Of a stretch of DNA of 60,000 nt, positions 1 through 60,000 are shown one piece after another (within the stretch, counting starts at the first letter, position 1; the number at the start of each line of letters is the position of its first letter). Both the position numbers and the translations under genes were made by a program. Under the pieces are notes generated by a model. The model saw nothing but the letters and a program-made list of their open reading frames with translations, did not search any database and was not told where the DNA came from. The DNA is from Bolinopsis microptera. Taxonomy: Eukaryota > Ctenophora > Tentaculata > Lobata > Bolinopsidae. The stretch covers positions 13,556,169 to 13,616,168 of the forward strand of contig NC_087072.1 of the NCBI RefSeq assembly GCF_026151205.1, read 5' to 3'.

Positions 1-743
1 TTTTTACACTGAGACTTCTTGCCAAGAAACTTATTGTCCTCATCGCGAAGTTCTGCCGAGGATGCCCCAACAATAAGGATCCCGTCACCATCCCAGGTTT
101 TATGCTTCTTTTTTGAAAATCTGACAAGGGTAAAATAATATCTTATAACTTCTAACATAACTAATATCTTAAAGTTTTGATGAGTATATATTTATAACTG
201 CATGAAATAGCCAAAAATAGCCCACATATTGAGCTTGTGATCCAATTTTAATTCCATTACTTTAATGAGTTCACTTAGATCGCAATGTCTTGCAATCAGC
301 ACAGATATTGACAATATTACAACTTACTTCGTGAACATAGCCTTGTAAAATTTCTTGGTTTCTGAGCTTGTACATGAGTCATTGCTTTTGATAGTAAGAG
401 GCTCTGATTTGAAACTAGGAGCAAACTTTTTCACTAAGGAAGCAGATGGTGTTGATGTTGAGGGTGGTTTTAGGTTTTTAGTATGATTGATAACTTCAGT
501 TGTTTTCACGATAGGAGCTTGAAACTTGGTAACAGGAATTGGTTGACTTGACTGCTGCTTATTAGTTTCTGTGTTCTCCTTATCGCAGGTGGGAGCATTG
601 AGGTAGACCTCAGCATCTTTAAGCTCCCGCAATGGCAACTGAATAGGGCTGGATTTCTTGCTGTTGGATAACATTGGGCTGCTGAATTTGATTCGCTTCC
701 CTGGCCCTCCATTCTTGAAGGAAGGGGCGGCGGATCTGCGCAT
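1..743 (-). CDS. RAD54B: RAD54B, first two coding exons (partial)
   Basis: SWI2/SNF2-family DNA translocase that acts with RAD51 in homologous recombination in the nucleus. Only the N-terminal part is in the window. Exon 1 is 743 down to 328 and begins MRRSAAPSF, the characteristic vertebrate RAD54B start (MRRSAAPS). It continues with a basic, Ser/Thr/Pro-rich disordered stretch. The donor GTAAGT lies at 327-322. Exon 2 starts at 120 after a TTGTCAG acceptor and runs off the left edge; it reads FSKKKHKTWDGDGILIVG, matching the conserved KKKHKKWEGDAVLIVKG block of the RAD54B N-terminal domain. The phases join cleanly (codon AA + A). Helicase motifs would lie to the left, outside the window. 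The identification rests on two independent conserved blocks. Confidence 0.9.
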
Positions 744-744
744 A

Positions 745-872
745 ATCAGGCATTGGCTGTAGATATTTCGGCAATGTTAGTTATATTAATTAACTATTTT
801 TTACACCACAATTACATAACTAATTATTTTGAACATCACAAGAGTAATTTCAACTGGAAGTATTTTGCTCAC
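745..872. other. RAD54B upstream flank
   Basis: AT-rich sequence between the RAD54B start codon and the hAT target duplication. A minus-strand CTACAG sits 13 nt before the RAD54B ATG and could be a splice acceptor. I see no other conserved element. The plus-strand reading frame at 753-1067 is low-complexity and runs into the hAT terminus, so I do not call it a gene. Confidence 0.4.
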
Positions 873-880
873 ACGTGCAC
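873..880. repeat. hAT target-site duplication, left copy
   Basis: ACGTGCAC, identical to 9297-9304. Confidence 0.9.
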
Positions 881-1639
881 TAGGGTTGCCATTATCGGTA
901 CACAATTTTTTATCTCGATAATCGATAATTTTTTCAAAATTATCGCGATAATATCGGTTATTGGCGATAAATTTGGCAATATAATTGAAGTAATATTTAT
1001 ATATGCACTCTGCATACTTGAATTATGCTCATTAAATGCTATGTTACATCTTGTGATCTTGTGCTGATTGCCTTGTTAAATAATCAATTGCAATATTGCC
1101 CTTTTATTTAACAAGCCCATATTTCATAGACGAAATATGTTCTTAAAGGTTTATTGCTTCCAGCAAAAAAAATTTTAAAAAAATCAGCACATGCACGCCG
1201 TATTTCTTTGATAGTGTCAGTTTCCTGCCTGTTAGCTGTGAACAGTCCTATCTCCCGAGCAAAGCTATCTGTCCTTGCTACCGTGGTCGAATCGCTGCCC
1301 TAATGTTGGTCTTATAATTATTTTGTCAGCGGGATAGGATTGGAATCTGGCATCTGAAATTGTTGGAGTCGCCTGTGAGTCCTGAGGACCAATCGTCGAA
1401 CTACTTGATGCTTGTCTCTTTCTGCTTAAACAACCGCTGGTGCAGAGACTTAGAGTTACGTATCAAGGTTGACTTTGTGATAATTCTGTATTCTTGTCCT
1501 ACATCTTCATCTAGAATACCGGGACTCCGAGTAGAACTTTACCAGTGATACGGAGTGAAGGTTCTTTCTCTTGGCATATCGTGTAGGTACGTAGCCTATC
1601 GATATACTATCTCTTCTAGCTTGCTGTCAATAAACTAAA

Positions 1640-1900
1640 TAATCACTTTTGCTTGAGCGAGCATTCTGTCTCTTTTACACAGAAACTCAGTTACAATCTT
1701 AAATGGTGCGAGGGTCTTATTAATGTCTTTAGCTAACTCAGTCTCTTCTACTATACATCCAGTTTTCGATTGCCTAGCTCCAAGTCATCTAAAATTTCAT
1801 GCACTGCATCAGTTATCCTGCCATATCTCTCCAACATACTGCACAGCGAGCTCCAATGGGTTTAGTAGTCTTGTTGTAGTCTGAGTTCCTTTTCGTGCTT
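1640..1900 (-). pseudogene. hAT transposase fragment
   Basis: Minus-strand translation gives HWSSLCSMLERYGRITDAV, then after a frame change ELAKDINKTLAPFKIVTEFL. These resemble the hAT transposase core (a 'RWNS.Y.MLER' block, then 'L.PF...TE.L'). Internal stops and at least one frameshift show it is dead. It belongs to the 881-9296 element. The missing N-terminal half would have lain beyond the Merlin insertion point, but only about 350 bp of hAT sequence remains on that side, so the element was probably also internally deleted. Confidence 0.7.
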
Positions 1901-1939
1901 CAACAAACAACAATAACTAGGTCTGACCATACAACCTCT

Positions 1940-2070
1940 GGCAGTATCGAGATAGCCTGACCACTGTCCGCGGACAACTGTCCGCGGACAACTGTCCGCG
2001 GACAGTTGTCCGCAGACAGTTGTCCGCAGACAGTTGTCCGCAGACACCTGTCTGCCAGATCATATTACTG
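1940..2070 (+). repeat. Merlin left TIR with 14-bp palindromic subrepeats
   Basis: About six tandem units of CTGTCCGCGGACAA or its inverse CTGTCCGCAGACAGTT; the CCGCGG core is self-complementary. The unit number differs from the right TIR (131 versus 103 bp), so the array has expanded or contracted since insertion. Confidence 0.85.
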
Positions 2071-4490
2071 TATAATAACAGAATAGTTGATTGGTTAATA
2101 CTTTCAACACTACTATATAACAAATAATTTGAGGACCCCCAGTGGGAACTAATGCCTCGGTAAATGTAACGACCATTACAGGTTGTATGTCAGTGTAAAT
2201 TGTTGTTGCACGATAAAGTTATCTTAAAGACATCCTAAGGACTATCAGACATCGGTTTTTAAAGCAGTTTACTCCCATCTATCACCTAAAGATTATCAGA
2301 CATCACTTATCCTTATCCTCCGGAGTGCTACAAAGGTACTGTAATCATTAACTAAATTTCGAACAGTAGCATCTTTTTGTGATAAACTATGTCTAGAATA
2401 CCAGTTGGCTCAAGACATTACAATCTGAGATATCGAGGGAATTCTGTTAAATTCCCCAGCAACGGCTCTTGTCCTACTGATAAATGTAGCTATTATGTGT
2501 GAGATAGATTGTAAAGTACCTATAGCTCCTAAATTTGAGAAGGTTGAAATTAGAAATCATTGTAAACGTAATGTTAAACAATTCTTAGACTATCTAGATA
2601 CCTGTTCTGATTACAGTCCACTATTGGAAAGTACAGATGTTGAAGCTATCACTGCTGGCCTTTGTCATCATATTGAACAGGCATATGCAACCTTCTTCCC
2701 TTGCAAGACCATAGAAAGGCATGAAAAGTTCATACATAAACCTTCTACTGAACTTTTAAATGCCATTAATCATACACATTTTCTTCTAAAGAAATTCCGT
2801 AAAAAGAAGGATAAGAGAGACAATGGAAATTGCAATGAATGTGGTACATGTAGCAAATGTATAAAGTGTAATGAGGCCTGGGATTGCTACAAGATTCAGA
2901 GAAATATTAGAAATAAATTAGCTAAAACCTGCAAAAAGGCTAATGTAATCGATGATCTACAAGTTAAAAGTGCCAAGAATGATCTTAAAGGGATATGGAA
3001 AACTATCAAACTGGCATCAAATATGACCCCTGGTACAACTAATTGTCAAACTATCAATGAGAATGATCCTGAGCTATTTAACTTTCATTTTGCAAATGTT
3101 GGATCAAGATTACAAAATCAGGCCCCCAATATTGAAAGAGTTAGTTTTACTGATTTTTTACCTCCTAGAACTTCTAATATCTCATTTGATAGATTCCAAG
3201 AAATAAATGAAACTGATATCCTAATGTATGTCGAAACGCTCAAGAATGACAAGGCCTCATATGACAATGTGCCTCTATTTTTACTTAAGCAAGCTGTACC
3301 ACACATAGTTGAGCCACTGACCCACATTGTCAATCTGAGCCTTAATACAGGTGTTGTACCAACCCTTTGTAAAAAAGCTAGAGTAACTCCCATCCATAAG
3401 GCAGGAATGAAAGATGATCCTAATAATTACAGGCCAATATCCATCCTTCCACTTGTAGGAAAACTTATAGAATACTTTGTCGGCAAGCAACTCACTGATT
3501 ACATGGAAGAGAACAAACTTTTCATCCGGCATCAATATGGCTTTCGGAAAAATCACTCCACAACTTATCTGATGTACGATCTGATGGACGAAATATATAT
3601 GAGTAAATCTAAGTCTTATAAACCAGGAATCATCTTTCTTGATCTTAAGAAGGCCTTTGACACAGTGAATCATGAAATATTGCTTCAAAAATTGGCATAT
3701 TATGGAATTGGTGGCATTGCTTTAACCTGGTTTAAGAACTTCTTATCTTGTAGATATCAATGCACAAGGATTAATGGCAAACTAAGCTCATTTTTAGAAG
3801 TTCTGAGTGGTGTACCACAAGGAAGCATCATTGGGCCTATATTATTTAGTATCTTCATAAATGACATCATTTATGCCTGTAACCTATCTAAGCCCTTTCT
3901 ATTTGCAGATGATGGTGCACTATTCTTTGATCAAACCTGCAGAAGCACATTTATAAACATGAAAATAGAACTTATGACAATCTTTAAATGGCTCAGTGTT
4001 AATAAATTATCACTCAATGAAAAGAAGACTGAATTCCTATTGTTTGATTCTGTTGACCAACATGATGAAATAACCATTGATTGTAATGAGGTAACTTTCA
4101 CAATCAAGGAGTGCAAAGAGACAAAATATCTTGGCCTCATTCTAGATAGTAAATTAAACTTCAAAAGCCATGTAGATTATATTATTAGGAAGGTCATGAA
4201 GAGAATTGGTGCCATGTATAGAAGTAAAGCACTGCTACCCATTAAATATAGGAAAATGTTTGCCAATGCACTCATGTTGCCACAATTCGATTATTTAGAC
4301 ACGATCTATTGTAGAGCTGGCAAGACAAAACTTGCTGAACTTGACACTCTGTACAAAAAGGTAGCCAAAATAGCTCTTAACGTTCCACAAACAGTGAGCA
4401 GCCTTAATGTTTATAGAGACATGAAATGGTTACCACTCCATCTTAGACGACAACTCCATCTGTCAAATTATATGTTTAGAATCATCCATG

Positions 4491-6829
4491 CCCATATCCA
4501 AAAAATTTTTAATTTCCTACATTCTCAATTTTTCGTTTTCTGTGGCCCGCATGAAAAGTCTTTGTATTCGCGCGGTTCAAAGATTTTTCATGGCGGATTC
4601 CAGATTCTCAATTTTACTTTTTTAGGGCCTGGAATGCTTTTTAATAGATAATCCTAGGTTACGTTTGGGGGCGAAGCCCCCGAAAATTTTGGAAATTTAA
4701 ACTAGATTTGGCCTACTGGAACGAATCTGACGATGGAGAACGATTTTAGCATACTATTTTCTGATTTCAATTTTTATTGGGATAAATTGTCTGGATTCTA
4801 GAATCCCTAAACACTTGGCTTAACTAAAGCACGAAATAGGAGTCAGCGTAAAGTATCAAGAGTTTATAATTTTGGCAAAAATGTTTTCTCATCTACTACC
4901 ATCACTTTCTGCTTTCAAGCTATAAACTAATACAGGGTTAAGGGAATTTGGAGAAGGAAGCAAGTATGAGACCAAATATTCAAGAAACAAGGAATTTAAA
5001 TTTTCCAAAAATATAATAATGACTATTAGTATTTACTATTTAAATAAGATAGGAAACGCAACAAAGAATGCTTATGCATTATGCATGTTTAGACGTATTA
5101 CATCAACTCATAATACTATATAATGTTCTTTGAACTCCTGACATAAAGTTATTACAATTGCATTGATGACCGTTCACAACATTACATGATTGATAATGCT
5201 ATTATCAAAACTTGAATGGTAGTCTATATTGGGATTTGCAGAAGTTTTCTATAGCCGCCCCCATCGCATCCCCCATGGGTGGTTTTTAGAAAAGAGTGGT
5301 TTCTTGCCATTCTCGTAGCAACCTGTTGAACAAGCTTTTCACCCTCAGCAGAACATGGTGATGGGGCCATCAGCCTAATCTGGAGCTCTTTTTGCACTCT
5401 TCTGTCATCACTATCTGTATTCTTATAACGTAAGTGTAATGCATCTATCAAAGATCCCTGACTCTCTGCAATGGCCTCACTTGTGGCGATAGTCAGGATC
5501 TTTAACTCTTTAAGAATCCATGAAACTGTTCTCTGTGGAAAATCATTATAATGTTTGATCAATAGCACCCGGAGGATATGTTGAAAGTTGGAGGACTTGA
5601 TTTGTGTCACAATCTTGTTTGTAACTTCGCACAGTTTTTCAACAGTATACACCACAGATTTGACTGGGCATTCGAACATGGCACCCAAGTGTTCAGGATT
5701 GTACGTACAGCTATGTGTATGGGGGAAACCTGTGAAAGCAGCGTGTTCATGAGCCCAGCATATGACTGCAAGTGGTCGTTTTTTGTCATATAATCTACTC
5801 GCTTGCAAAAACCCGTCAATATTGCTGAGACAAAAAGTTTGAATCTTTTAAAAATATTTTCCTGGACAAGCGGCGTATAGTGAGCCCACAGAGTGTTTCG
5901 GCCAACTGATGGTACACCCATGAACTCTCCTGATTCTAGGTCTTTTTTAGCATCTCTAAATAGTTTAAATCCTTTTCAAGACAGTTTAGAAGATTTTGTA
6001 ACTCATCTCTGAACATTGAGATCTCGTTAAACATGTCATTTATGATACTATCGTTCTCTTGGAATTTCGACGAAATGGCAGAAAGACGCCGACTCGTGCA
6101 AGCCAAAAATTTATCGGCTCGAGTACAAACTTCTTTGCATATACCGCATTGGACCTCGGATTTTGACTTGAACTTTGGACGATTCATGATTAATAGGAAG
6201 TTCAACAACCCAATGTAAGCAACAAAAGCAAGCGGGCAGAGCGACTAATTAAAAAACTAGAAAAAGTCCAATTCTCACGCCTATTCTAGCATCATCGTAC
6301 AGATTAGTTAAATGCCCTGTTTTTCTGATATTTTCTCATGCCACACGAATTTGGGCTGTGTGTGTGCAGTGTGATACACACATTGAAGACGTGATGTGTA
6401 TATGCTACTGCTTGCCAATACAGATATCGGGTGACACTGTATAGACATATCCGGTTTCATAGACTAGATAAGTAGATAGTAAAATGTTAATAAAGTAATA
6501 ATGACAACTATTTATGTCGTGTACGCGAAAATGCCCCAATAATTAGCATCTGGTTAGTGGCTACTTGATGCACAGATTTTGTAGCTAATAGCAACAAACT
6601 TTGGTCTGTGAAACGAAATTGATAGACTGGATCAGTGGATCCCTGACTGAGGACATTTAAATAAAGGTCCAGAAACTTTTAGTCTGCTCTTTCACTTAAA
6701 TTCCTACTGAAATATTATCGAAAATTCTCAGAGTTGGCTCTCGAATTTCCTACTTTTTGTCAAAAATTTCCTACTTTTAAAAATTTCCTACATTCTTAGA
6801 ATGCGAGAATGCGGGTTTTTGGATATGGG
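4491..6829 (-). mobile_element. TIR element inside the LINE, superfamily unassigned
   Basis: It begins CCCATATCCAAAAA and ends with the inverse TTTTTGGATATGGG (14-bp TIR). It is flanked by an exact 8-bp duplication CATCCATG at 4483-4490 and 6830-6837. Removing the element plus one duplication copy rejoins the LINE frame exactly (residues I-I-H-D-N), which proves both borders. AATTTCCTACATTCT-type words occur near both ends in direct orientation. The 8-bp duplication fits hAT, P or Merlin, but the terminus resembles none of these that I can recall. Inside are minus-strand coding fragments without a recognisable transposase. Confidence 0.85.
5224..6208 (-). pseudogene. Unknown protein carried by the 4491-6829 element, two frameshifts
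   Basis: Three consecutive minus-strand frames read as one protein if two frame changes are allowed. Part 1 (6208-5936; an ATG near 6187 is also possible) has CGICKEVC, a possible zinc-binding pair, then an acidic coiled-coil-like stretch. Part 2 (about 5930-5805) contains NTLWAHYTPLVQENIFKRF. Part 3 (5808-5224) continues ICWAHEHAAFTGFPHTHSC and ends in a Gly-rich tail. The frame changes fall near 5936 and 5805. I do not recognise the family. It may be the element's own decayed protein or a captured host gene. Confidence 0.45.
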
Positions 6830-8153
6830 CATCCATGACAATTGTCCTACAAACTTTATGAACAAATTTAGTTACATATCAGGAGGTAGTAGGAGCGGCG
6901 AAAGCTGCAACCTTTATGTCAATAGATCAACATCACATAAAAACTTTCAATACTTGGGGGCAAAATGTTGGAATAATGTTCGAACAGATCTACGAAATCT
7001 GCCCGATGTTAAAAGCTTTAGTGATTCGTATAAGAAACAGCTACTCTCATCTATAACAACAGACCCTAATTATACCGTCGACAATTCATATGACAAATTT
7101 TACACTGCAATCATAGTCGACGATAACTAAGTAACTTCTAATTCTTTTAAATCTGAGGCATATATAATTGATGTATCGAAAAGATATTCCCTTTTTTACC
7201 ACCTTACCATTCTGATTGATTTTTCACATGACTGACATGTTTTAACTGGAGAAGGGGTTCCCACAGTGGTAGTTTTATAAACCACTTTTAATTTATTGAC
7301 CTATTATACTTAGTGGTAGTTTTATAGACCACATTTAATTTATTAACTTATCATACTTAGTATTTATTTTTGGTGACTGTATCACCCAGTTTTAACATTT
7401 GATAATTGTACAGTTTATTGACGACACATTGACTGAATGTTATTTTATATTCTAATTTATATTCTAGATATTTTATTTATTTTACAACAGACGACAACTT
7501 CCTGTTTTTTCTTCTATATTAGTTACTCATATCTCTTGTACAGACTTTTTTACAAGGACATTGACAAATGATACTCACATTAGGCATTCATTATTGCATC
7601 TAAATTATTTCACTTGCATTAGGCTTAGAAATTTATTCTCTGGTCAACAGATTTCAAATGTTTAATTAATTTGTAGTATGACAGTAAGGTATATATTAAG
7701 AAGTTATTTAATTTTGCTTGGGCTATTATATTGACTAGGTATTGAGGTTTAATGATGATATGGAATTTGAATTCTATATAAATTTACACTATGTGGTTGG
7801 GGCATTTTGCATAGTAAATATGGTTACTACTCATATATATCATATTATTTGATTGGTATTCGATTTCTGATTATTTCTTAGGAATATGATTATTATATCT
7901 CAATTTGGCTTTAGGTAGGGTGCCCCGCTAAAAGAACTGGATTCTTCCAGGAAGCATCCCGTGCACAGACCTTGGTCTACATATATATTAAATTATTAAC
8001 CATTCATTCTGTATGTGCACGAAAATTTATTTCAATCAAAAGTTGATTGGTTACCAGATCATATGAATGGTATGTATGGTATGTCCTGGGTGTAATGCAT
8101 CTATGTCCCTGGTTCCCTGCTCGTCCTCGAAGTCTCCAGATGGACTGATATGA

Positions 8154-8699
8154 CGCTGCTCCCCCTGCAAGAAGTACAAGAATATCAGAACAGACAGCAT
8201 CCTCTCTGGACAGAAGCTCGCTCTCAAGACCTTCATACAACTGCTGTTCTGTTTGAGTATTATAGAAGGATTAGCTGGCATTGCGGTATCACAGATGACT
8301 GGACTTTCTGAAAACGCGGTGTCTGACTGGAAGATATTCATCCACACTCGAATCGCTGATTGGCTGCTTGCAAACCCTTGTCCTCTTGGTGGTCCTGGAG
8401 TAATTGTCGAATTAGACGAAGCTAAGTTCGGAAAGAGAAAATACAACAAAGGTGGATACAGAGAGGGTATGTGGGTACTTGGTGGAGTTGACCGAAACAC
8501 AGGACAATGCTTCCTCCTCCCTTGTCCGGAGGAGGAACGTGGAGCAACTACTCTCCTCCCTCTCATCCGGCGGTGGATTCTTCCTGGGTCTATCATCTAC
8601 ACAGACGAGTGGGGAGCTTACAACACGCTAACAGCGGAGAGGTACACGCATGGTACAGTCAACCACACATACATGTTCAGGGATCCCTTAATCGTTTAA
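8154..8699 (+). pseudogene. Merlin transposase (ISXO2-like DDE domain), truncated
   Basis: The frame reads CSPCKKYKNIRTDSILSG, a half zinc ribbon plus the IRT-S-SG-LAL segment of IS1595 transposases. A helix-turn-helix-like stretch (MTGLSENAVSDWKIF) follows. The catalytic core VELDEAKFGKRKY carries the first aspartate, then MWVLGGVDRNTGQCF, then IIYTDEWGAYNTL with the second. The frame stops soon after VNHTYMF, before the third acidic/asparagine catalytic position and the C-terminal helix. An in-frame TGA lies at 8151, just upstream of the ribbon. The enzyme is therefore incomplete at both ends. It lies inside matched Merlin TIRs. Family identification is confident; activity is not expected. 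Confidence 0.85.
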
Positions 8700-8737
8700 T
8701 AAGCCTTGACACCACCGCTGATTGAAATTCGCGTGCG

Positions 8738-8822
8738 ATGATGTGAACCCTGCTTGACTCAGGGGATGATGTGAACCCTGCTTGATTCAGGGGATGATGT
8801 GAACCCTGCTTGATTCAGGGGA
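8738..8822 (+). repeat. 28-bp tandem repeat, 3 copies
   Basis: Three nearly identical units containing GATGATGTGAACCCTGCTTG, between the Merlin transposase remnant and the right TIR. Confidence 0.85.
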
Positions 8823-8835
8823 TATTCTTATTATG

Positions 8836-8938
8836 CAGTAAAATGATCTGGTAGACAGGTGTTTGTGAACAGTTGTCTGCGGACAACTGTCCGCGGACAG
8901 TTGTCCGCGGACAGTGGTCTGGCTATCTCGATACTGCC
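8836..8938 (-). repeat. Merlin right TIR
   Basis: Inverted counterpart of 1940-2070, with fewer 14-bp subrepeats. It ends GATACTGCC and is followed by the target duplication CAACCTCT. Confidence 0.85.
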
Positions 8939-9296
8939 CAACCTCTTAAGTTACCTACTAGAAGCGATAACGCAACATTTCAACATTCCAAAAAAAAAAT
9001 CAACTTTCACTGCCACAAATTCATACACAGTACACACTACACAGCACGTTTTTGAGCTTGTATTTGTTATTCTCTTTCAAAACAGACCATCACACTGTAA
9101 ATTATGCTAGCACTGGGTTTTAACTTTATAAACAGAGAAATAGATTCGAAAAATATGTTAAATGTTGGCCATTTTGCCCTAATAAAAATGTGTTGATTAT
9201 CGCGATAATTCTCGAAAATTATCGCGATAACCGATAATGATTTTTGGGAAATTATTGCCGATAATTATCGGCCGATAATATCGGTTGGCAACCCTA

Positions 9297-9304
9297 ACGT
9301 GCAC
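9297..9304. repeat. hAT target-site duplication, right copy
   Basis: ACGTGCAC, identical to 873-880. Confidence 0.9.
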
Positions 9305-10332
9305 GACTCTACAATAAGCAAATTCAGATAAATCATTAATTCATGAGCCTATAGAACACGAGTTCTAGAATATCATTACAATCAAATCGAGAAAAATTTG
9401 CAAATTTAGATAAAATAAATTGAGATGTATGAAGGAGAAAAGGAATTGCATTGATTCCCTGTTCATCTAAGGTCAACAGATTAATCAAAATAATCAAATT
9501 TAAATAATAATGTCACATTCGACATCGTAAATATTTGTCATGAATTGAACTAAAATGATAGGTACAAAGACCCATTAGTGAGTCAACGACATCACACATA
9601 AGAACTCAGATCTGCAGCTTCGTAACTAATTCGTGGACAATTGCTTAAATAACGTTTTACTAAAACGTGGTAGGAAATGTCATATATCCTTTTCTCTAGA
9701 TTTCCTAAATTATGATATACCTTTCTGTAACCCCATGTTTTCCTTAAGCATGGTTGTTTTATATGACAGACTCTAGGACTCTAGAGACCTGCTAGAGCTT
9801 ACGATCCTTGGCGGAGCTTTCTTGGTGAGTTACTTTCTCTCCGTCAAGCGTTTCTGGTTTTATACCTTTACTCTTTATAGAAGTATCGTAAGTTATTAGG
9901 AGAACAAGTTTTAGGAAAGTTCTTAGAAGCTTGAATCCGCGAAATTTTGAGAAAGACTTTGGATAAGAAAGATTACGGTCTTGAAGGTTTAGTCTTAAAA
10001 TATATACTTTAAACATCAAGTCGCGCGATATTCTCATCATTATTATCATTGAAGTAGTGCACTGTGAATTATCACAGAACTAGAGTTTCGAGAGTCTGGA
10101 AAACAAAGTTCATTTCACAATAGAGTACTATATACTGCATACTGGAAATTGCAAATATCGTATTTCTAACCAGCTCATCTTAATATCATAACACACCTGC
10201 TAGTGCTCACAGATTCCATTAATAAAACGCACTCAATTACAAACCATCGCTGTAGTGTACCACATCAAAAAACGATTACAAATTATCAAATTCGAAATTA
10301 TTTAATTAAGTCAAAAACATTTATACATCAAT

Positions 10333-10604
10333 CACGGGTCCGTATATAGCCGATTTTGCAGATTTAAGTTACAGAAAAACTAGCGGACCTAGCGGCAATA
10401 TCGGATAGCTAGCGGAAACTAGCGGATGTGTTAATGAAGCTAATACTATTCTCCGCTAGTTTGCGCGTGGCGTCCTCTATACTCCGCTAGCCATCCGCTA
10501 GGTATAAATGCTGCATTTTAGTGTATCTCCGTTAGGCGCCCGCTAGCTTCCGATAGCTGACCGCTGGTTTTTCCGTAACTTAAATCAGGCAATACGGACC
10601 TGTG
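10333..10604. mobile_element. MITE with GCTAG-rich interior
   Basis: Termini are imperfect inverted repeats CACGGGTCCGTAT / ATACGGACCTGTG, extending inward through GATTTAAGTTAC. The 4-bp flank CAAT occurs on both sides (10329-10332 and 10605-10608), a possible target duplication. The interior is full of CCGCTAG/CTAGCGG words in both orientations, so it can fold on itself. It has no coding capacity. Superfamily not assigned. Confidence 0.65.
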
Positions 10605-11039
10605 CAATATCTAAAGAAAAACGACTACAATATTGTTTTACATTTGTTAGTTGTTCGCGTTCGTTATAATTATAAATATTTGTCGGTGAGTTAAGATAAC
10701 GCTCCACGATTTTTTTAATTGCTCAAATTGTGAGCACCGCTTATTTAAGAAAAACAAAATGAAGAAAAACAAAATTTTTATTTACCACAAAACAATCAAT
10801 TCATATCATGTTATTTATAGATGAATTCAAATTTGAAATTCAACCCTTTACAAAGCCCGCCGAGCACACAGCCTCACATTGTTGAGAAATCCTTTTGCCT
10901 TTGGTGCGGCTGTAAGCGCAACGCGCAGGGTCTATTCAATTGTTGTTTTACAATGACATGTCACATTTGTTCATTACGAAAGCCAAAATTCCAGGCAGAA
11001 GCAGAATAATTTATTAAAAAAATTTGATCTTTTGCGTTG

Positions 11040-11460
11040 ACCATTGTTAATGATTTGGCCCGGCGCGCGCTACTTCGTAGCTCGTGCCATCAAGAAGAAA
11101 GCGGCGCGCGCTACTTCGAAGAAATTTAGACGAGTAACATCCGTCAACTTTTGCGCAGTACATGGTACAATGATAATAATTTTATAACTATTATAATTTT
11201 CGCGCGGCATGATTATAATTTAAAGCTGCCAGTAAACTAATTATACAAAATTATACAAAACTCAATTGCAAATTCAAAATCATATATTTATATTTATTGT
11301 AAACTTTAACAATTTCATTTTTTAAAATTTTGTAAAAAAAACAAATCAAATTTTAAAAAAATACTGATGTAAAGCAATTTAATAAAAGTTACCTGGGGAC
11401 CTCAGGCTATCATGTTCATTAATAGAGATTTGGCGGAATGACAGGCTGAGCGCCGCCCAG
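11040..11460. repeat. Dispersed repeat segments shared with 48600-48945
   Basis: About 11040-11155 carries TGGCCCGGCGCGCGCTACTT and ends GTAACATCCGTCAA; the same block recurs in the same orientation at 48603-48724. About 11393-11460 (GGGGACCTCAGGCTATCATG ... GACAGGCTGAGCG) recurs in the opposite orientation at 48862-48935. So the two parts of the family can flip relative to each other. Confidence 0.7.
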
Positions 11461-12700
11461 TAAAATAAAAGTTAACTTTATTTCAAAGAGTTAACAAAAC
11501 CCAAATTTTGATAATTCCAAAATCGATTTGTATTAAATGTTTTAAAATATTGCTGATGGCTGAGCAGCTAAGCTATAAATATTTATTTTAAAAACTTTAT
11601 AAATGATCAATTGCAATTTTACACTACAGTCAAATATTAATTATAGTATAAAATAAAACATTAATTATTAGCAGGGATTCATAAATAACATTTTTTGTTG
11701 AATTGCGCCGCGCACCTTTGCACAATTCTTAAGCGCATAACAGGAATCGAGCGCTATTACAAAATTTTGTTTTTACCTTACCTGAATCGTTGCTATCAAA
11801 GTGTTTCAATGTTCGGTCAAATACACCTTTAATTAATTAATTAAAATTGAAATTTAAAAACACCACTATTAAGCGTACACTTTTACTCAGCAGTGTCACT
11901 ACAACTAGTTTACAAAAATACTTTTAAAACTATATATCAAAAGCAAAATTAAGTTCTATGTATAAATTCGTTCATAAAACCTAGTAACTCAACCTACAAA
12001 AAAAAAATCGTGGTTTCTATTTTTTGCATGTTGCCTGTTGGCCGGGTTAATTTTTAGGGAATGGGTTGCCGTATTCTGACAAATGTGTTCAAGCCCCAAA
12101 AAAAATTCAATTTCTTTCACCACATCATTGCATTGGTCAATTTCGGCATGTTATCGTTTTCCCAAGAGGAGGTACAGGTGTCTGGGTTCTGACTATTGGT
12201 AATTTTTTAATGAAGCTACATAGGTCACAAAGCGGGCGTCAGTCAAAACTCAAAATATCAGACATAAAAGGGCAGCAACATGCTCAAGTGATGGGCGGAA
12301 ATCCGTTAAGAAATCTCATGTTGGGTTCATCCCCTTCTTATTCCATCCTGTGAATCCTTTGACTGTTGACATTCTTCATGTCATTGAACCATTTCTGTCA
12401 CTTGTGTACTATGCTCTGCCAATTGCATCAATGATTTAAATAAATGAACCATTTTTCAATTATGTAAGCACCCAATATCAAATGTAATATACTGCTAACG
12501 GGAAATTTTCTGTTGAAGTATGCATTACATGCCATCCGAAAGTTTATCCCGAGAGGCTCACATTAGTAAAACATACATCTGTTGCCACACAGTTGAATGT
12601 GAGATACATACATTCATTCATAGTTGTTAGATATTGTCAGTTTTGGTGATAACTCCTAGAAATATAGCTTATTTCTCATCATACCCAACTATTGCACCTC

Positions 12701-12707
12701 AGCTGTT
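12701..12707 (+). promoter_or_regulatory. Candidate 3' splice (trans-splice) acceptor before EIF2B2
   Basis: TTGCACCTCAG ends at 12702, 5 nt before the EIF2B2 ATG, and is pyrimidine-rich upstream. It may accept a spliced leader or a 5'-UTR exon. The inference comes from the same pattern at four neighbouring genes. Confidence 0.45.
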
Positions 12708-15700
12708 ATGGATAGTTATTTGATAAACAAGGTGCCAAAAGAAACGCTTGTGCAGCTGGAAGAGTTCTCAGCTTACCTCAAAGATCATCGAAAAACTAGA
12801 ACATCATATGCAAGTGTGATCAAGACAATAAATATATTAAAGGTAAGCTTTAATCATACTACACCGTTAGTTGTTACTATAACTTACCTATGCAGTCTTC
12901 AATTAACTTTTTATTCTATTTTGTAATGGAAAAGATGGACCTTAATTTTTTAATTTCAGGAGTTGATATGTGCAAGTGACTGGGTAACAGCTGGCGAGCT
13001 TATCAAGATAATTAAAACATACTCAAAGTATCTGCCACTAATACTGAGTAATGAAACTGTCGTAAGTAATGTTATCAGAAGAGTTCTGAAGATAATAAGG
13101 GAAGAGAATGAAGGGCCAGATGCAGCAAGCTTTGCAGAGGGACTAGCCATATTTTTCAGATCAGATTCCCAATCATCAACCATTGGAAGGTAAGTTTGCT
13201 CTTTTTTGCAAGCATGCTTTTATCAACTGTTTTCCATGAACCAATCACAGCTCAGTCAAATATTGTAGTTCTATGTACTTCTCAAACAGTTTTCATTGAA
13301 TGATCTAAATCATTACATGTATTCTCTTCAGAAAAGACCTGCAAGACAATATCCTGAACAGTATTGTAGAGTTGCTTGCTGAGCAAGAAAACAGCAAATC
13401 TAACATCATCACCATGGCTCTTGAGCATATCCACGCTAATGAGGTATTACTCTATTCTTTTTTAATTGAGAAATGTCACTATATTTCATTAAACCTTCCC
13501 AGGCTACAGTTCAAAATATTTTCTTAATTTTGGTATGGTTGCACTCTCGATGAAATAAATAATCTCAGTAATTATGACTGATTTGTAACTTTTTTCCTCA
13601 GCTCATCTTAACTTATGGGCACTCAAACACAGTAAGGGAGTTCCTCCTTCATGGACGGAAGAAGAGGAACTTCAGAGTTGTGGTATGTGAATCAGGGCCC
13701 TCGCTAAAAGGACACCAAATGGCAAAGGAGTTGAGCGATGGTGGTATTGAGACAACTCTTATTGCTGACAGTGCTGCATTCGCTATCATTCATGCTGTTA
13801 ATAAGGTGAGTTTGTTTTATCTACAGGGTGGGCCAAAAGTCAGTGTGCAAACGTTGGCCTTAATAGCTCAGTCACTGAGTGCCCAATTGAAATAATTTGT
13901 TCTGGTATGAGTTACTACCACCACTGGTTCGAGAAATTTGTCAAATCGAAACATATTTGTGTTCATTTTTTTGAAAAGAAGGTTCATTTTCGCATTTATT
14001 TGATAGTTTGGATAGTCGGATCGAGCCAAATTTTATTGAATTGTGTTTGGCCATTTAAATTACGTTTGCCCTGAAAAAAATGAGAGTTCTAGCTTCTCAG
14101 ATGACCGAGATATGAACCTTAACGAGGTTATTCATTACGTGTGATCAGGTGATTGGTTTACCTAATCACGTGATTAGGTGACCCCGTTAACTACCCCGTT
14201 AAACATTATGGGAATTGTGAAGGCTGCCCAATTAAGGTGTCGTGTCGCGGTGTCACATAATCACCCAGTCAATTTTGTTAACGAGATACAGAAAATGCTT
14301 GATAACCTCGTCATTTCTAATCCGTTTTACCTCATATTTTCAGATCATTTGCAACATTTAATAATCTACCGTCTCTGAAAAAATTAGACATCTAGCATGT
14401 TCGGGGAGAACAATATAAGTGTTTTAATATTGAATGGGCGTGGTCTGAAATATTCGAATTTTCAAATTTTGGTGACGGAATCCTCGAACCAGTAGGTACA
14501 GTAAACCATCTGCAAAGCAACAACCCTCAAATATAAAACACGGCGGAGGTATAAGACCCAACGTTTGCACACTGACTTTTGGCCCACCCTGTATGATTAC
14601 TGCATCACATCGATTAAGTCACCTTGCCATACTGATAAAGTTACCACATTGTTTCATGTAAGTAAGTTGTTTGTTTAACTTACCACTTTCTTACCACCAC
14701 CAGGTGATAATTGGTACCCACACTATAATGGCTGACGGAGCTCTGAGAGCACCGAACGGAGCACACCAGCTAACACTTGCAGCAGAACACTTCTCTGTGC
14801 CAGTCATAGTTTGTGCTGCACTTTACAAACTCTCTCCTACTCATCTCTGCTCCTATGATCAGGATGCTTTCAACAAGATCATAGGTCCTGAGAACATGCT
14901 GAATTTCAGTAATACCAAGCTTCATTCAAAAGTAAGTTAACCTTTTTCACAAAATGTTGTTTTTTAGCGTAAAGAATTTAGCAGTTCTCTTTGTACAAAT
15001 ATCTCATGATTATCCTAACTATAGGATGGTTATCGTGGTTGGATTAGGAGGTGGCACTAACTCTGGGAAAACTACAATTTGTAAGAAACTAGTGGAAAAT
15101 ATCCCCAAATGTTTCGTCTTCAACCAAGACAAATACTTCAAAACACTAGAGGAGGCAAAACTTGTGTTCCCTGATTCTGAGGTGAATTGGGAAACATGTC
15201 CCGCACTGAAAATGGATGATCTTGTAGCTGATGTTAAAGAAGAAATGAAGAAAGATCACAACGTGATAGTTGTTGAAGGGCATCTCGCCCTTAATTTTGC
15301 TCCTCTGATAGAACTGTATGACGCGACTATCTTCATCACCTTATCACATGAACTTGCACTCAAAAGGCGGCTAACTCGTTGTTACGATCCACCAGATGGT
15401 CCGGGATATTTTGAGAATGTTGTGTGGCCTGCATATTTTCTGATATTGGAAGAAGTGAAGGGAAATGAAAAGTTGAAACCTAATTTCTTTGATGCAGCAG
15501 ATCCTGATGTTTGTTATGAAGGTGTAGAGGAGGTTGTAAAGGAATGTCTCTCTCAGAAGTGATGTGTTGTTTTTTGCATATTTAGATTATAGTTGTAACT
15601 TTTATAACGTGATATTTTTTTATTTTATGTGTATGTGATGATATTTTTAACATAACTTTTATCCAAAATTTATTTTGATGATGGGGATATTATTTCAACT

Positions 15701-16523
15701 TTCGAACATCGAGCATTAATATATACATTATACATACGCTTATAAACGTATGTATAATGTATATATTAATGTATTATATATACAAGTTTCTTTGAACTAA
15801 TTGTAATTTCATGATTTGCATATAATATTTCAATTCTTTTTTAGCTCTCCGAAGAATAATTTCATTCATAAAATGATCCACAAACTATTAAAATTATAGA
15901 TGATTGTTATCAATAAAACTTTATTTCGTGTTACACTGTCGTGTTTCATTTTTGATAATTGTCAAAAGGGACTGACCTCACTCGCCAATTCACGATTTTT
16001 TATAATTTATGATTTTGAACATTTAAATGGTAAAAGATTTCAAAAAAACTCTCAAACCCAAAAATTTGTAATTTACTAATTTATTTGATTGATTAAGAAA
16101 ATTTCATGATATTACCTTTTGGCTTTTATCTTGCGAAATGGTCAATGAAATTTTAAGTTTAATAAGTTATTATAATTTCAGGTGTTGGTATCGAATCCTG
16201 AGTTTGACTACGTCCCAAGTGATATGATAGAACTGTTTATAACTAACACTGGAGGACATGCTCCCTCGTATCTTTACAGAATCGTATCAGGTAATTTCAC
16301 CTAGTCTATCTGTCAACTGATATATTATCTTGTATCTCCATAATAAATGCTTTAATAGTGATTCTTTAGTTGAACAAAATTGCAGACTCACTAAACTCAT
16401 CATTTGTGATTTGTATATTTTAAAATAACTGAATTTATTATCCCCCTCCTCTCAGAGCTGTATCACCCGCATGATAACGATCTGGACAACATGTGTGTAG
16501 AGGAATCTGATGACGAACACTGA
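12708..16523 (+). CDS. EIF2B2: eIF2B subunit beta
   Basis: Regulatory subunit of eIF2B, the cytosolic guanine-nucleotide exchange factor that recharges eIF2 with GTP. Seven exons: 12708-12842, 12960-13189, 13332-13443, 13602-13805, 14704-14931, 16182-16290, 16456-16523. All junctions are GT-AG, the phases agree, and the product is 361 aa (human 351). Conserved landmarks: [13 protein letters not shown] in the helical N-terminal domain; [40 protein letters not shown] and [20 protein letters not shown] in the Rossmann-like domain. The C-terminus [20 protein letters not shown] then SELYHP is diagnostic of the beta subunit rather than alpha or delta. Intron 4 carries a mariner-type MITE. Intron 5 carries the complete NMRK gene. 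An AATAAA at 16873-16878 is the likely poly(A) signal. Confidence 0.95.
13824..14591. mobile_element. Tc1/mariner-type non-autonomous element in EIF2B2 intron 4
   Basis: Perfect 34-bp terminal inverted repeats beginning CAGGGTGGGCCAAAAGTCAG, flanked by TA on both sides (13822-13823 and 14592-14593). TA duplication and terminus type fit Tc1/mariner. The 768-bp interior has no transposase; the small frame at 14178-14378 is not recognisable. The near-perfect TIRs suggest a recent insertion. Confidence 0.88.
15023..15025 (+). promoter_or_regulatory. Candidate acceptor before NMRK
   Basis: The sequence TATCCTAACTATAG ends at 15024, one nt before the NMRK ATG. CTAAC resembles a branch point but lies only 5 nt from the AG, closer than usual. 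Confidence 0.45.
15026..15562 (+). CDS. NMRK: Nicotinamide riboside kinase, intronless, nested in EIF2B2 intron 5
   Basis: Phosphorylates nicotinamide riboside to NMN in NAD salvage; cytosolic. The product is 178 aa from the ATG at 15026. I chose this over an upstream ATG at 14954 because the family begins a few residues before the P-loop. The P-loop is [10 protein letters not shown] (human ISGVTNSGKTT), followed by FNQDKYFK (the conserved QDDFFK), [10 protein letters not shown] (IIEGFLLFNY), and [17 protein letters not shown] (human PPDSPGYFDGHVWPMYL). No introns and the same strand as its host gene. A perfect 25-bp hairpin (15714-15771) and AATAAA (15912-15917) follow, so its mRNA could end before EIF2B2 exon 6. 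It may be an old retrocopy or a gene engulfed by a growing intron. Human has NMRK1 and NMRK2; I cannot say which is the ortholog. Confidence 0.93.
   Translation: MVIVVGLGGGTNSGKTTICKKLVENIPKCFVFNQDKYFKTLEEAKLVFPDSEVNWETCPALKMDDLVADVKEEMKKDHNVIVVEGHLALNFAPLIELYDATIFITLSHELALKRRLTRCYDPPDGPGYFENVVWPAYFLILEEVKGNEKLKPNFFDAADPDVCYEGVEEVVKECLSQK
15714..15771. repeat. Perfect 25-bp inverted repeat (hairpin, 8-nt loop)
   Basis: Arms 15714-15738 and 15747-15771 are exact reverse complements with an 8-nt loop. The arms start CATTAATATATACATT. It lies about 150 nt past the NMRK stop, upstream of its likely poly(A) signal, and also within EIF2B2 intron 5. It could be a 3'-UTR stem or a small palindromic element. 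Confidence 0.9.
15912..15917 (+). terminator. Poly(A) signal, probable NMRK 3' end
   Basis: AATAAA about 350 nt after the NMRK stop, followed by a T-rich stretch. Confidence 0.5.
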
Positions 16524-16872
16524 CCAACGTGACCAAATCACGTGACCAACGTGACCAGATCTTCAGTTCAACCTTATCTGTCATCTGATGTTTAGGAAGT
16601 ATAGGAGACTCACCACAAATGGAAGAGCAGATTGTGTGTCACTTTTCTTGCTGTGCAAGAGCTGGACTCTAGGCTGGGGTTTAGGACTCAACATTTCTGA
16701 ATTTATCTGAATTTGAATTAATATATTTGTTTTTAACGACAATGGTATTCCATCTCTAATCTTGATAATTAGCATGGCAGGGCTAACTTTAAAATTTAAT
16801 AATAATTATATAACAACCTACTCATTTTCGTTACCAAGCCATACTAAGATTGATTTCTGTTCATTATTGTTA

Positions 16873-16878
16873 AATAAA
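16873..16878 (+). terminator. Poly(A) signal, probable EIF2B2 3' end
   Basis: AATAAA 350 nt after the EIF2B2 stop and 70 nt before the EIF3F acceptor. The spacing resembles the intercistronic regions of trans-spliced operons. Confidence 0.5.
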
Positions 16879-16944
16879 AATTTGAAAATCAAATCGTCAT
16901 GTAGTGTTCAATCTAAACTGAAAAACGAAACATTTAAAAAGGTT

Positions 16945-16947
16945 AGG
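16945..16947 (+). promoter_or_regulatory. Candidate acceptor before EIF3F
   Basis: AAAAAGGTTAG ends at 16946, one nt before the EIF3F ATG. The polypyrimidine tract is weak. Confidence 0.35.
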
Positions 16948-18542
16948 ATGGCAGTAGAAGGAAGAACCGTAGCACTTCCAGTGCGAAAAGTTATAATCCA
17001 CCCCGTGGTTTTGTTTAACATTGTAGATAACTACGAGAGAAGGAATGACAACAATAAGCGTGTCATCGGTACACTCATGGGAAGGTTTGTAGTTTTCCGT
17101 GTTTTGCAACTGACGTTTTTATCATTTTGATATGATGGAGTTTTCTTTAAATGTGGCAAAATTTTGGTAATATTGAATGTTACTTGGAAGTTAATCGAGC
17201 ATAAAATAATCTTTAAAATTACAGTTTTTAAAATTAAAACTTATCAGGTACGACAAAGGAACCGTGCACGTGACTGAGTCGTTTGCTGTTCCCCATCAGG
17301 AGACTGAAGAAGAGGTGTCCATGGACATGGAGTACGCTATGAGAATTGGAGAACTCCAGAAAAAGGTTCGGCTTTCTCAGATCTCAGAACTTTCTATAAA
17401 ACGGATAAGTTGATTTGTGATATAAGCCACTTGAAATCTATCATTCACTTGCTCTGATACAATACCGGGAACGATGCCTCATTACCCGACCCTCTATCAC
17501 CCTCTCTCACCAGGTAAACACGACGATGTACACAGTAGGGTGGTACAGCAGTGGAATAATAATCAACGAGTACAGTTCCCTGATACACGCCTTCTACAAG
17601 TGTCAATGTCCCACCCCAGTCCATCTTACTGTAGACACGCAGCTCAAAGAGCAGAAGATGAAGATCAACACTCACATTACGTCTCAATTAGGAGCTAAGA
17701 ACGGAACTGAGGGTTGTATTTTCACTCCTGTTCCTCATGTCATTACTGGAGCTGAGGCTGATCAGGTAAAATTAGGCTAACTTTTCAATGTAAATTTTCA
17801 GGTTAAACTTTCAATCTATCACTGGCATGAAGAATGCTCTTTCAATAAATATATTTCATCTATCAGTGACCTACCAAATTTTTGCAGGTAAGTTTGAAGT
17901 TTTTCCAAGGACTACGAGGAACCAGAAAGACTCCAAATTTCAACGATCAAGAACAGATAATAAATTCTTGTGACGACATGATATCGCAGATTAACATTGT
18001 CATGGGACACGTCAAAAAGGTGAGTAAAATAAGGTTAAATTATGATATTTAGATCAGTTATTTGTTTAGAAGCAAGTAAAACTTGACAGATTATATCTCA
18101 TTATGAGACCATGATTACTAAAAACATGACGTGACTTTTAACAAACTGTATTGTACAGGTGATAGCTGGAGAGGTACCCAGTGATAAGGAGTTAGGAAGA
18201 CAGCTGATGGAGGTTGTACAATCTATACCTAACCTTGATGGAGATACTATCACTAACATGCTCAACTCTCATATGCAGGTATATTATACAATGATGATAT
18301 TTATCGTTATATTACATCACGCAAATAATCAGTAAACTGGGTTTTTAACTATCGAAACCTCTTTATTTTTAAAGTCATCTGATGACATGGACAGCATGAC
18401 AGTTTGTGATAAATTGAGAATTAACCAAGAGTTTGAATCGAATTAACGTCATCATCTCCAGGATCTTCTCGCTGTGGAATACTTGACATATTTAACGAGA
18501 CAGCAGTTGGCTATCAGCGCCAGAATTAACCAGATTCTATAG
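16948..18542 (+). CDS. EIF3F: eIF3 subunit f
   Basis: MPN-domain subunit of the eIF3 complex, which helps recruit the 40S ribosome to mRNA in the cytosol. Six exons: 16948-17084, 17248-17365, 17514-17765, 17888-18019, 18159-18278, 18462-18542. Junctions are GT-AG, phases agree, product 279 aa. Landmarks: VIIHPVVLFNIVDNYERRN, VIGTLMGRYDKGTVHVTESF, VSMDMEYAMRIGELQKKV, YTVGWYSSGIIINEYSSLI and HLTVDTQL of the MPN core, then the C-terminal helices (LLAVEYLTYLTRQQLAISAR). The long Ala/Pro N-terminal extension of vertebrate eIF3f is absent. The start is supported by the MPN boundary and an acceptor-like TTAG directly upstream. It begins 424 bp after EIF2B2 ends. Confidence 0.95.
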
Positions 18543-18781
18543 AGATCACATTAAAGCTGTTTTTAAAGGAGAATAATCTTGAATTTATTGTGCGGTAGAG
18601 TTTCTTATTTTTGACGTCCAGTTTTGGTTCACTCAAGCTTGTAACGGTAGATTCAGGATTGTCAATATTTGGAATTGTTTTATTTATTGATCAATGGGTT
18701 TCTGTGTTTCATTCCTAGTTGAGAGTAGAGCTAAAGTATAAACTTAAATACGCTTCTCAAATCTTTGTCTGGTTTCTTTTC

Positions 18782-18787
18782 AATAAA
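18782..18787 (+). terminator. Poly(A) signal, probable EIF3F 3' end
   Basis: AATAAA 240 nt after the EIF3F stop and about 65 nt before the ZNG1 acceptor. Confidence 0.5.
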
Positions 18788-18829
18788 ATATATTTTTTGT
18801 TACCCTATCACTGTACCACAAATGAACAG

Positions 18830-18853
18830 CTAACACTCCCTGGCAGCTACAGG
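18830..18853 (+). promoter_or_regulatory. Candidate trans-splice acceptor before ZNG1
   Basis: CTAAC at 18830-18834 is followed 17 nt later by CTACAG (AG 18851-18852), one nt before the ZNG1 ATG. Branch-point-like and acceptor elements are at normal spacing. Confidence 0.5.
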
Positions 18854-21800
18854 ATGTTAGTTGATGATTCAGATGACGAGGCTCCCTGCCTGATACCAGC
18901 CGAGGTTCCCACACTGGTTTCCGGATCTGTAGCTGAAGATGATACCCCCAACATTCCCGTTACCATCATTACCGGTCAGTACTGGTTAACAAGGTGTTTT
19001 ACTGGTCAATACTGGTTAACAAGGTGTTTTACTGGTCAGTACTGGTTAACAAGGTGTTATACTGGTCAGTACTGGTTAACAAGGTGTTATACTGGTCAGT
19101 ACTGGTTAACAAGGTGTCTTACTGGTCAGTACTGGTTAACAAGGCGTTTTTCTGGTCAGTACTTGTTAACAAGGTGTTTTACTGGTCAATACTGGTTAAC
19201 AAGGTGTTTTACTGGTCATTACTGGTTAACAAGGTGTTTTACTGGTCAGTACTGGTTAACAAGGTGTTTTACTGGTCATTACTGGTTAACAAGGTGTTAT
19301 ACTGGTCAGTACTGGTTAACAAGGTGTTTTACTGGTCAGTACTGGTTAACAAGGTGTTTTACTGGTCAGTACTGGTTAACAAGGCGTTTTACTGGTCAGT
19401 TGTAAGGGTTTATCGAACTATTTTAAACTTCTCCGCAGTTCATTTTCACGTAACTCACTATAAATATACTAACTCACGCACGTATTGATACTTCGATCTA
19501 GTTCATCTTTTAGAAAAGTTTATCTTGGAGGATATCAGTGACGCGATTCCCACTACAGTGTAAGCTGCAGTGTAGCTGTAATAGTCTACCGCCATTCGGA
19601 ATGAGTGTGAACTTGCTTACCAGGCAATCATGATTTCCGCTTGGTACTCATCAGGTCTCTAAGAAAGCCAACAGTGTGCTGATATGCACTGTCATATGTA
19701 CTTCCTAGAAGCAGCACACGGCCCATTTCGGACTTGCACGAGTTATATTTTTAATTTGGCTGTTTCAGGTTATTTGGGAGCAGGTAAAACGTCGCTGTTG
19801 ACGTATATTCTAAAGGAGCAGCATGGTAAGCGTATAGCAGTGATAGTTAATGAGTACGGCGAAGGAGCGGCTGTGGAGCAACCGGGAGCTCTGGGAGTGG
19901 GAAATGAGAAGTAAGAGGTGATTATAACTGATCATTTTAACGAACATTATTAAATTATATTATATATGCTTTTAAATGATTAAAGTATCCTGTTCTCTAA
20001 TTAATCTCTGGCTTTGTTTTAACCTGATGACAATGTCAGGTACGAAGAGTGGCTGGAAATGACGAATGGTTGTTTGTGTTGTGCTGTGAAGAGTAACGCT
20101 GTTATGGCTATAGAGAAACTCATGGAGAAAAGTGGAAAGTTCGACTATGTTCTCATCGAAACAACTGGTAAATATTCTCTTTTAGTTCTACTGTTTTGAA
20201 CTATATTTCGTTTTACCAAGACCCCGTAAAGTTGAAGCTACGAGATAAAAACACTATTAATAGCTAAGAGATCACCTCACCTGAAGAGTCTTCAGTGAAC
20301 TTAAACTGTCCAGGTTTAGCTGACCCAGGGAACATAGGACAGACGTTCTGGGTAGATGAGGGACTTTCTAAACTGTACCTGGACGGTATTGTCACTCTCT
20401 GCGATGCTTACAACTTCAACAAAACATTCCAGGTATTTACACTCTTAGACTAGTTAGTCGTTATTTGAAATGGAATATTTCTATCAATATAATGGACCAT
20501 GAATATGAAGATGTTTTTCTTCTCATAGCGTATCTTGCTGCTGATTCACTGTAATAAAACTGAACTATTTCACCACGTATTTGTCGCCGCCCCTGCACAT
20601 ATCCTCTATTCTAGGGTTTGCAACTTATCGAGATAATCGATACATTATAATTTATATAGAATTATGGAAATATTACCGGGTCGATATGTAGGACTAGGTA
20701 AGGCTTGTAGGTTATATTTATATTGGACTACGCTTTCTAAAACTCCTCCGTTCAACCCGTCTCATAGTAAATAAACTCTTCCATCCAAGTCGATCCCTTG
20801 CTAAGTTCACTAAGTTGGTAAAATCGTACTTTCTATGTTTTAGCGGGAGGAATATTATCTCGTTGCATACCCTATCTTCAACCTGTTCATCCATTCCTTC
20901 CATACAATCCACCTCATTGTCCATTCCCCAAGAAACTGGGAACCCATAATTTATATTGATTTGAAGTTGAACATACGCACAGATTGAAATTCCTTCGTCA
21001 TGACTAAATCCTATATCCTAGACTCCATGAAATTTGTAGGCAGACTTTTAGATTAACATTTTTTAGCTTAAAATAAGTATCAATTCTAAACACGATCATA
21101 GATCATAATTCATAGCATAATAATATAGGTTGTAATGAAAAGTTCAATAAATGTAGAATTTCTCAGTATAATAGTAGCAATGATAAGCCTTACCAACACT
21201 CACCTCTTTCCTCAATTAAGTAATATTACAAAGTAAATCATATATATGATGAATGTTAAAAACTGGACTTCTGTGTTGAATTAAGTGATGTTAATTTTAA
21301 AGAATGTTCTCATTTTGTTCATCAATGGTTTCTTTAGTTCACAAATTATCTGTCTCAGCTAATACTTGATTTTGAAGTTCGCGATCCTCTTGTACTCGTA
21401 ATGGTTCCATTTGCATGACATCTAGCCCGGAGTCAGCACTCTGTATGTCTACACTCCTTGTCTGAAAAAATCTTGCGATCGAAGACATAATTGTGGAGGT
21501 ACTGTTCCTGATGAGTCTTTTTACTTCCCCTAATTTTCTTCCTAGGAACTCTGTTAAAGTTTTTTCGTATATCAGCGGGTTGATAACAGAGTTAAGTGGA
21601 AGAACTATCATCGCATACGTAGCATAGGGGGGGGTCCACGTTAAAAAAGTTAAATTCTAAGATCGAGATTTTGGAATTTAACATTAATTACTTTAACTTT
21701 TTTAACTTTTTTAACATAAATTAAAAATCAGATTTTGGCTGACTAATCGGTTCAAATTTTAACATAATTACCCAAATTAAACTCAATTATGAGTGTTGAC

Positions 21801-24800
21801 CTTTAGTACTAGTAGTACCTCGCTCTTGCAATTGTTTTCTGTAGTTGTAACTGATTTGATAACTCTACAAAAAAAACACCTTGTATCTATATATACACAT
21901 AATTGTATAATTTACTAATATACTTCGACTTACTTCGACTTAGGGCGGCTTCAGTGTCCGAACAGAAATAGTCTTCTTCCAAATCTGTCTATCCAGCATG
22001 AGTTTGTTAATCTCTTTGCTGTCGTCAAGCCCCGTGTCCTTCCGAAGGATGTCAATGTATGTGAGATGTGGTCTTCCCCTTCGACGATGTCCTTGAAGGG
22101 GTTCCCAGAAGAGAAGTTGATGACTCAATAGTTCTTCATGTCTGGCTAAATGACCTGCGAGTCTCATCCTCCGTGCAGCTATCTTATCAGATGCTCTGAT
22201 GAGGTGTCCATACACCTTGGCGTTACTCAACTGAGTTGGCCGCAACACTATCTGTTATAAGATCAAGGTCGTCAGCAAAGTCCGCATCAGTGACCTTGAC
22301 TGCCGGATAGCGACGGCTTCGTCTATGGTGTAGAGTAAACCCAAAGTCCCTACCCTCTAGGGACACCCTCATAATGTAGCCAATTACGATTATGAATAGG
22401 TAGGGCGCCAAAGTGTCTCCCTGCATCACTCCTGCTAGAATGAAGAATGCTTCACTCAGACCGTCCTCGGTAATCACACGAGCAAATGTATCTGCACACA
22501 TTCTTTGTATCAAGCCTACAATCTCCTTGGGAATTCCATATGCCAGGAGGATCTTCATGAGGAGTCCACGGTGTCCGCTGTCGAATGCCTTCTTGAAATC
22601 AATGAAGAGCATTACCGCGGTCAGATCTTTATCCCGGGCTCCCTCAAATACCCTTCTTAGGCCAAGAATATGACTAGTTGTTGACCTACTCTCTCTGAAT
22701 CCGTTCTGATTGATCCTTAAGATGTCTTCCATGGCAGGTTTGATCCTGTTCAGTATCATCTTATTGAGAGTCTTACTCACTATAGATGTCAGTGCAATAC
22801 CTCTATAGTTATCTACTTTGGTCAAATTCCCTTTCTTTGGAACAGGCACGATGTTTAGGTGCTTCCATTGGTCAGGAACATCGCCATCAACTAGTGCTTT
22901 ATTGCAGAAGTCAAGGATCAAATCATCAACATCTACCCTCTTCAGTACTTCAGGGGCAACTCCATCCTCTCCAAATGCCTTACCTTCTTTAATCGATTTC
23001 GTAGCCTCCTCCAGTTCGGTCTTGGTGAACTTATCCACACTGATGTTTTGTGGTGGATGTACGACTTGTATGTCCACCTCTTCGTTTGGAACTACTGGAG
23101 GTTGTCCAAGTAGCTTGGTAACGTGGTCTTTCCAGGCTCTCAATCTATCCTCTCTACTACCTCCTTCTACAAGACCACATGGCTTCTTCTTTCTCCCACT
23201 GACCTCATTAACAAGATTCCAGCTCTCTTTGTTCTTGCATCTATCGGCTGCGTTTTCAGCTTTTCTTATTTTCTGTTTAAGCAGCTCTTCCTCCACAGTA
23301 CGGTAGCATGCAGAGAGAGTGTCTTTCTCCTCGGCAACTGTCTGTCTGTTGTCTTCACAAGGATCCAGATGGTAGGTCTCCTTTGCAGCAAACAATTTGC
23401 TTCTGGCTTCCTCTACTCGTGGGTCGTTGGCAGGATCGTCATACCGCTTCTTATGTACTTATTAGTGTATTCAAGTTTTTGTTGTGTATTCAAGTTTTTG
23501 TTGTGTGGAGGATGTTTTAACTCACTCTTGTGTGCCTAGTCTTGCACTGTCAGTATTTCTCGACACTTTGAGCACACAAAACTGTCAGTTTTCGCGACAA
23601 TTGTCAGATTTCGTTTTCAGTTCTGTCAATTTCAAGCGCTACTAGCTCTACTACTAGACACTAGTAGTCTACTTCAGCTCACATTAAAGGGAGTTTTCGT
23701 CGTGCGTGTAGCGCCCTTCAAGTTTAACTTGGACGGATATGATTTATAAAACTTCTGATTATAATATTTATTATTTGTGACTTATAAATTAGTAACAATT
23801 ATATTACCGTCTAAAAAAATTTTTGTCGAAAATTTATTTTATGAAGTCTAAAAAAATTTTTGTCAAAAATTTATTTTATGAAGGAGTAAGTTGTCAAAAG
23901 ATGCGCATTTGTATATTCATTTATTGCTTGTTTAATTTGTTTTTTGTGTTTAATTTACGATTATTTGTGTTTGAGATTCTGTGATTAAATTTATTTTGTT
24001 GATTGTAATGTTGTGATATTGCATAATTTATTGTAAATGTAGCATATGTTTCAGAAAATTATGTAATGTAATGCGATGGAAGTTCTTTAAGCTGGCAATT
24101 CCAGTCCAAACCCTGGAAACATGACATAAAAGATTCGGTTTTACTTCTTTGAATGAAAAGCACTAATATTGTATTTTGTATCTATGTATTTTAGTAAATG
24201 GTCATTAGAACCACCGGCACCGTCCGGGCCCAAACAAACATTAGGTTTATGCAGAAGATGCTTCCTATTTGCATACTTCACTGCTTCAATAAACTTTCCA
24301 TACTTAGTGGTGACGTCAGTTAGTAGGACCTAGATCTAGTTGCTCCTCACTCAAGAGTGCACTATACCTATTTCTAACTTCAACTCCATACTTGATCTGT
24401 AACTCTTGATCAGTTTTGAGACGACTGAAGTCGTAACATGTGACCCGTGGTGGACTTATGCTCTTTCGTAGACTGAGCTTTACAGTTGAGAGTACTGCCC
24501 GATGGTCAGAGCCCAGGGAATTGAAAGTGTTGCATGGCTCGGTGTTCTTTATTGAGCTCATCCACTTCTTCCGTACCAGGACATAGTCAATCTGGCTCCT
24601 AGTTAGTACTCCATCTGAGAGGTGAGTCCACTGCTTACCAGGACTCTTCTGAAAACGATGATTCGTCGCCTCTAACTCTCCCTCCAGTAATGTATCCCTG
24701 AGCAGATGACCATTACGATTGGTCACTTGATGCCAGTACCATCCCGTATCTTCACCATTCAACTTGCTGAGGTGAGCATTAAGATCTCCTATTACAAGTA

Positions 24801-27800
24801 TTAGATGATGAGAGGGGACCTCCCTTACTGCTGCTCTCAAGCAGTCGTGAAACTCTTCGGCTTCTTCGACAGTTGCGGATTCCGTTGGACTATACACAGA
24901 GATTATGGTTAATCTTGGGTTTCCGTCCAACGACACAAGCATGCAGCGCTTACTATAGGTCTTGATAAGACTAACTGCATTAAAGGCTTGTTTAGTCAGC
25001 AGGAATCCCACTCCTCCTGTAGACGCTTGTGCTCTGTTTCTCCATGCTGAAGTTGTTATTAGGTGGACTCCCTTCTTGTGCCTCTCTATCTTGACTTCTT
25101 CATCATGCACAACTCGGTGTTCTTGTATTGCAAGGACAGATATCTGACTGCGCAAGAAAAGAATAACCATTTCAAGCCGTTTAGAAAACTCCCTCACAGT
25201 ACGGACATTAAGAGTCCCAATGATACTCTTCGTTGTACAACTAACTACTCCTCCACTATTTTTTTGTTTTTTGATGTTTTCTGTTGGCTTTCTAGGATTC
25301 ATAAACACATCATCAGCTGCCCGTCCACTATGTGGGTTTAAGACAACCGAGTCATAACTGTACTGATCCTCGATAGGCCTGGTAGGGGCTTGAACCCTAG
25401 TGCTTTTGGTTGTAACCATATCTGTTTTTCAAAAGGCTAAGTGACCCAGTGAAGTCCCCTTCACTGTGACAAATTGTCACTAATCCCAATGCCACGCCAC
25501 CGGAACATTGGGGAAAACCGCAGGAACATTTTACCAACTCGAACATGTAAACGTTAACCACATGAACATAACGTTTATCAGGCTGTATCACTAGCACTCA
25601 ACTTTACTCTACTCGATCTTCACCTGCTCCATGCAGGACTTAAGCTTATGACCTAAAGCGTAAGGGAGTTAGAGCGTGAAACAGAAATTTCCGCTTTGAC
25701 GAGGGCTAACTCTCCCTCTGACTACCGAGTACCGGTTACCCTGGCACAGGGAGCTGTATCCTATCTAACAGAGCGTGGTCCAGTCTGACTGGGTCGTAGT
25801 AGAATAGGTTTGGAGGGTAACAGCCTACACCTCTTTAACTACTGTGCAATCCACAGTAAAGATTTATGAGTCTCCGAGCCCCTTGTGAGCCAAGAGTTTA
25901 GGAGTCAATGACGTTTTGTGATTGAGCTCCTCGGGACTCATTGTTTCCCGTCGCCCTTCCTGTATTTAGCCTGGACACAGCCCAGTTTCCAGTCTTCACC
26001 ACGTGGAGGTAGCAGGGGAGGACTTGATGTGGAGTGGCTATCAACATGTTGACTAATGATTAACTGGAAGGGGGCACCACAGGGATACCCCTTTTCAAAG
26101 TTCTGACAACCTCACGGCAGCACAGGGTTTCTATCCAGCAGTGACACTTTGGGCCACCTAACCTTCACACAACCATTGGAAGACCAAATAATATAATCAT
26201 TCATATAATAGGAAAGAGCATGTCGGCCAACCACAAGTACACAGTAGTGGTCAATGGGTTGGAATTGCGGGACAGATTACAGGTAGTAGCGAATGCTATT
26301 GATGCCAAGTATAACGGAACGTCAGAAACTGGGAAGGAGTGGGCAGAGTATTTGGGGGATGAAAATTACAGTCAGAATTCAGTCGGGACCCAAGGAAATG
26401 GCTCGCAGCCCGACCAATACTCATTAGGAGGGTGGCTGTCACGATATGGTCTGGAATGTTACACGGAACAGTTGGAAGAGGCGGGATTTGGATCACCCAG
26501 TAATTTCCAGTGTGTTCAGGAAAGTGACCTGGACAAGTTGGAAATATTTGACAAATGTCATCGGCTGACTATCCTGCATGCAGCCAAACGGATCCTTATT
26601 AGAGGAGTAGCTAATATCGTGAAGGAAGAATGTTAGAATCAACGAAAATAACATCCCCTGGCCCTCCTCGTCAGGAAACACAAATTGTATTGATACTTTT
26701 ATAATGGACAATGGTACATAAATAAATTTATATATTTCTGAATAAGTTTCAATGTTCCATTTATTTAATATTATACAGCTAAATTAATATTATCCAGCTA
26801 ATTTATTAAATTACTTTTGCAGATATTTTCATTTTATTCTCTCGATAATTGAAAGGTTTTATTTTACCCAGCTCGGTAGTTTTGAATTTCAATTGTTTTT
26901 AACATTTAAAGGATGAGGGGACCTTAGAATTTACTTCCAAATATTCGCGTTTAAGTCCTGTGAAAGTGTGTAGAATCAAAAAATACGCCGGACTGTGTAA
27001 TCGATAATTCGTGCAATATCACGCCGCGCTCCTATTGGCTGATAGCAATTTTGGGCTGTGACGTCAATTATGTGTAAGACCAACGTGCGCGCGCACCCTT
27101 CGCTAGTGTCAACATTTTGTCCTGTTCTGTTTTAATTACGTTGTGTTACCTTTGGCGTTTGCGAGAGCGGTATCTTTGGTTGCACTAAATTAGTCTAAGT
27201 TACGAATAATTCTCTTTGATAGTTAAATGTAACTCAGAAAGGCTTTCTTGTAGTTGTAGTAAGTATTTCTATTTATAAATAGCTAAGATAAGTAGCATCC
27301 GCTAACTAAACCACAAACTGCTATTTTGTTTTGACTTGTTTGAAACCCGATATGGACACAATTAAAAATCGGCATATTTCTTTATTATATATTATATATA
27401 CAAGAATAAAGGAATATTATTATATATATATATACAAGAATAAAGGAATGTATTTTTATATGAAATGTGCGACGAACAATATAAAATCAAGTGTTGCAAT
27501 CGGCAGAGCACAATCAAATCAAGTGTTGCAATTGGCAGAGCACAATACATATGAAATAGAAGATATGTTGACCGACCCACTTAATATATGTTTAGCTTTT
27601 CCGAAACTTGTTCGTTTAGTGATTTAAATCCGACATATTTGCCTGACTTGCTGGGGTACATTCTGCGGATAACTCTCACCACACACTGTGGTAGTCATTT
27701 TACTAGCTGGCCCTTGGCGCCTCTAGTCCTATCTGAGTGCGCACGTGCGGTTTTACACTGCGTGTACCGGCCTTTAGTTGTACACTCATTTATAATTTAC

Positions 27801-30800
27801 CGTTTTAGTTTGCTGTGACTTGAGTGTAAAGCGTAACGAATGTGGATGTGTTCGTCTGCTATGCTTGGTATAATATTGCTTGGTGTAATAGTTGCAAATC
27901 TTGCTTACGTTATAAATAGTGCCACATAGTGAGTTAGAACTTAAAAGCTTGGTGCTTGGTGCTTGTCCAACTGGAATGAAGACATGCATTTCATACCTAC
28001 CCGATCCATTTTTATTAGGACCGTGTTGTGTTGATATGACATGTTGATATATCAACTGTGGTACGATACAGGGAGTTGCTAGGTGTTACGTTGGGAGCTA
28101 TAAATATACATAATTTACATGCCTTTCTGTGTGACTTCTATCTTATTTCAGGTGTATCTCGGCTCATGGTTATCGTAGGGTGATAATTCTTTTTTCAACC
28201 GGTCATAAAAAGTCTCCTCTCCATTGGTTATAGGCTCGTTAGTATCGTAAATTGTTTATGTATTCTTAATTAGTAATTTAGTCAGCCCGCACGCTCATTT
28301 TACCTGTATTTCTATATGCGCGGATCAGAGCAACTCACATAATTGACGTCACAGGTTCAAATTGTTTTGGCTGGATATCTCGGCGCGCGAATGAAATACA
28401 ACTTTGCGGATTTCACTAAAGTGGTTTATACGATTAATGTAATAAAAGGATTTGCACGAGAAAAAAACTTTTTCTAAGGTCCCCTCATCCTTTAATCAGT
28501 TTAATGATCAAATGTATCAATTATTTATCGGTTGTACCTATGTTATATTAGGACGCAATGAAACTACCGGACCACGATGTATGGGGACTTGCCACCCCAT
28601 GGCAACATAAAAATATATCGACTCTGTTACATCGTTTCCTCAAATTATTTGTTATATAGTAGTGTTGTAAGTATTAAAACTGTATATATGACTGTTTTAC
28701 TCTTGTCATGGGCATTCCTATATTCCTACATGTAATGACTAATGAACAAAAATACCAACGCATGACCTAAAAGTAAACTAGTCTAGAATATTCACTCCAT
28801 TGCAATTTCAACCCAAATTTGAATTTATGTTAAAAAAGTTAAACTTTCTAAGCCTGAATTTTGAAATTTAACATTAATTACTTTAACTTTTTTAACTTTT
28901 TTTAACGTGGACCCCCCCCTAGCATACCATTCAGTCGCATCAAAAACGCCGAGGTTATGCATACCGCTGATAACAATAAATGGTACCCAACATAAGAAAT
29001 CAGTGGCAACAATAAGAGCAATTTTATTTTGTACAGATCTATTGTCCCTCAATCTTTTTGGGGTATGATGCTGTCCTGATCTCCGTGAAGAAATCCTGGT
29101 TTGAATATTGATAACTATGTAGCAAAAAGTGATGATGATGAAGCAGACTAAGTTCACACCAAGCATTAGCCAAACTACTGGATCTCCTTTATGATCAGTT
29201 ATGTCCGCGTTACTTTCAATCGATTGTCTGATTCTTCTTGCATCGTCACTCCTAACAAAGTACTTGAATAAGCAGACACCGTCGTTTCCATAAAAATGAA
29301 CTGGACGTCTACTCAAAAGTCCATATTGTTGAGTGAACATACCGTCCACCTTATCACCGATTTGTTTCCAGGTCAAATCCGTAGTGATGTTAGTGGTATT
29401 ATAGTGAGCTTGAAGAACATTGACATGTTTCTCTTTGTTGGGGAAGCCTATGAACACTTTGTAGGCGGGGTCATAATACATTCCTTGTACAAAATATCCC
29501 TCAAATGAAGGTATCAATGGTATAACAGCTATAGCAAGGGATGCGGCAAGGATTCCCGTCGCTAGGAAAGCTAGCTTGACAGCAGAGCTTTTGTTTGCAG
29601 GGCCTGGAATACTCTTTTTCTTAAAAGTGAGCCAGAACATTCGGATGATACTCAAGGCTGTCATGGCGAAAAGGGAGACTTGTGATCCAATCGTGCTGAT
29701 GACCCCTAATATGGAGCATGCTGTTCCGGTGTACCATTCGGCTTGATGTCTGCAAAACCAGTTCCCATGTACAAAGCTATCATAGAAAGACAACAGAACC
29801 AAGTATAATCCGATAAATAGATCCCCTGATCCGATAAGACTGATCAAGGCTTTGTTAGGTAAAATACGTTCATTTCCACTATGCTTTATAGTTTTTAGTC
29901 CAATGAATACGGTGTACGAGTTAAATATCAATGCTAGCACACCCATAATCCAGGATGATACCTGCAGTGTTAAGTTTTCAAGTATCCTTTTCCCACAACC
30001 GGTATTACATTCATCTGAGAGGTCAAAGCAATCGTATATACCGTCACATCTCTGCGATAAGGAAATGAACTGATGCTTAGTTGAGTTCAAAGTTTCTTCA
30101 CAAATCATGTGATTTGCACAGTTCAACTCGTCACTCATGTCCCCACAGTCATCTATGAGATCACATACTTGCTTGTATTCCACACATCTACTGTTATTGC
30201 ATTGAAAATAGTCCTGGTGATATTGGCCTTTCTTTGACTTCTCAACAAACGTTAGAAAAGAGTTGTTAGCAAGCGTATATGCTCGATCAGGATATTGTCC
30301 AGGACATGAATTGTACAACAATGTTCTGTTTTTATTTAGAGGACATGGGGCATCTAGACATAGATCCATGCAACTTAGAAACAGGTAATATTCACCAAAC
30401 AAATAGTTGCAATTAACCTTTGAGGTCGGAACGATTAACTCTGACTTCGTTATTCCAAATACATCAAACCAGGGTCGAACGAATTGTTTCACTTCACAGT
30501 TGGAGTCACTGCATACATCTCGCAATCCTCCGTGATAAAGAGCGGTCTTATTGATCGTTGGGAAATCTCTTGCAATCCTACAAACCTTATTCTCTGCACC
30601 GTCACCACACGTCTCCACTCCGTCACAAAGTTGTTCGAATTGAACGTATGGTTTATCACCTTTCGGACACAAATACACGTTATTGCAAGTTTCGTCACTT
30701 TCTTTAAATCGGTATGATTTGTCAGTTTGATTACCACAGAAATTCAAATCCTCAGCCTGTTCATCCATTCCACCCATACAATCCACCACATTGTCCATTA

Positions 30801-33800
30801 TCCAAGAAACTGGTATTCCGACCATCATTTTAAAGCTAAACCTACGGACACACTGAAATTCCTTCGTCATGTATTCACACATGTCATGAAGTTCATCACT
30901 CCCATCAGGACAATCCTGCACTCCGTCACACATCCTGTGTTTGTGTACTCTACAATCAGTGGAAGTAGACGGTGATACACAACTGTGTTGAATGTCATCG
31001 TCACATAACTTAACTGGTAAACTAGTCCTCTCATCGTAAGCATAACACACCATGTACTTAGAAACACTTGACAAATATCCATTAATATCACAATACCCTC
31101 CTACTCGCTCTCTATCAGAACAGTTAGTCTGATCTAAATAGTTCAGACAGTATGGATATAGTCCACTCGTTATATCAAATACTGAGCACCTAGTATAGTT
31201 TAATATAGGTACTGTTCTAGTCTTGGTATTCACCACTTTACTGTAGTAATGTGTACACGAGTGTGGGGTAGTTTCAGTTACATTACAGTCCTGTTCATCC
31301 TCTCCTTTATCACAGGACCTGTATCCGTTACATAACCGGTATACAGGAACATACTTGTCCTTCCCCCAATATGTACAGTTAATTCCGTATTTATACCCGT
31401 TACAATCACTTTCATCTATACATCTAGTGACACATATATCATTACAGAGCTCTGTTGTTTGGTATCCTCTAACAGTTGCTGGGTACTTTCTCTGTGGGTC
31501 AGACGTTCTATTGATTTGTGATACAGGACAATCCTTATCTTCATTGCAGTTTTTATCACATTTGATGTATATGTTGTTACAAAACAAGCCTCCACACAGC
31601 ACATCCGTGTTTGTTATATGAGTACTAAACCCACATGCCTGATACACGTGGGGATCGTTCTCACACACTGTAGAAACACTCTCAAGCTGATGGCTAAGGG
31701 TAAAATCGTACCCACCATGCTGTCCAAAGTACACATCAGAGTGGGTACACTTGAAATAGTTTTGTTTCCTCTTTTCATCAAAACACACATTTTTGAGGAA
31801 GCCCGCTACTATCATAACTGTGCAATTTTCTCCTGATTTTCTCAATTCATCCACAACCCTGTAGTCAACACAGTCCGGACAAGAACAATACTCAGTTGTC
31901 TTACCACACCCTCCATTCTGTCTACAACACGGGTTCTCCTCATTAGGGTCACACTCAGCAGGACTGCCATCAGGGAGGCGATAATCTCCACCACATCTCC
32001 CATCGTACCTCCACTTTATCTTGCCCCCTGATTCTTTCCACTCCCTATATATAATGGTGTAATCTACACAGAAAGAACAAGAACAGTGCTCAGTTGTGTT
32101 ACCACACTGTCCATCATACGTATCATCACAACAAGGGTTCTCCCCATCAGGGTCACACTCAGCAGGACTTCCATCAGGGAGAGGATGCCATTCACCACAT
32201 CTCCCGTAAGACAACCACTTTTTCTTCAATTCACCTGATAGAGTAAAGTAATGTACTATTAAGTGTTGCATGAATAGTTGATAATGTTAACATCAATTTA
32301 TGTATAATTCCGCTGTCCTACAATTTCAAATATCTTACCTTGACAGAAGATGCCCTGAACTAAGACGATCAGTAGTGTGATCGAAAGTTTGACCCCCATT
32401 CTCGTTCCAACTGATTTCTTGAGTCGAGATCTTTAGAATTTAGCTAATTGAATCCTTGAATTAAGTGAAGCATGAACATTTTATAGGAAATTTCCAAAAA
32501 TAAAATGGGTTTAAACCCATTTTATTTTTGAGTAAATAAATTTTTTGGTAATCTTGTTTTGCTCTTATAAGTGGGTCAATCATTTATTTTTAATTAAATT
32601 ACACACTGAGTGGAGACTCTCATTTCGTCAACTACAATTAAAAATAAATACATTTTTTGATAAATATAAAAAATAAAAATGCAGAAGAAAACAAATCGAA
32701 GTCCAAAACATTTGATAATTGATCTCTCAACGGTCGTGTCATTATGAAGAACTAACGTCGAATAGTTTAAATGAGGGGCTGATATTTGTATTAAGTAGTG
32801 CTAACAATCGTTTTAAACGATTAAAAAATTGCCGAAATGTTAAGTGAACAAGCAAACAGAAATTACAAACGAAATGATATCATGAGGCCTATTTACAGTA
32901 AAAGTTCACTATTATGTTGAAAGTAAAATAATCACAAAAGTTCGTTTATAAATATACTGTGGAACTTAGAGGATTGATGGTTTAAAACTGACTGAGGTCT
33001 GAGCGCACCTCAGTTAAGTTCGTCAACTCTAAAGAAATACCCGTCCTGGTACGTACTACCCCGGCTCTGATCTCACTCTGGGTAAATATAGCGACTATGA
33101 GTATTTTGAGCATCAAATATGTCACGTGAACATCTAAACAGTTTGTAATTAGTCAATTTATTTCTAAGGACGAAACCAAACACCAAAATCAGCTCCTGAG
33201 TAGGCCTCAGAGAGAATGTTTGGCTGATGATTTTTTCTTCAAATTTATTTGAACAAAATAACGGTTTATTTTTCTTCAAATTTACACATGAGTAGAACCA
33301 ATTGTCCGCGCTAAAAAGTATCTTCAACTGGCCGTGGTTTCTGAGTGTGGTTGATGATTAATTACGAAGTATGAACTACGGATAATCTATGAGGTAATAA
33401 TTTTAAATAGAAATGAAGATTGTTCGAAAAATATTGTATAAGGTATTGCCTGTAATCGTTTGAATGACGGATGACCGGATGGTTACGCAAACGGTGCCCA
33501 ACAAACAGAATTTACAAGCGAAATCATTTTTAACGGGCCTATAGTTTTGGGTAGTTTTATTTAAAGCAAAATCTATTATTATATAATATATATTTATGAC
33601 CTCTCGTTTATGAATCTGTGAAACTGAAATGATTAATGATCGGGGACTGACTGTACACACTTCAGCTAAATTTGTTATCTCAAAATAAATGCGCGTCCTT
33701 GTGTGTTAGCCCTGATTTAACCATACGTCACTGTACCGTGTTGAATGCCATGAATATTCTAAGCACCGAATTTGTCACTTGATAAAATAGGCAGTGTTTG

Positions 33801-36800
33801 ATTGGTCCTAGTAGGCTGGGAATTTCAGAGGGAATCTCTTGAAATTGTTGGCTCTTGTACGTCTTGGTTATGTAGGTGATCATGTTTCTTTGGACATTCT
33901 GATTGCCACAGAAACTTACGTCCCCAACAATACAAAATGGCCCAATTGTTAGGTGAACAAGCAGTGAACAGAAATTACAAGCGAAATGTATCAAGGCAGC
34001 GTTACAATAAAAGTTTACTGTTATGTTGAAAGTAAAATAACAAAAGTTCGTTTATAAATATATACTGTGGAACTGAGAGGATTAATGGTTTAAAACTGAC
34101 TGAGCGTACCTCAGTAAATTCGTCAACTCTAAACTGTAAATAAATACCCGTGGCCGTCCTGGTACGTACTACCCCTGATCTCAACCTGGGTAAATATAGT
34201 GACTATGGGTATTGTGGGCACAGAATATGTCACGTGAACATCTGAACAGTTTGTAATTGCTCTATCTATTTCTAAGCACGAAACCAAACACCAAAATCAG
34301 CTCTTGAGTAGGCCTCAGAATGAATCTTTGGCTGATGATTTTTTCCTCCAAATTTATTTGAATAATATATTATAACGGTTTATTTTTCTTCAAATTTACA
34401 CATGAGTAGAACCAATTGTCCGCGCTAAAATGTACCGTCAACTAGCCGTGGTTGATGAGTGTGGTTGATGATTAATTATGAAGTATGAACTACACATAAT
34501 CTATGAGGTGATCATTTTTAAATAGAAATGATGATTGTTCGAAAAATATTGTATACGATATTGCCTGTAATCGTTTGAATGATGGTCGACGGACGACCGG
34601 ATTGTTATGCAAACGGTGCCCAACAAACAGAATTTACAAGCGAAATCATTTTTAACGGGCCTATAGTTTTGGGTAGTTTTATTTAAAGCAAAATCTATTA
34701 TTATATATTTATGACCTCTCGTTTATGAATCTGTGAAACTGAAATGATTAATGATCTGGGACTGACTGTACACACTTCAGCTAAATTTATCTCAAAATAA
34801 ATGCGCGTCCTGGTGTGCTAACTGCTAGCCCTGATTTAACCATACGTCACTGTACCATGTTGAATGCCATGAATATTCTAAGCACCAAATTTGTCACTTG
34901 ATAAAATAGGCAGTGTTTGATTGGTCCTAGTAGGCTGGGAATTTCAGAGGGAATCTCTTGAAATTGTTGGCTCTTGTACGTCTTGGTTATGTAGGTGATC
35001 ATGTTCCTTTGGACATTCTGATTGCCACAGAAACTTAAGTCCTCAACGATAAAAATGGCCCAACTGTTAAGTGAACAAGCAGTGAACAGAAATTACAAGC
35101 GAAATGATATCATAAGGCCTATGTTGTAAGGATAAGGCTGGCACACTTATGCCCACGTCTATTTGTTCACGGACTTTCCTGACGAATATTTTGCCAGTAA
35201 TTCACAAATACGGTAATACATATTCTCAAAGATATGGTGACTTTGGCTGGACATGTCCTAACTGTAAGAAAGCTCTCCTTGCAAAAACTGCTGTTAAAAC
35301 TGCGGACTCAACTTGCAATACAAGCATGGACAGCACCAAGAGTGTGGCTAGCACCAAGAGTGTGGCTAGCACTGAAAGTGTGGCTAGCACTGGAAGTGGG
35401 ACTACTACCACTACTGATACAACTTCAAGCAATGGAGATGAGAAGGCATTGATTGAAACTTTGAGCAATTTTAAAGTAAGTTTACTGTCAAGTGTAGAAG
35501 AACTTATTTCCATCAAACTTAAATCACACATAGATTCTTTGCTCACAGAAGTACCAAATCTTACACGAAGATCCAGCACCCCTAGTAGTGCATCATCTAT
35601 CCCTAGTAGTGCATCAGCCCTAGCCCTGCAAACACCTAGTTCTTTAATTGCTTCCCCAATGAAGACTACCAGTTCACTTTCATCTTCAAAGAGCTACAGT
35701 GCTGCGTTGTCTCCTGAATCGGCTATAGATAGCTCCACTAGTACTGCTACTGAGAACTACATAGAACTAACCAAGAAGGAAACTCCTATGCAAAAACTTC
35801 CCTCTGGCAATATCCATAATAATTCTCCTGATAATCATGTTATCGTCCTCAATGTAGAAGCTAGTAATACTAATCTTGAGGAAGCAGGGAAGCTAGCTAG
35901 TAAAGCCCTTGGTACAATACCCATGATCTTCTTGACCCCTAAACCAAAGACGGGCAAAATTGTTATCTCCTTCCCTTCAGAAAAAGATAGAGAGGATGGG
36001 AAAATAGCCCTCGCAAACTCATCAGCTGTAACTTCGTCCAAAATCACTGTTAATGATGCAAAGAAAATGTTCCCGAAAGTCACAGTTACGAATATCCCAA
36101 ACAACTTAATCTCCCACATTGTCTCTGAAAATCTATCAGTTCCTGAATTTCGAGAAAAGGTTAAAACCTTTATGGAATTGAAGCTTCTGGAAAAGAATCA
36201 ATATGTTAAAGATTTGGTGACTAAGCATGATAGAACATTTAAAGTTGTGTATGTCAATTATGGAAGAGACTACACTACTGTTGGGATTAAAGTGTCTCCT
36301 GACATAAGGCATTTCCTGTTAAACAATCAGTCCATTTACATAGGAAATTCCAGATGTAAAGTAGTTGATAGATTTGATCTTAAGCAGTGCTTCCGATGTC
36401 AGAAACTGGGACACATTTCATCTCAGTGCAACGAAACTGATGTTATTTGCATGTATTGTAGTGCATCACACATAACACGGGCTTGTCCCTACAAAGAGGT
36501 CAGAAGAAGTCACAGATGCACCAACTGCTCACACTCCACCTATGAATCATACAGAGAATCTTGTAACACCCATCACTCTGGTGCTGAAAACTGTCCCATA
36601 ATAATGCTGGAGAAAGAGAGTCTTAGACAAAGAACAGAGTACTCAAAAAACATGTGAAGACTACGCTTCTCAACCTAAATGTCGGACTGTTTAACACGAG
36701 GTCACTATGTAATAAAACTGCACAAGTATTTGAGCAACTGTCTGACTCCAATATCAATGCCTGTTTCCTGACAGAAACTTGGCTACGTAAGGGAGATACG

Positions 36801-39800
36801 TCAAAAATAGCGGAAATTAAAGACCTAGGCTATAATATTGTTCACCAATCTAGAGCTGGTAGAGGAGGTGGTGTCGCTATTGCCTTTAAGAAAGATATTA
36901 GCTTCAATAAACGCCCTACAAAGACCCATAAATCCTTTGAACATGTTGAGAGTGTGCTGAAGTCAAGTTCCAATGACCTTCTTCGTTTCTGCTGTGTCTA
37001 TCGATCTTGTACGGCTAAAATGTCCAAAATGACAGACTTTTTACGGGAATTTGATGAATATCTTGACAGTCTAACTCACCTTCCAGGTAGACTGATCATT
37101 GCTGGAGACTTCAATATCCATGTCGAAGACCTCACTGATCCTGATACGATAAATTTTATCCATCTCATATCAAACTATGGCCTCATCCAGCATATTTCCA
37201 GTTCAACACACATTGGGGGTGGAATCTTAGACCTTGTTCTTACTAGAAGCAATGCGTGTGATATGTTGAACATAAAAGATATAGATGTAGCTAAAACAGT
37301 AACAACATCAGATCACTACTTCGTAAATTTCTCTATTGCCTTTCCTCACCACAAAGGAAGCAACAAAGAAGATATGGTGGGCAGAAAGATATCAGATATA
37401 GACATAAATCTTTTTAAGGAGGATCTGTTGCTATCTGACATAAATGACCCCAACAAGTTTATTGACTGCAACTCTGCCACGGAACTCTATAACAAAGAAC
37501 TTCGCAGAATTCTTGATAAACATGCTCCCCTTATCTGTTTTAGCATTAATCCTGATCAAAGCAAGTGGGTGGACACAAAATGTCAAACTGCCAGAAGGAA
37601 ACGAAGAAAAGCTGAACGTGACAACAGGAGACTTAAAACTGCAGATTCAAAATTAGACTATAAAAAAGCTGTTAAGCATGCCGAGGCAGTTATAAACACC
37701 ACTAGACAGCTATACTATGAAAATCGTCTGCAAAGCTGTGAGGACAATAAAAAAGATACCTACAAAATAGTCAATCAGCTGATGGATCGGGACATATCTA
37801 AAAACTTGAAGCCTAATAACAAACCTGCTGAAACTCTATGTGAGGAGATGAAAGAGTTTTTCAATGATAAAGTGGAAAAGATTTACTCTGCCATTAACAA
37901 TGATACTGCAGCTGACATTCTTCTTGACCACTCTGAACCATTTCAAGGTGAAGCCTGGAGCCAATTTGAAACCATAAGCGACAATGATCTCAAAAAGATT
38001 CTTTCTGACCTTAACAAAAAAGAATGTGAAGAGGATCCCATCCCTCTAAAACTTCTAATGCAGTGTTTTAATGAAGATAAACCAATTGTGTCATTTATTA
38101 TCAATGACTCACTTGTCACTGGAAAATTTCCGTCAGTCCTAAAGAGTGCTCTTGTCAGACCAGCCATCAAAGATGATAAAGGAGATGTCAATAGCTTCAA
38201 CAACTATAGACCGATTAGTAACTTACCTTTCCTCTCGAAACTCATTGAAAAGAGTGTCCAGAAACAGATGACCAAACATCTTGACTATCACAATCTTCAT
38301 GCTGAGCATCAAAGTGGTTATAGGTCAAATCATAGCTGTGAAACTGCGACCCTTACCATCTACAATGATCTTCTTTGTATCAGTGACATGAAAAGTAAGG
38401 TTATCCTCCTCCTTTTGGACCTCAGTGCTGCTTTTGATACTGTAAATCATCACTTGCTCCTAAAAAAACTAAAAAAGGACTTTGGTTTTGAAGGTACTGT
38501 TCTCGAATGGTTTACATCATACCTTAATAACAGATCCTTCACAGTAACTATTGATAAATCAAGATCAAAGAGATGCTTCCTTAGAATTGGAGTCCCGCAA
38601 GGTTCAATTCTAGGTCCAATTCTGTTTATACTTTACACAAAGGAGCTCAATCAGATCGCAAAGAGACATGGATTTAACATCCACATGTACGCAGATGACA
38701 CTCAACTGTACATTGAGTTTAACCCACTATTTCGAGATCTCTCAACAATCGAAGAGAGAATAACAAATTGTTTTGAAGATATTAAGACCTGGATGACCCA
38801 AAATAAACTCAAACTGAACCAAAACAAAACAGAAGCTCTTGTAGTACAGACCAAGAACAGTTACTCTTCATGTCCAGTCGATTCAATACAACTTGACAAT
38901 GCAGCTGACCCTGTGGATGCATCCCGCACAGTGAAAAGTTTAGGTGTCCTATTTGATCAATTCCTAACATTTGAAGACCAAATAAATTCAATTATCAGTT
39001 GCTGCAACATCCATCTGAGAAACCTTCGAGTTATAGGCTCAAAGCTTAACTATGATCTAAAAAGACAGCTCATTCACTGCTTGATCTTTTCAAAACTAGA
39101 CTACTGCAATGGACTCTTATACGGTTTACCTGATCTTCTAATAAAGAAACTCCAGAAGGTACAAAATTCCTGTGTTCGATTCTTGTTTGGTTGGAAAGCT
39201 ATCAAAAAATGGGACAGTGTCACTCCATTCCTGAAAAAAGCCCATTTTCTTCCGATACGACAACGAATAGAGTATAAGATTGCTCTAACCGTGTTCAAAT
39301 GCGTTAACAACATAGCGCCGGAGTATATCATCAAATGTATTGACATCAAAAGTCAACCTGTACGTGTACTAAGAACTGAAGAAGACTATTTCCTCCTAAA
39401 TGTTCCTCCTATTTCAAACTATAGTAAAACCGAGAGAAGTTTCAGCTACTGCGGACCCTCTGTTTGGAATAAGCTTCCTTATCAATTGAGAACACTAACC
39501 GATATCGTCTTATTTAAAAAGAAACTAAAAACTCATCTCTTTGAAAACGTATTTGTATAAGTATCATGTATTACCTTTCTCATAAAATCCATACTTCATA
39601 AAAATAAGTTCTTATGTACATGTTACTCATGAGTCGCTTTAGATGGTTTGAACTGAATCTTTGGGTTTTGAGTTCTTTATGGCTATAAAGCGATGTATAA
39701 ATTCCTACTTATTATTATTATTATTATTATTTACAGTAAAAGTTTACTGTTATGTTGAAAGTAAAATAATCGCAAAAGTTTGTTTATAAATATACTGTGG

Positions 39801-42688
39801 AACTGAGAGGATTGATGGTTTAAAACTGACTGAGCGTACCTCAGTAAATTCGTCAACTCTAAACTGTAAATAAATACCCGTGGCCGTCCTGGTACGTACT
39901 ACCCCTGATCTCAACCTGGGTAAATATAGCGACTATTGGTATTGTAAGCACCGAATATGTCACGTGAACATCTAAACAGTTTGTAATTGGTCTATTTATT
40001 TCTAAGCACGAAACCAAACACCAAAATCAGCTTCTGAGTAGGCCTCAGAAAGAATCTTTGGCTGATGATTATTTCTTTCACAATCATTTGAACAATATAA
40101 CGGTTTATTTTTCTTCAAATTTACACATAAGTAGAACCAATTGTCCGCGCCAAAATGTACCTTCAACTAGCCGTGGTTTCTGAGTGTGGTTGATGATTAA
40201 TTATGACTTGTATGAACTACGCATAATCTATGAGGTGATAATTTTTGAATAGAAATGATGATTGTTTGAAAAATATTGTATAAGGTATTGCCTGTAATCG
40301 TTTGAATGACGGATGACCGGATTGTTACGCAAACGGTGCCCAACAAACAGAATTTACAAGCGAAATAATTAGCGGGCCTATTTAACAGTTTATAGTTTGT
40401 TTAAAGCAAAATCTATTATATATTTATGACCTCTCGTTTATGAATTCGTGAAACTGAAATGATTAATGATCTGGGACTGACTGTACACACTTCAGCTTAA
40501 TTTGTTATCTCAAAATAAATGCGCGTCCTGGTGTGCTAGCCCTGATTTAACCATACGTCACTGTACCATGTTGAATGCCATGAATATTCTAAGCACCAAA
40601 TTTGTCACTTGATAAAATAGGCAGTGTTTGATTGGTCCTAGTAGGCTGAGAATTTCAGAGGAAATCTCTTAAAATTGTTAGCTCGTGTACGTCTTGGTTA
40701 TGTAGATTGTAGGTGATCATGTTTCTTTGGTCATTCTGATTGCCACAGAAACTTAAGTCCTCACTCCTCAAGTCTATTCTCTCTAATATATTGTACTTTT
40801 CCAGGAAGCAGGAGGAAAAGTGACGGAGTGTGAGCTGCAGTCCTCACTCCTCAAGTCTATTCTCTCTAATATATTGCACTTTTCCAGGAAGCAGGAGGAA
40901 AAGTGACGAAGTGTGAGCTTAAGTCCTCACTCCTCAAGTCTATTCTCTCTAATATATTGCACTTTTCCAGGAAGCAGGAGGAAAAGTGACGGAGTGTGAG
41001 CTTAAGTCCTCACTCCTCAAGTCTATTCTCTCTAATATATTGCATTTTTCCAGGAAGCAGGAGGAAAAGTGACGAAGTGTGAGCTTAAGTCCTCACTCCT
41101 CAAGTCTATTCTCTCTAATATATTGCACTTTTCCAGGAAGCAGGAGGAAAAGTGACGGAGTGTGAGCTTAAGTCCTCACTCCTCAAGTCTATTCTCTCTA
41201 ATATATTGCACTTTTCCAGGAAGCAGGAGGAAAAGTGACGAAGTGTGAGCTTAAGTCCTCACTCCTCAAGTCTATTCTCTCTAATATATTGCACTTTTCC
41301 AGGAAGCAGGAGGAAAAGTGACGGAGTGTGAGCTTAAGTCCTCACTCCTCAAGTCTATTCTCTCTAATATATTGCACTTTTCCAGGAAGCAGGAGTAAAA
41401 GTGTCGGAGTGTGAGCTTAAGTCCTCACTCCTCAAGTCTATTCTCTCTAATATATTGCACTTTTCCAGGAAGCAGGAGGAAAAGTGACGGAGTGTGAGCT
41501 TAAGTCCTCACTCCTCAAGTCTATGATCTCTAATATATTGCACTTTTCCAGGAAGCAGGAGGAAAAGTGACGGAGTGTGAGCTTAAGTCCTCACTCCTCA
41601 AGTCTATTCTCTCTAATATATTGTACTTTTCCAGGAAGCAGGAGGAAAAGTGACGGAGTGTGAGCTTAAGTCCTCACTCCTCAAGTCTATTCTCTCTAAT
41701 ATATTGTACTTTTCCAGGAAGCAGGAGGAAAAGTGACAGAGTGTGAACGTCAGATAGCACTGGCTGATGTTGTGATACTCAACAAACTAGATCTTATCAA
41801 CGATACTATCAAAGATAACATCAGTAAAAAGATACAGAGTATCAACAGTTCTTGTGATATACAGTATACCACTTACAGTCGGATTGATCTAGATACGATA
41901 CTTGGAATTCAGGCTTACTCCAGCGCTGCCCCTCCTCCAAGGTTTTACTTTTTTAATTAATTAATTAATTAATTCTCATCTTCATGTAGAGTAAACCTCG
42001 ATCATAGAGGTTCTGAAGAGTATCCTAAGTTCCACAATTATAATGAATTTGCACTCCAGTTCCAACAAATATGTACAATGAGCTGTGGTATCGATATTTT
42101 TATAATTCCACAAACATTATCTTGCTAAATGTTTTGCTTGTTGGATTATTCCAGAGTTTTCTGCTGAGTACAGTAACACCGTCCCAATCTTCAGCACGAT
42201 AGAACACAATATATCATCAGCTATCAGCACAGTTACCATGACAACTGATATTATCATGAAAAGAGGAGATATAGAGAGTGCTTTAGAGACTTTGTTGTGG
42301 GAGGATCTTGATTCTTTCTCTAATTCTGATAACAAGTTGGTTTAGTAGAAAATTTCAATTTTTCAATTTCGATTTTGTCAAGAACTAGAACATATATAAT
42401 ATAATATATATTTTATATGATCATAAGTTTTTCACTGGAATACTGACTAATCTTTATCTCTCCAGAAAAGAATCACACTCAATGGAGGACACCGGAGGAA
42501 TGAACATTCTGCGGTTAAAAGGGAAGCTTCAAACCCCAGAGGGTTGGATTATGATCCAAGGAGTAAGAGACATGTTCGATATAACCGAGATAAAGGGAGA
42601 TAATATCCCGTACCAACATTTAGTCTTTATCGGGGTCCACCTGGACAGAGTTAGACTTTGTGACGTCACTAAAATGAGAGTCAGATGA
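18854..42688 (+). CDS. ZNG1: Zinc-regulated GTPase metallochaperone (COBW/CBWD family)
   Basis: COG0523 GTPase that delivers zinc to methionine aminopeptidase 1. Eight exons: 18854-18974, 19769-19910, 20040-20167, 20314-20432, 41718-41941, 41990-42087, 42155-42335, 42466-42688. Phases agree throughout; 411 aa (human 395). Motifs: [15 protein letters not shown] (Walker A, split by intron 1), NGCLCC (zinc-binding CxCC), ETTGLADPG (Walker B/switch), and NKLDL (guanine specificity). The C-terminal domain contains LRLKGKL...[10 protein letters not shown]. The N-terminal PCLIPAE stands where human has CPELVP, the METAP1-docking motif. The exon 6 donor (TGTG|GTATCG, 42087) is the least certain junction. 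Intron 1 opens with a donor-copying minisatellite. Intron 4 is 21.3 kb, contains an antisense GPCR gene, and ends in an acceptor-copying minisatellite. Confidence 0.93.
18975..19406 (+). repeat. 30-bp minisatellite starting exactly at the ZNG1 exon-1 splice donor
   Basis: Fourteen full units and one partial unit, each starting with GTCAGTACTGGTTAACAAGG or a close variant. Unit 1 begins at the real donor (ACCG|GTCAGT). Later units repeat CTG|GTCAGT every 30 bp: 11 of 15 starts are GTCAGT, two GTCAAT, two GTCATT. The array is open in the ZNG1 reading frame and encodes the decapeptide [10 protein letters not shown] repeatedly. Confidence 0.95.
20614..20650 (+). repeat. Isolated hAT-like terminus
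   Basis: TAGGGTTTGCAACTTATCGA followed by GATAATCGATA resembles the left end of the 881-9296 hAT element. No partner end is seen nearby. Confidence 0.45.
20717..21010 (-). pseudogene. Decayed fragment related to the LDLa GPCR
   Basis: Minus-strand reading gives [15 protein letters not shown], then after a frame change [20 protein letters not shown]. The intact receptor at about 30750-30870 reads [18 protein letters not shown] and [15 protein letters not shown]. Beyond that point the sequence ([20 protein letters not shown]) no longer matches the receptor and may be a LINE C-terminal tail. So it is a chimeric relic, just downstream of the receptor's own 3' end. Confidence 0.6.
21339..21619 (-). 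CDS. LDLa GPCR, 3' part: TM7 and cytoplasmic tail
   Basis: Continuation of the receptor at 28920-32399 after a 7.3-kb insertion. It reads [20 protein letters not shown], the seventh transmembrane helix with the NPxxY-type motif (NPLIY), followed by a basic segment and a Ser/Thr/Gln-rich tail ending at the TGA 21339-21341. The frame joins exactly across the insertion (TGG-TAT-GCT-A then CG-TAT-GCG). With exon 1 and exon 2 the total is 3,657 nt, divisible by three. Confidence 0.85.
21940..25620 (-). mobile_element. RTE-type LINE, interrupted and frameshifted
   Basis: The APE endonuclease frame at 25419-24316 has [49 protein letters not shown] and [10 protein letters not shown]. The frame then shifts ([20 protein letters not shown]) and stops near 24220. 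Reverse transcriptase resumes near 23455 ([20 protein letters not shown]) and runs to 22223 with [31 protein letters not shown] and FADDLDL. Another frameshift leads to the tail at 22248-21940 ([20 protein letters not shown] ... RTLKPP). Foreign sequence of about 760 bp separates the endonuclease and RT. Domain order and style are RTE-like. It is not functional as it stands. Confidence 0.85.
23460..24220. other. Insertion between endonuclease and RT of the RTE LINE
   Basis: AT-rich, non-coding. It contains a tandem pair of about 38 bp (TCTAAAAAAATTTTTGTCRA...) at roughly 23812-23883 and a TTCAAGTTTTTGTTGTGT doublet near 23470. Exact borders and target duplication were not found. Confidence 0.5.
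25621..26219. other. Upstream flank of the LINE and SAM ORF
   Basis: Relatively GC-rich for the window, no open frame of note. It could be LINE 5' UTR or the leader of the SAM-domain ORF. I cannot assign it. Confidence 0.35.
26220..26636 (+). CDS. Single-exon SAM-domain protein inside a transposon
   Basis: 138-aa ORF from an ATG. Residues about 63-128 form a sterile alpha motif domain: [20 protein letters not shown], then [16 protein letters not shown], then [13 protein letters not shown]. The first 60 residues are hydrophilic and not recognised. SAM domains mediate protein or RNA interactions; the partner is unknown. An AATAAA follows at 26721-26726. The ORF has no introns and lies inside the 21627-28919 element, between the LINE and the TTAA element, in ZNG1 intron 4 on the sense strand. 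It could be a retrocopy or a host gene fragment captured by the transposon. Confidence 0.6.
   Translation: MSANHKYTVVVNGLELRDRLQVVANAIDAKYNGTSETGKEWAEYLGDENYSQNSVGTQGNGSQPDQYSLGGWLSRYGLECYTEQLEEAGFGSPSNFQCVQESDLDKLEIFDKCHRLTILHAAKRILIRGVANIVKEEC
26721..26726 (+). terminator. Poly(A) signal after the SAM ORF
   Basis: AATAAA 85 nt downstream of the SAM-domain ORF stop. Confidence 0.4.
26910..28491. mobile_element. TTAA-flanked non-autonomous DNA element (Kolobok/piggyBac type)
   Basis: The inverted termini are AGGATGAGGGGACCTTAGAA, with TTAA on each side (26906-26909 and 28492-28495). TTAA duplication fits Kolobok or piggyBac; the AGG start favours Kolobok. The interior has no transposase. 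It includes two 25-bp-spaced copies of CAAGTGTTGCAATYGGCAGA near 27490-27540, and AT-rich tracts. Confidence 0.8.
28496..28830. other. AT-rich spacer inside the 21627-28919 element
   Basis: Contains CACTACTATATAACAAATAA (minus strand, about 28636-28675), also found at about 2105-2125 inside the Merlin element, so a dispersed repeat. Nothing else recognised. Confidence 0.4.
28920..32399 (-). CDS. LDLa-repeat GPCR (GRL101/relaxin-receptor type), split by a transposon
   Basis: Seven-transmembrane receptor of the plasma membrane. Exon 1 (32399-32339) encodes a signal peptide, [19 protein letters not shown]. Donor GTAAGA; exon 2 starts at 32234 after TCTATCAG. The ectodomain begins with two Cys-rich repeats ([11 protein letters not shown]...NPCC...CG.TTE.CSC..CVDY). 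At least five LDL-receptor class A modules follow, with acidic D-x-SDE calcium boxes, e.g. [18 protein letters not shown] and [16 protein letters not shown]. The helices include [20 protein letters not shown] (TM1), [16 protein letters not shown] (TM3) and [19 protein letters not shown] (TM6). After ATEWYA the frame enters the 7.3-kb insertion and stops at 28825, so TM7 is lost unless the insertion is removed; TM7 is at 21339-21619. Reconstructed length is 1,218 aa. Ligand unknown. Antisense within ZNG1 intron 4. Confidence 0.9.
32400..32839. other. Upstream region of the GPCR with a perfect palindrome
   Basis: AT-rich, no ORF. A perfect 34-bp palindrome lies at 32496-32529, centred on TTTAAA (half-site AAAAATAAAATGGGTTT), about 100 bp upstream of the receptor ATG. 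Confidence 0.6.
32496..32529. repeat. Perfect 34-bp palindrome
   Basis: AAAAATAAAATGGGTTT followed directly by its reverse complement. It could be a cruciform, a dimeric factor site near the GPCR promoter, or a tiny palindromic element. Confidence 0.9.
35149..36657 (+). CDS. LINE ORF1 protein (zinc-knuckle nucleic-acid binding)
   Basis: 502 aa from the ATG at 35149. The N-terminus ([15 protein letters not shown]) resembles the last part of a PHD-like finger, so the true start may be lost. A low-complexity Ser/Thr/Ala linker with STKSVAS repeats follows (about residues 60-100). A central domain of about 200 residues has no motif that I recognise. Near the C-terminus are Cys/His knuckles: [14 protein letters not shown] (CCHC), [13 protein letters not shown] (CCHC), and CTNCSHST...[11 protein letters not shown]. 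Such proteins coat the LINE RNA. The stop overlaps the ORF2 reading frame, suggesting re-initiation. Confidence 0.85.
   Translation: MPTSICSRTFLTNILPVIHKYGNTYSQRYGDFGWTCPNCKKALLAKTAVKTADSTCNTSMDSTKSVASTKSVASTESVASTGSGTTTTTDTTSSNGDEKALIETLSNFKVSLLSSVEELISIKLKSHIDSLLTEVPNLTRRSSTPSSASSIPSSASALALQTPSSLIASPMKTTSSLSSSKSYSAALSPESAIDSSTSTATENYIELTKKETPMQKLPSGNIHNNSPDNHVIVLNVEASNTNLEEAGKLASKALGTIPMIFLTPKPKTGKIVISFPSEKDREDGKIALANSSAVTSSKITVNDAKKMFPKVTVTNIPNNLISHIVSENLSVPEFREKVKTFMELKLLEKNQYVKDLVTKHDRTFKVVYVNYGRDYTTVGIKVSPDIRHFLLNNQSIYIGNSRCKVVDRFDLKQCFRCQKLGHISSQCNETDVICMYCSASHITRACPYKEVRRSHRCTNCSHSTYESYRESCNTHHSGAENCPIIMLEKESLRQRTEYSKNM
36654..39560 (+). CDS. LINE ORF2 protein (endonuclease-reverse transcriptase)
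   Basis: 968 aa, uninterrupted. The APE-type endonuclease occupies about residues 1-240: [50 protein letters not shown] (catalytic SDH). The reverse transcriptase covers about residues 480-760: [70 protein letters not shown], and MYADDTQLY with the catalytic Asp pair near residue 678. The C-terminus has the usual [17 protein letters not shown] tail. It begins at or just before the ORF1 stop; the first in-frame start-like codon is GTG at 36654. Intact motifs imply a young, possibly active copy. Confidence 0.92.
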   Translation: MKTTLLNLNVGLFNTRSLCNKTAQVFEQLSDSNINACFLTETWLRKGDTSKIAEIKDLGYNIVHQSRAGRGGGVAIAFKKDISFNKRPTKTHKSFEHVESVLKSSSNDLLRFCCVYRSCTAKMSKMTDFLREFDEYLDSLTHLPGRLIIAGDFNIHVEDLTDPDTINFIHLISNYGLIQHISSSTHIGGGILDLVLTRSNACDMLNIKDIDVAKTVTTSDHYFVNFSIAFPHHKGSNKEDMVGRKISDIDINLFKEDLLLSDINDPNKFIDCNSATELYNKELRRILDKHAPLICFSINPDQSKWVDTKCQTARRKRRKAERDNRRLKTADSKLDYKKAVKHAEAVINTTRQLYYENRLQSCEDNKKDTYKIVNQLMDRDISKNLKPNNKPAETLCEEMKEFFNDKVEKIYSAINNDTAADILLDHSEPFQGEAWSQFETISDNDLKKILSDLNKKECEEDPIPLKLLMQCFNEDKPIVSFIINDSLVTGKFPSVLKSALVRPAIKDDKGDVNSFNNYRPISNLPFLSKLIEKSVQKQMTKHLDYHNLHAEHQSGYRSNHSCETATLTIYNDLLCISDMKSKVILLLLDLSAAFDTVNHHLLLKKLKKDFGFEGTVLEWFTSYLNNRSFTVTIDKSRSKRCFLRIGVPQGSILGPILFILYTKELNQIAKRHGFNIHMYADDTQLYIEFNPLFRDLSTIEERITNCFEDIKTWMTQNKLKLNQNKTEALVVQTKNSYSSCPVDSIQLDNAADPVDASRTVKSLGVLFDQFLTFEDQINSIISCCNIHLRNLRVIGSKLNYDLKRQLIHCLIFSKLDYCNGLLYGLPDLLIKKLQKVQNSCVRFLFGWKAIKKWDSVTPFLKKAHFLPIRQRIEYKIALTVFKCVNNIAPEYIIKCIDIKSQPVRVLRTEEDYFLLNVPPISNYSKTERSFSYCGPSVWNKLPYQLRTLTDIVLFKKKLKTHLFENVFV
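40755..41750 (+). repeat. 83-bp minisatellite, 12 units, copying the ZNG1 exon-5 acceptor
   Basis: Unit starts lie exactly 83 bp apart from 40755 to 41668. Each unit contains CACTTTTCCAG|GAAGCAGG followed by AGGAAAAGTGACGGAGTGTG. Unit 12 merges into the real exon 5: its acceptor at 41717/41718 is the functional one (GTGACAGAGTGTGAACG). Upstream units end AGT|GTGAGC, a plausible donor, so each could behave as a 25-nt pseudo-exon. Divergence between units is a few bases. Confidence 0.95.
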
Positions 42689-43060
42689 CCTGGAGTCTGG
42701 AGTCTGTTATTTTAGAGTCTATTTTATTTAAGAAATTTGTTTAAAGTTTAATTGACTTTCTCAAGCGTCATTATTGAGGGTCGATAAATTGGAAGAAATG
42801 TTTGGAATATCGTTGGAGTTTATATTGGTGGGTGCGGCACTTTTTTATAACTTATTATCATTAGTCGTGTTGATCATGTGCTGTTCTTTAAAGAAATATA
42901 TTTCGATCATGTCTTCAATCATCTTTATTAAATAGTTTACTTTACTTTACTGTTTATATTAAGTTCTTAAAAACTAAATCGTAATATTCCATTTAAATCG
43001 GAAATTCTCGTAGATTGACTGAACAATGACCTATTATAAGATTTCCTCCGATTTCGACAA

Positions 43061-43081
43061 CTAACCCTGACACTGCACAGC
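43061..43081 (+). promoter_or_regulatory. Candidate trans-splice acceptor before UQCRC2
   Basis: CTAAC at 43061-43065, then CACTGCACAG ending at 43080, one nt before the UQCRC2 ATG. Confidence 0.5.
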
Positions 43082-46000
43082 ATGTTGTTGGCAGCCACCA
43101 CCGCCCGTACCCAGCAGGTAGCCGGTCTCTCCACCCTGACCGCCCTACCCAAGAAGATCCTGACACGTGTAGTGGGGAAGCTGAAGGTAGACGAGGAGTA
43201 CTCTGCTCATGTTAACCTGGATCTGGAGAAGAAGTACGATGTACCTCTCCATCAAATCTTCAGCAGGACTGGTCATATTGACAAGAGGCTGGCTGGTGAC
43301 GCTATGGTCATGCCTTGTTACAAGGAGAATCTACCTTTCCTTGGGGCTACCAGCGGCCAAGTATGTTGTGTTTAACATTAATCAAAAATCTTATTTGGGT
43401 ACTTCCTATTAATAACCACCTTCTTATATTTGAACTTACAACTTTTCCTTCTTATATCAAGATAACTTTATCAACAAACACAACTTTTAAACCCCACCTT
43501 TGTGCAGATGGAAGCCTCCAGGCTGTCCAATGGTGTGACCACAGTATCAGTAGATAATAGCAGTCCTGTAGTTCACCTCGGTGTTTACTTGGGAGTTGGA
43601 ACTGGTAACGAAACCAGAGCAAATGCCGGCAGTCTTCAAGTCATGAAAAATGCCTGGTATGTTCTTAACTTCCAATATTTTCTCTACTTTTAAAAACATC
43701 TCTGTAGTTAATTATTATCTCTAATTAATTAGCTTAATTATGTGCTGACCTTTAAATTGGTCCAGGTTAGGATCAACTACAAGGCGAACTTTGATTGGCG
43801 GACACAGGGAACCACTACAGTGTGGAGCCAATATTGAGTTCAATGTTGGACGAGATATCACTTCCATCACTGCTTCTTGTCCTAGAGATAAGGCTAGCTT
43901 GTAAGTTACATATTGTTCTTGCTGTCGGAAAATAGAAAATATTTTGAACTTTCCACTTAAATTCATCTGTCATCAGCTCTATAGTAATATTTACTTTGAT
44001 ATGTCCCAAATTATTTGATGTATTTCACAACAGTACACTATCGTGATATTATTAACGTACCTTAAAACTTCCCAGAGTATTGGATCACATGACACAGAAC
44101 TTGGTGTGCCCGGAATTCTTCAACCACGAACTCCACCAAGCTAAAGTTGATGCTCTTCACCAGACTGGTGTTGCTCTGTCTGATCCTGCCACTATTGTGA
44201 TGGAGGAGGCCAACAGGGTGAGCTGCTAGTGTTACAATTATCGACCATGTTAACCATAACTTTGTGTTGATAACTAGCCACAACATTGGGAATGGGACTT
44301 TGTTCTTGAACCCAATGTTAACAGTCTATATTTGAATGCGGTTCGTTTTGATTCCTTTGATCCCACTGAATGTGTGTATTTAAATTGTTGACGTGTATCA
44401 TCAGCTCGCATACCGGGGAACTGGACTAGGCAGATCTATCTACTTAAAAGCGGGAAACACGGGAGCAATTGAGCGTAACACTCTGCTCGACTTCGCTGCT
44501 GAGAACTTCAAGGACTCTAACAACATCGCTGTAGTTGGTGTTGGTAAGTTATTGTTTATAGCCAGGCTTCAAGCTTCTGTGAGAGTTTGGACTTTGTGAA
44601 TTGTGAGGGTGGTTCAATGAATTCTCACGACAATGTTATTTTATACAACTTTTATGATAATTTTTGATTTGATTGATATGAATTTTTCCATTCACCATTC
44701 ATAGTAGTTCCAAATTATTAATATTATTACTACATTTAGTTTCCAATGTAAGTTGATCCAATGTATGACTAGTATAGCGGTAATGATAACCACCCCAACA
44801 GGTCTAGACCCAGAGAACCTGAGTGGATTAGCTGACGAATACCTGTGGTCACTAGAAGGAGGTTCTGCCACTGTTGCCAATACCACCTGGACTGGAATGC
44901 AGGAATCTCAGATCGAGGCATCTGGTAATGGGGCTCTAGCGATGTGTCTTGTTGAGGGAGCTGCTGCTGGGTCACAGGATGCCCTTGTATTGGGCATTCT
45001 CAAACATCTTGCTGGTTAGTATTTAGTAGAGACACGTGGTTTTTATTCTGGAAATGTTTGAAGAATGTTCTAGAATAATTGAAACTGAGACGGTAAATTA
45101 AAAACTGTTCAAAAAGTATTCGGTCCAAAACAAAATATCGTTTTTGCAGGAGCGGGAGGTTCAGCGATAACCCACGGTGGATCACACAGTCAACTCATAT
45201 CCGCTGCAGCACCCTACACTCAATCACCCTTCAATACCCAGTGTGTTAACATTAACAATGTTAACACTGGTATGTTCGGGCTCAGTATCTCCGCTGCTGG
45301 AGAAGAGGTTTTATTTTAGTTATTTTATCAATTAAGTTGACTCATTTTGTTACTTTATTGCTAGTTTATTTAAGTTAATTTTGCAATTTGAAAGTTAAGA
45401 TTGACACGTCAGGCTATGCCACTCGGAATGTATCATTTTTAAGCAACCCAGAGTAGTTATTTAACTGTAAACCTAATATTAGTTTACAGGGGGGGGGGTC
45501 CAAGGGGAACTTTGGGGAACTTTGGGAAAGTCCCCCAAGATTTCGGAAGTTCCCCAAAAAAAAGATCCCCAAAACTCCCCAAAGTTCCCCAAAATTCCCC
45601 AAAATTATTCAAAATTATTTAAAATTATTCAAAATTATTCAAAATTATTCAAAATTATTCAAAATTTCTCTAATATACATTAATACCCATTAATGTTAAC
45701 ATGTATGTTATTATAAGGTATAATCTTAACTTACTTGTTGATACTTGCAGCATGATAATTTGTTTGGCATTATAATTTTTTTGGGGAACTTTGGGGAATT
45801 TTGGGGAACTTTCTGAAGTTCCCCAAAAAAAAGTTCCCCAAAATTCCCCAAAATTATTTGTTTCATTGATAATTTTTTGGGGAACTTTGGGAAAGTCCCC
45901 CAGGTTTCCTGAAGCTCCCCAAAAAAAAGTTCCCCAAAACTCCCCAAAGTTCCCCTTGGACCCCCCCCTTTACATTTTAATTTATATCTTATTCAGATTG

Positions 46001-46447
46001 GGGATGTACTGAAGTCTTCTTATGGTGTTATGATAGGACTCAATGATGGTGTTTCTGACCAAGCACTTGAAACCGCTAAAAACAAACTCAAACTCGAACT
46101 TTTATCTGCAGTGAGTTTAATATTATTCACTTCTAAAATTGCTGTTTTAAATCAAGGAGACCCATAAAATATTGCCTCTTTTAATCATTTCTAACCGTGT
46201 GAAGTTTAACATTTAAAATAACAAATCATTTTTTCAGTACGAAAGCAATCTCGCTGTACGTGCAGCGACCGGTCTTGAGAGCATAGCAGCTGGCAGTCCC
46301 AGTTCGGCATCTCAATTATGCGGTGCTATCGACTCAATTACAAACGAAGAAGTGATTGAAGCAGCAAAGAAAATCAACAGCTCTGCTCCTATCTTGGTTT
46401 CGTATGGCAACGTGGAAAGCATGCCCCTTCAGAGAGAATTACAATAG
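43082..46447 (+). CDS. UQCRC2: Cytochrome bc1 complex core protein 2
   Basis: Core subunit of mitochondrial complex III, M16 peptidase fold without catalytic zinc site. Nine exons: 43082-43360, 43508-43656, 43766-43900, 44076-44217, 44405-44543, 44802-45014, 45150-45307, 45997-46110, 46238-46447. Junctions are GT-AG and phases agree; 512 aa (human 453). The N-terminus MLLAATTARTQQVAGLSTL is a good mitochondrial presequence. Matches to UQCRC2 include ASCPRDKASFVLDHMTQNLV, CPEFFNHELHQAKVD, AYRGTGLGRSIYL, LVEGAAAGSQDALVLGILKH and AKNKLKLELLSAYESNL. No HxxEH zinc motif, as expected. About 60 residues in exon 1 between presequence and core have no counterpart in the human protein that I recognise. 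Intron 7 carries a poly-G TIR element. AATAAA directly abuts the stop codon. Confidence 0.92.
45489..45968. mobile_element. Small TIR element with poly-G ends in UQCRC2 intron 7
   Basis: Inverted termini GGGGGGGGTCCAAGGGGAAC, 6-bp duplication TTTACA at 45483-45488 and 45969-45974. The interior is made of inverted GGGGAACTTTGGGGAA words plus an AAAATTATTC tandem tract. The right end lies about 28 bp from the exon 8 acceptor. Confidence 0.8.
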
Positions 46448-46453
46448 AATAAA
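46448..46453 (+). terminator. Poly(A) signal adjoining the UQCRC2 stop codon
   Basis: TAG at 46445-46447 is followed immediately by AATAAA. If used, the 3' UTR would be only about 20 nt. Confidence 0.45.
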
Positions 46454-46794
46454 TGAACTAGTCTATTTATTAAACGAGATTAACAACTGATAAACTGAAG
46501 TGCTACGTTCGATTTATTTCCTGATTTGTAAATATTAAAATGACAGTCGTTTTTCGTAATGTGTTATTTTATAGGTTGTCACCCACAGAATTGCTAGAGT
46601 TACTTGTCTCCCTGATATTGGGCCAGTCACAATAATCTAGAGTCGCAGTGTAAAACGGATGGCGCGAAGCAGTTTTGCGCAATGAAATCAAATTTTGGCG
46701 CACGTACGAATACGTTAGGAAACGTACGTTACGTACATATAATATAATATATGCATGAGTAGTACGTACGTATCTAGAAATATTATTTTATCTA

Positions 46795-47261
46795 AGGGGT
46801 CGTTCAGATATTACGTAATCAATATTTTGGCAATTTTTACCCCCCCCTCCGTAATCAACCGTTTGACACATCAAGGTTTGACACCCCCCCCCCCCCCCCC
46901 CCCCCCCCCGTAATCAAGACCCAACCCCCGGCCCCCTCCTATATTACGTTATCAAGATTACACACCCCCCCCCATCTATTACATGTTCATGTTAAGCCAT
47001 TTATTTATTAAAAGCTATCACAACGGATTAATGAATGAAATAATCGCAATTAGCACTTACTAAACGAAAATTAGTTTAAAAAACGAAAATTTTGATTACA
47101 TAATTAACGAAAATTGTCCAATTGGTATTTCGAAAAACGGTAAAAAATTAAAATTTTGATTACGTAATCAACGACCAACCCCCCCCCCCCCCCCCCCCGT
47201 AATCAACCGTAAGCATTTGAAACCCCCCCTCGGCTGATTACGTAATATGTAAACTACCCCT
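46795..47261. mobile_element. MITE with long poly-C tracts
   Basis: Inverted termini AGGGGTCGTTCAGATATTAC and AGGGGTAGTTTACATATTAC, continuing GTAATC, flanked by TA. Within it are C-runs of roughly 10-30 and repeated CCGTAATCAA motifs. Long C-runs are error-prone to sequence, so exact lengths are doubtful. Superfamily not assigned. Confidence 0.7.
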
Positions 47262-47590
47262 TATAGCCTATAAATTAAATATACGGTCGTGGTTATCAGT
47301 GTAATGTAGTGGTGAACATTTAATGTACGATTCCTATGACCCATCTATGAACCTTCTTCGGAAGTCCTCGTTCATGCCATGTGTCAGTAAACTGAAGTTC
47401 CTGCTAACTGTATGCTGCTTGTTAAAATCATAATTTCCGAAGGAACACTTGTGAAGTTAATCCTTACATCGGGATTCCCCGACGATTTTCAACCGGGAAA
47501 TTTTCTCAATTCCCGATTTTCGGGAATTTTCGATATATTGTGTAATATAGTTGCAAATATTAGAATAAATTGTATTAAAATTTTAACAAC

Positions 47591-47975
47591 GGCCAGGTAG
47601 CTCAGTTGGTTAGAACGCAGTTCTTAGAACGCCAGCAATCGTGAGGTTGCACGTTCAATACCGGCTGTCTACCTAGTCGTGGGTTGAGCGTCGTCGACGT
47701 TCTGCTAAGGATCCCATAGGATTTATGCAGCCTCCCGGTCCACCCAGCCGAATGCTCGAGAAATCGTGTGTGAGGGTTAAATGGGGAGCTGTGCAATATA
47801 GTACAGCGAAAAAGCAAAACTCAATGGATGGTTACCGTAATGGGTGCCACATGCCTAGCATGAAATATTTACCTACTTACTTACACTTGTGTAGGTCTGT
47901 AGAAGCATTAGAATCGGGCGTTGCCTGCCACAGGCTATCCCGAATTTAGAAGCTTGCTTTCATCATCATCAACCG
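47591..47975 (+). mobile_element. tRNA-derived SINE
   Basis: The head resembles a tRNA: A box TAGCTCAGTTGG (47598-47609) and B box GTTCAATACC (47653-47662), spaced as in tRNA. The acceptor stem pairs poorly and the anticodon arm is irregular, so it is not a working tRNA gene. An unrelated body of about 300 bp follows, ending near TTTCATCATCATCA. Confidence 0.75.
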
Positions 47976-48600
47976 CAAGAAATTCGTCGACTCTGGTCGG
48001 TACATGTCGTCGACTCTGGCCGGTACATGTCAATTCATCGCAGCTCGGCTTTTAATAATAACTTAAGTTATTCGTGTCAGAAGTTTACAAACATTTTAAA
48101 GAATATAGATACGTTTATAAACACATTTGGTTTGATAATTAAAGTGATTTCCCCAACTTTCAATTTGATTGTTTACAATTAAGCCGAGTTATGATCAGTT
48201 TAACTTTAAGATCTGGTGGATACTTGATGCCAACACTTAATAATCAGTGATCTCCTCACTCAATCAACCGTATGATTGGTTCGAGACTGCTTATAGGGCA
48301 GCAACCGAAGCGATATAACGCGAATATTTTTGATTTTAAGGAAAGTCACTATTAGAGTTTGGCGGCCAGCTCAGAAAGCTAAAGATCAAAGCCTTTTTAT
48401 TTCGTCTCTCTTGAAAAACACGTGCTAAAACGGAGGACGGGGATACGATAAAACAAGCTGTTTGTCGACAGTAGCGATCCTTGCACCCGGGCACCGCATC
48501 CAGTCCTGAAGAATTGGCGTACTTCCACTGCATTCCAGCTGACTCCCTTTATATATATTATATATGTGTGGGTGAGCAAACGAGCTCGTTAATAGGTGAG
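47976..48600. other. Intergenic spacer
   Basis: Contains a 23-bp direct doublet (GTCGACTCTGGYCGGTACATG) near 47986-48028. No gene seen; the overlapping small minus-strand frames at 48336-48652 have no recognisable domain. Confidence 0.4.
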
Positions 48601-48602
48601 AG

Positions 48603-49215
48603 ATCTTGACCATTGTTAATGGTCTGGCCCGGCGCGCGCTACTTCGTAGCACTTCGTAACACTTTCGAGAAGAAAGCGACGCGCGCTATACTTCGAAGAA
48701 ATTTAGACAAGTAACATCCGTCAATGAGAGATCGCATCATTGTGCCTGTGGGCACGTTTGACTCACTCGTCGAAGCACGTCATCGGGTTCGGATAGCATG
48801 CCCATGTTACGAGTAGTACATAGTAGTACTAATACGGTGCACGCACGGGTTGCATTACTGGGCCGCGCTCAGCCTGTCATTCCGCCTAATCTCTATATGT
48901 TTATGAACATCATAGCCTGAGGTCCCCAGATAATAGTGTATGTACTAAGAGCATCAACTTGCGGGTGAACATTTTATGTCTCAAAACCCAACATATTATA
49001 CATCATTGGAAAGGTCTCATTGAGTAGAGTCGTTTGGTACCAAGTTTTGGGCAAATGGCTGTTCTTAGCGAAAGTTATAGCCCGTCAAAGTTCCAAAAAT
49101 GACCATTTAAAAAATGGGGCGGGGCATCGTGTTTTTAAAGTTTTTGACGAATTTTTTTTACAGCATATTGTTTATCACATTTTTTTACACAAGATTTGCT
49201 GTATGCCGTAATTTT
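48603..49215 (+). repeat. Dispersed repeat cluster
   Basis: Three joined blocks: 48603-48724 (as 11040-11155), 48862-48935 (inverse of 11393-11460) and 48945-49215 (inverse of 57345-57630). The last block holds an open frame encoding VWYQVLGKWLFLAKVIARQS, nearly the same in both copies. Confidence 0.75.
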
Positions 49216-49739
49216 ATTTTTTGATATTTTAATCAAAAATAATTTTTATTTGGATTTAAAAGTACGCGCTACGCCGCGCAGTTAGAAATCGCAATAAGGA
49301 GATTTAACCAAATTTTTTGTTGCGCAATTTTTTTTCTCATATCAAATTTACATGCTCATGTCGCATTTTCGGTTGCATCAAATTCAGCTGACGTCCACAA
49401 CATGAAGTTTAAATGATCACACTGTGAAATTGGTTTGAAAGTATAATGCAAATATTGTTAGTTCTGGATAGTAATAATATGTATACACTTATTAAAGGAA
49501 GAATCCAGGGTTTTCCCTATACTATCCAGTATTGTCGACTGTTCCACAAATTTGAAGATATGGTTGAATTTACTGTTGTTAATGTTTATTGCTCTAGTCT
49601 GATGTATGCAATGGAATCACGATGATTGGTATCTATCTAAAAGCATATATAATGTGTAATGCAATTCATTATAGAATAAATGCAATTAGAAGTATCAATA
49701 CCAGATCTTATCTTACTAGAAACATGAACTGAAAGCTAT
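49216..49739. other. Intergenic, no features seen
   Basis: AT-rich unique-looking sequence without ORF, repeat or recognisable motif. Confidence 0.4.
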
Positions 49740-51080
49740 AATACTAAGAAAAGCTAAGCATCGTTACAAAGTGTAACACTCTACTCACCACAGTAGAGTT
49801 CAGGGTGACTTTGCTAAAGGGGAAAGATTGGTTAGAACAGTTAAGATCCTCCGTAGTCCTTAGTGGTTTTCCAATTATCCTCATTCTGAGTGTCATGATA
49901 TGGATGCCCTTGCAGAGGAGGTGCTGGGATGTTTCTGCTTCTCCTGAAAGTGTCCACAATCTTGTGTCTCGAAGTTGACGTTGTTAAACTAGTGGGCTGT
50001 GATCTATCCTGACAGTGGCCATGTCAGCCATCTGATGTGAGTTCCAGAAAAATTAAAATACCTGTATTTATGTTTGTGAAGGAACATCTCAAGTGTGATT
50101 TTCCTTTGTCACTGAGTTTGGCCTAATTGGGAGAAAGGGTTCTGGTCCTATGGGGATGTTGTTGGATTGATCATCCCTTGCTAATTCGTCCGCTAGTTCT
50201 TTACCGTTACTCCTTCATGCCCTGGAACATCCAAGTTCTACTCGATGTGAATACCTATTGAATTGAGTTGGTCTGAGATGTTCAGAACGAACCCAGGCAC
50301 GTAGACAGGGGGGGGGGGGGGCTAGTGTCCCCTAGACCGTAGGAAATGTCAAAATCTATTTTGCAAAATTTTCCGGGGCCTGCGCCACCCTAGCCCCCGC
50401 CAAGTGGCTCCGCCCCGCTGGGCCCTGGGCCCACGACCTCCGCCACAGCTTGCTCGCTGCGCAGCTGGAATGGACGCGTTGGCTCGCCGACAGGCCCCCC
50501 CCCCAAAGAAAAATCCTGGCTACGTCCCTGAACGAACCTGGAGTTAAAACTGGTGCTGTTAGGCGCTTTAAATGCAGCCTGGGAATCTGAGAGGAATTAA
50601 TGATTGATGGGGATCCTAAGTTATCATTAGTCCAGATACTTGCCATGTCTAATGCAAATAGTGGGTACTATTTTCTCAATGAAAGTAAAGGAGGATTGTC
50701 TGTCCTGTATTGTTACCATCTAACGTTGGGCTAACAAATTGAATCCAAAGTTTGAGTAATGCATTCGTTAAAATTTTGATGTCCTAATATTTGCATCCCT
50801 GAGGCATTGCATTGTTGTTTGTTCCTGGTCCGATTATGCTTTAGTGAGCTATGCTGTCCACCAGGGTACTGTAGATCTAAGGGTTCCCCGTGTAATGCGA
50901 CAGGCTATGATAGAGCATCTCTGGAGGATGTCCAAGATGAACTGTTTTCGAACGTTAAGAACTTCTGCTGTATAAACTGATTAGAACCAGTAATGGTGTC
51001 AGTCGAACTCTGCTGCTATTAGATGATTGTAGAGCGTTTTGTCACACTTCAATGAAGAGTTTGACAAAGCTAACCCGGTC
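49740..51080 (-). pseudogene. Remnant of a LINE with RNase H domain
   Basis: Minus-strand fragments read, in order, SDSQAAFKAPNSTSF; then after a MITE, LNISDQLNSIGIHIE; VPGHEGV; and in another frame GKELADELARDDQSNNIP. These are the SDSQAAL and W.PGH.GV.GNE.AD.LA motifs of LINE-borne RNase H. A tail SGEAETSQHLLCKG follows, a decayed form of the usual C-terminal zinc motif. Several frameshifts and stops. This points to an I/R1-like group LINE. Upstream RT is too decayed to read. The MITE at 50294-50530 interrupts it. Confidence 0.65.
50294..50530. mobile_element. hAT-type MITE
   Basis: Imperfect inverted termini CAGGCACGTAGACAGGGGGG and CAGGGACGTAGCCAGGATTT, with the exact 8-bp duplication AACGAACC at 50286-50293 and 50531-50538. 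GC-rich interior without transposase. Inserted in the RNase H LINE remnant. Confidence 0.85.
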
Positions 51081-52064
51081 CCCTAATCCTAGGTTAAATG
51101 TGATGGCCTCAAGATGAGCCCTTAGCTGTCTAGCTGAGATGACCTGGAATATGGTCACTGGAGGGAGAAGTGCTAAGGATTCTCGCTATCAGTGTGTCCT
51201 CACTCCTCATAGTCAGAGTGAGAGATTTGAAATCTCTAACTCTGTCTTATCACGAGCCTGTGTCTAGCGTGTGTCAGCCCTTATGCATTACCTGTCTTAA
51301 CTGAAAAAGACCTGAATAGTGGTTACTTGAGGGAGTGCAAAGACTACTAATTATCAGTGTGTCTTTGTAGTCAGAATGAGCGAATTGGAATCCGTAGCTC
51401 TGTGGTGGGTGACTTCGTTGGGACCTAAAAGCCGAAGGAGAATTTCTTGGTGATTTAATAGCTCTTAGAGCTAGGTATCTTTGTCTAACGTGTCGTCATT
51501 CGTGCGTGTACTATCTGGTATCCTGATATCTGAAAGAGAAATTTCCTGATGCTTGGTAGCTGTTAGTGTCGACTTCCTGGTTCCTATGGTAACTTTGAGT
51601 TGGCAAGTCCCAACCTTTGTACTCAACAAGAGAGCACACCACCCGTTACTGCCAACCAGGCCACATCGGAACTTTGAGTTGGCAAGTCTCAACCTTTGTA
51701 CTCAACAAGAGAGCACACCACCCGTTACTGCCAACCAGGCCACACCACGCTGAGGTTCGGAGAGGATTTCGTGACCCTTAGACTAAAGTTATATGTATGA
51801 CCACACCCTTTATCTCACTTGTTTTAAGATATCTCTGCTTCTGATAAGAGCTAAACTTTCGTCTTGTGTATTTAATTTTAAATGATCATGGTTTTAGAGT
51901 CTTCAGACTTCGGGTTGTTGTGTTTTCAGTTCAGACCCCATTTTTACACTCTCACGAGCATCGATTGACACACTTCATACAAGATATCTCAGCTTCGGTC
52001 TTTTGATGGGAAATAAGTGGTCATCTTGGTCATTACAATGGTTAGAATCATCTCAACGAGATAA
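51081..52064. other. Spacer with an 80-bp direct duplication
   Basis: About 51592-51670 and 51671-51748 are almost identical direct copies (ACTTTGAGTTGGCAAGTCYC ... CCAACCAGGCCACA). Otherwise no recognised feature. Confidence 0.6.
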
Positions 52065-53012
52065 ACAAATTGCTATGAGTTTTCCAACACTAAGTCTAAT
52101 CTACTCTCTAAACATGCATTCCTAGAATTTTCACGTTCAGCCTGTCTTGTAATCTTTAAGTTAAGTACCCCTGTTTCTGATCAGTCTAAGCCCGCACCTA
52201 GTGTTGATAAAAGTAAGCGCCCAGTACTTGATATATTTGATTTTGAACCGTCCTCAGGCTTTAAGAGAGCACAGCCGTCACAAGCTGGTGCTAAGCGTAA
52301 GAAGATTAAGGTTAGTGCAGAATCAAAATCAACTTCAGTATCTAGTAACTGGCTCACTCACTCCGACACAGGAAGACTTAGTATGTATTCGGAGCAATAT
52401 GATATTTGTCAAAGTTCTAGTACATGGTATGATGATATTATAGTTAATAGTTATAGCAACATGTGTAAAATTCATCGTTCCAACTCATTTTCATTTCAAG
52501 ACACTTGCTTATCCAGTCCTTATAGTTATAGTAGTTTTAGTCCAGTTGACAGTAAGTTTATCCAGATAATTAATCCTAGTAATTTACATTGGTTCTGTAT
52601 ATCTAACGCCCTTACTTTCATAAGTGAACCTCATGTTGTAGAAATTTTTGATTCCATGAAAACCTCAGCTAGTTTAGAGAACAGTACTGTTTTAGATAAA
52701 TCCATCACTCACTGTATTCTTAAGTTAAGACCTCTCACTACTTTAGTTAGGTATATTGATACGCAGGTGCAGGGTAATTCTTATGATTGTGGTCCTTTGG
52801 CTTTAGGTTTCTTGTGGGCATTATCTAAGGGACATCATCCCCGTCAGTACGAGCACTTAAGAGGCCCAATGATCCGCTCTAAGGTAAGGCAAAGCTTCAT
52901 AGAGAATAGGTTTGTCCCTCCTACCACTAAGCCTCCTAGAATGCACAATAAAGTAACATTGAGATCTTTTAAACTTGATTTCAGGTCTAAGTCTTTCGTT
53001 CATCAGTCTTAG
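52065..53012 (+). CDS. Ulp1/C48-like cysteine protease exon, probably transposon-derived
   Basis: Open from 52065 to the TAG at 53010-53012; the first ATG is only at 52383. Upstream is a basic Ser/Lys-rich linker (KRKKIKVSAESKS). The C-terminal 150 residues show C48 protease landmarks: NPSNLHWFCISNAL (catalytic His), VEIFDSMKTS (Asp), QVQGNSYDCGPLALGFLWAL (Gln and Cys). Ulp1-type proteases cleave SUMO-like proteins. Such domains are common in animal DNA transposon ORFs, which fits this repeat-filled setting. The missing start suggests an internal or last exon, or a truncated element. The motif call is fairly sure; the origin is inferred. Confidence 0.65.
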   Translation, partial: TNCYEFSNTKSNLLSKHAFLEFSRSACLVIFKLSTPVSDQSKPAPSVDKSKRPVLDIFDFEPSSGFKRAQPSQAGAKRKKIKVSAESKSTSVSSNWLTHSDTGRLSMYSEQYDICQSSSTWYDDIIVNSYSNMCKIHRSNSFSFQDTCLSSPYSYSSFSPVDSKFIQIINPSNLHWFCISNALTFISEPHVVEIFDSMKTSASLENSTVLDKSITHCILKLRPLTTLVRYIDTQVQGNSYDCGPLALGFLWALSKGHHPRQYEHLRGPMIRSKVRQSFIENRFVPPTTKPPRMHNKVTLRSFKLDFRSKSFVHQS

Positions 53013-53047
53013 GCGTTAGAATTTTCTGAATTGCAGGACATTGTAGT

Positions 53048-53942
53048 ATATACCTTACTCGGGAATATTATAGCGGGTTAATTTATGACTGGGAAAATTA
53101 ATAACCGGGAAAAATATGGCGGAATTTCCCAAAACCCGCCAAATTATCCCGGTCATGTATTTACCGGTGGCCGACCTTTCAAGTTTTTTTTCAGAGGTCA
53201 ACAAATTTTCAACCGAAATTTCTGTTTTTGTTACTTGTTAAAGAAGTTATTTCAATTTACAGTTACTGATATTACTCAGAAATAGAAAAAAAGACACGTC
53301 TAGTATTTAAAGGAAAATAAATATATAGCAATAATAAGTCAAATCTTCATTAAAGCGTATTCTCATTCTCATTATCGCTAATGTCCCCACTCCCCTCCAT
53401 TATCATTATTTATATCCCCCTGCTGCTGACCGTCAAATTCGAAGTTGTATTGTTGTCTTAACAAGACTTTCATTTTGTCCGCTAATGGGGCTACTGCTCT
53501 GAAGGTCAGCCGGAGCTTAATTTCCTGCCCACCGCTTGGTATTGGGGAACGTCTTGGCTTTGCATCTTCAACTGCTCCAGTAATCAATCCACCGTGGACC
53601 ATGAAATAGTGGCACAGTTTACTCACTTCATGGGCAAGAAAAGTGAGAATCACGGTCCACCCTGAAATCTGATTTCTATAACCAAATTGTGATTTTTATA
53701 ACGAAATTATGGTAGCAACCGCCAATAAAGTTACAGCCCTCCATCCACTGCTTCAAAAGTCTTCTCTAGCACATATGAGACTTCAGGTAAAATATGATGA
53801 TCACCACCCCCTTGGAACCCCATAATCTGAGTCGGCGGGTTTTTTTTATGACTGGTAAAATTTTTGACCGGGAAAAATATGGCGGAATCTTCCAAAACCC
53901 ACCACTTTATCCCGGTTATAATAATCCCGAGTAAGGTATATA
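53048..53942. mobile_element. TIR element with ACCTTACTCGGGAATA ends
   Basis: Left end TATACCTTACTCGGGAATAT, right end its near inverse. Both ends also carry a longer block (GACYGGKAAAATTWWTRACC, GGGAAAAATATGGCGGAAT) arranged directly. Flanks are TATA-rich, so the duplication is unclear. A minus-strand ORF at 53378-53653 (LADKMKVLLRQQYNFEFDG) is not recognised. Confidence 0.55.
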
Positions 53943-53944
53943 AT

Positions 53945-55090
53945 ATATAGTATTCCAAGTTGCATCCTAGATATCATGAAAATATACACCTAAAGATGAA
54001 TAATGTTTTTCATTCGATAAATTTGCAAATGTCAGCTTTTCGAGTTTGATATATTTCGTTTAGCCTGATAAAAGAACGTTTCTTGACTTCTCAACTGTCA
54101 GATTTGAAAAATAACTGTACGATCCCCATTTTCACAAATTTTGTTTACACTCTGAATCTACGATTACGTGCGGTCGACGAATTTTCACCTAACCCACTTC
54201 AGGATGCAAAGATAGATAACGTTGAAAGACCATTGCTCTATTGGTTTGTATTTTGAACTACTGTCATAATAATTACTGGATGGAGTTAACTGTGAAACTT
54301 AAATTATTTATTACTGGCAATGAGAGATATGATGTAATTTTGAATGTGATCTGATTGTTTGTGCGGCCAACTGGTCGTGAAGAAAGAAGACTGCGCCTTC
54401 TTGTCCTGCTACAGAGTTCCTTCTTCCCCCTTCTCCTGCTGGATCCAGACAAAGCTTACAACAGTTCCAGAATTTGATAACAACAGTTCCAGACAATGAG
54501 TTTCAGATCAACAAAAGCTTAGATATTTACGAATGGGACAAGAAAAAGAAAAACAACAATTTCAAGAAAAACAACAATTTTATTTAGTATCAATTAAAGC
54601 AGACAAAAATATATTTCATATATATATAACTAGCACGAACTTTAGATCAGATATCTTAGGGGACTTGGAGTAGCAAGAGATTGACTAGAAGGTATATACC
54701 TTTTACAAAGATACGTCGAGAAGAATCCAGGGTGATACAGGATCGGAGAGTGCAGACCAAAAGTTTACGCACCCACCTTTGCCTCCTGAGTTCTTGGGTG
54801 GATAGAAATTTATGCAAACTTGGTCGTTTATACTCCAAGTCCCTTTCTTAAAAGAAGTAGTATTAACTATGTCTAGAGTTAGCTTCGTTCAATAATAACA
54901 ATATCAATATAATCAATATCAATACCAGATAAACCTACCGAATAAATTATTAAATATCAATTAATTCATTCCGATAAAATTTTTTTTTATAAATTTAGAT
55001 ATTTAGTATCTAAAAACATTACAACAAATGGTTAAAAAGCGCCCAAAATCGATTTGAAAGATTTTCTGTCTATAGTACAATCATGATAGT
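53945..55090. other. Spacer, no gene recognised
   Basis: AT-rich with a few small frames (e.g. minus 54311-54496) that show no domain. Confidence 0.4.
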
Positions 55091-55099
55091 AATAGTAAG

Positions 55100-55700
55100 T
55101 GTGTGCCGCTGCAATTAGATTTGATTACTGCAATTTGAAATTGTTTGAAGTCCAAGTATCTTTTAAGTCAGCTGCCTGTGCTTGTATTAATAGTGCTTTG
55201 GTTCTCAGTTTTATCAAGCTAATGGACGTTTCTAGGCAATTGCTTGAAGTTAAAATTTTTTTATGAACAGCGTTCCAAAGCTTGGCTGCATTAAACAAAA
55301 AGGTATTTGATTTATTTAGGAGAATAACCGTGAGACTCGTTGCACGGTTTGAAATGTTGATAGCCTCATAAAGGGAGTATGGGCAGTGGTACTTGATAAT
55401 CTTAGAGAATTCTAAGATGCAGTGATATTTGTACAAGTTTTGAGCCGTAAGAATTTTTAATCTATTAAAAATGGGTTTTGTATGCTCCTTTTCAAAGTGT
55501 TTATGGTCTAGTTTTTGCATACCGTATGGTCTAGTACGTGCACATGTTGATTGTTTATCTAAATAAGGTCGCCAAAAAGGATCCTTATACAGTGCTTCTG
55601 TGTGATGAAAAGACTATCATTGGACCGTTCTTTGAGGACAACACCCCAAACACTTATACCATAACTGAGATGTGATTAAAAAAGAGCGTTATATATTTTC
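55100..55700 (-). pseudogene. CR1-like LINE 3' fragment
   Basis: Reading from about 55690: LFFNHISYGISVWGVVLKER after small frame adjustments, then SLFITQKHCIRILF. An intact frame follows at 55520-55125 with SLYEAINISNRATSLTVILL and NTFLFNAAKLWNAV, the thumb and tail region of CR1/Jockey-group reverse transcriptases. 5' truncated. Confidence 0.7.
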
Positions 55701-55867
55701 AAATATTTTCAAATAGCTTGTTATAACTAGCTAGGGAGCACCTATCAGCACTTACCTAACATCCCCTAATCCCCTATCTTGGTATCACTACCTCTTCAGA
55801 AACCAACCCTAATTCTTCCTCCGGGCTCCCATACCTCCTGAACAAAATGATAAGCAGCTTGTCGAGA

Positions 55868-55978
55868 CTTGGAACTGGATTTGCTCTCACTTGGAACTGG
55901 ATTTGCTCTCACTTGGAACTGGATTTGCTCTCACTTGGAACTGGATTTGCTCTCACTTGGAACTGGATTTGCTCTCGC
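55868..55978 (+). repeat. 22-bp tandem repeat, 5 copies
   Basis: Unit CTTGGAACTGGATTTGCTCT plus CA, five near-identical copies. It opens three overlapping frames artificially. Confidence 0.9.
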
Positions 55979-56389
55979 GGGATCAGAAATGGATCCTTCC
56001 CAGCCTACTATCCTTACCCACAGCTTCACCTCTACCTTCCTCCAACCTTGCCTGGAACTTCATCCTACTACTGTGCTTAGTTCTTTTAGATCTGCGTTTA
56101 AATTATTATAACCGAGTTAAATTATTTTGAAGGTATTGAAGTATTGAATGATATTATGATTGATGTTGTGCAAAACTATTACTACTGCTTTATTACTGCC
56201 AATTGCTGTTACAATTTGTAGAAACTGATTTATACATTTGTACATATGATATCAAAAAATCAAATCTCAAAAATAACAAAGTAACAATCTGCTCTCTTTA
56301 ATTATTGAAATCCATCCAAGTAAAAAGTTGTATTACCAGAGAGGTTAAATTTAAATTTCAAACAACCTTGTCTACAGCTTCTTGGAAGA

Positions 56390-57150
56390 AAATGGAACCG
56401 GATTCTAGTGGACGTTCTGAAACTAGTAGGGCTACAAAACTAAGTTGGAACACATCTTGTTTGAATACTGTTGAACCAAATTCAACTCTCTGCAACAACA
56501 CAAGCAGACAACATTTCTCAAAATCCGTTTTATCTGCTCAACTGGTTCTAAATTCTTGAATCCAGCCAAGGGTATAATGGGTGTTCTGGGAGTGCTAGGG
56601 CCACCAAAATTTGTAGGAACACTATTAGGGTCAATACCAAACGATTCCTACCTGTTTTGGGGCAATCCGACGAGTTTTAGAAAAATGTTCATTTTTGTTC
56701 ATTTCGTTCATTCCATGACTCAGGGAATCTTGGGCGACTATTTTGACGTCAAAATAGTTAGTAAACACATCCCCCTACACCGTACAATCATCTCCAGCAC
56801 TCTGCAGCCCCTTTAACAGACTGAAATGACCGTATCAATATCGGATACTCAGGAACCAGCTTTTTGATACGGAAATGGAATCAAGTCTCTAGTGGGCGTT
56901 CTGGGAGTGCTAGGGCCACCAAACTTTGTAGGAACACTATAAGGGTCAATACCAAACGATTCCGACCTGTTTTGGGGCAATCCGATAAGTTTTAGAAAAA
57001 ATTTCATTTTTGTTCATTCCGTTCATTCCCAATTCCATGACTCAGGGAGCCTCTGGCGATAATTTTGACGTCAAAATAGTTAGTAAACACATCCCCCTAC
57101 ACCGTGATACCATTTCCAGCACTCTGAAATTACTTTAACAGACTAAAATG
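56390..57150 (+). repeat. Direct repeat of ~311 bp, two clear copies and one decayed
   Basis: Copies start near 56578 and 56889 (GTTCTGGGAGTGCTAGGGCC ... TTAGTAAACACATCCCCCTA). A more diverged version begins near 56395 (GATTCTAGTGGACGTTCTGA). Confidence 0.75.
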
Positions 57151-57344
57151 ACCGTATTAAAATGCCTCAAAAACCGTATCATCTGGTTCCACAATCTCGG
57201 ATTCATCTTCTGTATTGTAACGCGCGAATTAATAATTTGTAGACAAACTAGCGCGCCGGGAACCATGCGGAATACAGATTGTCTCTTTACGTAATTCAAA
57301 CTCTGATGACAAAATAAATTGATTGTGACTGTAATAATGGATTA

Positions 57345-57630
57345 AAAATTACGGCATACAGCAAATCTTGTGTAAAAAAATGTGATAAACAATATGCTGT
57401 AAAAAAAATTCGTCAAAAACTTTAAGAACACGATGCCCCGCCCCGTTGTCTAAAGTGACAATTTTGGGACTTTGACGGGCTATAACTTTCGCTAGGAGCA
57501 GCCATTTCCCCAAAACTTGGTACCATATGACTCTACTCAATGAGACCTTTCCAATGATGTATAATATGTTGGGTTTTGAAACATAAAATGTTCACCCGCA
57601 AGTTGATGCTCTTAGTACATACACTATAAG
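57345..57630 (-). repeat. Inverse copy of the 48945-49215 repeat
   Basis: About 270 bp, highly similar, from GCATACAGCAAATCTTGTGT to TTGATGCTCTTAGTACATAC. Carries the same short frame. Confidence 0.8.
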
Positions 57631-57839
57631 GGTTGCACCACTCGATCAATTGGACTGGTGGCCTAACATCTGATCATGATCTAAAGTAAAATTAGGCAAA
57701 ACGGTCGCAATTGATCTGCGCTAACTGGTTGCATGGCTTAATTCATGGTTTTAGGGGTTATGCCATCATTACCGGATTATCCGTTCAGTTAGGCAAAGAG
57801 ACCTAGAATCGCCGATTACTGATTACTATATAAATATTA

Positions 57840-58630
57840 CTAGTGTAACCCGGCCTACGGCCGGGATTTCACTGCCGCAGTTAAAAAGGGTAGGAGTAAT
57901 TACCCGCAGAGTCAAAACCCGCATTAGGTGACCCAATAGTTTCTTAAACAATAATCTCATAATCAGTTATTTCTTGTGGATAATTAAGTCATTATTAGCC
58001 ATGAGGCACCACACTCCATGATCATAAGGTCTGAACACCGATTATTACACCTCATCACTCCCGTCTTGAACCGCTTTCTATTTTTATTTAAATCGTTATA
58101 GAAATTAACCCTTGTTAACTCCGCACCACACCCGCATATTATATTTGAAAACACGCATAACATTGTCGTATGAACTCTCTCTCTCTCTCTCTCTCTGCAG
58201 TCCAAACAGACCCCAAACACTAACAGTCCCCCCTCCCCTAATAAGCTTAAGGTATAACATTACAGCAAATCTTCCAGGCTAATCCAATTATGACGCTACT
58301 TAAATGCAGCTATAACATATTACACAGTAATGAGAGAGAGAGAGCAAGTCCCGTAACTCTTGCCGTTCTGCTCACGCAATTTTATGTAACATTTGTGGTA
58401 CAAAACCATCAATTAAACCACTTACCATCGGCCGATTTTAAAAAAAATTTCCTATGGGCTTCATCAGAGTTTTGTCGACACTATACCGAAAAAATCAGTC
58501 CCGTAACTCTTACCGTTTTTTTTGTATAACCGACCGGAAATTACACACGGACAGACAGACAGACAGACACACACACACACACACACATTCTGGTGTTATT
58601 AAGGTGATTATTAGCTTATTAGTATACTAC
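57840..58630. repeat. Dispersed repeat with microsatellites
   Basis: Starts near TACTAGTGTAACCCGGCCTA, contains CGGCCTACGGCCGGG, two copies of CAGTCCCGTAACTCTT-type sequence, a (CT)n tract near 58174-58196 and (GACA)n(CA)n at 58551-58587, and ends near TTATTAGTATACTACTAGTA. No coding. Confidence 0.5.
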
Positions 58631-58689
58631 TAGTACTACATCAGGACAAATATACCTTATCGGACGGACATCAAATGAACGGACATAAT

Positions 58690-58905
58690 TATAAACGGAT
58701 CGGGATATTAATATTACTCTGTGAACCAACTCATGGGGTGCGGAGTAGGGGGAGACCAGCCATTACTTATGTTGATAGCCTACGAGCTGACACGGGTCTC
58801 AACGACATTGGAAAAATGGGCGGACTTATGGCGGATGGAGTTTTATGGAGACAGCGCATCAATGCAATACCAAATACTCGGAGTCGGACGCTGAAGCCGC
58901 CTTAA
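58690..58905 (+). pseudogene. RTE LINE C-terminal fragment
   Basis: RSRGRPAITYVDSLRADTGL and the final RTLKPP match the tail of the RTE-type LINE at 21940-22248 ([20 protein letters not shown] ... RTLKPP). Only the last 60 or so residues remain. Confidence 0.75.
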
Positions 58906-59072
58906 GTCAAAGTCAGTAAGTCATTAATATGAACGCTAGAAGGCATTCAAAACCATCAAATCATTTTTTTGACGTTTTTTTATTTCAACAAATGATTTTT
59001 AAATCCATTTTTTATTTGTATCACGTTGCGACCCCCACGGTCGTTTCACTATCGTCCTGACGATACAGGGGA

Positions 59073-59093
59073 GCCGCGCACTTCGTGCGCGGC
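59073..59093. repeat. Perfect GC-rich hairpin
   Basis: GCCGCGCAC-TTC-GTGCGCGGC, a 9-bp perfect stem with a three-base loop, in an otherwise AT-rich region. Confidence 0.8.
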
Positions 59094-59803
59094 GGGTCAT
59101 ACAACGTATGACAATTTTTTATACAGTAAGTATTACTATTAATAAGAAAAGCAGTCGTTAAGCAGTAAAAATGTTAAAATATGTTAGAATATATGTGTAC
59201 ATGATCAGTGTCTAATAGTAATAGTAATATCACATATCATTTTCATCAAATGGGTTTTCGTGCATGAAATAGTCCTTATGAAGTGGTTTTATCTTAGCAA
59301 TAGCACAACTTTTGGTTAACCTTAACATCACGTGGAGCTTTCCTAGCACTGTTTTATTACCTCCCCTGCGTGATTGGTAATATGAGCAATAACGACGTCG
59401 GACAATGTCCTTGGCAACACGACTTACCGTAATATCTAGAGGCCGGGTGGACTATGAACTATGTTGTTGAGTGCCATAATTTCGTTGACTTTTTCCGCCA
59501 AGTTACCCTTGAAAATATTATATACTAATAAAGTTTTCTGTGCCTCCGGCAGACCAAGGAGAACCTTTCCGTCGTTAACTTACGGCACAATAAAGTTTTC
59601 ATTATACAATTACATAGACATAGTTGTCATATTCTGGACAAAAAGTTCGAAGTGGAAAAAGTTTTGAAAAAAATTCAACGGATTTAAACTTGGACGGACC
59701 TTAAAATTAAATGAACGGACTTCATTTGAACGGACATTAAGATGGACGTTAGGGCCTAGCCAGCGTTCAATTAATGTCCGTCCAAATAAGGTCCGATAAG
59801 GTA

Positions 59804-60000
59804 ATCACTCCTCAGTCAAATTCAGTCTGCATTCAATTTACAATTACATAACAGTAAGTTAAACTTAAAGCACTTAAGTTTTATAATAAGTATAACACCA
59901 TGATCACGATTCACTATGAGTATGACTTTGATTCTAGAGTTCAGAAAAAGAGTAAAACACTTAAAGTTATTAAAAAATCACCAAACATTTTCAAAATTTG
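59804..60000. other. Right edge, nothing recognised
   Basis: AT-rich sequence with no ORF or repeat that I can identify. Confidence 0.4.

Follow-up and report, generated by a model that had tools for sequence, protein, structure and literature searches.

Minisatellites placed on splice boundaries are already known, and they are of a rare kind. In lancelets, 'mirage' minisatellites occur in Adh3, the globin genes BflGb6 and BflGb9, TnC and PGBD5 (PMC3087553, PMC3902484), with Adh, TnC and PGBD5 being named as further cases after the globins (PMC3902484). The passages on these repeats describe splice signals in many units, a variable unit number, and regular splicing that is reported to be undisturbed (PMC3087553, PMC3902484); it is also said that mirage repeats could be used as cryptic sites and become a source of new introns (PMC3087553). 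For PGBD5, repeats are mentioned at both the 5' and the 3' splice sites (PMC3902484), so that boundary repeats of both kinds may have been recorded before within one gene, at a low copy number.

Related repeats are found in human genes. The VNTR in intron 18 of ABCA7 is a 25-bp array, and its beginning coincides with the donor GT of exon 18. The passages on this VNTR give frame-shifting isoforms at 14 ± 6 and 2 ± 1%, of which the 2%, judging by the order in the passage, is one-unit retention, and describe longer alleles, of up to about 427 units, as having lower expression and more skipping of exon 19 (PMC5954066). In human segmental duplications, internal tandem repeats with a mean unit of 30 bp alter the exon-intron boundaries of recent gene duplicates (PMC2812944). 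Among the matches listed from open-licence papers, no description was recognised of the locus reported here or of one gene with both donor and acceptor arrays.

The window, as we call the whole stretch of 60,000 nucleotides that was analysed, contains a gene for a ZNG1-type CobW (COG0523) GTPase, as identified by Pfam and structure matches, which hosts a 30-bp array at its exon-1 donor and an 83-bp array at its exon-5 acceptor (Table 1). A second ZNG1 copy with the same donor array is located some 274 kb further upstream on the contig of the window. What is unusual about this locus is that one gene has splice-boundary arrays at both site kinds and that a paralog can be compared with it. Whereas lancelet BflGb6 has six and three units in two haplotypes, the ZNG1 arrays have 14-17 and 12 units, and the donor and acceptor arrays occur in a single gene, with the paralog showing other states of both. 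Similar to the ABCA7 VNTR, in which there is low-level use of a cryptic donor located one unit further downstream, the ZNG1 donor array begins at the donor. The ABCA7 unit of 25 bp is out of frame and its effects on expression and exon skipping have been demonstrated, whereas the ZNG1 unit of 30 bp is in frame; an acceptor array is present in ZNG1 and none is mentioned in the ABCA7 passages (PMC5954066). The repeats in human segmental duplications, as far as described in PMC2812944, have a mean of four units, half of them in coding exons and with transcript evidence checked, as compared to 14-17 and 12 units in ZNG1. We consider it probable that both ZNG1 arrays are mirage-type minisatellites and that splicing takes place mainly at their outermost sites. 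How the spliceosome chooses among near-identical sites is put to a natural test at this locus, with 15 and 18 donors in the two gene copies and 12 acceptors, the last of which alone preserves the protein. Boundary-spanning minisatellites would also be extended to another animal group if, as we infer, this organism is no lancelet.

The predicted ZNG1 protein of 405 amino acids matches the Pfam families cobW (PF02492, E 1.1e-47) and CobW_C (PF07683, E 3.6e-7) and, among solved structures, E. coli YjiA. It contains both GYLGAGKTS and CLCC, in agreement with the Walker A (GxxxxGK[ST]) and CxCC motifs. The eight exons were positioned by hand from the translation and homology, giving a predicted gene model with GT-AG ends in all seven introns. 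The proteasome-subunit gene in the duplicated segment is, judging by its sequence, presumably PSMD7.

Table 1. Predicted features of the ZNG1 locus, in positions of the window.
Feature	Position	Strand	Basis
Segmental duplication, 5' part: proteasome subunit gene and ZNG1 exons 1-4, in common with C1 near 13.30 Mb	16322..21539	+	
ZNG1 exon 1, coding part; last base opens the Walker A glycine codon	18854..18974	+	hand-placed gene model, Pfam cobW and YjiA matches
ZNG1 intron 1	18975..19768	+	gene model
Donor array (14 x 30 bp), donor copy at each unit start	18975..19394	+	TRF, donor scan
Last (15th) donor copy GTCAGT, at the edge of the single-copy intron	19395..19400	+	donor scan
ZNG1 exon 2, P-loop YLGAGKTS	19769..19910	+	gene model
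ZNG1 exon 3	20040..20167	+	gene model
ZNG1 exon 4	20314..20432	+	gene model
ZNG1 intron 4, about 21 kb, acceptor array at its end	20433..41717	+	gene model
Acceptor array (12 x 83 bp); acceptors at 40805 + 83n	40752..41747	+	TRF
ZNG1 exon 5, as spliced from the last acceptor (sole frame-keeper among 12)	41718..41941	+	gene model
ZNG1 exon 6	42008..42087	+	gene model
ZNG1 exon 7	42155..42335	+	gene model
ZNG1 exon 8 including stop codon, CobW_C domain	42466..42688	+	gene model, Pfam

Two of the introns have further contents. On the minus strand of intron 4, a stop-free frame of 1153 codons (28828-32286) reads by eye, in translation, like a receptor in which cysteine-rich modules are repeated and the C-terminal part has seven helices, and DNA similar to this frame is present on contig C2 (piece L012). 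Two other long open frames of intron 4 (22223-25428, minus strand; 35116-39557, plus strand) resemble, again by eye, the proteins of LINE-type elements (endonuclease/reverse transcriptase). In intron 1, a segment of about 230 bp (19527-19757) is absent from the paralog and, across the window and the 15 other genome pieces searched, matched nothing else.

The initial annotation of the window had described a 30-bp array of about 14 copies that starts at the exon-1 donor (ACCG/GTCAGT at 18974/18975, the slash marking the junction) and restates this donor in its units, 11 of 15 of which keep GTCAGT. All of this was confirmed. TRF reports the array at 18969-19400 with 14.4 copies, 94% matches and a score of 773, and donors recur at every 30 bp up to 19395, 15 in total; a recount gave the same 11 GTCAGT, together with two GTCAAT and two GTCATT, which means that the +5 G is gone from four of the 15. 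The array sets in six bases within exon 1, where TTACCG stands for the TTACTG of the units, and therefore spans the exon-intron boundary. Inside the unit, TACTGGTCAG resembles the subsequent TACTGGTTAA in 8 of 10 positions. That the unit arose from single-copy intron sequence 3' of the array was considered and is not supported, the best local score of 12 being equalled in 1473 of 5000 shuffles.

It also proved correct that any donor of the window copy can be used in frame. When joined to exon 2 at 19769, all 15 donors lead in frame into YLGAGKTS with the addition of n x 10 residues, and each product has a glycine in front of this sequence, by which the Walker A string is preserved. This in-frame property is weak evidence, however, because the array is stop-free in two of the three forward frames, which makes the openness of the ZNG1 frame nothing special, and because a period divisible by three is a one-in-three event. 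Each unit also carries two extra GT sites, CTG/GTTAAC and AAG/GTGTTT, which by our own count are located 10 and 19 bases after the donor and would, if used, shift the ZNG1 frame.

U1 pairing energies, computed in a fixed register, are similar for the unit donor CTG/GTCAGT (-2.9 kcal/mol) and the real donor CCG/GTCAGT (-2.8 kcal/mol). Since 12 real donors, seven of ZNG1 and five of the neighbouring proteasome gene (placed by eye), range from -10.2 to -0.8 kcal/mol, these array donors fall within the local range. The units with GTCAAT or GTCATT pair at +3.3 kcal/mol, and the other GT sites of the unit at -1.7 (AAG/GTGTTT) and +0.2 kcal/mol (CTG/GTTAAC). Just beyond the array, GTT/GTAAGG (GT at 19402) reaches -4.8 kcal/mol, a better pairing than that of any unit donor, and would by our count shift the frame if used. 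Inner donors are possibly used; the choice of site cannot be told from the sequence alone.

The initial annotation had gone further and proposed graded GTPase isoforms, in which the donor of unit n is in regular use and places n decapeptides before the P-loop. The 15 in-frame donors with their retained glycine, and the match in U1 pairing between GTCAGT units and the real donor, agree with this proposal, which we nevertheless regard as very improbable. Selection on the decapeptide was sought in the window array: compared to the consensus, its 14 units show eight distinct changes, six nonsynonymous and two synonymous, no better than the unconstrained ratio of 65:17 found for all 90 possible single changes to the unit (the remaining eight being stops). 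A Pfam search with the translated array matched no family, and from the YjiA alignment the insert would be expected to part the first beta strand from the P-loop. The loss of the +5 G and the attendant fall in U1 pairing count against regular use as well. This G is the most altered column of the window array, changed in 4 of 14 units, a count that does not stand for independent events as units share changes through duplication; these changes argue against selection keeping the window donors.

Further evidence against graded isoforms comes from the paralog, where TRF counts 17.4 donor units. All 18 in-register donors have GTCAGT, 15 of them, the first included, as CTG/GTCAGT and three as CCG/GTCAGT; in addition, a GTCAAC within one unit brings the listed sites to 19. 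A 5-bp insertion lengthens three of the units to 35 bp, and the first of these three puts a stop in frame, so that only the first five of the 18 donors keep the frame and 13 lead to a premature stop. In a column comparison covering 14 of the 17 units, the three of 35 bp being excluded, the paralog shows 10 differences, none at the +5 G. Both ZNG1 copies have an intact frame of 405 amino acids and eight exons. With 19 synonymous and eight nonsynonymous differences between them (dS 0.076, dN 0.0084; NG86, own script), dN/dS is 0.11, which indicates purifying selection on the two proteins. As an average over time for the two copies, this ratio is no proof that the window copy is still functional now that its acceptor array has grown to 12 units. 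Since its protein is intact and 13 of its 18 donors give a stop, the paralog apparently dispenses with the in-frame property. An out-of-frame array, which the initial annotation had named for related species as evidence against its proposal, is thus found in the ZNG1 paralog, and as a whole the earlier interpretation is partly supported: the array is as described, and graded isoforms as a kept function do not agree with the stops and the unit changes. All 14 matches to the donor array that were listed as best candidates are at the two ZNG1 loci, as are all eight matches to a 170-aa query, among which no intron-less copy, of the sort that would show the splice sites in use, was found.

At the exon-5 end, TRF detects the intron-4 acceptor amplified 12 times with 97% matches. 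Each 83-bp unit carries a pyrimidine-rich tract and a CAG acceptor, together with 30 nt that correspond to the beginning of exon 5, and the acceptor signal TTTTCCAG is intact in all 12. Splicing to 11 of them would give a stop at residues 202-204, and the protein would be obtained only from the last, at 41717/41718; 15 of the 180 donor-acceptor combinations stay open. The paralog has one acceptor unit only. The two copies accordingly differ in both arrays, with 14.4 against 17.4 donor units (TRF) and 12 against one acceptor unit, differences that are between paralogs and not between alleles of one locus.

A third, partial copy of the acceptor array is found on contig C2 (L012) and consists of one unit and 31 bp of the next; because it ends 31 bp into the second unit, its source had at least two units. 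The flanks of the acceptor array diverge by 2.5% between window and paralog, 7.9% between C2 and window and 9.1% between C2 and paralog, and sites shared by two of the three number 45 for window and paralog, 11 for window and C2 and three for paralog and C2. These figures would fit either an array that predates the paralogs and then shrank to one unit in the upstream copy, or a C2 copy that was derived from the window copy and diverged faster. The flank at about 40090-40750 differs by 2.5% from the matching start of L010, the corresponding comparison between the paralogs, and exon synonymous sites differ by 7.6%; local gene conversion at this flank is possible. On L012, about 2.8 kb from the partial acceptor-array copy, there is another array (7889-9901) with a 366-bp unit in at least 5.5 copies (98%) that reaches the end of the piece.

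Taken as mirage-type minisatellites, both arrays would have begun with tandem duplications that spanned an exon-intron boundary. Slippage or unequal exchange would then have enlarged the intron by whole units and left the outer exon edge unmoved. The donor array would have been seeded on the exon-1 donor and appears in both duplicated ZNG1 copies, and the acceptor array on the exon-5 acceptor, with 12 units in the window as opposed to one in the paralog. The additional splice sites would then sit within introns, and with the outermost sites in use the protein would be unaffected and the array number free to drift. Normal mRNA would most likely be formed mainly from the outermost donor 18974/18975 and the outermost acceptor 41717/41718, the splicing machinery probably passing over the inner copies. 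Occasional use of inner donors in the window copy may lead to decapeptide insertions that keep the frame, and occasional use of inner acceptors to truncated transcripts that are liable to decay.

Several observations point to this reading. The units of both arrays contain the exon-intron boundary, and splice signals are retained, with GTCAGT in 11 of the 15 donors of the window copy and in all 18 of the paralog, and the common signal in all 12 acceptors. The unit peptide shows no constraint, and long minisatellites are common in the 120 kb sampled from this genome. The published cases agree with this reading, as lancelet mirages are reported to leave regular splicing intact (PMC3087553, PMC3902484) and one-unit retention in ABCA7 is low (PMC5954066). 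The predominant use of the outermost sites is suggested by the conserved reading frames, the stop in the paralog and the 11 truncating acceptors: intact frames at the observed dN/dS are best explained by substantial use of the frame-keeping sites, which are five of 18 donors in the paralog and one of 12 acceptors in the window copy. Other points count against this choice, among them the time-averaged nature of dN/dS and the possible use of lancelet repeats as cryptic sites (PMC3087553). Because 15 of the 18 paralog donors, including the first, share CTG/GTCAGT, local sequence cannot explain why the first should win; the GT at 19402 has the better U1 pairing; and duplicated donors often favour the intron-proximal copy.

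Alternatively, the donor and acceptor clusters might tune expression, in that the dosage between the copies is set by additional U1 sites close to where the gene begins, or by poison acceptors that reduce ZNG1 output. The core signals kept in 18 of 18 paralog donors and 12 of 12 window acceptors would fit such a role, as would the different unit numbers of the paralogs, and for ABCA7 longer VNTRs are described as going with less expression and more exon skipping (PMC5954066). On the other hand, the +5 G is the very column that is most altered in the window array, and recent homogenisation, as indicated by the high TRF identities of both arrays (94% and 97%), also predicts intact signals; we therefore hold this possibility to be unlikely. 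A bolder version is a working splice-site dosage device, in which the donor number of the window copy sets the share of decapeptide-extended ZNG1 and the acceptor number the share of decay-prone truncated mRNA, with paralog output differing by repeat number alone and with variation among individuals; this we consider very unlikely. Tandem arrays are prone to assembly error, and the arrays could in principle be artefacts, or the gene copies dead. However, the donor array is found at two loci with different unit variants, part of the acceptor array is found again on another contig (C2), and both frames are intact and under purifying selection, which makes artefacts or dead copies extremely improbable.

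How unusual two arrays in one gene are was estimated from a small sample of 12 pieces of 10 kb at fixed positions on contigs C1 and C2 only. Arrays with at least 10 copies and a period of at least 20 occurred three times in these 120 kb and covered 3642 of 120000 bases (3.0%), with two of the three clipped by the end of a piece. At this density, the rough probability that two or more of 14 splice sites lie in arrays is 0.066, so the pairing is not strongly surprising; on this rough estimate, the gene offers a good natural experiment and no strong statistical anomaly. One array in the sample (L014, 7201-10000) has a 51-bp unit in about 55 repeats and runs past the end of the sampled piece.
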